Source of the DNA: Jaapia argillacea MUCL 33604
Lineage: Eukaryota > Basidiomycota > Agaricomycetes > Jaapiales > Jaapiaceae
DNA length: 64,000 bases
Direction of reading: 5' to 3'
NCBI GenBank assembly: GCA_000697665.1
Contig: KL197748.1
Span: forward strand, 181,328 to 245,327
The position numbers and the translations under genes are program-made. This document shows, one piece after another, positions 1 to 64,000 of this stretch. The notes under the pieces are model-generated. The model saw nothing but the letters and a program-made list of their open reading frames with translations, was not told where the DNA came from and did not search any database. Position 1 is the stretch's first letter. Each line of letters opens with the position of its first letter.

Positions 1-116
1 TCGAATCTAGTCTCGAGCGTCTTGACGCGGTATAGGTCGGTGTCGACGTCGGATACTCCTGCGCTGCCGTATGCGAGCAACAAGGGCGGTTGGGAACGAG
101 AGAAGTCTTGAGCTAA
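1..116 (-). other. Edge fragment, open on minus strand, unidentified
   Basis: Between the window edge and the solo LTR the minus strand stays open in one frame across the whole interval. It reads from the LTR border towards base 1 as a mixed-composition peptide containing AYGSAGVSDVDTDLYRVKT. I do not recognise it. It does not match the continuation expected for the P-family gene on the other side of the LTR, so it probably belongs to a different gene or to rearranged DNA. Confidence 0.25.
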
Positions 117-410
117 TGTCAGCAACAAACAACAACCAGGGATGTGACTGGCAGCAGCGCTGGATGAGGAGTGCGAGTAGCGATCAAGGAGTAATGAGGT
201 CGACCGATGACACACAAGAGTGGCTGGTTTGGAATAGACCAGCTCAAGACTGGAGTTTGCATTGAGATGGTACAAGCTTATATACTACATGGCTAGCTAA
301 GAATAGTCCGATGGTGCAATAAGGCGTCATACTGAGATCTTAATGCTACTGGTTAGAATATTAACGAACGTTCTACAGGTCAGGTGATCAAAAGTAAAAA
401 GAACGTGACA
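117..410 (-). mobile_element. Solo LTR, 294-bp family, minus orientation
   Basis: The segment has TG..CA termini (TGTCA / TGACA) and the same 294-bp length as the copy at 50,974-51,267, of which it is the reverse complement with a few differences. It lies inside the second exon of the P1 gene fragment. Unlike the other copy, no 5-bp target duplication is visible at its two borders, which suggests that unequal or ectopic recombination followed insertion. No internal retroelement coding sequence is next to it. Confidence 0.8.
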
Positions 411-958
411 ATCTGACCGACAGGCTCCGTCTGGCAACGCAACCAGAGCACCCTCTGTAGCAGAAAATGTGAAGTCGTACCCCAGATTGATTCCAACGGG
501 CAGGTTCCTCGGTGCAACAAGAGGCAAATTGGTAAGTGTCCTTGGAGGAAGGATTATAAGCCGATACAATCTTACAAGCTGGAACCATCGATTGACCCAG
601 ATAAACCCAAAGATCTCTCGCTGATCGAAGCGCACGCGATGGCAGTTGGTGAAGTGTGATATCTGGGAGTTGTCGTAAGATCACCCATGCTTCTCTGGAT
701 GGTACCGACACAGGGTAGCGATTGCGTCCCGAGAGCTCCTGCTACTGTGATGGTGTTGGGATCCTCGTAGATGTTGAAGAAAACGTCCAGATGGCCATCT
801 CCGGTAATCATACCGACATCCCCAATCTGGTGTCCTTCATCGACGTACGGAGCGCGTGCTGAATTTACACCGACTGGTTCGGGGACCCAAAGTGGATAAC
901 CATGGCGTCTAGGAAGCAAAAGTTTGACGAACGTCTCGAGATCAGATTCAGTTGGCAT
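411..958 (-). pseudogene. P1: 5' fragment of the P-family (pseudokinase-type) gene
   Basis: Exon 1 is 958-576, an intron runs 575-508 (GTAAG..CGAG), and exon 2 runs from 507 until the solo LTR cuts it at 410. Exon 1 encodes the family start (LLLPRRHGYPLWVPEP, then IGDVGMITGDGHLDVFFNIY). Exon 2 encodes INLGYDFTFSATEGALVALP. The fragment is clearly paralogous to the gene beginning at 35,104, with the same intron position and phase. Everything after about residue 160 is missing here, including the kinase-like half seen in P2. I know the N-terminal domain only as an unnamed, expanded family in mushroom-forming fungi. It could still be transcribed as a truncated product. Confidence 0.75.
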
Positions 959-1630
959 AGTAGGGTAAGAGAAAGCAGAGCAGTGTATGAACTTTTGCGA
1001 GGGCCGAGGTTTAAGTATGTTACTTGTTGCGCAGCATGTGTATAGCTTAGTTGGACTTCGTGGGACCCAGATATCCTGAAGAAGATCACCTCAGACTTTG
1101 GGCGCCTATTGGTCGCGTGGATACGACGAAGGGTGATTAGGAAAGGAACTTACTTGAACTAGGTTGAACTAGAAACACGGCAGATAACGCAAAATCAGGA
1201 CTTGGAAGGAGCTCAATACATATTTCATCGCATTTCTTGTGTCAACCCTCCGATCGATACACAGGATGGGAATGAGCAAAAGGTCCGATGTTGATAAAAA
1301 ATAAATGATCCCAAGAGTGTGAAGATTAGCGAGACACGTCAAGATATCTACCAACGTCCAAACGTCAGCCCCAGGGGATTAGGAATGAAAAAGGAGACGA
1401 AGAACACACTTATAGTCTCGCAGATCCATCAAACCCTCCATTCGTCGCAGACCATGCGATCTTTCAATGAGCACACACTCAACGCCCTCCATTACGACAG
1501 AACCGCAGCTCCCCATGGCCGATACCTACACGTTGACAAACTTCGCCACTCTCCACAGCTTTTTATATTCTCTCCTCCTCTGCCAATTTCGTCGTCCCAA
1601 GGCCATCCCTCCTCCCCAGTCGGTTTAAAT
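959..1630. other. P1 5' flank and non-coding DNA
   Basis: The first 190 bases upstream of the P1 start are alignable to the flank of P2 at 35,105-35,300 (shared stretches such as TGCGAGGGCCGAGG and the CGCAGCA stretch). They therefore belong to the segmental duplication and probably hold the P promoter. From about 1,150 to 1,630 only short ORFs without recognisable motifs are present; I see no gene there. Confidence 0.4.
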
Positions 1631-3842
1631 GGATTTTGAAGTAGGCTCGAATGAACTTATCTCGGTTTACACCGGAGCCGAGCCCGAATGGAACGGATGA
1701 GACATATTCGGGGGATGGTGGAGTAGAAGAGGCTTGAAGTGATGGCTAGATTATGAAGAAACTTGACGATTGAAGTTCGGAATAAATCAATATCTGGATA
1801 AAGAACATTAAGTGACTATTAAGGATCAGGATCCGATATGAACGAGACGTGATACATACTATTCGAAACAGCGTCGCCCCGCACTGGGATGAGACTCTCT
1901 GACGCGCCTTTGATCCTCTATATATGCCGAGGTCGGGTGCAGGTTGAACGTATCTCGGATATCATTGAATGACAAAAGAGGCTCGAAGGGATAGATATTG
2001 GTATAAGATACAAATCAAAATCTAGGTAGAACACCTTCAGAGATCAGGAGCGGCTATGAATAAGGGTAGGGATACGTACCATGATAATACAGTCAGGTAC
2101 CGGACGGACGAGTTTCCATGGATATCATTCAAGGTCTCCCACCATTTTCCGGGTATACGCCGCCGTAAACAGCGTACACCTTCACTCGCATACACCTTCC
2201 CCTATCCCTGTACCCCTTCAACGTCGGCATTGAAGCGCCAACGTATTAACACAGATTCCGTACCTCACATGCCTACCTCCTCCTCCTCCTCCCCACTATA
2301 AGGTATACGCGAAGGAAATGTACCTCGGGATACACTCTGTCAATCACCAGAAGACAAAAGGTAGGCGCACGCTTGGATGGAACAGATATTGGTATATGCT
2401 CCAGGCGGAACCTATCTTGATACACCAGTGGGAAGTATCTCGGTAGATGGGGGGATTGGATGGATCTCGAATACACTTGGACAGAACTTCGGTATAACAC
2501 GAAGATCCGATATTTTTCAAGGCTCAAGAGACAGAGTATGGGTATCGGGCAAAGTCCACGAAGCTGGGAGGTATGATGATATTGGTGTAGACCTAGATAC
2601 CGAAGGGTCGAGAATCAGGGGTAGGATGTGAACGAGGAGTGAGATACATACCTTAGAATGTAACCTTGCGTCCGACAGACGAGATTCTATGGTATCCCTC
2701 GGGATGATCCCATGTTTAAAACGCAGAACTGTGACGACAAGCACACATCGCCCCACGACTACACCTCCTCACCACACAAGCCCTCCCACCACGCAAGCCC
2801 TCCCACCACACACGCCCTCTCATTTCACCTCTTCCACGCACGCAACCCAATCGGCCCACATCCCAACCCCCTTCAACCCCATCAAACCTCCCAACCCCAG
2901 CAATACCTCCCCTACCACCCTCAACCCCGTCACCCAAGTGCCAAATCATTAAACGCGTCTCTAACCTCACATAAGCAACCCACCCCCTCCCGTTATATGT
3001 TCCAAGGAAGCCGTTTCGTGCTTAGGTTCGAGTGACATCACGGTTAGACTCGAAGAAGATTCCGCCAAGGTCGAACGGCAGCAGACGAGGTTGTCGTGAA
3101 GTCGACGAAGCTGGAATGTATGATGGAATTGATGTATGGTATAGATGATGAAACTTCGGGGTCAAGATCTAGATAAAAAAGGAGTTCAATCAGAGGTGTG
3201 ACAAACGAAGGGAGGGGTACGTACCTTTGGATACAACGCGGTTCCCGACCCCATACTTACTCGTTCGTTGATATACCAGCACATCCTCCCACAACGTACA
3301 CGCAGCCTATTACCTCCCACATCCTCCCACATCCAAGGTTCCCCTCCCACCACCGCACCCAAACATTAGTTCCCAACCCCTGGCAGAACTTTCAACACGT
3401 CCCCTACCTCCTCCGAATCATCATCCAAGCCCGACCTCCCACCAACCCCGTCTACAACCTCAAATACCCATCGCCCATCCCGGTATACCACTCCGATCGA
3501 CTGGTATCGCTATTAGGCTCGACCAAGCTTGGCCGGGATTCCGTCAAGGTCGAACGGCAGAGGGGTATCGAACAGAGGACGATGAGGTAAGGTAGGTAAG
3601 ACTTGAAGGTATAATGATAGATTAAGGTATAGATTATGACCAAATTTCGAATCTAAATCACTTCGGGTTCAGAAATTAGGGAGGGAGGCGAACGAAGAGC
3701 AGAGATTACACACTTTTGGAGTACATCGCTGTTCGCGATGGACGAGATATGATCCTTCCTGTACCAGACCACCACAACCCAACGTTCTTCCCACCACATA
3801 CTCCCACATCCCCTCCCTACAACCTAACCCCACCACGTCCCC
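1630..3842. repeat. Degenerate tandem array of about 500-570-bp units, about five copies
   Basis: A recurring module (a stretch like GATCTAGATA, then GAACGA, then GATACGTACC, then a CGGACGAG-like stretch, then a C-rich CCTCCCAC tract) has anchors near 1,837, 2,053, 2,628, 3,195 and 3,685. Spacing is mostly 490-575 bp. Copies are strongly diverged. The array abuts the 3' end of Q1, and two to three copies of the same module sit at the same place beside Q2 (anchors near 36,022 and 36,535). A short (TCC)n run lies at about 2,277-2,296. No convincing reading frame runs through the units. Confidence 0.6.
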
Positions 3843-5242
3843 CTACCTCCCAACCCCAGCAAGGACCTTAAAAACCTCGCCCTGCCTCTCCCTAAACGCC
3901 TTCAACCTAGTCATCCCAAGCGTCAACCCATTAACCCTATTCACAAACCCCACTTCCCCTCCCCTACCCCCCACACTAACACCTTTCTCAAGCGCCTCCC
4001 TCACCCTATCCATCCTCGGTTCTGGTATCTCCATCGCACCGCTCGATAAGAGTTGAACGGCGTGAATAGAATCTTCATCTTCCATCTTCCTGATCTCTGC
4101 TCCGATCGCTCCCAACTTTTTCATGAACGGTCTCAACTCAGCCGGGCATTCTATCAGGGTTAACCGCTGGCCCAAAACGCCTCGCGCCGAGCCGTCGTGG
4201 GGGTCGATACAGTTTATACTCATATCGAGTATGGCGAGAGCTACAGAGGCGAAGTATGCTCGTGGGGGGTCAGATTTGAGGAGGGAACGGATGGAAGGGT
4301 GGAGGGAGATGACGTCTGCCAACGTCGCATAAAGCGTCTCTCGGATTAGTTCAATAGCGGGGGATGTGGTGGAGAGGATCGTCGGTGACGGAGGTCGGGA
4401 GATCTGTTGTTTTGATGATGATGCTGATGTGGAGGAGTATGGGGAAGAAGGAACGAGGAGGGAAGAGGATGATTGGTTTCGATTGTGTGTTGGTTTGGGT
4501 GGTGGACGGGGAGGCAAGTCTGGGGGTGGGAGTGAAGAGGTCGACGGAGCCGAAGGCAGCTGGGTGGTTTGCGTACGTGGAGAAGGTTCGGGCGAAGGGG
4601 TGGGAGAAGGGTAGTACACGGGTGGAGGCTTGAACGAAGCTTTAACTTGTCTCCTACCCGGCGAACTGATATCCTGCCCCGCATCAATAGCAGCCTGCAA
4701 GTCATCTCCATACCTCTCCTGAAACGTCCTCCTCTGACTAATCTCAATCGCCACCGCTCTCAAATCTCCCGCAATCCTCGGTATATCATCGCTACCCCCA
4801 CCGACTTGAAGAGGCGGCAAGGAACAGATGGCGCGTGCGAGGTCGTGTTGGGATTCGGGGGTCAGGGATTGGATTGGGGTTACGTTTTGGGCCCAGATGC
4901 GGAGGTAGGGGAGGAAGGAGGGGGGACAGTTTGATTCGGTTAGTTGGTGGGGTGGGGTGGCCTTTGGTAGGCGGGGGAGGGGGACTGAGGGAGGTAGAGT
5001 AGTGCAGCGGAGTGCGGCGAAGTATAGGCAGAGTGCTGGACCTGGGTGTACGATTAGCTAAAGTCGGGATGGGAGAGAAGAGAAGACGTACCTGCGATCA
5101 TGATATCTGCTTCTGCGCTGCTCAGGACGTCTACATCGAGTAATCGCTCGACCTTTGCTTGCGTCAGCGATGATTTAAGGTAGGAATGGAAGGCATCTTG
5201 GACGTAGTCTTCCGACAGTGTGAGTTCGTCTGTGGCTGTCAT
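3843..5242 (-). CDS. Q1: unrecognised proline-rich protein, 449 aa, intact
   Basis: Two exons: 5242-5092 and 5041-3843, with a 50-bp intron (GTACGT..CCCAG) that preserves phase; the model gives 449 residues. The start is chosen because the same ATG, TATA box and intron position recur in Q2. Residues 1-50 are acidic and helical (EDYVQDAFHSYLK, AEADIMIAG). The middle holds DIPRIAGDLRAVAIEISQRR, a basic PGRRQVKASF stretch and then a long Pro/Ser-rich linker. The C-terminal part is conserved (AIELIRETLYATLADV, ARGVLGQRLTLIECPAE) and ends in LTLGMTRLKAFRERQGEVF. I recognise no domain, signal peptide or membrane segment. The close paralog Q2 keeps frame and splice sites, which argues for selection on the protein. 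Relics Q3 and Q4 lie at 17.4 and 60.1 kb. Confidence 0.8.
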
Positions 5243-5278
5243 GGTAGTTTTGTGTGGTAGGAAGAGTGGTTGGACTGG

Positions 5279-5285
5279 TTATATA
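5279..5285 (-). promoter_or_regulatory. TATA box of Q1
   Basis: TATATAA on the minus strand lies about 36 nt before the Q1 ATG. The box and the sequence between it and the ATG are retained in Q2 (38,149-38,155), implying a very short 5' leader. Confidence 0.6.
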
Positions 5286-5289
5286 CACG

Positions 5290-7500
5290 GAGGTGGGGAG
5301 CGGAAGTGGGGAACGGAGGTGGAAGAAGGACGGGTTTGCTCCGCAGGCTGTGTTGACGGAAGTGAACCAAGTCCGATTGGATGGCTGTGATTGGCTGATA
5401 TCATCGTCGGAGCTTGGGTTAGGTTTCCAATTATGGCAATTGTCCTTCCTCAGTTTCCTTGAGCTCAACTGTCGGGCCGCGCTGGCTATTACACCTCCCA
5501 AGTAATATCTCGGGCGACCTGTAGTATTGGTGCTCTGTTGCAGCAACAACACTTATTTGGACACTACAATATCTCTGCAACAATCCACGACGAGCCCGCC
5601 CATCTTCAAGTTCCAACCCGACTTCGTCACATCCGCCGAGCACGAAGGAAGTGACTGACGTGTAGGACGTCTCTCATCGTGAACCCGGGTCGCTATCCCT
5701 GAAATTGCACGGTTGCAAATATGAAGGCGTCGCTACTGAAGTACTGAAGTACTGACATCTGGAGATGCGGCATTATCTTGTATTCGCTCCGAACTGGTCT
5801 CCGAAAACATCAAGAACCGATTAAAGTTAAAATTGGCGATAGAGAGGCTAACGACATCACCAGACTCTCAAAATCTCACCCTCGGGACCGCTTGTCTCGT
5901 ATCTCGGTTTAGAACGCTGGAAACGCCTCACAGCCGGTCTCTCCGCTTCTCATGCCACCAAAATGTCCTCGACACCAAGCTGTTTGAGAGACCTCTGGCC
6001 CACTTGACCACCCTATAATACTCCTGGAATTACATGTGTTTCGGCCGGGCCATTCGATCTCGAGTTCTCTTCGCGTCATCCGCCATTGCTTGACCAACCC
6101 TGAAATCACCAGCGACCAACTTCCCCGCTTACTCTCGCAAACAATGGCATTCGTTTCTTCTCTCTTTGGCTGTCCTAGTCCCAAACTGATCAAGATGCTT
6201 GCGTTGTCGTTTTGAAAGCCGATCGGATCTGGAAATCTCCTACAACAGTCAAAGATGAACCCTTCCCTACTCCCTCATTCGACCAAAGAGAATAGACGCG
6301 GATAATATCTACATCGTACGTCTATCGTCGAATAGCTCGAAGCATCATCCATCTATCTGGTTGGTGGGGTTGAGGTTACAGCTTGCTACCCCGCCCGGAT
6401 CGCATCCACCAACCCTGACTCGTATCATCATGATGCTCGGACAAGATACAGATTTGGAGTCTCGTCATGATGTAGAAGCGGAGGAGAGAGTGTGGACAGT
6501 AGTCCCGGAAGAGGCAGGCATGAATGATACTCGAGTTGGTACGTCCGTTCGGATGGATCCTGTCGAGAGCCTCTACTGACTAGTTGATTGGGAATGGCTT
6601 TGTAGGTGAAAGAAAAGGAGATGAAACCTAATTCATCTCTCCAACTATTACTCTCGGACTACCTTCATGGGTGTTTGGTCGTCTCCACCATCCCTTTCAT
6701 TGATTGAGACGGGCGCCGTGACAGTTAATCTGCTCTTTAGGATACTACACAAGCTACTATCTTTCCGACGGAGCTCGTCTTCCCGACCAATTCACGAGCT
6801 TCATCCCTCGATACTTCGTCAAAATCATCAATTGCATTCTTATTCTTACCCATCGATCTCCACAGACTAATCTCCCCCTCTCAACAGCACCCAGGCAGAC
6901 TCGGATGTTCGCAATGTATGGTCACTCAGGTCCGGATATCAGAAACGTTGCGGTACGACACTTTGTGCAGGACCATTTCGGATCTGGCGATGGGAGAAGT
7001 CGTCGGTCTCGAATATTTAGAACCTGTCGTGGGCAGAAACCACAGCCACGCGACCAAGACGATGAGAGTTAATGCTCCCCCGATTGTAAGTCAACGCCAG
7101 ATGAGTCGCTTTTCTTCTTCACATCTTCATTGTCAAGCACAAGGATATCGCAGCACACCGCTCGACTGTAAGCTCAGGGCGGCTACTTGTGGAGGTTGGG
7201 TGGTACGGCCTTGGCCGACCCTAGTCCCTTATCGATTGTAACAGGCGCCCAAGTTCATAGGCCTCACGATTTGGGCATGCCTGCAGCCGAACAAGATGCC
7301 TAAATGCAAGCTTCGGGTGAGATACGATTCATAACGCTAGTTCCCACTAATATCGGGTGCGAACTTGGTTAGACCCCCCGAACGCCTCATTGGCGGAGGA
7401 AATATGCCGACTTCAACTAATTTAACATCATCAATTGCTTCAAAATCGTCCCAGCCCTTCGGATGTCTACTTGCTAGGAGGGAAATTGCAGATGATGTGC
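5290..7500. other. T1: degenerate region homologous to 39,200-41,210
   Basis: Past the Q1 promoter (to about 5,450) no intact gene is visible. Pieces align with the T2 region. Around 5,950-6,050 the text CGCTTCTCATGCCACC..ACTTGACCACCCTAT resembles 39,970-40,050. At 6,900-6,960 a stretch reads MYGHSGPDIRNVAVRHF, against MYGRSGLDIRNIAVQRF at about 41,030. These look like eroded exons of one small gene; the frame is not maintained. From 7,260 to 7,500 I see nothing recognisable. Confidence 0.45.
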
Positions 7501-7540
7501 ATTAGGAGAATCCCAGTGCGAAAGGAACCGACGACTCAAA

Positions 7541-8025
7541 GGTGAGGCCGAAAGCTTAAGTGACCCACGAACTAATGAAAACATGTGGTCGAATCACTGG
7601 CAGAGCCCTGAACTTCATACCTAACATGTGTCGGGTCTCACGTTATGCCTCGAAATTCGTGTCTACCTCCACCGAAACGGCGGTTCAAAGGTGAGGTATA
7701 AAGTTCAAGTTATTCGCGAACTAAGTTCTTGAAGCGCTTGCAGAGCCCCCAGCTTTACGCGTGACATGTGTCGTCTGCGACAAGTTCATCGTCCAATCAT
7801 ATAGTATGAAGGCTCACGTCCTGCCTCGCAATCTGTGTCTGTCTGCACCAAAACAGCGGCTACAAGGTGAGGCATAAAGTTCAATGTATCCGCGAACTCA
7901 ATTCTTGAAGCGCTTGCAGAGCCCCAAGCTTCACGGCCGACATGTGTTGTACGGCAAGCTTATCATCCAATAATATATACCATAACGGCTCACATTCTGC
8001 ATCGCAATCCATCTCTGCCCGCACC
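7541..8025 (+). repeat. Triplicated leader/promoter unit upstream of R1
   Basis: The same 149-176-bp text occurs three times in direct order with starts at GGTGAGG 7,541, 7,690 and 7,866. Each copy contains GCAGAGCCC, ACATGTGT and a TGCCTCG/TGCATCG..TGTCT..CACC block. Copies 2 and 3 also have a CCAATCATATAG / CCAATAATATATA element; the last one lies about 45 nt before the R1 start codon. The final copy ends exactly in the R1 ATG context, so earlier copies look like duplicated promoters plus leader in which the ATG has been lost. Confidence 0.65.
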
Positions 8026-9688
8026 ATGTCCATCTCTAAAGCCCTGCTACTCACAGCCCTCAGCGCAGTTCTCGTCGTTTCGGTGGCCGCTTTTCCCATC
8101 GTTAGAGAGGTCGTCTGTATCAACACCACCTACCGCGACATCCTCGTCTTTTTCGGAGTCAACTTCCTTGCGCATGCCGGCACGATCCCCTCCATTGCCG
8201 GCGCCCGGTGGTACGAAACTACATGTTGGACAATCCTAGCTCTTCTATTTCCCTTTGCTGGGCTTGGGAGGTCGCTTGGGATAATTATTAGGCATTTAGG
8301 AGAGGGTAAAAGCGACCTGCGGAATGCAGAAAAGCAAGATGCTCTGTTATTCGTGGTGAGGTCAGCCGAATGGATGCCTGATAGGTCTCCCAGTAAAGTT
8401 TATGTGGAGCTACCGAAGGGCTTCTACAATCTGGATCAAACGTATGTCTTTCGGTCCTGACAGTTCTTCGATGGCTGTTAATCATCGCATGTACCCATGA
8501 CCCAGACCCACCACCCATGGCCCTCATCCCTCGGCGTCACTCGAGATCATCGATACTATGGATGACGCTATTGTCCCAAGGGAAAACGTCAAAATCCACG
8601 GCAAACCGATGTTACCAAGAGGCTATGACCTCGCTTACCCAAACCGCCTCTACCTTTCCGAAGTTTTCCCTTACAACTCCAAATCCAACGAAAATATTCG
8701 TCTCTGTCAATCGCATAGCTGGCTTAAAATGGTCATCTCCATCGCACAATTGGTGTATTCCTCCGTCACCTTATACGAGACTCGTGGCGACCAGCTGAAT
8801 CGGTATGGTTACGCCGCCTTTGGTTTATCCGTCTTTCCGTATACTCTCATGTCTCTCGCCAACCTCATCGTCGTTGGCCTGGTCGGCGAGTATCCGTGCT
8901 TGTACATACTCCGAACGGCAATCATGAACGAAGCCGAGAGACGGCCTGGAGGGTCATTCGGGGGAGCCGTTGGCAATTGCGAGGGAGATGATTCTCTCCA
9001 ACCATATGGTATGGATGTATCCTGCAAAGGACACCGTTGGAGTAGCTTCACCTGTGCAACAGTCTTAGTGGAAGGAGAAGTGCAGGAGAAGACCGAGAAG
9101 TTAGCAGGGGTCGACGGGGAGAGCACGGAGGACGGATTGGCGACAGAGGACGACATCGGGTTTTTGCCGAATAAATTGGTGGTTACAGTCAAGGGAGTCA
9201 CGAGGAAGTTCGAGTATCGGCATGGGGAAAGCGAAGCTGACTACGTCTTCAAGCTATTATCGTATGCCAATCAAGACCACATCCCGAATGGTGGCTACGT
9301 TGGCTCCCATGGGTCGTTGCGGTCGCAGTATCTGGCCGCGGGGCTACTGATCTTCGTGCCTCTCATATACCTGCTGCTCCCATACGTGGTCATCTTTGCT
9401 CTTAGTGGGTTCAAGACTCGAGGCAGCATCTTGGCACAGAGAGCCTGGCTGATGAGTTGGATAGCCTCGGGTCAACTCCTTCTCCTTGTCTTCCTTTTCC
9501 AATACCTCGAAAACCCGCATTTCAGGCTGGCAACATTCTCAATCCAACGTCGCCACCTTACAAGTTTCATCACGGGAAACAAGCTGCTCTTGTGTCTCCT
9601 CGTCCTCGCGATTCCTGCCGTCGGGGGCTTCATCATGGTTGGGAAGATGCTCGTGGAATTTGGTACATGTTCGCTCGCCCCAACTTGA
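8026..9688 (+). CDS. R1: multi-pass membrane protein, 532 aa
   Basis: Exons 8026-8441 and 8506-9688 flank a 64-bp intron (GTATGT..CCCAG) and stay in frame. I chose ATG 8026 rather than the upstream 7942 because it gives a clean signal/anchor (LLLTALSAVLVVSVAAF) directly after the TATA-bearing leader. About seven hydrophobic segments are visible: residues about 7-23, 65-85, 208-228, 240-265, 415-440, 455-475 and 498-520. A long variable acidic loop lies between the fourth and fifth. Conserved stretches include WLKMVISIAQLVYSS, LYETRGDQL, YGYAAFGLSVFPYTLMSLAN and CSLAPT at the end. It resembles an unnamed fungal integral-membrane family I cannot tie to a function. It is convergent with F-box gene S1, and the paralog R2 begins near 49.3 kb. 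Confidence 0.8.
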
Positions 9689-10019
9689 GCATGAAGGCCG
9701 TCTACATCTTTTTGTTTGGGCGTACAATTGAGAAGGGCTGATATATCAATCGACTCTTGGTACTCGACAATCATCATCAATGGACTTTCACATGCTCAGG
9801 CTCGATTTTGGTCTTCGTAGTTTGATGTACTCGTTTACAACAGATGGGCGGTATCGATAAGTATGTACTGTCTCTCATCTTGTACCGACGAATGTGAGCT
9901 TCTTGTATTTATATTCGAATTGAGCGTAGGGGGGAGAGCGAAATTAAAGTGAGAAGAATCACAACAGTTCAATTCGACACGTAGCGGTCGGCAAAATACA
10001 ATCTTCCTCACAACGGGAG
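9689..10019. other. Convergent R1/S1 intergenic region with a 112-bp perfectly duplicated core
   Basis: This 3'-3' spacer has no ORF of interest. Bases 9,804-9,915 are identical, base for base, to 50,598-50,709 in the duplicate block, whereas the neighbouring coding regions of the same duplication differ at many positions. It may hold shared 3'-end signals for both genes, or a recent gene-conversion tract. Confidence 0.55.
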
Positions 10020-11251
10020 CTATGGACAATCAACTAGGACGTCCGGCAGAGCTCTTTGAATCCACTCCGGCCCACCATGATTATGACGCACAGCATACAC
10101 AGCCTCCAAAGTCCCCCTAAAACACCCAAACATCTCCAAAGCTACATCTTGATATCCACCCATTCTCCGAACCCAACAACTCACTCGCCGGATTATGCGT
10201 AAGGGAGGTTTCGCCCTACATAACGAGATCCAGGTATACCACCCCCCAGAGTACTCTTTCAAGTTTGGCAGAGCTCCGCGCGGAAGGTGTACGAGGATGT
10301 CAGGACGCTTCCCGCCGGAATAGGCATGTGGAAAACATGCGTACAAGTCCAAAACCTCGATTGTAGGGTTGTTTACGAGGAATTCGCAAAAGTCTCTAGG
10401 GTCACATTCGATGAAGTTGAGTCTGAGGGTGCTAAGGTTGGGAAGGTGAATGGATGCGAGGGCTGGACCAAGATAGACGGAACGGGTCTTGAAAAAGTAG
10501 TCGTAACTGGAACAGTAACTGAATGATAGCCGAAGGGTCCGTAAGGTCGGGTTGTTGGAGAGGAATATGATGATGTGGTCTGTCCGAGGTTCGGTGTCAG
10601 GCTGTGGATGCCCCTGGTATTTATCGCCCATGGTCGTCTGAAAATCGAAAATCTCAAGCCCACGCACGGAGAAGAGCTAGCAATTGGAGTGTCCGTGAGG
10701 ATTTGGCCTCCATGGCACAATCCAAATTGGTGAATACGTACTTGAGAGTAGAATATGGACTTCTCATCAGCCTTCCCGGGAGCGTGCTCTCTAACCAGGA
10801 CATTCTTCAACTCGAGACAACCGGTCAACGCGTCCCAAAGGTCGGGAACACACCACAGGACATTGGGTCCCCATCCCCAGTTCCATTCAAATGTCCTTAG
10901 GAATGACATGTGTCTGATAGCACGACAAAGCATCCGTTCCTGCTCCTCCCATCCATGAAGACAAGGTGATTGGGGTATCCTAAGATTCTTGCTCTCGGAA
11001 CCACTTGCTATGCGGAGAAATCGAATGTTTCGACAGATGAGAGGGTTTTGGGAAAGGTGGTTCCAGATGTAGAAAAAGTTGGAGGAGATACGGGTGCGAA
11101 TCTCGCGGTAGGAGTATACATCGGGAAGGAGGATTTCATTGAAGGAGCGACATGTTAGGGCTAGGGAGAGGATATCGTTGCGATCGTCAACGAAGTGAAT
11201 GATGGATTCCACGAGTTCGACGGGAAGTCCGCCCAGTAATTTTGATGTCAT
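10020..11251 (-). CDS. S1: F-box protein with leucine-rich tail, 388 aa
   Basis: Exon 1 is 11251-10742, a 65-bp intron runs 10741-10677 (GTACGT..GCTAG), and exon 2 is 10676-10020. Residues about 7-45 form an F-box (GLPVELVESIIHFVDDRN, then LSLALTCRSF), the motif that docks substrate adaptors onto SKP1 in SCF ubiquitin ligases. The rest has irregular Leu-rich strands (TLRTLRLSFSYCSSYD, LSTLRLNFIECDPRDF) typical of fungal F-box families, likely the substrate-recognition part. Frame and splice sites are intact and shared with S4. The DUF6589/RecQ element begins 54 bp upstream of the ATG, so the original promoter now lies beyond 17,056; expression is therefore doubtful. Paralogs: S2 (broken), S3 (relic), S4 (intact). 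Confidence 0.85.
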
Positions 11252-11297
11252 GAGCGATGAGGATGGTTACGAGTAGGCTCTTCAAGTTGAACGATGC

Positions 11298-11305
11298 CTA
11301 ACGAC
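11298..11305. repeat. Target-site duplication CTAACGAC, left copy (right copy 17,048-17,055)
   Basis: The 8-mer CTAACGAC directly precedes the left terminus GTAGTCTCGC and directly follows the right terminus GCGAGACTAC. A perfect 8-bp direct duplication defines both ends of the element to the base. Confidence 0.9.
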
Positions 11306-11414
11306 GTAGTCTCGCGGGGCCAGACCGAGCACGTTGGCGGAGTTTGAAACTCGGGCGACACCCGAGTTGTGCTCGGTCTGGAGACTTTTGGCGCGTTTCC
11401 CCTGGATCGGTCAC
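11306..11414. repeat. Left end: outer TIR, nested hairpin, inner TIR
   Basis: Order: GTAGTCTCGC; a 13-bp perfect stem CCAGACCGAGCAC / GTGCTCGGTCTGG enclosing a second stem AACTCGGG / CCCGAGTT with a 5-nt loop; then the 38-bp inner repeat beginning TCTGGAGACTTTTGGCG. The loop side includes GGAGTTTGAA, also found in the right hairpin. Confidence 0.85.
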
Positions 11415-11476
11415 TGTTGTAACGATTTCGTGACCCGACGCGTCATTTCTTCAGAGTTTCCCTGCGATATTCCTTC

Positions 11477-14172
11477 ATGGCTGAGGCCGTTGACTACACC
11501 GACCTGTTTGACTCTGATGACGACTATGCACCTAATGACTCTGACTACGAAAGTGACTGGTCTGAATCATCCTCAGACTGCAGTATGGAGGAGGTTCCAA
11601 ATGTCATTGACATCGAGGAAGTGGAGGCAGTCCAGTTACAGAGAACACGCCAGCTAAAGGCCGACTTGGAGGGCAGGGAGAAGCTTCCGAGGGTTCTGGC
11701 TGTGTTGGCTGTGCTGGATGAAGTTAAGATGGATCTTGTTTTGTTCCTAGATGCCGTGTTGTGGGGAGACAGTGCATGTTCATCTGATCCAAAAGTCCGG
11801 TATCAGAGAACTGGGTTGATGCGAAGCAAGGAGCTTCCTGAAATCCTGGAACGCTGCTACGAGCCTCCTCAGAAGCCTGACCAGCGCGATGCACGTGTGG
11901 TTGGTGGACGGAAAACTCTTGAAGACTTTGCTGCCCATTGTATGGCAAATGTCATCAACCGAGAGCTCAAATCAGTCACGCGATTGATGTACACAGCTCA
12001 CCACGATTTATCGGAGACCACCTTGACCAGCTTTTCATTCACGAAAATGCCATCCCAGGTTCGTGCATTGGCTCCATGACTGTGGTCAATGCTGGAAGTG
12101 GCTGCTCGGTGTGAGAAGCAGCGAAGGAGTAAAACAAGGAAGGACCCTGTGAAGGTGAGAATTTGGTGACGCTGTATGTGAAAACAGATACTTACGAGGT
12201 CCAAGACCATTTTCCATCAGATTTGCCAGTCGTCATACATGTGATCCCATCACGCAAGTGCTTGTGCGCAGACATTGACTTTCTTTTTGCAATCCCTCGG
12301 TCTGTCTGCAAAGGGTTTGGACACTCTACACGCCCTGGGAGTCACGATGAGTCACAAATGGTCTGTCGAGGCAATCAAGAAGGTGTCGAAGAAAGCAATG
12401 GAAGACGCGCACCAATGTATTCACCGATTTCCGTGGATCTCCTCGCATGACAACGTCAACATCACACCCAAGGTCTACGAAGAATGAACGAAGAACAAGA
12501 ACCATTTCGACAATGGAACAGTCGGCACCATTTTCTTCAGGCCATTCGCACCCATTGGAGCACCCCTCTCGAATTCAGACCTGAAACGAAAGCGGACGGA
12601 AGGATCCGAACGACCAATTAGTATTGCGGAGATTATTGAGCTCGGACAGAAAGCCGCACTGCACATTCAGCGACAAGCAGTCCATCATGTTCTTCGATAC
12701 TTGCTGGAGTGCCCGGAATTTGACTACCCCACATACCAGCATCAAGACGACCCCTGCTTATACCCTCCTCAGCCTCGTAATTTGCTTCCAGACGGCCCAG
12801 AATCTATAACACAGCAGTTCGTGCTCGGTATCGTTCAAATTGAGGAGGCCAGCTACGAGGGCAATGAAAAGTTGCTCAAGGAGTGGTTTGCTCAGCTACG
12901 CCTGAACTCAGAACTGGAGAAGAAGGCTACTGGTGCTGAGAGGGTCATTCCTTGGATTGGAGACCAATTGACCATAGAACGGCTCTGTGGCCTCTTCAAG
13001 TTCCATTGCCAGGATTTGAATTCTTTTGACCGCCTTGATTGGCTGGTACTCATTTTCGGGTGGTTCCACCTGGAGATGGCTTTCGCGGGCTTGCTTCACA
13101 AGCAATACCTAGGGAGTGAGGCAGGTTGAGGATTGAAGCAAGCATTCATACTTCTTGGTCGGAAAAAATTGGTGAACGCAAATCTGACTGGCCACTGGTA
13201 TCATGCTCTTGATGAAGGAATTCAGCATGTAGCAGAAGCCAGATTCCGTTCTTGTTGGCGCGATGTGGGAGGTGTCAAGAACTTAGACGAGTTTCGGATG
13301 AAGTCACCACAAAGACTTCTTTGGCTGGCAGAGAAGATTGTGATGGAAAAGGCTTCCTCTCAGGCACTCAACGAACTTGACGAACTTGACGACAAGGAAT
13401 GCGACGCCATCTTACGACAGTCTGTGATGTGGAACCGTGATGTTTTGCATTATCTTGACCTGAAGGAGGCAATCAAGATTGGTGATGTGGGGCGAATGGA
13501 GGATCTCCTTCCATACTTGCTTTACCGATTTGCAGGTGGCAGGAATCCAAAGTATACAATAGAAGTACTTGAACTCCTCCAAGGACTGAATCGAGAATGG
13601 ACAGAAGAAATGAAGTGAGGAATGAACGACACTCTGAAGTACCGGGGACTTACTAAATTTAACAGGTCATTCGTCTGAGAAAACTGCTGGCTAATCAATA
13701 ACAGAGGGAGTCGGAACTCCTTCTATCCTGTTGATCTCGGGATTGAATACAATATCAAGGCAGCCAAGGTATGCATTTCCCTAGCTACACGACAATGTCA
13801 TGGTAACATTTGCTTCAGGTCACGTATTGAACGAGGGGTCCTAACGCCTCTTGGGATCAATTTTACAACATTGGGCCATGCATCCCCATCATTCGTGCTC
13901 TACAAGAGCACTTTGCTGCTGAATTCCCCACAACAAAGCGAGGATTATCCCACACGGTGCCAAGTAGGGAGGAGGATGTGACACTACTGGATGAGGCTGA
14001 CACAGTTGCTGAGGCAACCATCTTCGAGAAAGGACATGACGTCGATTTGGCGAAGGATAAGAGCGCCGACTATGTTACGGAAGGTGTGATAAATCTGACA
14101 GCGAAGAATATCATCAGTGATTGTTGGTACAGGAGAGACTTCCCCCGCTCAACGCAGGAGAAGTGGTGGTAG
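11477..14172 (+). pseudogene. DUF6589-type protein, candidate transposase, interrupted by TGA stops
   Basis: The ATG at 11477 opens an acidic N-terminus (DLFDSDDDYAPNDSDYES). Family landmarks follow in order: SHDNVNI near 12,450, NKNHFDNGT near 12,500, GDQLTIERLCGLFKFHCQD and LIFGWFHLEMAFAGLLHKQY near 12,960-13,110, a region around AEARFRSCWRDVG, then NCWLINNRG near 13,690 and a C-terminal part ending at 14,172. Introns are likely at about 12,140-12,184, 13,614-13,664 (branch-like TTACTAA) and 13,770-13,818. Five in-frame stops remain (about 12,077, 12,485, 13,127, 13,676, 13,827); all are TGA, and several sit where I expect Arg in the family. I recall DUF6589 as a large basidiomycete family of unknown function. 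Its conserved acidic residues and its place inside a TIR element suggest a transposase; this is inference. Confidence 0.75.
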
Positions 14173-14200
14173 ATACAGTAGACATACTAAGCAATAAATA

Positions 14201-16779
14201 TCACTTTTTGGTGTGGTGTGAAACCTCCTCTTCGGGCGAGCTCGTGCTGAACGGGAGAGAAGCCAGTGATGAGCAGAGCTGTTGAACGTCTGTATCTACA
14301 TTGTCCGGATATGGGTAAGGTGCTGAGGGTATTTGGGTTGCGGCGGATGGGTCTGATTGAAGTGACGAGGGCGCCGTAAAACGATGTGCACCTTGAAGAT
14401 AATTGTCGTAACGGTCCCAGTACTGGGACCAGTCGAAGGGTTGGAATGGTAGGGATAGTAAGAAGGGACATTGTACTAAAGTGGGGTCAGTAAGAGTATC
14501 TCGGTAATGGAGACGAGGTCTCACCTCTGGGCAATTTTGGACATCCGACGTAACGAGGACGGGTTGAGCGGAGGGCCCCGCAACCTGCCTGCAAACAACC
14601 CTCCAAGTTGATCCTGTGCTTCCTCTCTGGCCAGCCCTGATTGCCTCTCTCCGTTGCTGCTGAGCTCGCTTCACAGCTTCCGCCTGATGATGTCGTTCCT
14701 CGATCAACCTCTTCTTCACCTCACACTCCTCCAGAACCTTTGCCTCGCAATTCGCCTTCTCGACGTGGTCTAATCACTTCACCAACGTCAAAACCTCTTT
14801 GCCGTGGAGATCCAGGAACGACCATCCTTGACGAATTACAACACGCAGTTCTTCAATGTTGTTGACACGGCGATTCAATGCGACCGTGGTGAGAACCGCA
14901 TTTGGCAGAATTGCTTGAGCAGTGAATGGGGATGACGAGTATTTGTCCATGAACTTCGTCTTCCTCCACTGTAAAAGGGCAGCACGGACTTCCTTAAGGT
15001 GCTGGCCTCTGCGTCGCTGAGCTTCAGTGTGGCGAGGTGTGTGCATTGGGCGTTTGCCGTTACGATCAGGGGTGCTACTCGGTGACGATGGTGTGGTGGA
15101 AGAGGGAGTGGAGATAGGGGTGGTAGGGCAGTTGATTTCAGTGTCGAGAATGGGTGCTTCTGCAGTGGATGTAGGGAGCACCTTCCGAGCACAGTTATCA
15201 CAACAGAACTTGGGCCGTGCTGAACACTCGTCAGTCCCATGTCAAGGAAAGATACCGAGTAGAAAACTGACTCGGCGTGCGTGGAGGATTATGAAAGTAG
15301 ACATCCGCAACAATCCTACGGCAATCCTCAGTCTCAATCCACTCTCTCAGTCCCTGCTCAATGTGCTGATAATACTGGTCTATTTCTTCCTCATCCGAAT
15401 CCTCGTCACTCGAGCTATCCTCGTTGTCCTTCCGATTGTTGACCTTCTTCAAGACTGAGGGCTCGACAAGCAAAATGGTGCGAGCTCGGAGTGTCAAGTC
15501 TCGCCCGGCATGTCCAAGTCGTTGGAACCAGATCGAGAGTGTGGCGGGGATCCCAAATTGGACTACAAGGATAATATCAGGAATATCCATGCCCTGTCGA
15601 GAATCAGTAGGTATTCGAGAGCGATGAAAGGGCTCTGAGAGACTTACCATGCCCGCTGCATCAGTAGCGACCAAAATCCGAATGTTCTTGTCACGAAATG
15701 CCTCGAAAACATCTTCCTTCGCAGTGGGGTGCCTTTGAGCGTGGAGAAATGCAACTTTGTCCTTCAAATGGTCAGGTAGCTGTTTTCGTAACTCTCTCCA
15801 GACCTCTTGACACTGCACAACGGAATTGACGAAGACAACAGTACGTGGGAGGTCCTCTGCTGACCTCGCATTCTGGATAAGGAAGTCTAGCTCGCGGGTA
15901 TCTCCTGGTTTGCTCATAATGCGGACTTCCTGGTATATATTTGGCCTATCGTTTCCGAGATTAACGTGAAAGACGTCCTTGGGATCGATGAATAGTTTTT
16001 CGCGTATCTCGTCAAGAACGGCAGGGGGGAGTGTGGCGGAGTCTACAATGAAAGGAATCTTTCGTGGCACAAAGGCACGAAGTTCTCCAATGTGACCATA
16101 CTCCTTCCTAAAATCTCCACCCCATTGAGAAATACAATGTGCTTCGTCGACAACAAATGAGCTGATATCTTTGGAGAACGAGGGCTTGGTGAGAATTTTC
16201 TTGAACTCGTCATACTGCAGACACATCTCTGGGGAAGTTAGAATAACCTGGTATTTCCGATTCTTGATCTCCTGCAAATATATTCAGAAAGACTCATAAA
16301 AACCTGTGAAACTGCTTCGTACCTTGCCTAACTCGGAGGTCCATGTTTCACCATTGACGACAACCGTAGGAAGCCCCATATCATGAAACCGTCGAGCCTG
16401 TGATAGAGTTGAGAGCTCTTCATTCACGAAAGAAAACATCAAAGGGCTCACCTGATCGAGCTCAAGCATATTGAGGGGGTACAGGATGACAACCATTTTC
16501 TTTGTGTTCACAAAGGAGGGTAGGATAAATGCCAGAGATTTTCCATACCCTGTACCAGCAATCAACTCGCAGTTCAAACCAAGAAGCAAGGCCTCCACAA
16601 TGTCAAGCTGCCAATTGTGAGGTACCTTCCCCGTTCATGTTTTGCAGGTGTCTGACATCAATTTCCGAGTTGCCACAGAGTCATATTTCTTCGTCTGAGC
16701 GGCTTTCGATCTCGCAGCGTCAAGTTTGGAGTACGAGCGTTTGTGTATCTCGTCATGTGATAAGAGAACACTCGGCATG
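14201..16779 (-). pseudogene. RecQ-type DNA helicase, nearly intact
   Basis: Superfamily-2 helicase motifs appear in order: Walker A GTGYGKS (about 16,550), DEAH followed by CISQWG (about 16,140), SATLPP (about 16,030), ATDAAGM then GMDIPD (about 15,660-15,590), and QRLGHAGRD (about 15,530; the usual QRxGRAGRD with His for Arg). After an acidic linker (SSSDEDSDEEEID) comes a Cys pair region (CCDNC), then a helical module with LLQWRKTKF and a basic coiled coil to the stop at 14,201. Introns are likely near 16,314, 15,640-15,590, 15,275 and 14,520. Two in-frame TGA codons (about 16,635 and 14,774) interrupt it. Such helicases unwind DNA 3'-5' and are also known as telomere-linked helicases in fungi; here the gene sits inside a transposon, convergent with the DUF6589 gene. 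Confidence 0.8.
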
Positions 16780-16902
16780 ACTATAAAAGCACAGAGATGT
16801 CCAGAATAGCCAAGTCGGATCTGAAAAAGCAGGCCTTCAACAAGAAATCAACAAAACATAAATCGCCGTAAACAGAGCAAACCAGGTCACCAATCATGTG
16901 CC

Positions 16903-17047
16903 GTGACCGATCCAGGGGAAACACGCCAAAAGTCTCCAGACGTTCTATGGGTGCGGAATCTCCCGGTTTTTTGTTTCCACTTCAAACTCCAAGATCCCTG
17001 ATCTTTCTCCCTTTCCGCACCATAGAACGGATGGCTTGCGAGACTAC
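16903..17047. repeat. Right end: inner TIR, hairpin, outer TIR
   Basis: Mirror of the left end. The inner 38-bp repeat is followed by a 17-bp stem with one bulge (CGTTCTATGGGTGCGGAA / TTCCGCACCATAGAACG), then GCGAGACTAC. The stem sequence is unrelated to the left stem, while position and structure match. Confidence 0.85.
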
Positions 17048-17055
17048 CTAACGAC

Positions 17056-17394
17056 GCTAACTTAGGAACGATGAAGTGTTTTTGGGTGTCACAAGCATCA
17101 CGTGTCAGTGACAACGAGACATCGCTGAATACGTTTTACTTTTTGAACCTCTGGAGTGGTTGTCATATACTTATATATATATTCGAGCCCCAGGGCTAAG
17201 TTATTGACAGTCAGTATGTGGCACTTTCTTCGTCTCGATATCCCCATCGACTGACGTTGCGACCAGGGCAACTCCAAGAGATTCCTTTCCCCCCGGCCAC
17301 AGTGGCCACCCTGATTCCCCACCACGATGGGTTGACAGGAAGATTTTGTGAAGATTGCTGAGCTGGTGGTCGAAACAAGGGCAAAAATCAGGTA
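17056..17394 (-). promoter_or_regulatory. Displaced upstream region of F-box gene S1
   Basis: This stretch aligns with 52,520-52,750, the upstream region of F-box gene S2 (ACTTTTTGAAC, GTGGCACT, the ATCGACTGACGTTG / ATCGATTGACGTTG pair). It was therefore next to S1 before the 5.7-kb element inserted. A TATATATATA run lies at about 17,173. No gene is seen. Confidence 0.55.
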
Positions 17395-18480
17395 AACAAA
17401 TGAGCATCTCATCCCCCCTCCCTCACCTCTCAAAGATCTCAAAAGACAACACCCGACCACCAATTAACCAAATCAAACTGTCCACAATCCTTCCTCCCCT
17501 ACCTCTATATTTGGACTCAATATGTGACCCCAATCCAATCCATGACCCCCGAATCCCAACACGACCTCGCGCGTGCCATCTCTTCCCTCCCTCCACTTCA
17601 ACCATGTGAGTAACGGCGATATCCCCAGGATTGCGAGTGATTTAAGAGCGGTTGTGATTGGATTAGTCAGAGGAGGACTTTTCAGGTTCGGTATGGTGAT
17701 GATTTACAGACTGCTATCGATGCGTGGCAGGATATTAGTTCACCAGGTGGGAGGAAGGTCAAAGCTTCCTTCATGCTCCACCCGTGTACGAACCTTCACC
17801 TCCACCTTCTTCCTGACCTTCACCACGTACCCAAACCATGCAACTACCATCAACCCCAACCCCGACCTTGATCTTACGTCCAAACCCAGACCTCCCTCCC
17901 CGTCCATCAGCCACAGCCACACCCCAACGAAAACAATCATCCGCCTCCCTCCAAGTCCCGCCCTCCTCCATAGCCTCTCCCTCAAAACCCCCCCTCTCCC
18001 GTCCCCCATCACCAACAATCCTCTCCTCCACTGCCCCCGCCATCGAACTAATCCACGAAACACTCTACGCAACCCTAGCAGACATCCTCGAATGTCAACC
18101 TTCGCTCCCCCTCCTTCTCAAATCAGACCCTCCACAAGCATATTTCGCTTCAGTCTCTCGCCATACTCCATATGAGCCTCAACTGTATCGATCCTGAAGA
18201 TGGCTCAGCTTGAGGTGTCTTGGGTCAGAAATTGACTCTGGTAGAATGTCTGACAGAACTGAAAGGTTTCATGATAGAACTGGGATCGATCGGTCAGACT
18301 GTACGAGAAATGGAAGAGGGAGATTCCGAGACGGTCCTCCATCTTTTATCAGTGGGCGCGACGGAGATGCCCACAGGGAGTGGGAGGGAAACTCCTGAGG
18401 GTAGGACTGTGGCGTTTGTTAATAGGGTTAATGTGGTGGCTTTGGGGTTGACGGGGTTGAAGGCGTTTAGGGAGAGGCAG
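17395..18480 (+). pseudogene. Q3: decayed Q-family copy
   Basis: Homology to Q1/Q2 starts inside exon 2 (stretches reading TPESQHDLARAIS, then IPRIASDLRAVVIG) and runs to AFRERQGK at 18,480. The first exon is absent and the frame changes several times: the N-terminal half, the Pro-rich part and LIHETLYATLADIL fall in different frames, and a stop precedes the GVLGQKLTLVEC equivalent. Orientation is opposite to Q1. The next 400 bases to the KDZ element hold nothing recognisable. Confidence 0.7.
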
Positions 18481-18900
18481 GGCAAAGTTCAACCCAAACA
18501 ACACAGCAAGAAGGCATCTCTCTTGGATCCATTGACAAACCTGTATGCGTTGATACTGTGGGTTGGTCGGGACTTCGTCAGACGAGGGGAGAAGTCTTCT
18601 TGGGGTTTGGGAAGTCATTCTCAACCGCAGCTGATCACAGGTATGCTGGTTCCTCCAAGCTCGGAGGGTTTTTCTTGATACACAAGAGTAGGAATTGGTT
18701 AGTTGCCCTGTGGAAGGGGAAGGCAACCTCGGCTGGATGAGGTTGAACGATTGGCTGGCTGGACCCCCTCCATCAATATCCGACTCTGCAAGTGATAGGA
18801 TCGAAACGAGACTATTGACTACATGCTGTCGTCTCTCGAGCCCTGATCACGCAATTTTATTACTTGTTTCTTTTTTCTTGGTTCACGCCCACGTGTCCTG

Positions 18901-18990
18901 CGAGATTGGGACCGTTGCCTGTATTTTTTCTGGGACTGAACGACCCTCAAATTTCGAGGACTGACCTGTCCTTCAAATTCACGGACTGCC
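18901..18990. repeat. KDZ left terminal repeat region
   Basis: GGACTGAAC at 18,933 and GGACTGACC at 18,958, about 25 bp apart, are the reverse complements of the right-end motifs. The surrounding 70-75 bp align with the right end at roughly two thirds identity by eye. Confidence 0.55.
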
Positions 18991-19301
18991 TAAATGGGAT
19001 AATTTTTAATCTCCGCTCCAACGCACCTCAAATAGCTTCGGTGTCTCTCATTCCTCTTCCAACCCAGGACCACTCGCTCAGCTCTTCATTGCGAGTGTCC
19101 TTGGCTGGCGACATTGCTGGCCCCTTTCCCTCCCTATTTATCATTATTCGCTGACCATCTCCAGTCGTTCGGACTCTGCGAGTCCTTTCTCCACTCGCCA
19201 CTTTCGCCTATTCTTTCCTTGCTTCACTTTTCCTTTTGGCCGAGTCTTGCCCTCAATAATTGGTTATTTTACTTATAGTGATAAGCAACACCACTGTCCT
19301 A

Positions 19302-21049
19302 ATGTCAAGTGCGTACTTACCTGGTTGTGGTGTTCCTATGAGTCGGTAATGACTGATTTGCCCAGGTCAATTTTGTCGAAAGGGATGTGTTGATGAGTTA
19401 GGAAAACCGCCACCATCAAAAGGTCATCAATGCCTGCAGCGGAATAAAAAGCAAAAGGTACGGATATTCCAGTTGACGGTGCAAAGCACCTGGCCTAACG
19501 ACATTATATAGACCTTCCATCCAACTCCTGTCCCAGTTCAAGACAATGTCGCAACTCCGGAGTCTACGACCCACTCAAACCAATCCCTCTCAATACCAAC
19601 TTCTGCGTCGCTTGGTTGGTCTGGTGACCGAAGTGAGCCAGCCAACACCACGACTATCCCATCAGGTGGTATTCTAGATGCCTCGTTCGAATTCACCGGC
19701 TTGTTTCCGTTCCAGTACAACACCCTCATACCATCTGATCCGTCAAACCTTGTTCCTGTGTCGCACACTACTGAAAATCAAGACCTCTTGGGAACTGGTA
19801 TGGCATTTGAGATGGACCTTGGCCTGCCCCATCCTGCTGAGGTGATGACAGGATCAATTAGTGGTGGTTTTGCAGAGCGGATGGAGGTGGGGCCGGATTT
19901 TGACCTCTTCGTATGTTACATACTTTTTACTTTGCTTCAACTGGCCCTGATTGCTATCATTGGTAGCTGCAGTCTGATACGAATGTCGGTGTGGTTGAGT
20001 CACCATCATTGGGCTGTTCCGTCAGCATTGTGGCGGCTCCGGGGGTGTGCTCATCTGATCCTCTTGAGGAGATCAGTGGTCTGTTTCCTCCCCCCACCTC
20101 AGGTGGATTCAGTGTGGGAGCTGCTTCTGATGTACTACATGGGGCTCTGCCTCCGTCGACATCCATAACTGTCTCGTCCTTAGTGTTAGAGGAAGGTGGT
20201 GCGATTGATGGCTCTCTTAGTTCTTTACTGGGTGCTGCTGCCAGTCAATCTCCAGATGATTTACCCGACAGTGCGGGCTTCGTTGATATGTTTGTCTCCT
20301 TGCTCTCTCGTGTCTCGCCTGTCACTCCCCCTGTTGGTGATGCTGTTGAATTATCTACTGTCATGCAACAGTTTGGTGGGGAGGAGTTATTGGCACTTGG
20401 TGAAGATGAGCTGGATATCGATTCAGATGATGAATCTGTTTGTGCAGGTATTGGACAATATGTGCATGGATTGTTGGGTTACTTGCTAACTTTGTCCAGA
20501 TACTCAGCTTAAGTACATCGAGAATGACCAGCTTTGTACAAAGCGCCACAGTTCACGTTCCAAGACACTCATGAAAAATGTGGGTATGGTTTTGGCTGCT
20601 GTGACGATTCTCGCACTCAATCCTTATCATTTCTTCAGGGCAAGGATCTTTTCGTGGTCTCTCAGCCATACATCCTTATCTATATTGCGAGGTATGACGG
20701 AACAGTATTTGATGATTCATCCAACTCATTCTTGTATAGACCCAAATCTATCCTTTTGAAGAAGGGTGTTGGCAAGGCTTACACGTCTCCAATACTGAAA
20801 GAGGCTATGCAAGACTTCGGTGATGCAAATATCCTGGCCGAAATTCACGAAATTGCAATCAAGCATGCCCGATCTCAGACGATGACTATGGCTCAGGTAT
20901 CTGCTATGAATGCAAAGGTACAACAAGTTCAAGAGGCAAAGGAGCAACTCCAACGGGAAGCGAGAGAAGCTGCGGAATGGTTGGCAGAAGAGAAAGAGCG
21001 TAGTCGCCGGTTGCAGGCAGATCTTGATGCAATGCGCGCGAAGATATAA
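19302..21049 (+). CDS. KDZ-linked partner protein, 473 aa, Zn-cluster plus coiled coil
   Basis: Seven exons: 19302-19308, 19366-19457, 19512-19910, 19967-20447, 20500-20579, 20639-20691, 20740-21049. All introns (48-59 bp) have GT..AG borders and every phase agrees, giving 1,422 coding bases, so the gene looks intact. The N-terminus (residues about 3-30) is a short Cys/His cluster, SQFCRKGCVDELGK then GHQC, next to a basic NKKQK. The middle, about 280 residues, is Ser/Pro/acidic and low in structure. The C-terminus from about residue 370 (RPKSILLKKGVGKAYTSPI) ends in a long coiled coil (VQQVQEAKEQLQREAREAAE). I do not recognise the family. Its position, tail to tail with the KDZ transposase and inside the same repeat ends, suggests an element-encoded accessory factor; a host gene trapped by the element is the alternative. 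Confidence 0.7.
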
Positions 21050-21101
21050 TTAATACTATACAACACATTGATAGACTAATCCTACAACATAGATAGCTAG
21101 C

Positions 21102-23917
21102 CTACACCTTTGCCATCCGGTTAATCACATTACGATTCCATATGTCCAGAAATACCTTTGTGAACTGTATGGCATGACCATACATCATGAAGCTCACACT
21201 TTTTCGGATGCGCTTCATTCCCTTGTTACCGCACTCCACTGCACTTGTGTTGACCATCTGTATGCAGTCATCATATCGCATGGCATTACTTGTGAAGCAA
21301 GCTTGACCGCAGCGAGTGTGGTCATGAGCATGCATCTCATCAATGAGGAAGCGAGTATGGCGAAAGTAGCGAGCTTCGCGGACTAGACAGTAGGGAGCTA
21401 GTTGACAGGCGAAGTCGTAGACAATAACCTGTGGTGCGACTGGAAATCGTGTGTAGATCGCAGAGAAGACATCGTTACGGCCTTCCGCAACAGGAATTGA
21501 GTGAAAGCCAAGACAGATCGCATGTGTGCACCACAGGACGAGAATGCTGCCAGTAAGACTGTTCTTGGAGTAGGTTTTGTAGAATTTATTACAATCGCCC
21601 ATCTGTTCGGCGTCGCGGTCGAGTGGTTGAGCATCGTAGTGAAGCTTTGAATAGTACCGTCGAAGACGAATTGGCGGGAGCCCATAGCATGTACCCGTTA
21701 TCTGCCACGGTTCTTGTGAAGTTGCTAATTCTTGCATTGGTTCAGCGGCGTCATGTTGCGCAAGTCAAGAGTAAACATTGGTGGCGCGTTCCGCTAGCCA
21801 ACCCGCAACTTTGCGTATCTGCCACGGTAAGGGAAGGTTGTGATCTCGATAGCTCTTGATAACCATGCCAATTGCAGGACATAAGCTTTGGAGCCAATCT
21901 GGCTCACTGTCTGACTGTGCAACACCTTGGAGAAGATCAATTGCGTCATATGGTACGAGCTGCAGCACGATATCAGGTGCGGCAATCTGCTGGATGAGGC
22001 TGCGATTTGCCTTGTATTGAGGAGATTGGATGCCACCCATGATGTAGAGCGAAATGAGATTGCTCAGGTCTGGGTAGAGCTGCCCCATAGTGACCCAATT
22101 ATCTGGCAGCAGATTCGTCGGTGCGAAATGTGTCGCAACGGTTACTTCAAGCACCTTCACTATAAAACTTCGTATCTCCACCTGGATGATAGCAGGGAGA
22201 GCACGAGCTTTCCAGGATGAAATTGATTTGATACATTCACTGGTTTGTAACACCTGTGTCGGTGGAGCAACAGTTGTGCTCATATGTGAGTGGTGTATTC
22301 CGAGACTGATCCCGTCTGCAATTACAATTTGCGGCGATGGTCTGCACGTTGGGCAGATCATCCCACTTTCAAGCTCTTGGAGGCTCGTGAATGCAAACCA
22401 GACTCGAACAAAGGTGTCGTCGGAACAGAAACTATTGTCGACCCCATACTCCAGGTAAGTGCGGCGGACTGTCAAGCAATACGCAGAGAATGGAGTCTCT
22501 GAGGCGGTATATGCATTCGTGAATCCATTGAGCAATTCGTGGGTGAAGAGCATGGAGTTGTTCCAATTGAATAGCCCAAATCGCGAAAGGTCTGCTCCAA
22601 TCTGACGACGCCGATGACAACATGAGGGGCAGGCAGCGAGCTCCATGAGTGCGTCGTAGCGCGTTGTCAACCCGTAGATGACTGCTGGTTTCGTCGTACC
22701 AACCAACAAAGGGATTGAGGATCCCAAAAAGCCACAACAGCATCGAGCTGTTTCGTCAAGCTTGAAGTGAGGTTCCTCGAATGTGAGACGTGATGACAAT
22801 CAGGACGCCTCAAATGGCAACAAACACCATCTTGGAGGAGCAATAGGGAGGTGAGAGATGCAAGCTTTGCTACTTGGGCCATCATCGAGTCCAGCAGCTT
22901 TGAACATGAGTGTGTTTTCCTCATCGGCCACTAAATCATTTGCGTCTACCTGTATCGTCGTATGGCTGGTATTGGCGATAAAGCCAGCGTCGATGGCGAA
23001 GGCCATTGCATGTGGTTTGTGCTTGCATCCACCGGAGTACTGACATGATTGGCAGTGCCATCGGCCATCTCATTGTAGGGATACGATACTTCTCTTGCCC
23101 GACTCAAACCGACCAGTAGACGAAATACACGAGAATATATGAGTGTCTCTGAATGGGGTGGTTTGGAGAAGAACAGCAGGTGGGGCGGGGGTAGGGGCAA
23201 TGGATGGAACAAAACAAAGGGCGTTGTAGTATTGTTGGATGATTCGTTGATGAAGGCATGCATGATGTGACCGCCATTTCGGACACGTACATGCCACCCC
23301 GTATTCGTCTGGGCCTCGAGGTAACCGAATGATATGGTAGTATCCACCAATCTATTGCGCCGTTCAGTGCGAAATTCATATGAGGTAGCCACAACACTCA
23401 CTCAAAGCATATCTTGTTGGTGGTCCCAGTCTTGAAGTACCCATAGAAAAGAATCAATACGAAAAATGGACCCGATCCTTGACAAAGCACGCCAGTATGC
23501 GGCACTTGTTTCCGTATCTGCAGTGTCATCAACTGTCAGCAGGGGAACAGATGGCAGACCCATATCGTCACTCAAGGCATAGGCCTCAAATAGCAACTGG
23601 ATGGCAGCACTGTCCCATACTGCAAAGTCCGAGTCTGGGGGTGCCACGTCATCGACGCTAAGCGGGGGTGGAAGATCGTCTTCATGCTCGAGAGCTGTGA
23701 CCGCGACGGGTAGCAATGAAGTATTCGGTGCAGCGTGGTGCACCCCCAATGCTTGGAGGGAGGAATTCGGTGTTGTCTGCGGCACCGATGAGGTTGGCGC
23801 CAATAGTGTATCATTTTGGATTGATTTCTTCGCTTGTTTACGGGCACCATCCTTGTGAAACTTCCCATCCTCAACGACAAGTCTACTACTCTTGAATGTC
23901 GTAGACGGGGTGGTCAA
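21102..23917 (-). pseudogene. KDZ-family transposase, probably one in-frame stop
   Basis: Multi-exon gene from ATG 23917 to stop at 21,102. In order: a variable N-terminus; a SWIM-like/CxC cysteine cluster (ACTCPKWRSHHACLH, about 23,270); WHCQSCQYSGGCKHKPH (about 23,030); a Cys-rich module (LMELAACPSCCHRRRQIG, then NNSMLFTHELLNGF, and ICPTCRPSPQIVIADG, about 22,660-22,300); a helical stretch; and the catalytic region with VYDFACQLAPYC (about 21,420), IDEMHAHDHTRCGQA and SAVECGNKGMKRIRKSVSFM (about 21,240). These are the KDZ RNase-H-fold landmarks and the CxC clusters known to accompany them. A TGA at about 21,765 interrupts the frame just before the catalytic part and no splice site removes it, so this copy may be inactive. 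It is convergent with the partner gene. Confidence 0.75.
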
Positions 23918-24595
23918 GGAGTCTGTAGTGATGAGTCAGTCATCCATCGGATTCGGCCATCCACATATCGACAAACCTGAGTTCTCAATTCGCAGCAAAC
24001 TTGTCTTGCGGTGGTGGGTCTTCGACGACATTTCTACACTGAGGGCTGAGGTATTGAGGAAAAACAGATATCTGAAGATGAAAGAGAAAATAACGAAGCA
24101 AAGTCAACTGTATGTTGGCCGCGAGGACAGCACCACATGTGTCACACGTTGCGGAAAGTTGGCTGGTGATGAAACATCATTCTATTACTACATGATACCA
24201 GTCTACACGTCTACAAAGAAGGTCACAACATCAGTCACCAAAGTGGGGATCATCACGGTATCTGAACTACTGACCTTATATAACTAGTGAGTTTGATCAG
24301 TCTTCACGACCTACGGGTAGATAGGTCATCCTCCGACTCATAGGGATGTAACCTAAGGGACAGTCCATTACACCAATGGCAGCGAAATAATAAGGATTAG
24401 AAACACTTACTCGGTTCCTCACTACAATCCTCGAACAAATCAAGACTCCATACAGTGCTGCGAATAATAATAGCATCATCCTATACCTGACGAGAAATCA
24501 ACATGCAAGCAGGGGCACCTCCCGAACTCGGCAGGTGCCAACAGCAATGGCAGTCCCTTACAGACTTGCTGCAAGGCTATTGCAACAAAAACAGA
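23918..24595 (-). promoter_or_regulatory. Upstream region of the KDZ transposase gene
   Basis: About 680 bases between the transposase start and the minisatellite. It must hold the transposase promoter. A 60-codon hydrophobic minus-strand ORF (LLLFAALYGVLICSRIVV, about 24,420-24,479) is present, but nothing supports it as a gene. Confidence 0.35.
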
Positions 24596-24880
24596 TGCAC
24601 CACCACCAACGTGGAACACCACCAATGTGCTCACCAACCCCCAACATGTACCACCCCCAATGTGCGTAACACCACAACGCGCTCACCATCCCAAACGTGT
24701 ACCACCCCCGACGCGTGTAACACTACTAATGCGCTCACCACTCCCAACGCGTACCACTCCCAACGCGCACAACACCACCAACGCACATACCACCTGCAAT
24801 GCGCATACCACCACAAACACCCGTACCACCACCAACGTGTTCCCCAATGCGCGTGCCGCCACCAATGCGCTGTCCCAATG
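24596..24880. repeat. Degenerate minisatellite, CACCACCAACGCG-type
   Basis: About 285 bases of imperfect short repeats built from ACCACC / CCAACGCG / TACCAC words with an irregular period near 15 bp. The plus strand reads as a Thr/His/Ala-rich low-complexity peptide in several frames, which is a by-product of the repeat. Confidence 0.7.
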
Positions 24881-25189
24881 CAGCGCGCACCTCAGAAAAG
24901 AGTGCACCATGCGCCAACGACATCCACGCCATCCAGCACCCCTCTCGAAACACGACATAGGTTCAGTATTCAGAAGAGGCAACATGGGCGGTCGCCCACC
25001 GATTGATCCATTGGCGAGGTAGGGATGTCCGAAACAATCCGAGTGAGGAGGTCGTCAGGAAGGACCGTCTTGGGAGCTGGTTGAGGATATAGAGGTGGAC
25101 TGTGAGCGTGAGGTCGGTAAGCGGGTGGGGCGAATGTCGAAAGGTGACATGGCAGCTTGGCGTGGGTATATGGGTGGCTGGTGATCCCA

Positions 25190-25262
25190 GGAAATTAGGG
25201 GACGGTTCAGTCCTCTGAGATCAGGGACGGTTCAGTCTGAGGAAATTCATCAGCGGTTATCC
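25190..25262. repeat. KDZ right terminal repeat region
   Basis: Two direct copies of GGGACGGTTCAGTC (25,198 and 25,224) about 26 bp apart, inverted relative to the left end. Flanking bases continue to match weakly to about 25,262. Confidence 0.55.
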
Positions 25263-25439
25263 CCCGAGATTATAGAATACCTGATTTTCTGTCCTACTTG
25301 TACAATACAACACAAGCGCGACGATTCGATCAGAGAAAATAACGAAACAGGGGATGGAAACAGGACATGGGTGGAGAATCTCGATGAGCGAGACGAACTG
25401 GTTATATTAACCCTTCCGAGGGGCCCAGTTTTTGGTGCC

Positions 25440-27149
25440 TCAGGATTTCAGCCCTTCCAACACTTCACAAACTTTCTCCATGCTTGGCCGTGCATATGGG
25501 TCTCTCGCTAGGCATCCATCCACCAACCACCAAAGCTCGTCATTCATAGTCGTGTCCAGTATCATCTGGGGTGATGTTGGTCGACTCGGCCTTTCACCCA
25601 TAGAAAGTGCAAGCCCCACTTTGGTATCGTCTTTGATGTATGGGAATGGGGGTTGACCTGTAAAGATCTACTCCCGATACATCTTTCGATCAGGCGCAAA
25701 TTTTCGTCGGATGAACACGTGTGACATACCTGGATGATGAGGCACCCAAAAGCGAAAACATTGCTTGCCTGTGTATGGATGGTCTCTGACAAGAGCTCCG
25801 GGGCAGTGAAGCGGATATAGGGATTGAGTCCTGAAAGCAGCCCCGCTTGCCTGAAGAATGGGACGAGGCCGCAATTTTTGAATTGGGGTGTTCCACCTTT
25901 CCTGATAAGGATGGTGTTCTGGGGGAGGAATCAACCAAGGCTTCCCGTCGGTCCTGGAGGATTGAGAATTGACTCACCCCGTTGAGCCCTCCGTGGATGA
26001 GTCCACTTCTGTGGATGTATGCTAACCCACCGGCAAGGTCAGACGCCTGTGGCAAAGCATTGCTATCAATGTCATCCCTGTTCCACACCCAATCATGAGC
26101 TTGAGACCTACTTACAAGCTGGCAACGCTCAGACTGGGACCGGGGGGTAAGGTAATCCATTAAGCATCCATATTCAGCCCACTCGGTGACCAGAAATATC
26201 ATATCATTGCGGATAGCATAATCCCGAACGGGAAGCATGTTCGGATGGTCGAGGCGTTTCACGTCTCTATAAAACCGAGTGCGAAAATTCTGGAATGGGT
26301 AAATATCACTCAAGTTGAGAACAGTCACCGATAAACTGGATGATTGCACCTCTAAAATTCTCTGCCTTCCATCGAGTGGATTGGTTATGTTCAACAGAAC
26401 GTAAGGCACTGTGACAGCGACGGGCAGCAAGAAATTGCCACAGATTATGGTGCCCTTGTATATGTAGGATAGAGCGCCCCGAATAGGACCCTCTTCAATG
26501 GAAATAGAATATCCCTGGCTTGTCACGGCGCATGCAACCTATGCTTTCCACACTCACCTCATCCTCCGTCTGTAGCCGGTCCCCAATAGAGAGACCAAAC
26601 TGGCAGATAAGATATTCAGTGCCTTTGGGAAATCTCTGGGCAAACAGCTTGTCACATCAACAAACCTTGAAATCAAGATAGACTCCATCTCAAATAGCCG
26701 TTAGCGTGATATAACTGATATTTGGCATGCCTGACCTAACTCCAAAATGGGCTTATATTGTTCCAACACACGCCTCACAAGCTCATCATTTTCGGGAAGT
26801 GGTTCACCCTAGGGGAAATACTTAGAGGTCGCTGAATTTAATACAGAATGATACGGCTCACCTCCCTGACGACATTGATCCATTGGGTGTCGTGGGTAAT
26901 TGCTACACTGACAGCTGGACACTAGAGAAAGTATTGTGGACGAAATACAACGCCAATAGGACTGAATCAACAGTGTACTACAAACCGCATCGAGAAGATA
27001 ATCGTTGACAATATCTGCGGGGTGGAATGTCTGGATGGTTATTAATGCCCACCCCAATATTATGGGAGGAAGATGCTCACATTTGCGTGCCTGGGAATAT
27101 GCTCGACGACAACGTGATAACCATGGTCGCGACTGCATACCCTCTCAGA
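25440..27149 (-). pseudogene. P2, 3' part: kinase-like domain, cut off from its 5' part by a LINE
   Basis: Exons read on the minus strand from the LINE border: 27149-27081 (SERVCSRDHGYHVVVEHIP), 27030-26996, 26921-26862 (AVSVAITHDTQWINVVRE), 26808 to about 26,737 (LVRRVLEQYKPIL), about 26,632-26,570, 26,521 onward, and a last exon ending at TGA 25,442-25,440. The C-terminal half is a TKL-like kinase fold: FYRDVKRLDHPNMLPV, FLVTEWAEYGCLMDYL, LAYIHRSGLIHGGLNG, FTAPELL, NVFAFGCLIIQ and DPYARPSMEKV. Catalytic signatures are lost: no Lys in the VAIK position (PVAVTVPYV), HGGLNG in place of the HxD loop, and NCG in place of DFG. One predicted intron near 26,640 would be only 30 nt, so that junction may be damaged. 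The 5' half of the gene lies at 34,045-35,104. Confidence 0.7.
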
Positions 27150-27314
27150 GAACCTCAGATATCTTGACCCTGGGGGCTTCTTCTTCGGCAACCACCACCA
27201 CCACATTCGGAAACTTGTGCAATTCTCTCTCTGGTGGTCGCATAGAATACTATACTGCATAATACACTCTGAGAATCTCAACAAAAGCTATTGAAATCAG
27301 TTGCTCTAGTACTA

Positions 27315-28969
27315 GATGCCTCCAGGAACGGGGGGGACATAGAAATGATGTGGCACCACCCAGCAGTCAAGGAGGATCGACGAGGACTCCTCAGTCTAGA
27401 TACGGAGGACCTAACACCGCCTTATCTCGAGACCAACTACTAGCTTCGGGCCTCACAGAAATCAAGACTGCGGTAGATGCTCGATCCTTCTTGGAATGAC
27501 ACGGATATGCACAGACGCGAGAGATACTTGAAACATCGGCTTTGTCCAACATTTTGTTCTTGCTATCACAGGAACAGCCAGTGAAGGTGTTGCAGGAAGG
27601 GATGAGGGCGGTAGCATGGATATTGGATGGAGTGGAGGCTCAGATGAGGGCGAAAGAGACGGCGGAGTATGTATGGGAGAAGATGCAACCGATGGTGAAG
27701 GGGGTCCTAGACGAGGGGGCGAAGAGGATGGAACGAGTGACGGAAGAGCTGGAAGGAGCAGTGGTGCGATTGACGAGGACAGGGGATGAGGCTAAAGAGG
27801 AAATTACAGGGGCGGTCACAATGCTGCAGGAGACAGTGGAAGGAGTACCGGTACTGGCACCACAGGCATCAACCCCGACGAAGATGGATTATGCTACTGC
27901 TTTGAAGACATGCTTACCACTCTCGCATCACACCATCCTTGCTTGAGGACGTATTCGTAACAAGCAGATTCTCATCGATACGGTGGACGGTGTCAGCACC
28001 TCGTTGAGGGATATGGACGAAGCCACACTGGTCGAGAAGTCCAATACTACACACAATTGATGAAGGAGAATGGGATCGAATACGAAGGAGAGGCGAGGGT
28101 AGTGGGGATGAGGAAGTTGAGGAACAGGGGAGTGATTCTGGAGATGAATTTGGAGGAGGCGGCAGAATGGCTGCGAGGTGCGCCAGTCCAGTTTTCGTTC
28201 ACCCAACACTTCGGAGATGCGGTATCGGTGAAAGATCGTGTGTTCCCGGTCTTGGTGGAGTTTGTTCCAGTTACATTCCAACCAGAAGCTCTTGGGGAGA
28301 GCAAGCGGGTCGAGAAAGTCAACGGAATGGCCAGGGGGTCGATTGGGGCCATGTCATGGGTGAAGCCCATATATCGATGGAGTGCGGGCCAGAGGACGGC
28401 TCATGCAGTAATACGGGCCAGGTCTGCGATGGCGGCGAATGCAATTATTAGGGATGGGGTGGTTCTGGCAGGTAAGCGAGTTTGGGGGAGGAAGCTGTTC
28501 CGCGAGCCAGTCAGGTGCTTGAAGTGCCAGCAGTTCAAGGGTCACTATGCATCAACATGTACCAGCGACAGAGATACATGTGGTACCTGCAGGGAGAACC
28601 ATCGAACAGCTGAATGTCCTCACATCCAATCCAGGGAAACGATTCTGTGTTAATTGCAAAAGCACAACACACTCCTCATGGGACCGAATGTGCCCTACTT
28701 TCTTAACGAAAGCAAAGGAGTTCCAAAAACGCTATCCCGAAGACCAATACCGATTTTACATGACGGATGATCTGGAGACGTGGGAGGTAACGGAGGGAGA
28801 GGGGACAAATAAAGAAGTGTACGACACTAGGGGGGATGAGGATCGACAGGAAATGGATGGTGGTGGACAGAGAGTTGTATCACAGAGACGCGGAGGAGAA
28901 AGCCGAGCATGGGGTGACGAGGAATGGGAGGGTACGGAGGAGGAGGGAGAATGGAGGGAGGTGAGCTGA
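27315..28969 (+). pseudogene. LINE ORF1 (RNA-binding, Gag-like)
   Basis: The N-terminal region is broken early (stop at about 27,340, frame shift, stop near 27,497). Then come a helical region (VKVLQEGMRAVAWILDGVE and a long amphipathic stretch), the family segment DYATALKTCLPLSHH, a further frame shift near 28,040, RKLRNRGVILEMNLEEAAEW, and three zinc knuckles: CLKCQQFKGHYASTC, CGTCRENHRTAEC and CVNCKSTTHSSWDRMC, the last in another frame. The C-terminal tail is acidic and Gly-rich. In Tad-type elements this protein binds element RNA. Confidence 0.7.
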
Positions 28970-31553
28970 AGTCGTGGGGGAGGACCTCAACCATCCCAGA
29001 AGGCACAGGCAGCAGCGATGTCATACGGGACTCAGACGACCATCGACAGATATGTCAACTCACGATACTCGACCAATGCAGGACGACAATGAGCACGTGC
29101 CAGCGAGAAGGCTTAGAATTTGGCAGCAAAATATGAACGCTTCACCCATCGCACAGGACGAGTTCATCAATGCCCTACACGCTGACCAATACGATCTCGC
29201 TCTCATTCAAGAACTGTATATCAATTCGAGAGGCAATTCGCGTTCACTATCACAATGGTATCCAGTTTACCCATCGACACACTTCGACAGACCTGGCAAA
29301 ACCCGCTCCTTAATTTTGGTCAATTGATCCGTCCCATTGGATAATTGGTCCCAACTCGACTTGCCCTCACCGGATCTGACAGCAATTCAGATGGTCGACT
29401 GGTGTTGTACCATAATTATAATCAACATATACAACGACCAGAATCACGCCAGAACTTTGAAGACACTCGACGACTTTATGAGGTCCCTTCGTGCCAGAGC
29501 CAATCTCCCGAATAGGCGGAATCGCCCAATCCATGTCATATGGGCAGGTGATTTCAACCGACACCACCCTTTGTGGGACGAAGGTCGCAATTCTCATTTA
29601 TTCACCGCGAAGAACCTCGATGACGCCCAGGTCCTCCTCAACCTACTGGCAACCTACAACATGAAGATGGCATTGCCGAAGGACACCCCGACTCTCGTGG
29701 CTAACGGCACTGGTAATCTAACACGCCCCGACAACGTCTTTGTGAGCTCGGAATTTCTCAATGCATTCGCTCGATGCTATACAATACCAGACACGAGACC
29801 ACCCAACACCGATCACATCCCGATAATCAGCGAGGTCGATGTATCTTTGGCGACGGATGAAGTTCAGCTGAGACGGAACTTCCGAGAGACTGACTGGAGG
29901 GAATTCCGGAAGATGTTGGCCACTAAGCTCACGGCCGTGCACTGGCTAGAGGAGATCGAGACAAAAGAGGAACTCAAACACCAGGCCCAGTATCTGGAGT
30001 CAGCGATTGTGGAAACGATTGAAGCTCACATCCCAATGGCCAAGATTTGCCCATTCTCCAAGTGTTGGTGGTCCAAGCACCTCACGGCTATGCGCCGAGA
30101 GATGAAGAAACTGGGAAGGAGGTCATATGCACGAAGACAGGATAGGGAGGATCTGGCGCATGAGTTATATCGCAAGCACCGTAACCAATACGCATCAGCT
30201 ATCGCAAAAGCGAAGGCGACACACTAGGATAACTGGCTACTTATGCTTGACGAGAAGTCCTTATGGACGGCCCATCATATTGTCTCAGGGAACTCATCGG
30301 ACGGAGGGCGTACCCGTATACCCACTTTGCGCAAACAAGACAAACATGTAGGACCTGTTGAAGCAGTGGATAATGCAGCAAAGAGCGAGTGGTTCGCCAA
30401 AACATTCTTCCCCCTACCTCCAGAGCACCTCGAGATGGCACAGGGCCTATTCAACTATCCCCCACCGAAGTTCGCATACAAGCCCATAACAGACCATCAG
30501 GTAGTAAGGGCAATCAAAAGGCTCAAGCCCTACAAGACACCCAACACGAAAGGGATATCGAACTCGGTTCTCATCAAGTGCTGTGACCTGTTAGCGCATT
30601 GCATAGGTGTTCTGTATCGTCAATCGTTTAAGCTTGAAACGTGGATATGGACAGATTCCGACACACTTGTGCTATGAAAACCAGGACGAGGCGACTATTC
30701 TGTACCCAACAACCACCGACCAGTGACCGTACTCAAGAAGATCGGCATGGTGGGTTCATCCTGTATTGGAGAGGACATCAAGGATGCCACCAAAGCTTTT
30801 GGCCTTCTCCCACCCACCCATTTCGGATGCCGACCAGGACATTCGACAACTGACTCCCTTCACTATGTCGTATCGTTCATTCGTGATACTTGGAGAAGAG
30901 GAAAAGTGGTAGTTGCCTTGTTCTTGGACGTGAAGGCGGCTTTTCCTAGTGTCGTGATCAGCCGATTAGTCCACATTATGAGAGAGAGAGGTATTCCACA
31001 TGAATATACGGACTGGGTCAAACGGCGATATGAGGGAAGGAAGACAGTTCTCACCTTTGACGGCCATCGTTCGACGGAACACACACTCTACGGAGGAATT
31101 GACCAGGGTGACCCATTTTCTGGCATCACCTTCCCCTTCTACAATGCTGAGTTATTGGAGATGGCTGATCAAATGGAGGGGGTTGATGCTGTGGGGTTTG
31201 TGGATGATATCGCCTTGCTGGCGGAGGGACACATTTGAGGAGGCAGGAGAGAAGATGAGAGAGCTGATGGAGAAGCCAAGGGGTGGACTGGAGTGGTCGG
31301 CGGATCATGCTTGTGTGTTTGCTCTGGAGAAAACTGCGTACGTTGGGTTTGGAAGGGAACGAGAGAAAGATCCCACAGGCGAGCATAAGACTCAACTGGT
31401 GCCACAGCCACCAATTGTCATCAGAGGACAAGCCATCAAGCTGAGTACATCTCACAAGTTTCTCGGACTCATTCTTGACCAAGAACTTCGTTTCGATGAG
31501 CACTGCAATCACGCAATGGAGAAGGGGATGGATTCGGTGATGCAAATACTGTA

Positions 31554-31922
31554 TCGTCACAACCAATCCGGCGGGGGTTGTGACACTGGACAGGCCCGCC
31601 GCTTTGGGGATGAGCGGCGGGGAGGTCTGTGACACTGGACAGAGGGGTCAAAAGCGGCCGGGATGTCGGTCCAACATGACCAAAAGCAGTGCCGCAGGCG
31701 TGCTACGGAAGCGTCCCCAACGACACGACGGCATTTTGAGGTTTATTGGACTGTTCGGGCCGTTTTCTGCCCCCAGAGCCCCGCAGGGACAAAAAGTTTA
31801 GGTTATTTCAATTTGTGGAATAACTGTCACAAGCGGCGGGGGCGGCTGTGACAGTGGACACGAGCCAAAATCCGGCGTCGGCAGAGCATTCGTGACATGT
31901 GACTGCCGCTTTGGTCGTGACA
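31554..31922. mobile_element. 369-bp MITE with TIRs and 8-bp TSD, inside LINE ORF2
   Basis: Flanked by ATACTGTA (31,546-31,553) and ATACAGTA (31,923-31,930), an 8-bp duplication with one difference. The ends TCGTCACAACCAATCCGGC and, inverted, TGTCACGACCAAAGCGGC match over about 18 bp. It is GC-rich, contains two copies of GTGACACTGGACAG, and encodes nothing. It separates the RT region from the following thumb-like part of ORF2. An 8-bp TSD with short TIRs fits a hAT-like or similar non-autonomous element. Confidence 0.7.
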
Positions 31923-32736
31923 ATACAGTACGGCGGTTGACAAAGTCAAACGGGAGGATGGCGAAGAAGCATATCCGGCGACTCTATCTGGCAGTGGTGG
32001 TGCCAAAAATGCTATATGCTGCTGACATCTTCTGCATTCCTCCCCAGAAGAAGAAACGAGGCACGGGCAAGTTTATATGCAAGCTTAGTCAAGTCCAGAG
32101 ACAGGCAGCTCTACGGATTACAGGGGCTATAAAAACAATGGGGAACAATATAGTTGATGCTCACGCAAACCTCCTTCCATTCCATCTGCTCGTTGACAAG
32201 ATCTGTCACCGGGCAACAATGAGACTCGCTACACTTCCAGAGCGCCATGCACTCTCCAAGAAGATAAAGAGAGCCTCAAAGCGATGTGTCAAGAAGCACC
32301 TGAGTCCCCTACACGAGCTACTTAGTGCATACAAGGTTGATCCAGGCGGGATTGAGAAGATTGAGAGGGCGAAACGGGGTGTCAAGTGGGAGCCCACATT
32401 CACAACGAGGATTGCCCAAAGCCGGGAGGAAGCGTTGAATGAGGAGAACGAGGCCGAAGCAGATGTATGCATATACACTGACGGATCGGGCGTGGATGGG
32501 AAAGTTGGAGCGGTGGCAGTCCTTCAAAGGGAGGGGAGGGTGGATAAGGTGCTGAGGTACCATCTTGGGAGCGGAAAGGATCACACGGTGTACGAAGCAG
32601 AGGCCGTAGGACTGGTGTTGGGAATGGAGCTGCTGAGCCGGGAGAGGGGTGTTCGAATGGCAGAACTCAAGATTGACAACCAGGTGGCGATACAGGGAAC
32701 ATTGAATGTCAAACCTGCGCCAGGACACTACATTCT

Positions 32737-33130
32737 TGTCACGGTTTCCATAAAGGATCCCACAATTCAACCCTAACCTAGAAGGTTCAGTCTAGATCGT
32801 CGAACATAACAAGCGCCAGGTAAGTCATCTGATAGACACCTCCAGATCCCCCTGATGTCATAGAGAACATTCCAGAACTCCGTAGTAATCCAGATTTCTC
32901 TGAGTANCTGCGGACTACGCCGCAGTCGCTCTAGATTTCTCCGAGTATGTCAAATGACCTAACTCAGGACCATAACTCAGGATAGTTACTCAGGACTCGC
33001 AGTAGAAGCACGGGCGCAGCAGCCCCGCTTAGTGATAGATGCTTACATGTGTGTAGATAGATTGTGTATATATAGCTGGTGGAACTGGGCATAACACCCC
33101 AGCTTTCAGTTGGCTTTTTCTTTCTTGTCA
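32737..33130 (+). mobile_element. Solo LTR of the Gypsy family at 41 kb, in the LINE RNase H region
   Basis: 394 bp, TGTCAC..TTGTCA, closely similar to the LTRs of the 41,375-48,152 element. ATTCT flanks both sides (32,732-32,736 and 33,131-33,135), a clean 5-bp target duplication. It lies within the RNase H part of LINE ORF2, so it arrived after the LINE. One ambiguous base (n) occurs at 32,907. Confidence 0.9.
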
Positions 33131-34044
33131 ATTCTCGATGCCTTCCACGGAGCGGTAGATAGGGCGTTGCGGCAACACAGGGAGTTGCAACTGATGATTC
33201 GGTGGGTTCCAGGTCATGAGGGAATATCAGGGAATGAAAGGGCCGATACGGAAGCGAAAGAAGCTGCTCGGGGCAGTACCAGTCACAAAGATCTCCTTCC
33301 ACCTATCCTGAAATCAGCCCTCCCCTGCAGCAAATCGGCGCGAGTCCAACACTTTCGCGGGGTACTCAAGAACAAGGCGCTCAAGTTCTTCAGGAAGTCG
33401 CCACGATGGGAGCGTCTCAAGCGATTGGACCCCACATTCTCACCCGAGAAGTATGCGAAGACCACGAAAGGCCTATCTCGAAGCCAGCAAACTCTCTTGT
33501 TCCAACTACGGACAGGCCATATCGCACTCAACAAACACCTGCATCGAATTAATTGTGCCGAATCCCCGAAATGTCCGAAGTGCCACACCCAAGACGAGAC
33601 AGTCGAACATTTCCTGCTGTTCTGCCCAGCCTACGCTCGGCAACGGCATATTCTGGATCGAACCCTGCGAGCGAAAGGACGAGACCTGGGATTTTTGTTG
33701 ACCAGTCCAAAGGCATTTACTCCGCTTTTTCGTTATATTTCGGGTACGAGGAGGTTTGAGAAAGCATTCGAGGGAGTTCATTCGTAAGGGGGAGGGATGC
33801 CTTAGGGATGTGGCGGGATGTAGACAGGGAGGAAGAGGAATGGCGGACTATGGACCTACACAAACAACTTGCCTCACGGCCTCCTGCAGGCTCTCATCAA
33901 GCCCGAGCAACGCTCACAAGGGCATTTGTCTGGATCGACAACTGGAAGGGAATAGGAGATGCAGTATATAGCATGTTATATCCGACATATGGGTATCCCA
34001 CAACGGATAATAAATGGATTATAATAATAATAATACCCTCTCAG

Positions 34045-35104
34045 AAGAATCACCCGCCTCGCCACTCGATGCACGAGTTTCACTTGAGGTGAAATAGGAG
34101 ATGAAGCGGCTCAGGAGTCCCGTTCGCCCAGTGCTCACGGGCGTATCTAGGTGCAGATGGCTACCAGTCACAACTGATGATACTGCGAGAGGCGGTGAGA
34201 AGAGAATCCCAGCCGATCTCTTTCTGACCGAGATCCTGTAACCTCGGATGAATGGCGCCAAATTCTCATTCGGGCGCTCTCCTAAATCGCGGGTCCTAGC
34301 TGGGGAATCTCTGCTCCAGTCATATCTATACCTAACTTGACCGTCCACGACTGGCGTACCCTGCAGGGTGACGTCGAAGGCTCGTGTTCTTGCGGAAGCT
34401 TCGCGGACCCCTCTACCCCATGACTTGGACTTGTCAAATCCAGTGACTAGGTAGAGAGAGCTGAAATCGCCAACCACACCCAACCCACCTGTCCCGGCCT
34501 CCCCTCCCGTCGCAAAACGGTACCAATGTAATCCATATTCAAGAGCCAAGCGGAGAGGATCCGTAGACCATCGATTTAGATCTGACCGAGAGGCCCCATG
34601 TGGCAATGCAACCAGCGCGCCCTGCCCGGTATTAAACTTGAATTTGTATCCCAGGCTAAATGCGATGGGCAGGCTCCTTTGTACAACAAGAGGAGATGGT
34701 AAGCGTCACTGGAGGAAAGATAATAGGCCAATAAGATCTTACGAATCCCCAACCGACATTGACACGCCCAGAGATTGTTGACTGATTGATTCGCACATGA
34801 TGGGAGATTGCGAATTGTGATATCCCGGAATTGTGGAAACATCACCCATGTTCCTCTGGATGGTACCGACACCAGGTGGCCTTAGCGGTCCTGTAATGGC
34901 GTTGGTCCCAGATTCATCCTCGTAGATGTTGAAAAACACGTCAAACCACCCCCCGTCGGTGATCACACCGACATCCCCAATCTGGTATCCTTCATCAGTG
35001 TACGGATCACCTTGGGTATATGCGCCGGCGGTTTCGGGGACCCACAGGGGGTAGCCGTGGCCTTTAGGAAGCAAAAGTTTGACAAATGTCTTCATCTCAG
35101 GCAT
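34045..35104 (-). pseudogene. P2, 5' part: N-terminal half of the P-family protein
   Basis: Exon 1 is 35104-34743, a 66-bp intron runs 34742-34677 (GTAAG..AAAG), and exon 2 runs from 34676 to the LINE border. Exon 1 reads TFVKLLLPKGHGYPLWVPET, then GYQIGDVGVITDGGWFDVFFN. Exon 2 has IAFSLGYKFKFNTGQGALVALP, LEYGLHWYRFA, SLYLVTGFDKSKSWGRG and IRGYRISVRKR. At the border the frame runs into the LINE tail (Leu codons from TTA repeats, then TAA). The true continuation is SERVCSRDHG at 27,149. So one host gene encoded this N-terminal domain followed by the kinase-like domain. A shortened protein of about 330 aa could still be made. The domain is an unnamed fungal family. Confidence 0.75.
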
Positions 35105-36718
35105 AGTAGGGCAAGCAGAACGAAGAGCGATGTAGAGGTGGTCGATGAACTTTGCGAGGGCCGAGGCTTAAGTGTGTTACTTGTCGCGCAGCACCGCTTG
35201 GCTGTGTTTCGTGAGACCCAAATATCCTGGAGAGGTCCAAGGCTGAGCTTTCGGCGCTTATGGATTACTGCGGAGACGACGAAGGCTGATAAGATAAACA
35301 GATGAACTCTGCTTCAAGAGTGTCGTAGTCACCTTAGAGAGAACAATTCTCCGTCACATTGATATTGATCAATAACTCTTTTGAGTTGAAGGAAAAATGG
35401 GCACGATGGACGGTATCCGTCTTACAGGGTTCCTTAGAATCCGCCTGGAAACACGGGGGACAAGGTGAGAAGCCGTGCTTGAGTGAGGAAAAAGGAAACC
35501 CATATCCATTAATCGCTTCGCAGAATGAGAACAGTCCGTACAGCATCAAAAATTGACCGTCCGCCCATAGCAACTGAAAAGCACAAGTCCGTCATAAGAC
35601 TCGAGAAATGTCCTTGACCGCCACTGGTAGATATCGGTGAACTCGTTGGGCGAGGGGGTCATTCCCTACTAGCTTCTGTAACCTCCCAGAATCGCTTGAT
35701 CCTGAACCGCCAGGTCTGTGGCTGGACTAACACTGTTGTGGTATACGCTCGGATGTAAAAGATCTCGGTATGTGCCCCAGGTGGAGCCTGTCTCGATACA
35801 CCGGCGGGAAGATCTCGGCAGATGAGGGGCTTGGATGGATCTCGAATACACTTGGAAAGAACATCAGTACAACGCAAAGATCCAACCTTTCTCAAGGGTC
35901 AAGCCACAGAGTATGGGTATCGGGCTAAGTCGACGAAGCTTGATGGTATGATATAGATATCGGTAAATCGGTATATGATGTAACTTCGACTAGATACTTT
36001 GGGTACAAAAATTTAGGACGGCATACGAACGAAGAGAGAGATTACGCACTGATGGGATACATCGCGGTTCCCCAACGGATGAGTTTCTCAGGTCTCTCAG
36101 CGTCGTACTGGCATCAGTACACGCCGTTATACAGTAGCATACATCTTTTCTCGCCACACACCTGCCCAACCCAACAAGCCCACATCTCGTCATCTCCTCC
36201 GATCCCCTACCTCTCCCTAAACCTCTCCATTCAAGTGCCAGCTCATGAAACGTGTCTCCAACCTCACATAAGTACCCACCGCCCATCCTAGTATACGCTC
36301 CAATCGAGTGGTCTCGCGATTAGACTCGAGCGGTATCGCGATTAGGACCGAGTGGTGCTGCGATTAGATTCGAACGAGATTCCGCGAAGGTCGAACGGCA
36401 GAGAGGGATATCGAACAGACGAGGGTGTGGCGAGGGAGGAGAGGGTTGAAGGTATGATGATATCGGTGTTCGTATAAGCTATGATAGGTTATGATGAGGT
36501 CGAGAGCTACGCATTGAAGGGTTGAGAATCAGTAGTGAATATGAACGAAGGGACGGATACGTACCATTACGAGATTTTATGGCATACCTCGGGATGACCT
36601 CATGCCTCCTGCACCAAACCATGACGGCCAGCATACACCCTCCACCGCATACACCCACCTACACGCTCATCCTATCAGATCCAACCCTCCTCACCCCACC
36701 TCGTCCCCCTCCCTGCTC
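35105..36718. repeat. P2 upstream flank, then 2-3 units of the Q-downstream tandem repeat
   Basis: 35,105-35,300 aligns with the P1 flank (duplicated promoter). 35,330-35,700 holds nothing recognisable. Repeat modules like those at 1.6-3.8 kb follow, with anchors near 36,022 and 36,535. Between them, 36,306-36,372 is a three-copy 22-bp tandem repeat (GAGTGGTCTCGCGATTAGAC type). Confidence 0.55.
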
Positions 36719-38108
36719 CTACTTCCCAACCCCAGCAAGCACCTTAAACACCTCCCCCTGTCTCTCCCTAAACGCCTTCAACCTAGTCATCCCAAGCGCC
36801 AACCCATTCACCCTATTCACAAACTTCACTTCCCCTCCTCCAGCACTAACACCTTTCTCCAGCGCCAACCTCACACGGTCCATCCTCGGCTCCGGGACCT
36901 CCAGCGCACCATTTGTCAATAGCCGAACGGCGTTGGCAGAATCTTCATCTTCCATCTTCCTGATCTCTGCTCCGATAGCCCCCAATTCTTTCATGAACGG
37001 TCTCAACTCCGCCGGGCATTCTATCAGGGTTAGGCGTTGGCCGAGGACGCCTCTTGCCGAACCGTCTTGGGGGTCGATACAGTTAACGCTCATATCGAGT
37101 ATGGCGAGCGCTACGGATGCGAAATATGCTCGTGGAGGGTCGGTTTTGAGGAGGGAACGGATGGAAGGGTGGAGGGAGATGACGTCCGCTAACGTCGCGT
37201 AAAGCGTTTCTCGGATTAGTTCGATAGCGGGGGAAGCGGCGGATAGGATCGTTGGTGACGGAGGTCGGGAGAGACGTTGTTTCGATGACGACGCTGAGGT
37301 GGAGGAGTATGGAGAGGAAGGAACGAGGAGGGAAGAGGATGATTGGTTTCTGTTGTGTGTTGGTTTGGGTGGTGGACGGGGAGGCAAGTCTGGATGTGGG
37401 AGTGAAGCGGTCGACGGAGCCGAAGGCAGCTGGGTGGTTTGCGTACGTGGAGATGGTTCGGGCGAAGGGGTGGGAGAAGGGTAGTACACGGGTGGAGGCT
37501 TGAACGAAGCTTTGACTTGTCTCCTACCCGGCGAACTGATATCCTGCCCAGCATCAATAGCAGCCTGCAAGTCATCTCCATACCTCTCCTGAAACGTCCT
37601 CCTCTGACTAATCTCAATCGCAACCGCTCTCAAATCTCCCGCAATCCTCGGTATGTCATCGCTACCTCCGTGTGGGTGAAGTGGAGGAAGGGAACAGATG
37701 GCGCGTGCGAGGTCATGTTGGGATTCGGGAGTTAGGGATTGGATTGGGGTCACGTTTTGTGACCAGATGTGCAAGTAGGGAAGGAAGGATTGGGGACAGT
37801 TTGATTCGGTTAATTGGAGGGCGGGTGTTGTCTTTGAGAGACGGGGGAGGGGGACTGACGGAGGGAAAGTGGTGCAGCGGAGCGCGGCGAAGTAGAGGCA
37901 GAGGGCTGGACCTGGATGCGTGTTTGGTTAGAATACGGTGTGGCATATGGAGAAAAAGCATACCTGCGATCATGATATCTGCTTCTGCGCTGCTCAGGAT
38001 GTCTACATCAAGTAGGCGCTCGACCTTTGCCTGGGTCAGCGACAATTTGAGGTAGGAATGGAAGGCGTCTTGGACGTATTCTTCCGATAGTCTGTCTGTG
38101 GCTGTCAT
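36719..38108 (-). CDS. Q2: unrecognised proline-rich protein, 445 aa, intact
   Basis: Exons 38108-37964 and 37911-36719 flank a 52-bp intron in the same position and phase as in Q1. The protein is very close to Q1 throughout (DAFHSYLK, AEADIMIAG, DIPRIAGDLRAVAIEISQRR, ELIRETLYATLADV, LTLIECPAELRPFM). Differences are concentrated in the N-terminus, the Pro-rich linker and short indels near the C-terminus (VSAGG). Two intact copies with conserved splicing, alongside many decayed neighbours, suggest the protein is used. No domain recognised; probably soluble. It is transcribed away from the palindrome at 38.4 kb. Confidence 0.8.
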
Positions 38109-38148
38109 GGTACTGGTGGTTGTGTGATCGGAAGAGTGGTCGGAGTGG

Positions 38149-38155
38149 TTATATA
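38149..38155 (-). promoter_or_regulatory. TATA box of Q2
   Basis: TATATAA lies about 40 nt upstream of the Q2 ATG, within sequence shared with the Q1 promoter. Confidence 0.6.
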
Positions 38156-38375
38156 CACGGAGGTGGAGGAAGGGTGGGTTTGCTCCGCAGGGAGCTGTGT
38201 TGACGGATGTGAAACGAGTCCGATTGGATGGCTGTGATTGGCTGATGTCATAGATTGCGCTTTGGTTAGGTTTCCAAATATGGTTACATGCATTCCGCTG
38301 CTCAACTGAGTCGGCGCGAACGAGTCTAACCCGCTCGCTCATAGATCGACATCGATGGCCGCAATTCTGCTCTTC

Positions 38376-39043
38376 ACACGCGAAACAAGCGCGGCTTTGT
38401 CGTTGCAGTAAAGCCTGAATAAGTCATGCAACATTGCCTTCATTAGCCGCCGACTGTGAAGTGAAAGCATGGCTGACAACTAGCCTTAGATATGCTGTCG
38501 GCTTTGCTGTAGCCTACAATTCTGACCACGAATTTTGAATATTGATACCTACCACATATTCTAAGTTTACTGGCCGAAAATGCTGCACCGACATTGGCCA
38601 CCACACACCCAAAATACGGTGATAGCTAAAATGTCGTGGCAGACTTATACTTTGTTAGGGTGAAATGCTTTGAATTTGTTGTAGCGATTTATCCAATTAT
38701 TGGTAGAGTAACCATGGTAACCAAGGGTAAGTCGCCACAACAAATTCAAAGCATTTCGCCGCAACAAAGTCTAAGTTGGCTGCGACATTTTAGCTATCGC
38801 CATATTTTGAGTATGTTGTGGCCAATGTCGGCACAGCATTTTTGGCCAGCAAACTTAGAATATGTGGTAGGTATCAATATTCAAAATTCGTGGTCAGAAT
38901 TGTAGGCTACAGCAAAGCTGACAGCATATCTAAGGCTAGTTGTCAGCCATGCTTTCACTTCACAGTTGGTGGCTAATGAAGGCAATGTTGCATGACTTAT
39001 TCAGGCTTTGCTGTGGTGATAAAGTTGCGCTTGTTTCTCGTGT
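38376..39043. repeat. 668-bp near-perfect palindrome (foldback element)
   Basis: The left arm (38,376 to about 38,698) and right arm (about 38,730-39,043) are reverse complements over more than 310 bp with scattered differences. The unpaired centre is only about 30 bp. Arm ends are ACACGCGAAACAAGCGC and ACACGAGAAACAAGCGC. Nothing is encoded. It is absent from the corresponding place in unit 1 (after Q1), so it arrived after the duplication. It is likely a foldback/MITE-type element; a transcript through it would form a long hairpin RNA. Confidence 0.85.
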
Positions 39044-39199
39044 CAGTACTAGTTACTCGCGAGCCGATCTAACCATGGCCAGATAACCAGATGTATGAGC
39101 CCACTGGTAACCGGAATTATCGTCACACATTCCTCAGATTATTTAATCCCGTAGCCCTTCAAGCTTCAATGTTTCAACGGCCTCATAGGATCAAGACAC

Positions 39200-41210
39200 C
39201 GCTACTGATATCTGCAGTTCTGTGCGCTCCTGAGTAGTCGCTTGTCTTTCCTGTACGTCTTCTCCCACTTCTCATGTTCTTGCCACCGACCGTCTGACCT
39301 CCTCGACAGGACAGGTACTGTATCTGAAGTACTTGACCGCCCTGTGATAGCCTGTGATACTCCTACCATACATATGTTTTGGCCCAGCTCTCAGAGCTCC
39401 CGCAAACCGCAAAATTCATCATTCTGGCTGCCACATCTCTCAACATGATCTGATACCTCGGACTTCCTGTTGGATAATGAGTCGCCAGTTTAACGTTACT
39501 ATCTCCCTGTAACACTCAACGATGAACCTGCCTGTTGGACTCCACTTCCTCATGCCAATCCAAGTTCTGTATAGCGGGTTGAAGTCATAGCCTACCATCC
39601 AAGTCACCTCCGCCACCCACGACGAACCAACCCCCACCAAGTGGACAGACAAGGCAACAACTCCAATCTTGGGAAAAGACCTTACTGAACAGTTGTGAAT
39701 GATACTTTATTTTGTACGCCAGCCGTCTAGAGCCTCCGCCGAATTGTGTACTCATCGGGATTGCTTGAAGGAGGTGAATGAACCGAAATCTACATCAGTC
39801 TCTCTTTTCTGGCTATTACTCCTCCAAACCCAAGCATTGGTCTTCCTATCAACCTTAAATCAAAATCCTGATATCCCTGCAAAATCGATGATACCCCCTC
39901 CCCATTGAAACACGGGTCATATTTCTTACTGAGAAGGGGGAAATGGATACCTGGAACCCCCACTACACTCTGGTATGTCTCTCCCGCTTCTCATGTCCAT
40001 ACCACCGACCTCTCGACAGATGCCTGAAATACTTGACCACCCTATGACACACCTGGCATTACATGCGTTCCGACTCATCCAATCTTGGGGATGGTCTCAG
40101 CTACTCCAATCAGCAAGGGCTCTTCATGTCACTCGACAACCCTCAGTATCATCAAAGGCGACCTACTCAGCCCTACCAGTTCTTTGAAGACTCACAGACC
40201 ATGGTATCCGTTGCTCTGGCTGTCATTGCTGCTCAAAATACCGATGACTGGTCGCTGGTGTAAGATTGCTAACCCCCCTGCAACTCTTGACGATTAAACT
40301 ACCCATCAGACCACACGAATCCCCGTTCTGGCTAGCTGATTGAGGTCATAGCCTAGCATCCGAGCCACTTCCGCCATCCTACCGACAAACTAACTCCTAC
40401 CAAGAAGACGCACAAGACCAAAAACTCCAAGCTTGGGACCGGAGACTCTTCCCAACATAACCTTGGTATGGACGCGAAGGAGGGACAAAAACCTCACAGA
40501 GCGCTGCAAACTATACTAAAATTTGTATGCCAGCTCAGACGAGTCCTATCTAGAGTCTCCGCCAACTTGTGTACTGATTGGGATTGCTTTGCGAGGGGTG
40601 GATGAACTGAAACCCTCATCCATCTCTCCTTTCTGGCTATCACGTCTCCAAACCCAATGCCTTGGGCAGTTGGTCTTCGTATCCGAAACGTTCAGTCAAA
40701 GCTTCGATATCGCTACAAAAATCAATGATGACCCCTCCCATTGAAAACTGGCAATATTCCTTAGCGAAAAGTAGCGAAAAGATATGGAATTCCTACTATC
40801 TTAAGTTCCTATCTTATGCCTCAGACCCCCACACCCCTCACTGATTGAAATCGAATTAGTCTCCTCTGCAGCCTGTAAAAACGAGCAACTTTCACTTGGA
40901 TGGAACTCCCTTTCCTGCCAGTTCATGGGCTACATCCCTCAAGAGCTCGCCAAACGCATCAATCACATTCATCCCTACCCATCAACATCCACGTCTATCT
41001 CTTCCTCTCTGCGACACCCATCCCTGATGATGTATGGTCGCTCAGGTCTAGATATCAGAAACATTGCGGTACAGCGCTTTATGCAGGAAGCCTTCCTCTG
41101 CCAACGGCTTGGCGACAAAGAGTACCCGCCGTTCTCAAATGCTCAGAACAAGTCGTGGCAGAATTCTGGCATGTATAGGATTGCCGTCGACATGTAAAAC
41201 ACCTTGCATA
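39200..41210 (+). repeat. T2: internally duplicated, gene-like region of unknown nature
   Basis: Two diverged direct copies of an approximately 750-850-bp text (39,210-39,960 and 39,970-40,860) share GTCATAGCCTA..ATCC, CTCCGCC..TTGTGTACT and TTTCTGGCTAT. A possible last exon at 40,925-41,197 encodes about 90 residues (SLMMYGRSGLDIRNIAVQRF). Splice-like GTACGTCTTCTC and GTATGTCTCTCC sites precede similar text in both copies. No complete gene model could be built and no family recognised. The corresponding T1 in unit 1 is more decayed. Confidence 0.4.
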
Positions 41211-41374
41211 GTGAGTTTTCCCTCATCTAGTTGATCAATTGGGGCTGGTAGTCAATCTGCCACACAAGCGACGATCTCGTTGCAGGATTCCCTCATCTCA
41301 ATCTCTCCAGAATTGACAAATACATTGGTTGACCAAACCATGTGCTTTATCATTGATCGGCATGCATATGTACC

Positions 41375-41756
41375 TGTCACGGTTTCCATAAAGGATCCCA
41401 CAATTCAACCCTAACCTAGAAGGTTCAGTCTAGATCGTCGAACATAACAAAGCGCCAGGTAAGTCATGTGATAGACACCTCCAGATCCCCCTGATGTCAT
41501 GTAGAATATTCCAGAACTCCATAGTAGTCCAGATTTCTCTGAGTTGCTGCACACTATGCCGCAGTCGTTCTAGATTTCTCCGAGTACGTCAGACAACCTA
41601 ACTCAGGATAGTTACTCAGGACTCGCAGTAGAAGCATGGGCACAGCAGCCCTGCTTAGTGATAGACGCTTACATGTGCATAGATAGATTGTGTATATATA
41701 GCTGGTGGAACTGGGCATAACACCCCAGCTTTCAGTTGGCTTTTTCTTTCTTGTCA
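41375..41756 (+). repeat. 5' LTR of the Gypsy element
   Basis: 382 bp with TGTCAC..TTGTCA ends, matching the 3' LTR at 47,771-48,152 almost exactly. It is the same family as the solo LTR at 32.7 kb and the partial one at 49.1 kb. Confidence 0.95.
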
Positions 41757-42613
41757 TTAACTGAAAGCTGCCACTACCCTTTCACTCGACAGGCATTGCC
41801 TCTCTTCCCCCACTGTTTTCTGTCTAGGCAACGCAGTCTACGCGTTCAACTATTCCTACCTTTATTCTGGCCACCATCTTTCATTGAAACTCGACATTGA
41901 CAGTGACCAAAACGCCGCCTCTCATACACATTCCTTTCTGAAATCATCTTATGTTGTTAGCGGGATTCCGCTTTCAGCACCCCTCTTCCCCATCTGAATT
42001 TTCCTTCTCGGTGATTGGAAACGTATAAAAACAGAATGATTTGCTCTTCCTCACACAGCTAGTTAGTAACATACTTGAGTGTTTGCGAATAGTCTTGCAA
42101 TTGGGCATTCTCGACATTGACGTTGGTTTGCTTTGGAATTACCTCATCGGTAGTTTCATCCCGGATTGAGTTCGTTCGCGCTTTGCCTAATCACGACAGC
42201 CGGACTTACGGGGATCAATTTGACTGTTCATCTGCATTCCCCCGTACTACTCTAGTCATAGGAAAGAGAGCACTAGTGATAGAATCTGGACAGCGGGATT
42301 GCATTGCCCGACTTCAGAACACTAGCTGCAAGGATCATTCGTATGCATTGGGCTTTGTCACCAGCTGCTAGGAAACTAGTGTGATCGGTGGGATTGTTCC
42401 TCCTGTGGACCGTTCTTTACAACGTCACCAGAAAACATCGGTTGGGGCTTACGTGAACCACGCCCAAGAACCCCATCAGACAATGAAGAAGAAACCGAAG
42501 ACGAGGACGAAAACTACGTCTGCAGACCACGACATCTGAGGGCATTCAGCACCTTCCTCCCACCAAACTTATGACAAAGACAGACCCAGCCACCACCACT
42601 ACTGACACCTACC

Positions 42614-43492
42614 ATGGCTGGAGGATCAGGAGGAACAGCAGCGGCAGTAGCAGCAGCAACTGCCACCCCTGACCCTGGTAAAGGTCTCGCCGCGAGACCA
42701 GAAATATTTACTAGGGACAAGCAAAAGTTCAGGAGATGGTGGAGAAGCATGCAGCTTTTCCTCCAAGATCCCAAGAACGGAATGTTGTCGGAAACGGAAA
42801 AAACCGACATCCTGATTTCCCATATCAGGGGCCCTGACGTTGACACATGGGTCGAAAATTTTTGGGATGAATATTGGGACGAGACCAACGCCAAGTGGCA
42901 AAAAACTTGGGTTGAAGTTGTTGCGATCCTCAAAGAAAGATTTGAGGACTTGAATCTGCAGCACCAAGCAGAACTCGAGTTAGAACATTTGGTGCAAGGA
43001 AAGGACTCAGCAGAAGAGTTCTTTCAGAAGTTCGAGATACTGAGGAACAGGGCGAAGTATGCCAAGAAGAACACACATTTGTTGTTGTTACTTGAGCAGA
43101 ACGTCAATGTTGGTATCATCGACAAAATCTACGGGGTTACGCCTCTCCCCACAGATTACGACACATGGAAAAAGGTGATCCTGGTGCATGACGCACTTTG
43201 GAAGAGATGTTTGGAAAACAAATGTCTTCAAGGACAGACTTCGTTGTGGAAAAAGAGCACTGACGCTCCAAGTACATCTGCAGGGAAACAGCAGGCTCCT
43301 ACTGCTGGGCAAACAAGAGGAGATAAGAAAGACGCCACAGGAAAGACCTACGGCAGAATGGGTCAACCAATGGACCTAAACCATGTGTGCCTTAAATGTG
43401 GCGCAAAACAGAGCGATAAGGGGAGCTGTGGAAGCCCCTGGCATACCCCAAATCGAACGATGGGAACAACTTCTGGAACAGTTGCCGTCTGA
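42614..43492 (+). mobile_element. Gypsy gag region
   Basis: Capsid-like frame of about 290 codons with the retrotransposon Gag pattern (KFRRWWRSMQLFL early, then LILKERFEDL-like helices and EEFFQKFEILRNRAKYA). The preceding 41,757-42,613 is untranslated leader with no other gene. Confidence 0.8.
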
Positions 43493-43548
43493 GCTGTAGA
43501 ATGGGACACTGACACCTCAAAATCACAGCTAGCCGCCCTAGTCAATGA

Positions 43549-46500
43549 ATGGGCAATCAAAGACCCTGCCAGGTTCAAAAAGGCGGGTTTTCAGATCGGA
43601 ACGGCTTGAATACACCAAGTGCAGTTCCTAGAAAAAGAATAGAAGAAAAAGCATCACAACTCGCAAAACCAAGTAAAACTATCATCTCGACTGGGGGGAA
43701 CTGCTATTCCCTACTGACGATTGATGACCTTCCTGATGATACAGGTTTACATCCGGAAGAGGACAAAAGTCAATTACGGCCTTCGATGAAGCTTAACAAC
43801 ATAAGCTCCCTAGGCGGGACAATTGGCTCGATGACAGAAGAAGATGAAGTGTTTAGACGACCGATTTCTCATGGCACTTTGTATATACCAACTGAAACTG
43901 TAATGCAAGGGGAGTCCTCTACCAAAAGGCTCAGCAGTGCAAAGACTGTGCTTAATTCCCCTAATAAAAAACACATGGTTTCAATTGAAGAAATACCAGA
44001 CAAGTTAGAGAAAAAGTCGAAAGAACCAGAAAAGTCGAGTGTATCGACAAAAGCAAAGAAAGATGAACTTCGTAGTATCACTATGAAGGGACTGAAACTC
44101 TTTAAAGTAGTAAAGGGACTACGTTGTGGGAAGCAAATGGAATTGCCTATCACGATTACAAATCCACAGACAGAAGTGACGATAGATGTTAATGCATTAG
44201 TTGATACTGGAAGTACTGGCTCATGCATCAACACAAACTTTGTACACCGTCATGGTTTGACCACAACAAAGTTTGAAGAACCTATAGAGGTGTTTAATGC
44301 GGATGGAACAAACAACAAACATGGACATATCCTGGAATACGTATGCCTTCCAGTAACCATTGGTGACCATAAAGAAGTTTTGATGCTTCTGGTCACTCAA
44401 CTGGGAAAGGCTGATGTTTTTCTTGGATATGAATGGGTTGAACATCATAACCCATTAATCGACTGGACAAATCGAAAAGTCGAATTTCTACGTTGTCCTG
44501 AAACTTGCATCCACCTTAATCGAATTGATATCGAAGAAGGTGATACACTCTTTATGATAGACGAAGATCACTGGAGACGATCAAAAGAGGACGAACAAGT
44601 ACGGCTACGCGCCACCAACGCTATTGACATAGCAAGAGAAAAGAATTTGCATAAGAAGAAGGAGTCATTTGAGGAGATTGTACCATCCCTCTATCATGAC
44701 TTCATAGATGTCTTCACTGACACAGACTTCAAACATCTACCAGATCGTCGACCATGGGATCATGCGATCGAGTTAGTAGATGGAGCTGTACCATATGCAG
44801 GAAAAGCCTATGCAGTAACTCTTAAAGAACAAGAGTTGTTGGATAAATTCTTAGAAGATAATCTGGCAACAGGTCGTATTAGACCGTCGAAATCAGCATG
44901 GGGAGCACCTTTCTTCTTTGTCAAAAAGAAAGAAGGAGATCTCCATCCAGTACAAGATTATAGACGGTTAAACGACCTAACCAAGAAAAACAAGTATCCA
45001 CTTGCGTTGATCTCGGAAATGTTGGATAGATTGAAAGGAGTGAAATTCTTCACCAAATTGGATATTCGGTGGGGATATAATAACATTCGCATGAAAGAGG
45101 GCAATGAAGAGAAGGCTGCATTCATGACGAACCGTGGACTGTTTGAGCCATTAGTTATGTTTTTCGGCTTAACAAACAGTCCAGCAACGTTCCAAACGTT
45201 CATGAATGCAAAGTTTAGGGAATTAATCTTACAGGGCAAGGTTGTTGTATATTTAGACAACATCCTCATTTTCTCAAACACCCTGGAAGAACAGCGCATT
45301 GTCACGCACCAAGTACTTCAGATTCTTCGAGAGAATCATTTAACTTGCAAACCAGAAAAATGCGAGTTTGAGAAAACGGAAGTCGAATACTTGGGACATA
45401 TTGTTGGACACAATTTTGTAAAGATGGATCCATTGAAAGTTGCTGGGGTCATGGAGTGGCCAATCCCTAGAAACAAAAGGGATATACAGCAATTCCTCAG
45501 ATTTGCGAACTTCTATCACAAATTCATCAAAGATTTTTCCAAAATTGCAGGACCAATGACCAAGTTAACAGGAACGGCGGAATGGACCTGGGGTCCAGAA
45601 CAGCAAGAAGCTTTTGAATTAATCAAAAGAACTATCACATTGGCACCCATACTGGGAATACTGAATGATGATGATCAATTCAGAGTGGAATGTGATGCTT
45701 CACAGTTTGCACTGGGTGCAGAACTGAGCCAGAAGCAAGAAGGAGTGTGGAAAACAATTTTGTTCTTATCAAGGAGTCTCTCACCTGCAGAACGAAATTA
45801 TGACATCTATGACAGGGAAATGCTAGCCCTGATGACCGCACTTGACAAGTGGAGACATTTCCTTATGGGAGCAAAACAGCAATTCGAGATTCACACAGAC
45901 CATAAAAATCTTGAATATTTTAGGAAACCACAGAAACTGGTACCCAGACAAGCACGATGGGTGGCGAAGTTACAAAACTTTGACTTCGCTTTAACACATG
46001 AACCAGGAAAACAAATGACTAAAGCAGATCCACTTTCTTGTTGTCCAAATCATGCAGGAGATGACAGTTATAATGATGAAGTGATTGTGTTGAAGCCAGA
46101 ATGGTTCCAACAAATAGAAATTGTTGGATCAGATTTGATCCTAGAGGAAATAAAGAAAATGAAAAACACCTATGACAAAGAACTCATCATTAAAGTAAAC
46201 CAAGGTGATGGAGACTTTGTTATAGATGACGAAGGTCTAATGCAAAAACGAGGACGTCTAGTCATTCCAAATGACAAAGACTTATGTGGAAAAGTGATTC
46301 AAGCACACCACGACTCAGTTAGCGCAGGACATCTGGGTCAAAGCAAGACCCAAGAAATGATATACTGGTCTTATTGGTGGCCCACCATCAAAAAAGACAT
46401 GAAAACATATGTGGCTGGTTGTGATACTTGTCAAAGAGTAAAAACAAACCAGCAAAAGAAGGCCGCACCTTTACATCCAAACCCAGTCCCTGGACAAAAC

Positions 46501-47595
46501 TGGGAATTCATATCTGTTGATATGATAACACATTTGCCCGAATCAGCGGGAAAGAATGCCATATTAGTGGTGGTTGACATGAAATCGAAAGATTACATCG
46601 CCATCCCCACCACCGATGAATTGAATTCAGAAGGTTGGGCAAACCTATATATCAAGCATGTTTGGTCAAAACATGGCTTGTCAAAACGAATAACCTCTGA
46701 CAGGGGGTCAATATTCGTATCACAGTTCATTAAAGACATTTATGCCAAATTGGGAATCCAAGGACACCCTAGCACAGCATATCATCCTCAGACAGATGGA
46801 CAGATGGAACGTATGAATAAGGAGATTCAAACTTATCTCCGTATATTCTTGAATCATCGACAGTCTGACTGGGTGCAATGGCTTCCCATGGCTGAATTCG
46901 CCTACAGGATTAGGCAACAATCTGCAACGAAGAAGTCACCCTTCTTCATGACACACAGACATGATCCATTCACAGGGGTCGAATCTAGAAAGGAGATGAA
47001 AACTGAATCAGCAATTCAGTTTGAAAAGAAAATGAAGAAAATCCAAGAGGAGGCGTCGAACGCCTTAGATACTTCCAAGGCACTTCTTAAACGTTACTAT
47101 GATAAAGGACGCAAGGATGTGGTACCTTATGAAATTGGTGACAAAGTACTGTTGGAAGGCACAAACATCTGGATAGATCGCCTGTCCAAAAAACTGGATG
47201 ATCAATGGTATGGACCATTTGTCATCGAGAAGCGAATAGGTGCTAGCGCCTACCAGTTAAAGCTTCCTGTATCCTGGAAAGGGATACATCCTGTCTTTAA
47301 CGAAGCTTTATTGCTTCCATATCAGGAGCCGGAATTCCCATCTCAGATACCCAAGATCATTGCTCCTCCCATCCCCGGAATGATGGGTGATGGTGTTGAG
47401 GAAATACTGGACTCGAAGGTTTCTCATGGTGGAATTCTATATTTGGTCAAATGGCAAGGAAAGGCACGTATTGATAACACATGGGAATCAAGAACGTCAT
47501 TGATAAAGGTTTGGAAGCCTTTGATTGATGTGTTCCATACTACACATCCCTCTGCTCCTCGCATGCCACAAATTCATGTGCCTGGAGGCTTGTAA
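43549..47595 (+). mobile_element. Gypsy pol region: protease, RT, RNase H, integrase, chromodomain
   Basis: A long pol frame with domains in Ty3/Gypsy order: aspartic protease (about 44,190), reverse transcriptase (about 44,880-45,420), RNase H (about 45,640-46,050), integrase with its zinc-binding HHCC part and core (about 46,290-46,980), and a chromodomain at the end (about 47,390-47,540). The chromodomain places it among chromoviruses, which tend to insert in heterochromatin. Confidence 0.9.
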
Positions 47596-47770
47596 AGCCG
47601 TGCAGTGACTTGGTCAGAGTTGCGACCTGCTGAGTCACAGGACTGGTTAATGTGGGAGAATATGTATCTACATTGGCAGTTGCAGGATCAGAATCTGGAG
47701 GAACGTCCGCCTAAGGCCGACAGCGCGTATAGGTGGTTCGCGAGGATGTGTCCCTTGAGGGGGGGGTATT

Positions 47771-48152
47771 TGTCACGGTTTCCATAAAGGATCCCACAAT
47801 TCAACCCTAACCTAGAAGGTTCAGTCTAGATCGTCGAACATAACAAAGCGCCAGGTAAGTCATGTGATAGACACCTCCAGATCCCCCTGATGTCATGTAG
47901 AATATTCCAGAACTCCATAGTAGTCCAGATTTCTCTGAGTTGCTGCACACTATGCCGCAGTCGTTCTAGATTTCTCCGAGTACGTCAGACAACCTAACTC
48001 AGGATAGTTACTCAGGACTCGCAGTAGAAGCACAGGCACAGCAGCCCCGCTTAGTGATAGACGCTTACATGTGCATAGATAGATTGTGTATATATAGCTG
48101 GTGGAACTGGGCGTAACACCCCAGCTTTCAGTTGGCTTTTTCTTTCTTGTCA
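47771..48152 (+). repeat. 3' LTR of the Gypsy element
   Basis: 382 bp, about 1% different from the 5' LTR; followed by the GTACC target duplication. Confidence 0.95.
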
Positions 48153-48165
48153 GTACCGCCCATAA

Positions 48166-49138
48166 NNNNNNNNNNNNNNNNNNNNNNNNNNNNNNNNNNN
48201 NNNNNNNNNNNNNNNNNNNNNNNNNNNNNNNNNNNNNNNNNNNNNNNNNNNNNNNNNNNNNNNNNNNNNNNNNNNNNNNNNNNNNNNNNNNNNNNNNNNN
48301 NNNNNNNNNNNNNNNNNNNNNNNNNNNNNNNNNNNNNNNNNNNNNNNNNNNNNNNNNNNNNNNNNNNNNNNNNNNNNNNNNNNNNNNNNNNNNNNNNNNN
48401 NNNNNNNNNNNNNNNNNNNNNNNNNNNNNNNNNNNNNNNNNNNNNNNNNNNNNNNNNNNNNNNNNNNNNNNNNNNNNNNNNNNNNNNNNNNNNNNNNNNN
48501 NNNNNNNNNNNNNNNNNNNNNNNNNNNNNNNNNNNNNNNNNNNNNNNNNNNNNNNNNNNNNNNNNNNNNNNNNNNNNNNNNNNNNNNNNNNNNNNNNNNN
48601 NNNNNNNNNNNNNNNNNNNNNNNNNNNNNNNNNNNNNNNNNNNNNNNNNNNNNNNNNNNNNNNNNNNNNNNNNNNNNNNNNNNNNNNNNNNNNNNNNNNN
48701 NNNNNNNNNNNNNNNNNNNNNNNNNNNNNNNNNNNNNNNNNNNNNNNNNNNNNNNNNNNNNNNNNNNNNNNNNNNNNNNNNNNNNNNNNNNNNNNNNNNN
48801 NNNNNNNNNNNNNNNNNNNNNNNNNNNNNNNNNNNNNNNNNNNNNNNNNNNNNNNNNNNNNNNNNNNNNNNNNNNNNNNNNNNNNNNNNNNNNNNNNNNN
48901 NNNNNNNNNNNNNNNNNNNNNNNNNNNNNNNNNNNNNNNNNNNNNNNNNNNNNNNNNNNNNNNNNNNNNNNNNNNNNNNNNNNNNNNNNNNNNNNNNNNN
49001 NNNNNNNNNNNNNNNNNNNNNNNNNNNNNNNNNNNNNNNNNNNNNNNNNNNNNNNNNNNNNNNNNNNNNNNNNNNNNNNNNNNNNNNNNNNNNNNNNNNN
49101 NNNNNNNNNNNNNNNNNNNNNNNNNNNNNNNNNNNNNN
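48166..49138. other. Assembly gap (973 N)
   Basis: Unresolved bases. A reverse-oriented LTR emerges on the right side, so the gap probably covers the remainder of a second LTR-type insertion and possibly the first exon of R2. Confidence 0.99.
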
Positions 49139-49273
49139 AATGTTCTCTATGACATCAGGGGAATCTGGAGGTGTCTATCACATGACCTACCTGGCACTTG
49201 TTATGTTCGACGATCTAGACTGAACCTTCTAGGTTAGGGTTGAATTGTGGGATCCTTTATGGAAACCGTGACA
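49139..49273 (-). mobile_element. Partial LTR, minus orientation, same Gypsy family
   Basis: 135 bp matching the first part of the 382/394-bp LTR in reverse, ending in CCGTGACA. It resembles the solo LTR at 32.7 kb more than the LTRs at 41 kb. The rest is in the gap. It ends about 38 bp before the R2 splice acceptor, so it lies in what was the R2 intron. Confidence 0.85.
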
Positions 49274-49311
49274 ATTGATCACCGACGTTCTTGCACCCAT
49301 CTATAGCCCAG

Positions 49312-50481
49312 CCCCGCCACCCTTCCCTCGGCGTCTCTCAATATCATGTCGATGATGAGGATATCGTTCCAAGGAAGCATGTTCAAATCCACGGCGAACC
49401 GATGTTACCACCAGGCTATGACCTCGCCTACCCAAATCACATTGCCCTTTCCGAAATCTTCCCATTCAATTCCAAATTCAACAAGAATGTCCATCTCTGT
49501 CAATCGCAGAGCTGGTTAAAGATGGTTATCTCCATCGCGCAACTGGTGTATTCCTCCATCACTTTATACGAGACCCGTGGGGACCAACTGCTTCGGTACG
49601 GTTACGCCACCTTTGGTTTATCCGTCTTCCCCTATACGTTCATGTCCCTCGCCAACTTCATCGTCGTTGGCCTGATCGGCGAGTATCCGCGCTTGTATAT
49701 GCTCCGAACGGCAATCATGAATGAATGCGAGAGACGGGGAGGATCATTCGTGGGAGCCATTGGCAATTGCGCGGAGGACGATTCAGTCCATCGGCCATAT
49801 GCGTATGGTGTGGATCATGATGTATCCTATAATGGCTACCGTTGGAGCAGCTTCACCTGTGCAACAGTCTCACTAGAAGGGAGTGGTGAGAATTCAACTG
49901 AGGTGTCCGGGGAGTGGAAGGAGGACGATGGATTATCGACGGAGGACGGCACAGGATTATTGCCGAAGATATTGGTGGTCACGGTTAAGGGAGTCACGAG
50001 GAAGTTCAAGTATCAGCCTGGGTTTGGCAAAGTTGACTACGCCTTCAAGCTTTCGTCATATACCAATCAAGACCACATTCCTAGTGGTGGCTACGTTGCC
50101 TATCCATCACAGTCGTTGTTACCGGCCTTGTTCTCACTACTTTATGTCGTGACCCTGGCATCCTTGTTACTCCCATACATGGTCATCTTCACGCTTAGTA
50201 AGTTCAAGGCAGGAGGGAGTACCTTGGCACAGAGGGCTTGGATGATGAGTTGGATAGCCTCAGGTCAACTCGCTCTCCTTATCTTCGCCGCCCAGTACAT
50301 CCAAAACCCCCATCTCAGGCTGGCAACATTCTCGATCCAACTTCACCGCCCCACAAGTTACTTCACGGGCAACAAGCTGCTCCTGTGTCTCCTCATCTTC
50401 GCGATTCCTGCCGTCGGGGGCTTCATCACGGTTGGGAAAATGCTCGCGGAATTTGGTACTTGTTCGCTCGCCCCAACTTGA
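49312..50481 (+). CDS. R2: multi-pass membrane protein, second exon only
   Basis: Begins after an acceptor (CTATAGCCCAG) matching the R1 intron end and runs open to TGA 50,481. It carries the R-family landmarks: HGEPMLPPGYDLAYPNH, WLKMVISIAQLVYSSITLY, FGLSVFPYTFMSLANFIVVG, LLLPYMVIFTLSKF and GTCSLAPT. About five hydrophobic segments remain. The first exon (signal anchor and one membrane segment in R1) is not visible; a reverse LTR and the gap lie where it should be. An indel just after the acceptor shifts phase relative to R1, so splicing as in R1 would not give the same frame there. It may be a 5'-damaged gene or be expressed from an internal start. Confidence 0.65.
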   Translation, partial: PRHPSLGVSQYHVDDEDIVPRKHVQIHGEPMLPPGYDLAYPNHIALSEIFPFNSKFNKNVHLCQSQSWLKMVISIAQLVYSSITLYETRGDQLLRYGYATFGLSVFPYTFMSLANFIVVGLIGEYPRLYMLRTAIMNECERRGGSFVGAIGNCAEDDSVHRPYAYGVDHDVSYNGYRWSSFTCATVSLEGSGENSTEVSGEWKEDDGLSTEDGTGLLPKILVVTVKGVTRKFKYQPGFGKVDYAFKLSSYTNQDHIPSGGYVAYPSQSLLPALFSLLYVVTLASLLLPYMVIFTLSKFKAGGSTLAQRAWMMSWIASGQLALLIFAAQYIQNPHLRLATFSIQLHRPTSYFTGNKLLLCLLIFAIPAVGGFITVGKMLAEFGTCSLAPT

Positions 50482-50816
50482 ACATGAAGGTCGCCTACAT
50501 CTTTTTTGTTCGGGCGTAGGATTGGGAAGGGTTGATATTTCAGTCGATTCTTGGGACTCGGCGATTATCATCGATGGACATTCACATGCTCAGGCGTGAT
50601 TTTGGTCTTCGTAGTTTGATGTACTCGTTTACAACAGATGGGCGGTATCGATAAGTATGTACTGTCTCTCATCTTGTACCGACGAATGTGAGCTTCTTGT
50701 ATTTATATTTGAATCGAGCGTAGAGGGGAGAGCGAAACCAAAGTGAGAAGAACCACAACAGTTCAATTCGACACGTAGCGGATGGTAAAATACAATCTTC
50801 CTCGCAAAGGGAGCTA
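50482..50816. other. Convergent R2/S2 intergenic region
   Basis: Counterpart of 9,689-10,019. It includes the 112-bp identical core at 50,598-50,709. No gene. Confidence 0.55.
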
Positions 50817-52343
50817 TGGACAATCAACTAGGACGTCCGGCAGAGCCCTCTGAATCCACTCCGGCCCACCATGATAATTACGCACAGCATACACAGCCTC
50901 CAAAGTCCCCCTAAAACACTCAAACATCTCCAAAGCTATATCTTGATACCCACCCATTCTCCGAACCCTACAATGTCACGTTCTTTTTATTTCCGATCAC
51001 CTGACCTGTAGAACATTCCTTAGTATTCTAATCAGTAGCATTAAGATCTCAGTATGACGCCTTATTGCACCATCGGACTATTCTTAGCTAGCCATGTAGT
51101 ATATAAGCTTGTACCATCTTAATGCAAACCCCAGTCTTGAGCTGGTCTATTCCAAACCAGCCACTCTTGTGTGTCATCGGTCGACCTCATTACTCCTTGA
51201 TCGCTATTCGCACTCCTCATCCAGCGCTGCTGCCAGTCACATCCCTGGTTGTTGTTTGTTGCTGACATACAACCCACCCTCCGCACTATGCGTAAGGGGG
51301 GATTCGCCCTACATAACGAGATCCAGGTGTACCACCCCCCAGAGTAGTCTTTCAAGTTTGGCAGAGCTCCGCGCGGAAGGTGTACGAGGATATCAGGACG
51401 CTTCCCGCCGGAATAGGCATGTGGAAAACATGCATACAAGTCCAAAACCTCGATCGTTGGGTTGTTTACGAGGAATTCGGAGAAGACTCCAGGGTCGCAT
51501 TCGATGAAGCTGAGTCTGAGGGTGTGAAGGTTGGGAAGGTGGATGGATGCGAGGGCTGGACCGAGATAGACGGAACGGGTCTTGAAAAGTAGTCGTAACT
51601 GGAACAGTAACTGAATGATAGTCGGAGGGTCTGTAACGTCGGGTTGTTGGAGAGGAATGCGATGATGTGGTCGGTCCGAGGTTCCGTGTCGGGTTGTGGA
51701 TGTCCAGGGTATTTATCGCCCAAGCTTGTCTGAAAATCGAAATTCTCAAGCCCACGGACGGAGAAAAGCTAGCAATTGGAGTATCCGTGAGGATTTGGCT
51801 TCCATGGTACAACCCAAGTTGGTGAATACATACCTGAGAGTAGAATATTGACTTCCCATCAGCCTTCCCGGGAACGCGCTCTTCAACCAGGACGTTTTCC
51901 AACTCGAGACAACAGGTCAACGCGTCCCAAAGGCCAGGAACACACCACAAAACATTGGGCCCCCACCCCCAATCCCATTGAAATGTCTTTAAGAACTTCA
52001 TCTGCTTGATAGCCCGACACAGCACCCTCTCCTGCTCCTCCATTCCAACAAGACAAGACGATTTCTGGATCCTAGGGTTCCTCGTCACGGAATCGGTTGA
52101 GATACGAATAAATCGGATTTGTCGACACATGAGAGGGTTTTGAGAGAGGTGGTTCCAGACGTAGAAAAAGTTGGAGGATATACGGGTGTGGATTTTGCGG
52201 TAGGAGTATACATCGGGGAGGAGGATTTCTTTACAGGAGCGACACGTTAGGGCTAGGGAGAGGATATCCTTGCGATCGCCAATGAAGTGAATGATCGATT
52301 CAACCAGCTCGACGGGAAGTCCGCCCAGGAATGTCAATGTCAT
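50817..52343 (-). pseudogene. S2: F-box gene copy, broken
   Basis: Exon 1 (52343 to about 51,834) is open and encodes a good F-box (GGLPVELVESIIHFIGDRK, LSLALTCRSC). The intron matches S1. In exon 2 one base is missing relative to S1 in a run of A (near 51,583), which shifts the frame after SFSYCSSYDYF. Further on, the 294-bp solo LTR splits the sequence at 50,974-51,267. The C-terminal text (to EWIQ-like residues near 50,820) is still recognisable. Its upstream region, unlike that of S1, is undisturbed. Confidence 0.8.
50974..51267 (+). mobile_element. Solo LTR, 294-bp family, in F-box gene S2
   Basis: TGTCACGTTC..GTTGCTGACA flanked by TACAA on both sides (50,969-50,973 and 51,268-51,272), a clean 5-bp target duplication. 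It is absent from the same position in S1 and S4, so the empty site is known from paralogs. Same family as 117-410. Confidence 0.9.
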
Positions 52344-53644
52344 GGGTGATAAGTGTGGTTACGGGTATGGTATCATTCCAAGCCGGTTGAAGACTTGAAC
52401 GCAACAACGGAGATACGATGAGTAATATGGGAAGTCCAACCAGAGGTAGCGCGACTTCAAGCCTCTGTGCCAACGACGGAAGCAAGCAAGCGCGTCTCTT
52501 CCACACACCACAACAAATCGCCCATCCTCGAATACTTTTTGAACTTCTAGCTCGATGCTATATCTCCTCGGTTGCCATAATTTGAGCCATGCTGAGCGCG
52601 AAGCCATCGACGAACCTCACAGTCGGTACGTGGCACTCCCTTCTCGACATATTGTACCATCGATTGACGTTGAGACCGCGGACTCTCCTTTCCAGATATC
52701 CACCCGAACCACTCAGTGTGGCCGGTGGAGCTGCTCTTCTCGCCAACTTCCGCCCTAACTCATTCAACCATACTTAGTATTCCTCCAGGTTCGCGCCTGT
52801 ATCTGATGGGCAGGCCGTATTATCAAGGACCGCATCCCTCCTCAATATCATGAATTCTGCTGATATTCAACAATCAAGATTATTCCCTCGTATATTTCAA
52901 TAATCTTCGTTCTCGAACCACTACATAGCCGGAGCATATGCTTTTCACTCGTCCTGGACAAGGAAAAGGTGGTGCATCAGTGCTCCTCCTTCTCCTGACC
53001 AGTCGGTTCAAGTTCCTACCCTGGCTCATCTTCATCGTAGGAACGTTTAACCGGCTTCGCTACCAACCCTCTAAACTACGGAACCAAGTTGAACCGCAAC
53101 GCTGGATTGAATTTGTCGCCGAATCACTATTGTTTACAGCGAACCTGGAGAAGGAACACTTGAGAGTGTGCTTCAATCATGCCAGTGGGTGAGTTTGACC
53201 TCCTGTTTCTCGATCTGGTCATCGATGAACGTTTATTTTCTCCGCAATATCATTCCGTCGCAGAGTAGGTCTCCGCCGAATCTCATGCGGGAAAGGCCAG
53301 CGACTATGGTGTGTTTGGATTCTCGACGTCGTTACATTTCTTCCTCATACCGTCTTGTCGAGCGTACGATCTTCTGTCTCGCTATTTGCACAGTAAATCC
53401 CGTCGTTCCTGGATGAGGTGCGACTGAATTTACAAGCTGTCTCAGAGGGATCGTACCCTAAATCTTGCCAACTTGAACGCTTCCCTTGGATGGGCGAACC
53501 AACCTTGTTCCGTCACTTGGCAGTGAATGAACCGCCAAAGATCATTTAGACTTTGCTGGGTTTGATCGATTCGCCGACAGGCGCTCAAGAGCGGCATAAA
53601 CTGTATCAGATAGGCGCCGACTACTCCTGGAACAAACCTTCATC
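52344..53644. other. Divergent intergenic region S2 / MYND1
   Basis: The part nearest S2 (52,400-52,750) is shared with the displaced S1 upstream region at 17.1-17.4 kb. Short ORFs (for example 52,938-53,192) have no motifs. Probably promoters of both divergent genes; no gene seen. Confidence 0.45.
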
Positions 53645-55076
53645 ATGTCACAACGACCTCGTCCTCCCATACAAGTATATTTGCCCCTGACGTCTTTGGA
53701 TGAATGTCGGGTATGCAATGGGAAGGATAATCTCAGGCTTTGCTCTGGTTGTGCTGAGGTTTGTCCTTAAATCCATCCGAATCGACGAAACCAGAACCAA
53801 TTGCTAACGATGTTTTGAGTAGAGCGTCTATTGTTCAAGGGAGTGTCAGACGAACGACTGGAAAGAACACAAGCCAACTTGTGAGTCACTTCCCGAGTGT
53901 AATCGCTCCTCCTTCACATCAGTCACCCATCCTTGACGTTGACACGACACGACCTCAACAGGCAAGACCCATAGGATCGACATTGTCTCCTTATATCCAG
54001 TATTGGCTTCTCTTCAGGATCATTGCCGCTTTCACGTCGATCGTAAGGAGACCCTTCACCCCGCACTCAAGCACAAGATCGTCAGAGAAGATGGCAACGC
54101 CACCCTGGCCGATGGCACCATCCGACATCTCATCACTCTTGGTGCCCCCTTTGCAATAGGTCATATCATATCGAATGAGCGGTTGCAGGAGTGGCACCCT
54201 ACGGCGAGATCCGACTCAGAACGACTTGACCTATGGCACATGTTGATGAGGCACTCGGACCCTGCCCCACTCGTCGTAGCAACCTGCATCGCCCTCCTTC
54301 GCTCAATATACACAACCAACACGACAGGTTCAGCTCATCCCCGCACGCGCCTACGATACCGTTCCTCTCCAATCTCGGACTTTGGAATATGTGCTGGATC
54401 AGTTGAACTGATATCCATGGCCTCGTTTCCTCTCGCCATCCAGTTGCCCAACGGTAACTTTGTCCCCAGACCCTCATCCAAAAACCACCATTGGATCTAT
54501 TTCACTACCGTCCACAAGGAGGAGCTCATACTGGACTGTAATCTCTTCTGCATGGAGTACCCTCACGTCGTTTCGATGAAAGGATACGACCTGCCTTGGA
54601 AACACCCGACGACTCCCGGAGATGAGAAAGCCGTCCCTGTGCATTTCGTCGACAGGAGTCGCAAACGATACTTGAACACTCTGCCGGTGTACAAGCCACG
54701 TCGCACGATTAGTGTCCTGCGCGATACGACGCTCCAGCTAGCTATCAGTCAAATCATCCAACCTCCACTCGGTCCCAACGTTCTTGTTCCGCAGGCGATC
54801 CTGGTATTTATGGATAAAGTTGCTGGAAAGGGACGGCGGCTGACGCAAGAGGGTCGAGATTTGTTTCAGGAGTGGGTCCTGCGCATCTTCAGGGGCCTGG
54901 ATGAGGTGACTATCCAGTCGAACGCTTGGAAGCGGTTCCCCGAAGACCCTAATGGCCTCGTGCTCCTCACCACTTATCAAGATATGATTGGAGTTGACTC
55001 GAGCCCTGAAGCCATTGAGGCGTTTGCTTCCCTATGTGCAGTCAATTCACTAATGATCAAAAGTTCTGACTCTTAA
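53645..55076 (+). CDS. MYND1: MYND zinc-finger protein, 428 aa, intact
   Basis: Exons 53645-53758, 53823-53880 and 53962-55076; introns of 64 and 81 bp; all phases fit, giving 428 residues. Residues 21-58 form a full MYND finger, with C21, C24, C33, C36, C42, C46, H54 and C58 (for example ECRVCNGKDNLRLCSGC and VYCSRECQTNDWKEHKPTC). MYND fingers bind short proline-rich peptides and serve as protein-protein adaptors. The remaining 370 residues are the alpha/beta C-terminal region found in many agaricomycete MYND proteins (VSLYPVLASLQD, HPALKHKIVRE, GTIRHLITLGAPF, LVVATCIALLRSIY). No enzymatic motif recognised. It is divergent from S2 and followed by the S3 relic. The copy MYND2 is broken. Confidence 0.85.
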
Positions 55077-55399
55077 ACTTGTAACCTTGTCGACTTCCTG
55101 GTGTATCAATGCATGTGGTGTCGTAGTGTCTTCTAGTTTGGCATACGAGATGGTGATGGCAAGCGGACCTCCAACAACAAATGCGGGCGAACGGTTCTGC
55201 AGATCTGGCCGTAGCATCTCATGCCTTCAATACAAGATGTTGGGCACATTCTTGGCCGAGGATAGGATGATGGATAGCCAATGGGGAATCGAATGAAAAG
55301 GGGTAAGGGAAGAATGGAAATGGTCCCAAATCGAGACTCAATCGTGATGAGATTCCGAAGGTGTATCAGAATCGAATAGAGGCATCAACACATGCAATG

Positions 55400-56265
55400 T
55401 ATGCGGATTGGCGAAACCCCGCCCCAGAAGGAGGAAATCGGACGAGGACATTTGGTAGGGCGGATTCGATCCACTCCGATCCACTGCGGAGAGGCGCAGG
55501 GTAAACAACCTCCAAAGTCTCGAGGAATGGTCAAACATCTCCAGTGCCATGTGCCGATACCCCTACTGTGCCCGAACCCAGCATCTCACTCTACGCATCA
55601 TGCATAGGGGAGGCTTCGCCCTACATCACGAGGCCCACGCGTACCACCGTCTAAGTAGTCTTGCTAGTTCGGCAGAGCTCCTTCTGGTAGGTATACGAGG
55701 AGATCGGGATGCTTCAGACCGGAAACAACGCATGAGCAACGACAGTCGAAGGGTCCATAAAGTCGGTTGTTGGAGAGGAATGCGATGATGTGGTCTGTCC
55801 GACTTGGTTCTTGTGAGGCTGAGGATGTCGAGTATTTGTCGCCAACCTTTGTTGGAATTTTCATGCCCGCGGACGGAGAAGAGCTATGGATTGGAGAGCG
55901 CATAATGAGAGAGCCAAATTACCCAAACCGAGGTGATGGGGGTGTACCTGGGACCAAAACATTGATTTCTCATCCATGAGACCCACAGGTCGCGGTTCAA
56001 CGAAGACGTTCTTTAGCTGGATGCACCCAGTCGACGCATCCCAAAGTCCACGAACACACAGAACATTGGTCCCCCACCCCATGCCCATTCAAACGTCTTT
56101 CAGAACTTCATCCGCCTGAGAGCCCAGCACGGCGCCATCTCTTGCTCCTCCATTCCAACAAGACCTTGAAGATAAAATCGCTTGAGATACGAACGAATCG
56201 AACATGTCGACACAGAAGAGAGTTTTCGGAGAGGTAGTTCCAAACGAAGAAAAGATTGAGGACTT
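55400..56265 (-). pseudogene. S3: F-box gene relic
   Basis: Scattered minus-strand pieces match S1/S4: VWNYLSENSLLCRHVRFVRIS near 56,200, the Trp/Gly-rich stretch near 56,060, DHIIAFLSNN near 55,770 and EWIESALPNVLV near 55,450. Frames change repeatedly, sizeable parts are missing, and the F-box itself is not found. Confidence 0.7.
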
Positions 56266-56703
56266 GGAGACACACTAGGTGCGGATCAAGAAGTTCGCGG
56301 TGGCGGAGTGTGGCGCGGTTGGAGTGGCAACAAGTTGACGACGGGGACGGAGGCAAACGCGTCTCTTCCACTGGCCCACACCACGACTCCGGTATGTTTG
56401 GATTCCGCCACCATTTAATCGATAGATTTCCCCATCTGTCGATCACACTTGTCTTCCGTGTTGTTGCCGGATCTCCGAGTTGCAATGGAATTGACTGGCT
56501 GTCCTGGTGGTTTATACCCCACCTCCTCGCCAGCGCTTGTCCAAGCGCATGGACCGGTCCTTTGCCCTCACGTGGTATTGAACGAAATCTCCAGCATCAT
56601 CTAGATTCTGCTGGATTAATCGATTCGCCACTGCATAGACGCCCAAGAAGCTTTATATGTAGGTGGCAGATAGGCGCCGACTACTCCTTGACTGAATCCT
56701 CAA

Positions 56704-58104
56704 CATGTCGCAACTTCCTTGTTCTCCCGTACAAGTCTATTTTCCCCTAGCGTCTTTGGATGAATGTCATTCATGTAAAGGAAAGGAGAATCTCAGGCTT
56801 TGTGCTCACTGCTGGTTGTGCTGAGGTTTGTCCCAAAATCCATCTGTTGCCACACGAAACCAAGATGCGGTGATTGCTGACGATTTTTTTGGATAGCGCA
56901 TCTATTGCTCAAAGGAGTGTCAGACCAAAGATTGGAAAGAACATAAGCCAACTTGTGAGTCACTCCATTCGGAGTGCAATCGCTTTACCTTCCGCACGCC
57001 GCCACAATTGACGTCGAAACCGCTTCAACAGGCAAGCCCCATAGAGTTGACATCGCCTCCTTGTATCCAGTATTGGCTTCTCTACAAGATTGTTACCGGT
57101 CGCAAGGAGACCCTCCATCCAGCACTCAGACACAAGACAGTCCGAGAAGATGCCAACGCTATCGTTGCGGATGGAACCATCCGACATCTCATCACGCTTG
57201 GTGCCCCCTTCGCATTCGACCCCATGACGGCTGAGCGGATACGGGAGTGGCACCCGACGGCGGAATCCGACACGCATCGGTTTACCTTATGGCAGATGTT
57301 TATGAGGCAATCAGACCCGGCTCCTCTCGTAGCAACAAGCTGCATTGCCCTCCTCCAAACAATATACACGACCGATACCACTGATTCAGCTCATCCCCGC
57401 ACCCGCCTCCGATACCGTTCCTCTCCCATCGCCGACTTTGGGATGTGCACAGGATCCGTTGAACTCATGTCGCATGCCTGGTTTCCTCTCACCGTGCAGT
57501 TGCCCAATGGTGACCTCGTCCCTCCGCCCTCATCTAATAACCACCATTGGATCTACTTAACGACCAGCCAAAAGGAAGAACTGATATTTGATTGTAATCT
57601 ATTCGGTATGGAATACCTCCATGTCGTTTCGATGAAAGGATACGATCTCCCTTGGAAAAATCTGGCCCTTACCGCCCCTGCACATTCTGTGGACAGGAGA
57701 AGCAAACCAATCAAGATGGCTTTGTCGGTATATAGGCCACGGCGCACAATTAGTGTTCTGCAAGACGTGACACTCCATTCAGCCATCAGTCAATCATGAT
57801 CCCTCCCCTTGATCCCAACATCCTCATTCCCCTATCGATTCTGGATTTCCTGGAAGAGGTCTCTGGAAAGAGACGACTCTCGGAAGAGGATCGAGATTTG
57901 TTTCAGGTGTGGGTAGTGCGCACCTGTATGTGTCTGGATGAAGTGATTATCCAGTCCGACACTTGGAAGCGGTTCCCGGAGGACTCCATCAACCGCGTAC
58001 TTTTCATCGGCCGTCGAGGTATAGAGGATTCGGCTGCAGGTTTTGAGGAGTTAACACGCTTGCTCGAATTCAAACTGCTAACGACCAAAATATCTGGATC
58101 TTAA
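56704..58104 (+). pseudogene. MYND2: broken copy of the MYND gene
   Basis: The same three-exon plan as MYND1 is visible. A 7-bp gain near the end of exon 1 shifts the frame inside the MYND finger. An 11-bp loss near 57,085 shifts it again after LYPVLASLQD. A single-base loss near 57,795 separates the last 100 codons (LSILDFLEEVSGKRRLSEED). The long middle frame (57,008-57,799) is intact and close to MYND1. Upstream, 56,265-56,703 shows no gene. Confidence 0.8.
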
Positions 58105-58599
58105 TATTGGTGCATGTACTTAGTCCCTGGTCTGTGGGATGTGGTGCTCTTGCGTTGGGTTACGAGATCGTACAGGCAGGCGGTCATTTGTAATAATAAA
58201 TGGAGGTGAACCATTCTGAGCGTACGTATCTGCCGTTGAGCAACGCCTTGCGTGGATGAAATGTGTACGCTCTATGCGGTCCCCCATCTCTTGCCACCAG
58301 ATCACTCGAAAGAACGTCGAGGGTGTATCAACGGGCATCATCCATTTTTGTCCGAGATTCGCAACACTCCAAGACGAAACGTTTGGTGAACAGGGAGCAC
58401 GAGCTCGCAGGATGCCATGCGATTTATTCAGGAGGTTTATAAGTGTGCTGTTGGAGAGGGCGGCGAATAGCCAACAGGGAATGGAATGAAAGAGGTCAGA
58501 GAAAAGGTGCCCAAATCAAGTCTGGATTGCGATGTAGGTACGGTGTATCACAATCGAATCGAGACATCGACAGATATCTGGATAGAAACAGAACCTGCC
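58105..58599. other. Intergenic, convergent MYND2 / S4
   Basis: No gene seen; only short motif-less ORFs. Some text resembles the region after MYND1 (55,080-55,390), as expected from tandem duplication. Confidence 0.4.
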
Positions 58600-59823
58600 T
58601 CAGAAGGCCAACGGAGGACATTCAACGAGGACATTAGGTAAGGCGGATTCGATCCATGCCGGCCCATCGCGGAGAGTTCGCACAGCGTGAACAACCTCCA
58701 AAGTCTCACGAAAATGCTCAAACATCTCCATAGCCATCCTTTGATACCCTTTCGGTCTCCGAACCCAGCACCTCACTCTACGCACTATACGCAGAGGAGG
58801 TTTCGCCCTACACAACGATTTCCAAGTGTAGCACCCACCCGCGTAGTCCTGCAAATTCGGTAGAGCCCCTTCCTCCAGATGCACCAATATATCAGGACGT
58901 TTCCCACCCGTATACGCGTATGGAAAACAAGCGTATAGGTCCAAAATTTGGATTGTGGGGTTGTTGGCGAGGAATTCGCAAAATACCCTGGGGTCACATT
59001 CGATGAAGCTGAGTTTGAGGGTGTGAAGGTGGGGAAGGCGAACGTCGGCAAGTGTTGGACCCAGATAGACGGAACGGGTATCGTAAAAATAGTCATAGCT
59101 CGTGCAGTAGCTGAAAGATAGACGAAGTGTATGCAAGCCCCAATTGGTGGCGAGGAAATCGATGATATGCTCTGTGTGGGGCTCAGAGTCGGGGTCAGGA
59201 TGACCGAGGAACATGTCTCCAATGTTCGTCTCAAAATCGAAAGTCTCAATCCCTTGGAGGGAGAAAAGCTGAAGAAGTTGGGAGTGAGAGACGCATATAG
59301 ATCATATCAACCAATAGATACGCACCTGAGAGTGAGATACGGACCCCCCGGCCAGCTCGCAACCACCGTCGTCAACCTTGATGTCCTTCAACTCAAGACA
59401 AGCTCTCAACGCATCCCAGAGTCCAGGTATATTACTCTTTGCCCTATCATCAAAAACGTAACCCCATTCAAAGGTCTTCAAGAAGGTCATAAGGCGAAGA
59501 GCCTGACAAAATTTCTGCTCTTCCTCCCCAGGTGAACAACGTGGGGAGTTGATGCTTGGAACCCTGATTTTGTGGCACGAGCCTATGCGGAGAACTCGGA
59601 TGTGACGACAAAGCAATGGGTTCATGGCGAGGTGATTCCAGAAGGCCTTCTGATCAGAGGATTTGACGTGGATTTCTCGATAGTCCAACACCAGTGGGAT
59701 GAGGCATCGTTTCAGAGAGTGGCAAGTTAGCGCCAATGAGAGGATATCATTGCGATCATCTACGAAGGGGATGATGGATTCTAAGAGTTCGGCGGGAAGT
59801 CCAACAAGCAAGGGAGAGCTCAT
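58600..59823 (-). CDS. S4: F-box protein with leucine-rich tail, 388 aa, intact
   Basis: Exon 1 is 59823-59326, a 57-bp intron runs 59325-59269 (GTGCGT..TTCAG), and exon 2 is 59268-58600. The F-box lies at residues about 6-45 (VGLPAELLESIIPFVDDRN, LSLALTCHSL). Leu-rich strands follow (TLRLSFSYCTSYDYF, LHTLKLSFIECDPRVFCEF, IQILDLYACFPYAYTGG). It has the same architecture and intron as S1 but is clearly more diverged from S1 than S2 is, so it split off earlier. With nothing inserted nearby and an undamaged frame, it is the best candidate for a working member. Likely role: substrate receptor of an SCF ubiquitin ligase, by family. Confidence 0.85.
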
Positions 59824-60094
59824 GAAGATTTGTGAGTCGGATGTTGGAAGACAGGTTCACACTTCACTCGAAACAACGGCAAACAAATACAGTATCTCCT
59901 CCACCGACTCCTGGCCGCTGAGTTGATGCTTGGGTCAATATGGGCTTATCCTACACTTCTTATTGTGAACCCGGCCATCGATGACAGGAGGTGCCATGCC
60001 TCAAGAGTCCTTGATGTAACGAAAGCGACGGGGTCGCGACTCGTTCCCGACGCTAATAGTTCTGCATCCTGGTCAAGCGCACTCTGGCTTAGCT

Positions 60095-60780
60095 CGCCGG
60101 GTGGGAGGCAGGGCAAAGCTTCGTTCATGCCTCCACCCGTGTACGAACCTTCACTTCCACCCTCTCCCAGTCCATAACCTCGTACCCAAATCACCCAACT
60201 GTCCTCAACACAAACGTCAACCTCGATATCGCGTCCAAACCCAGACCTCCCTCCCCGTCCATCACCAAAACGCACACACCAGCGTAACCAATCATCCACC
60301 TCCCTCCAAGTCCCTCCTTCCACAGCCTCTTCCTAAAAAGCCCCCTTTCGCGTTCCCCTTCTTCCACAATCCTCTCCTCCGCCTCCCCGGCAATCGAAGT
60401 AATCCGAGAAACACTCTACGCAACCCCAGCAGACATCCTCGAACGTCAACCCTCCCTCCCTCCCCCTCCTTCTCAAGTCCGACCCCTCACGAGCATACTT
60501 CGCCTCAGCACTCTCGCCATCCTCCACATGAGCGTCAACTGTATCGATCTCGAAGACGGTTCAGCTCGAGGTGTCTTGGGTCAGAAGTTGACTCTGGTAG
60601 AATGTCCGACGGAATTGAAAGGTTTCATGATGGAATTGGGATCCATTGGTCAGACGGAGAGAGAGAGGGAAGAAGAAAATTCCGAGACGGTCGTTCATCT
60701 TTTATCGGTGGGCACGACGGAGATACCTACACCGCGTTTAGACCGGATTCGTTGGATGTTGGAGAAAGGACGAACCCGTG
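60095..60780 (+). pseudogene. Q4: decayed Q-family fragment
   Basis: Pieces in several frames match Q1/Q2: GGRQGKASFMPPPVYEPS, a Pro-rich linker, the LLLKSDPSRAYFAS equivalent and, best preserved, SVNCIDLEDGSARGVLGQKL then LTLVECPTELKGFM. The first exon and the extreme C-terminus are missing. It is closest to Q3 in text and has the same plus orientation. Confidence 0.7.
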
Positions 60781-60789
60781 ACTGTATAC

Positions 60790-61900
60790 TGTATACTCTA
60801 CTTGCACTCGCACTCATCTCCATGAAAACCCATTCGTCGGAATTGGCGTTGGCGAGGTACTCAAACGTTCCGAAATCTTATACCCGAGCATTTTGACGCA
60901 GACTGAGAGGATCGGAGTGGTTTGGTTCCGGGCAATGTCGAGGGTACCATCTGATAGATATTCGTGAGATCGAAATGAGAGTTCGGAGGGGATGGTGCTT
61001 ACCTCTACGATTTTCTGGAATCTAGGGTACGCGTTTCATTAGGTGTTGGTTTCGAAGATCTGAGAGGGCAAGGGAGCGAACCTTCGTTGGACACTCCGCT
61101 CCCTCTCCCAACGATGCCATCGGTTCAGCCTGCACTTCGATACGTTTCCGCCCAGGACCCGATAACGCTTTCTCGACGAAAACCTGCGAGACGGTCTCTC
61201 TCTCTCTCACCTGAGACACACATAGCTTTAGCATACAGTAGGGAAGAGGTGAGAAACGAGGGAAGGGACGTACTGTTTGAACGACTCCTCCAAATCAGAT
61301 TCCCTCTCGACAATCCAAATACCCGCCCACAGGCCAACGCACCTAGTCAGCCCATTTCGATCCGCGTGCGCAAGTTCCGTACAGCATCCTCAACAAATCA
61401 CCATCAAATCCCAGCTGTTCGTACTTTCGAGTGACGAAGAGGGAGTAGAAGAGGAGAAGTCCGAGGAAATTGCGATAGTCGAGGCATGGAGGAGGAGGGA
61501 GACGGAGAGACGGAGAGAGGAGAGAAGTTTGATGGTGTCTTGGAGGATGGTGAGAATCATAGTCTGGAAGTTTGTGCCGATGTGTTATCAACGCCGAAGT
61601 CTACCAAGGCGAGTGAGTACCGTATCCAACGATCGTCAATAAGCCGAGTATACGTACCCTTCGAGACATCTCGGAATGAAATCAGCCCCTCAACCGAACT
61701 CCGCATCGACCAAGCCCATTATCAACTTCACAACCCGTCTATTAGTTCTCTCGGTAAAATTAGTAGCTTGGCTATAGCTTGGAGGACAAACGGGAAGTGA
61801 TCTGTATAGCGGATATGGACACTTAATCAGATAAAGGGACGGACAAATCGATATCAGGAGGTGTTCAGACCTGCATATATGCTGCAAGAGCTACCGGCGT
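60790..61900. other. No gene supported
   Basis: Several overlapping short ORFs on both strands and an A/G-rich stretch at about 61,430-61,560. No motif, paralog or convincing splice pattern found. Confidence 0.35.
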
Positions 61901-61916
61901 GCGACAACACATCCTT

Positions 61917-62715
61917 CTAACAGCCACAAAGCTCAATATTGGGAAAGTGGTGAACTTCCCTCCAGCGCTGCGCCCGTCGGTTACGGTTTGAGGGGAGGCG
62001 AATGCTCCGAGCTATGATATACCGCCAATATCTCGATTGATAGATCATCAAAGTGATTAGACCTTGCACCTCGGTGTCGATCCCAAAGTGACCAAGCGTC
62101 CTCCTCACCAGAGGCGGAGCATCTAGCCAGCAAACGGCCGGTTTCTTCTCGATCCTTCGCCAAAATTCCCTGGGGTATATGCAAATGACGTCATGAAGGA
62201 GGAGGTAGGAGGAAGTGTTTTGGTTCAGAATGTTGTCATAAGGAATTGATAGCGCTTGGCGTTGATCGGTGAGGAGGCCGCGACCGGGTATTCGCAGTCT
62301 TGAGCAACGGAACGGATTGGAGGAGCGAGGGGAGCTGCAAGCGCGAGATTGAGGAGTGAATCTCGGGCTGGAGTGGATGGGTGGGCTAGTCAGAGGGACC
62401 GCTTGGGTAGAGTCAGCGTGTATGCACGGAAAGCAGACGAGATTGAGCTGGAGAGAAATGAGACACACCTAAAATCCTCGGGGTCTCTGCAACCGACGCT
62501 AAGATGAATGGACCATTGACCAATTCAAGAACGCAGGGATACGATGGCTTTGTCCATATGCAACAGACAAGCCAACGGTGGTACTTCGATGGGAGAAGAG
62601 TCTGGAGATTCGGATGGGAAGAGTTGGACACGGCATTAGTGGGGACGATTAACGTGATGGAATGTTGAGAGTGCTGGAGTGGCTGAAGGTGTCGAACGTC
62701 CAACGTCGAAGCCAT
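61917..62715 (-). CDS. Possible small gene, unrecognised
   Basis: An ATG at 62,715 opens about 80 codons (TLDVRHLQPLQHSQHS, then VLELVNGPFILASVAE) that end in a GTGTGTC donor near 62,468. Downstream, a frame open to 61,917 reads REFWRRIEKKPAVCWLDAPP then HFGIDTEVQGLITLMIYQSR; another overlapping frame is also open. The amino-acid texture looks protein-like, but I cannot place the acceptor with confidence and know no family. Treat the exon chain as a guess. Confidence 0.3.
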
Positions 62716-62748
62716 GGTTGAAGTTGAACATTTGCGATTAGATAAGAT

Positions 62749-62974
62749 ACAGCTAAATTCAGAACGATAGACCACAGCGATTTTACTTGACTCAGGCACG
62801 TCCGTTGAAAAGGGTGGAAATTATATTGATTTCAGGGATTCGAACACGAATTGTGGTGCTAGGTGGAGCCAGTCGTCAAGGCACCGCGTTCGACTTGCCT
62901 CAATCGGTGACTGAACCGAGAGGCTTCTGAGAGTGGGGGAAATCCCAACGGTCTATCGTTCTGAATTTAGCTGT
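62749..62974. mobile_element. 226-bp element with perfect 25-bp terminal inverted repeats
   Basis: 62,749-62,773 (ACAGCTAAATTCAGAACGAT plus 5 bases) is the exact reverse complement of 62,950-62,974. Between them lie 176 bp with no ORF but with a GATTCGAAC box. No target duplication longer than 3 bp is evident. A small MITE is the simplest reading. Confidence 0.6.
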
Positions 62975-64000
62975 AAGCAATGTTTGCTTCCTCACCCCAT
63001 GTCAACCTTTAAGCTTGGGCTATCGTTCACTACAGCACCTATGATCACAGTCCCTGGACGTTCCTAATTCCAAACTTGTTGTCCTTGCCACCATCTCGAC
63101 TTCAGCATACGGACTGAGTTTATGGGCTAGTCTGTCCTCCCGTCGAGGACCCTCAGGCTGTCAACGCATTCCGTCCCCGATGGGATCTGACACAACTTCC
63201 CATTCACAGTTCCTTCACTCGCTCTCGAACCGCCCTCGTAGGATCCATCAACCTTGCTTTATCCCTTCAGCGCCCCCCCGTCTCCGCCATGTTTGCGAAC
63301 CGACATCCTCCTCAAGGCGGCGACACCAGCTTGAAGCAATCAACCAAGGGCGACTCGAGAGGGAGTTGCCTGAGGCGAGATTACGGGCGAGGTGAGTTTC
63401 TCAATCCTACGAGTCCCACTAGTTATCTAAATGACGCTTTGTATTTGGCAGCTAATCTCTAACTCCTTTAACACCCCACGGCCGCTCCCACACCGACGAC
63501 GAAGCTAAGGCGTATCCCTCACCCTTGCCCGACTATCTACACCAGACAGGGCAGTTCCACCGCCCATCGCCGCCCATCAGTACTCAATTTCACCGCCCCG
63601 CTGCCTCTGAGATCACCAATGGCAACACGCTTTCTCTTGAGTTCGGCGCTTTTGACGGAATGTTGGTTGAAGATGGGCGCTGCAAATTAGAGGGCGTTGC
63701 TTGTAGTTTTCGTTCTGCGAAGAGATCGATGGTTGGGCCAGGGATGGTTCAGTTTCGAGGGGTTGGCCGATGATTGTGTCACCGCTACCATTGTCCTAAG
63801 CTCATCGAGTCCGTCATTAATATGATCCAATCATTTGGTATTTCAAATCTTCGACTACAGCATATATGTCCCGAAAGAAGACGCCGAATTTGCCATATCC
63901 TCGAGAAACCGGACACTATAGCTTCAAACTCACAGCCTGACGAAACATACAGTCAATATCCACGAAACGTCGAGGTGTGAATCGGATACTCACGGAGAGA
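62975..64000. other. Right edge, no gene supported
   Basis: The plus-strand ORFs at 63,180-63,395 (followed by a GTGAGT donor-like site) and 63,525-63,773 could be exons of one gene, but no motif or paralog in the window backs them. Confidence 0.25.

Follow-up and report, generated by a model that had tools for sequence, protein, structure and literature searches.

In the window, the whole stretch of 64 kb of DNA that was analysed, a bounded unit of 5.74 kb (11306-17047) was identified. With a probability of roughly 0.78, the unit is a decayed AcademH-type cut-and-paste DNA transposon with a DUF6589 protein as its DDE-type transposase. AcademH elements are helicase-bearing Academ DNA transposons and reportedly go back to work by Kojima from 2020, which is known here through papers that cite it. 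The features of the unit and of a related region are listed below with coordinates and strand.

11297..11306, no strand: target-site duplication, left copy, as the maximal 10-bp repeat CCTAACGACG (8-bp core CTAACGAC at 11298-11305)
11306..11315, plus strand: left outer terminal inverted repeat, reading GTAGTCTCGC (or TAGTCTCGC under a 10-bp duplication)
11320..11381, no strand: left-end private palindrome, from arms and fold
11376..11414, plus strand: inner inverted repeat, left, 39 bp
11477..14172, plus strand: broken gene for DUF6589, the probable transposase, interrupted by in-frame TGA stops and containing probable introns; ends placed by eye
14774..16778, minus strand: gene for the RecQ-type helicase, apparently broken by an in-frame TGA at 16635-16637 and containing probable introns; the low end is uncertain and likewise a TGA
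16903..16941, minus strand: inner inverted repeat, right, 39 bp
16941..17029, no strand: right-end private palindrome, from arms and fold
17038..17047, minus strand: outer terminal inverted repeat, right
17047..17056, no strand: maximal 10-bp direct repeat, right copy
51269..52860, no strand: paralogous region without the 5.7-kb insert, related to the target site; 52860 marks where the compared stretch stopped

The unit was flanked on both sides by the 8-bp direct repeat CTAACGAC (left copy 11298-11305, right copy 17048-17055). Its ends were formed by the 10-bp outer inverted repeat GTAGTCTCGC (11306-11315 on the plus strand, 17038-17047 on the minus strand), as stated in the initial annotation. 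The inner inverted repeat, which had been given as 38 bp, was present with a length of 39 bp (11376-11414 and 16903-16941, complementarity 97%), one base more than claimed. The maximal direct repeat was CCTAACGACG with 10 bp (11297-11306 and 17047-17056). The first G and the last C of the outer repeat belong equally well to the duplication, which may therefore measure 8, 9 or 10 bp. Three readings are exact: a duplication of 8 bp leaves GTAGTCTCGC as the ends, one of 10 bp leaves TAGTCTCGC, and an asymmetric one of 9 bp also holds. The 8-bp target duplication proposed earlier is thus one of several exact readings, namely the one obtained when the element ends are read symmetrically. For evaluation of the termini, the 300 bases lying beyond the inner repeat at either end were shuffled 2000 times. 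A 10-bp inverted repeat with an 8-bp direct repeat immediately next to it arose in 0/2000 shuffles, versus one such arrangement in the real sequence.

Insertion of the unit was assessed by comparison with the paralogous region. The left flank (10176-11275, an F-box-like gene by eye) was 87% identical to 51269-52367 over 1.1 kb. The right flank (17207-17264) was aligned to 52619-52677 with 77% identity over 60 columns, at a local score of 101, whereas 200 shuffles reached 52.5 at most. Since the paralogous region lacks the 5.74-kb unit, the unit is an insertion. The insertion junction in the paralogue is too diverged for base-by-base reading and hence yields no duplication length. Duplicated stretches that are approximately 70-87% alike were located at 3823-5436, 8527-11275, 17437-18482, 36689-38283, 49324-52367 and 60089-60731. 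Among them are an F-box-like gene, recognized by eye, and another gene of unknown kind; the stretches are usable as element-free references.

Two convergent genes had been described inside the unit, one of the DUF6589 type and one of the RecQ type, and both were recovered by profile searches (PF20231 and recQ_fam). Their first ATGs are located at 11477 (plus strand) and 16778 (minus strand), 62 and 124 bases from the inner repeat, respectively. As each gene begins a short distance inward of the inner repeat, this repeat may also act as a common promoter region.

The PF20231 (DUF6589) profile, which has a curated cut-off of 27 bits, matched two uninterrupted pieces of one frame (E-values 3.3e-42 and 3.1e-46; 145.1 and 158.3 bits). 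The read-through protein was matched with an E-value of 2.5e-103 and 346.4 bits (positions 3-366 of 410), and the last piece of the gene (13831-14172) reached 20.7 bits, below the cut-off. No Pfam-A family besides DUF6589 was detected in the read-through protein at E-values up to 0.1. In the frame from 11423 to 13678, eight in-frame stops were counted, all of them TGA and some in probable introns. The TGA at 13127 interrupts the frame between profile positions 166 and 172, where the two PF20231 matches adjoin. The number of frame breaks is uncertain because introns were placed by eye only; judged from the reading frame, a whole DUF6589 protein is very unlikely to be made from the present copy. 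CpG decay was considered as a source of the TGA stops and rejected, as CpG depletion was not specific to the DUF6589 gene or the element (CpG observed/expected: DUF6589 gene 0.69, element 0.78, left flank 0.95, right flank 0.68, bases 1-47900 0.79).

A RecQ helicase core was detected in the second gene. The helicase piece matched TIGR00614 (recQ_fam) with an E-value of 6.4e-37 and 127.4 bits, which is under the whole-protein curated cut-off of 219.8. The best match among solved structures was WRN (E-value 6.5e-20), and RecQ and RECQ1 were matched as well. With the hand-joined helicase peptide, the RecQ zinc-binding model yielded an E-value of 0.01 and 17 bits at a cut-off of 25, which is suggestive only. 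The helicase frame appears to be interrupted by the in-frame TGA at 16635-16637, with introns judged by eye.

The role of DUF6589 was analyzed by masking of single residues and recording the loss in PF20231 profile score. The matched region holds 55 acidic residues (one of which lies in a translated probable intron); 28 of them were masked, selected in part by motif. The largest acidic losses were recorded for E in GIEYN (7.6 bits, codon 13745), D in PVDLG (6.8 bits, codon 13733) and D in GDQLT (6.5 bits, codon 12962), the last being seen in two peptides. The next acidic residue was D in IGDVG with 4.3-4.4 bits, and the other 24 masked acidic residues lost at most 3.6 bits. Six non-acidic residues were also masked, resulting in losses of 7.6 bits for H of GWFH, 5.2 bits for T of GDQLT, and at most 3.4 bits for the other four. 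The histidine loses as much as the top acidic residue, which counts against the preferred reading. A candidate for the first D was noted in HDNVNI (12449), outside the Pfam profile. The masking pattern fits, without proving, a putative D...D/E catalytic set whose parts are separated by a long insert. Comparison of the read-through protein with solved structures gave a best E-value of 0.51, which is at chance level. On the evidence of conservation and gene content, DUF6589 is probably the transposase of the element. The suggested partnership of a DUF6589 transposase with a RecQ helicase fits the bounded insertion, the element-free paralogue and the conserved acidic residues.

A different role of DUF6589, as an accessory or captured protein whose element lost its moving enzyme from the present copy or was moved by an enzyme from another element, was rated highly improbable. 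The decay of the element agrees with this reading, as does the lack of support for an RNase-H fold (one-sequence structure prediction of DUF6589 with a mean pLDDT of 36 and a pTM of 0.22, unusable). It is opposed by the gene content, since the DUF6589 and helicase genes fill most of the element and, in the nine pieces scanned, all matches apart from the DUF6589 and helicase domains were below curated cut-offs. The strong conservation of D and E residues in the DUF6589 protein counts against it as well.

Relatives of the element were searched in the window and in sequence collections, none of them fungal by design. Within the 64-kb window, no second copy of the element was found, and no DUF6589 or helicase match outside it. 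The inner repeat, with up to 8 mismatches allowed, occurred only at its two places in the window. For the outer 10-bp repeat, four other one-mismatch matches were obtained in the window, judged from the list alone. A protein search of viral contigs with 12488-13129 (DUF6589) and 15231-16283 (helicase) revealed no relatives. A two-motif DNA pattern retrieved 3 viral and 10 prokaryote stretches, and 0/13 were related to the read-through protein (tblastn, best E-value 0.72). PF20231 had no match in one prokaryote genome and 14 control genomes, which is not proof of absence.

Other sequences of the window were inspected as well. A remnant of a KDZ transposase, bearing a CxC4 cysteine cluster, was located at 21102-22799 (minus strand). 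Together with the general distribution of such elements, it points to a basidiomycete as the probable host. LINE-like and Gypsy-like retroelement frames were recognized by eye from translations at 27961-33787 and 42575-47595; the LINE-like piece at 31802-32776 had a sub-threshold Pfam match only. A large palindrome at 38376-39043 matches its own reverse complement over 678 alignment columns with 87%, and a run of N of approximately 1 kb extends from 48166 to 49152.

The assignment to Academ was based on comparison with published systems. A RecQ helicase in Academ was named in 2013 with reference to Kapitonov et al. (PMC3627910). Recognisable domains, e.g. PF00270 and recQ_fam, were reported for 81% (1,568/1,938) of fungal Academ copies, and Academs are often annotated as host genes (PMC6416283). 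The pairing had been regarded as undescribed in the initial annotation; for a transposase and a RecQ helicase in general, these two papers contradict this. As such a combination in a DNA transposon is already described for Academ (PMC3627910, PMC6416283), assignment to Academ is better than a novel pairing, and what had been named the main competing assignment is now preferred. DUF6589 as the named partner of RecQ was not found in the literature searched, and searches for DUF6589, PF20231 and IPR046496 retrieved no relevant paper there.

Like AcademH, the element is a DNA transposon with a helicase gene; AcademH is known from Basidiomycota, Ascomycota and Mucoromycota (PMC10799480), and Academ insertions were described in the mushroom Marasmius oreades (PMC8290104). 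Features of Academ and AcademH that are present here are the RecQ-type helicase gene and the terminal inverted repeats (10-bp outer and 39-bp inner). Target duplications of 9-10 bp were reported for AcademH and of 3-4 bp for AcademX, a difference related to helicase and nuclease (PMC10045372). The 10-bp reading of the present duplication fits the AcademH range, whereas the symmetric 8-bp reading falls outside.

A separate superfamily was also considered, in which DUF6589 and RecQ are combined, duplications of 8 bp are made, and RecQ was gained independently of Academ, as in KolobokH. The symmetric termini GTAGTCTCGC imply an 8-bp duplication, RecQ also occurs in another superfamily (KolobokH, PMC9587614), and DUF6589 is unnamed in the literature searched. 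The 10-bp reading is equally exact, however, and the helicase agrees with printed accounts of fungal Academ (PMC6416283, PMC3627910), so that a separate superfamily was judged unlikely.

Between the outer and inner repeats, each end carries one palindrome, which is private to that end; the two are unalike by eye. The left palindrome (11320-11381) has perfect 13-bp outer arms and overlaps the start of the inner repeat. The right one (16941-17029) has perfect 10-bp outer arms. In folding of the left end (11306-11425; z -3.26) and the right end (16930-17047; z -4.55), 0/200 shuffles folded as well in each case. Such end-specific palindromes are an unusual detail of the element. That they are helicase substrates, in an element whose DUF6589 forms a separate superfamily of DDE transposases, with 8-bp duplications and a RecQ recruited independently of Academ, was considered quite unlikely.

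Assignment to a RecQ-bearing Kolobok (KolobokH), hAT, KDZ or Helitron element is largely contradicted and was rated extremely improbable. A target duplication argues against Helitron, and one is present here. KolobokH carries RecQ in a DNA transposon, and in Kolobok-1_CCri it sits on the complementary strand as in the present element (PMC9587614). KolobokH differs by its 4-bp TTAA duplication, the flanking duplication here being CCTAACGACG and not TTAA; its transposase superfamily is set apart by name only. The KDZ (Kyakuja-Dileera-Zisupton) elements are DNA transposons common in fungi, and duplications of 8 bp are made by Zisupton and most hAT elements (PMC12730594); the KDZ remnant (21102-22799) lies nearby. 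Nevertheless, the read-through protein was without a KDZ, hAT or other transposase model at E-values up to 0.1, including the KDZ domain PF18758 and the hAT transposase or dimerisation domain, and its N-terminal piece was without an above-cut-off match. The KDZ domain was thus not detected in the DUF6589 protein of the element.

For the preferred AcademH-type transposon, the following course of transposition is proposed. The DUF6589 protein, as a DDE-type transposase, would bind the terminal and inner inverted repeats, cut both element ends and join them to target cuts staggered by 8-10 bp. Filling-in of the staggered target cuts would create the target duplication. The RecQ-type helicase, whose gene is read from the opposite end, may unwind DNA at the ends or in an integration or repair intermediate. 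The relationship between DUF6589 and the Academ transposase is putative.

The analysis thereby provides a functional proposal for DUF6589, a family without assigned function: in Academ-type elements that carry a helicase, it would act as the transposase. Should DUF6589 turn out to be unrelated to Academ, the element would add to KolobokH another case in which a transposase was independently paired with RecQ. The proposal would help annotators to remove DUF6589 genes from fungal host gene sets.
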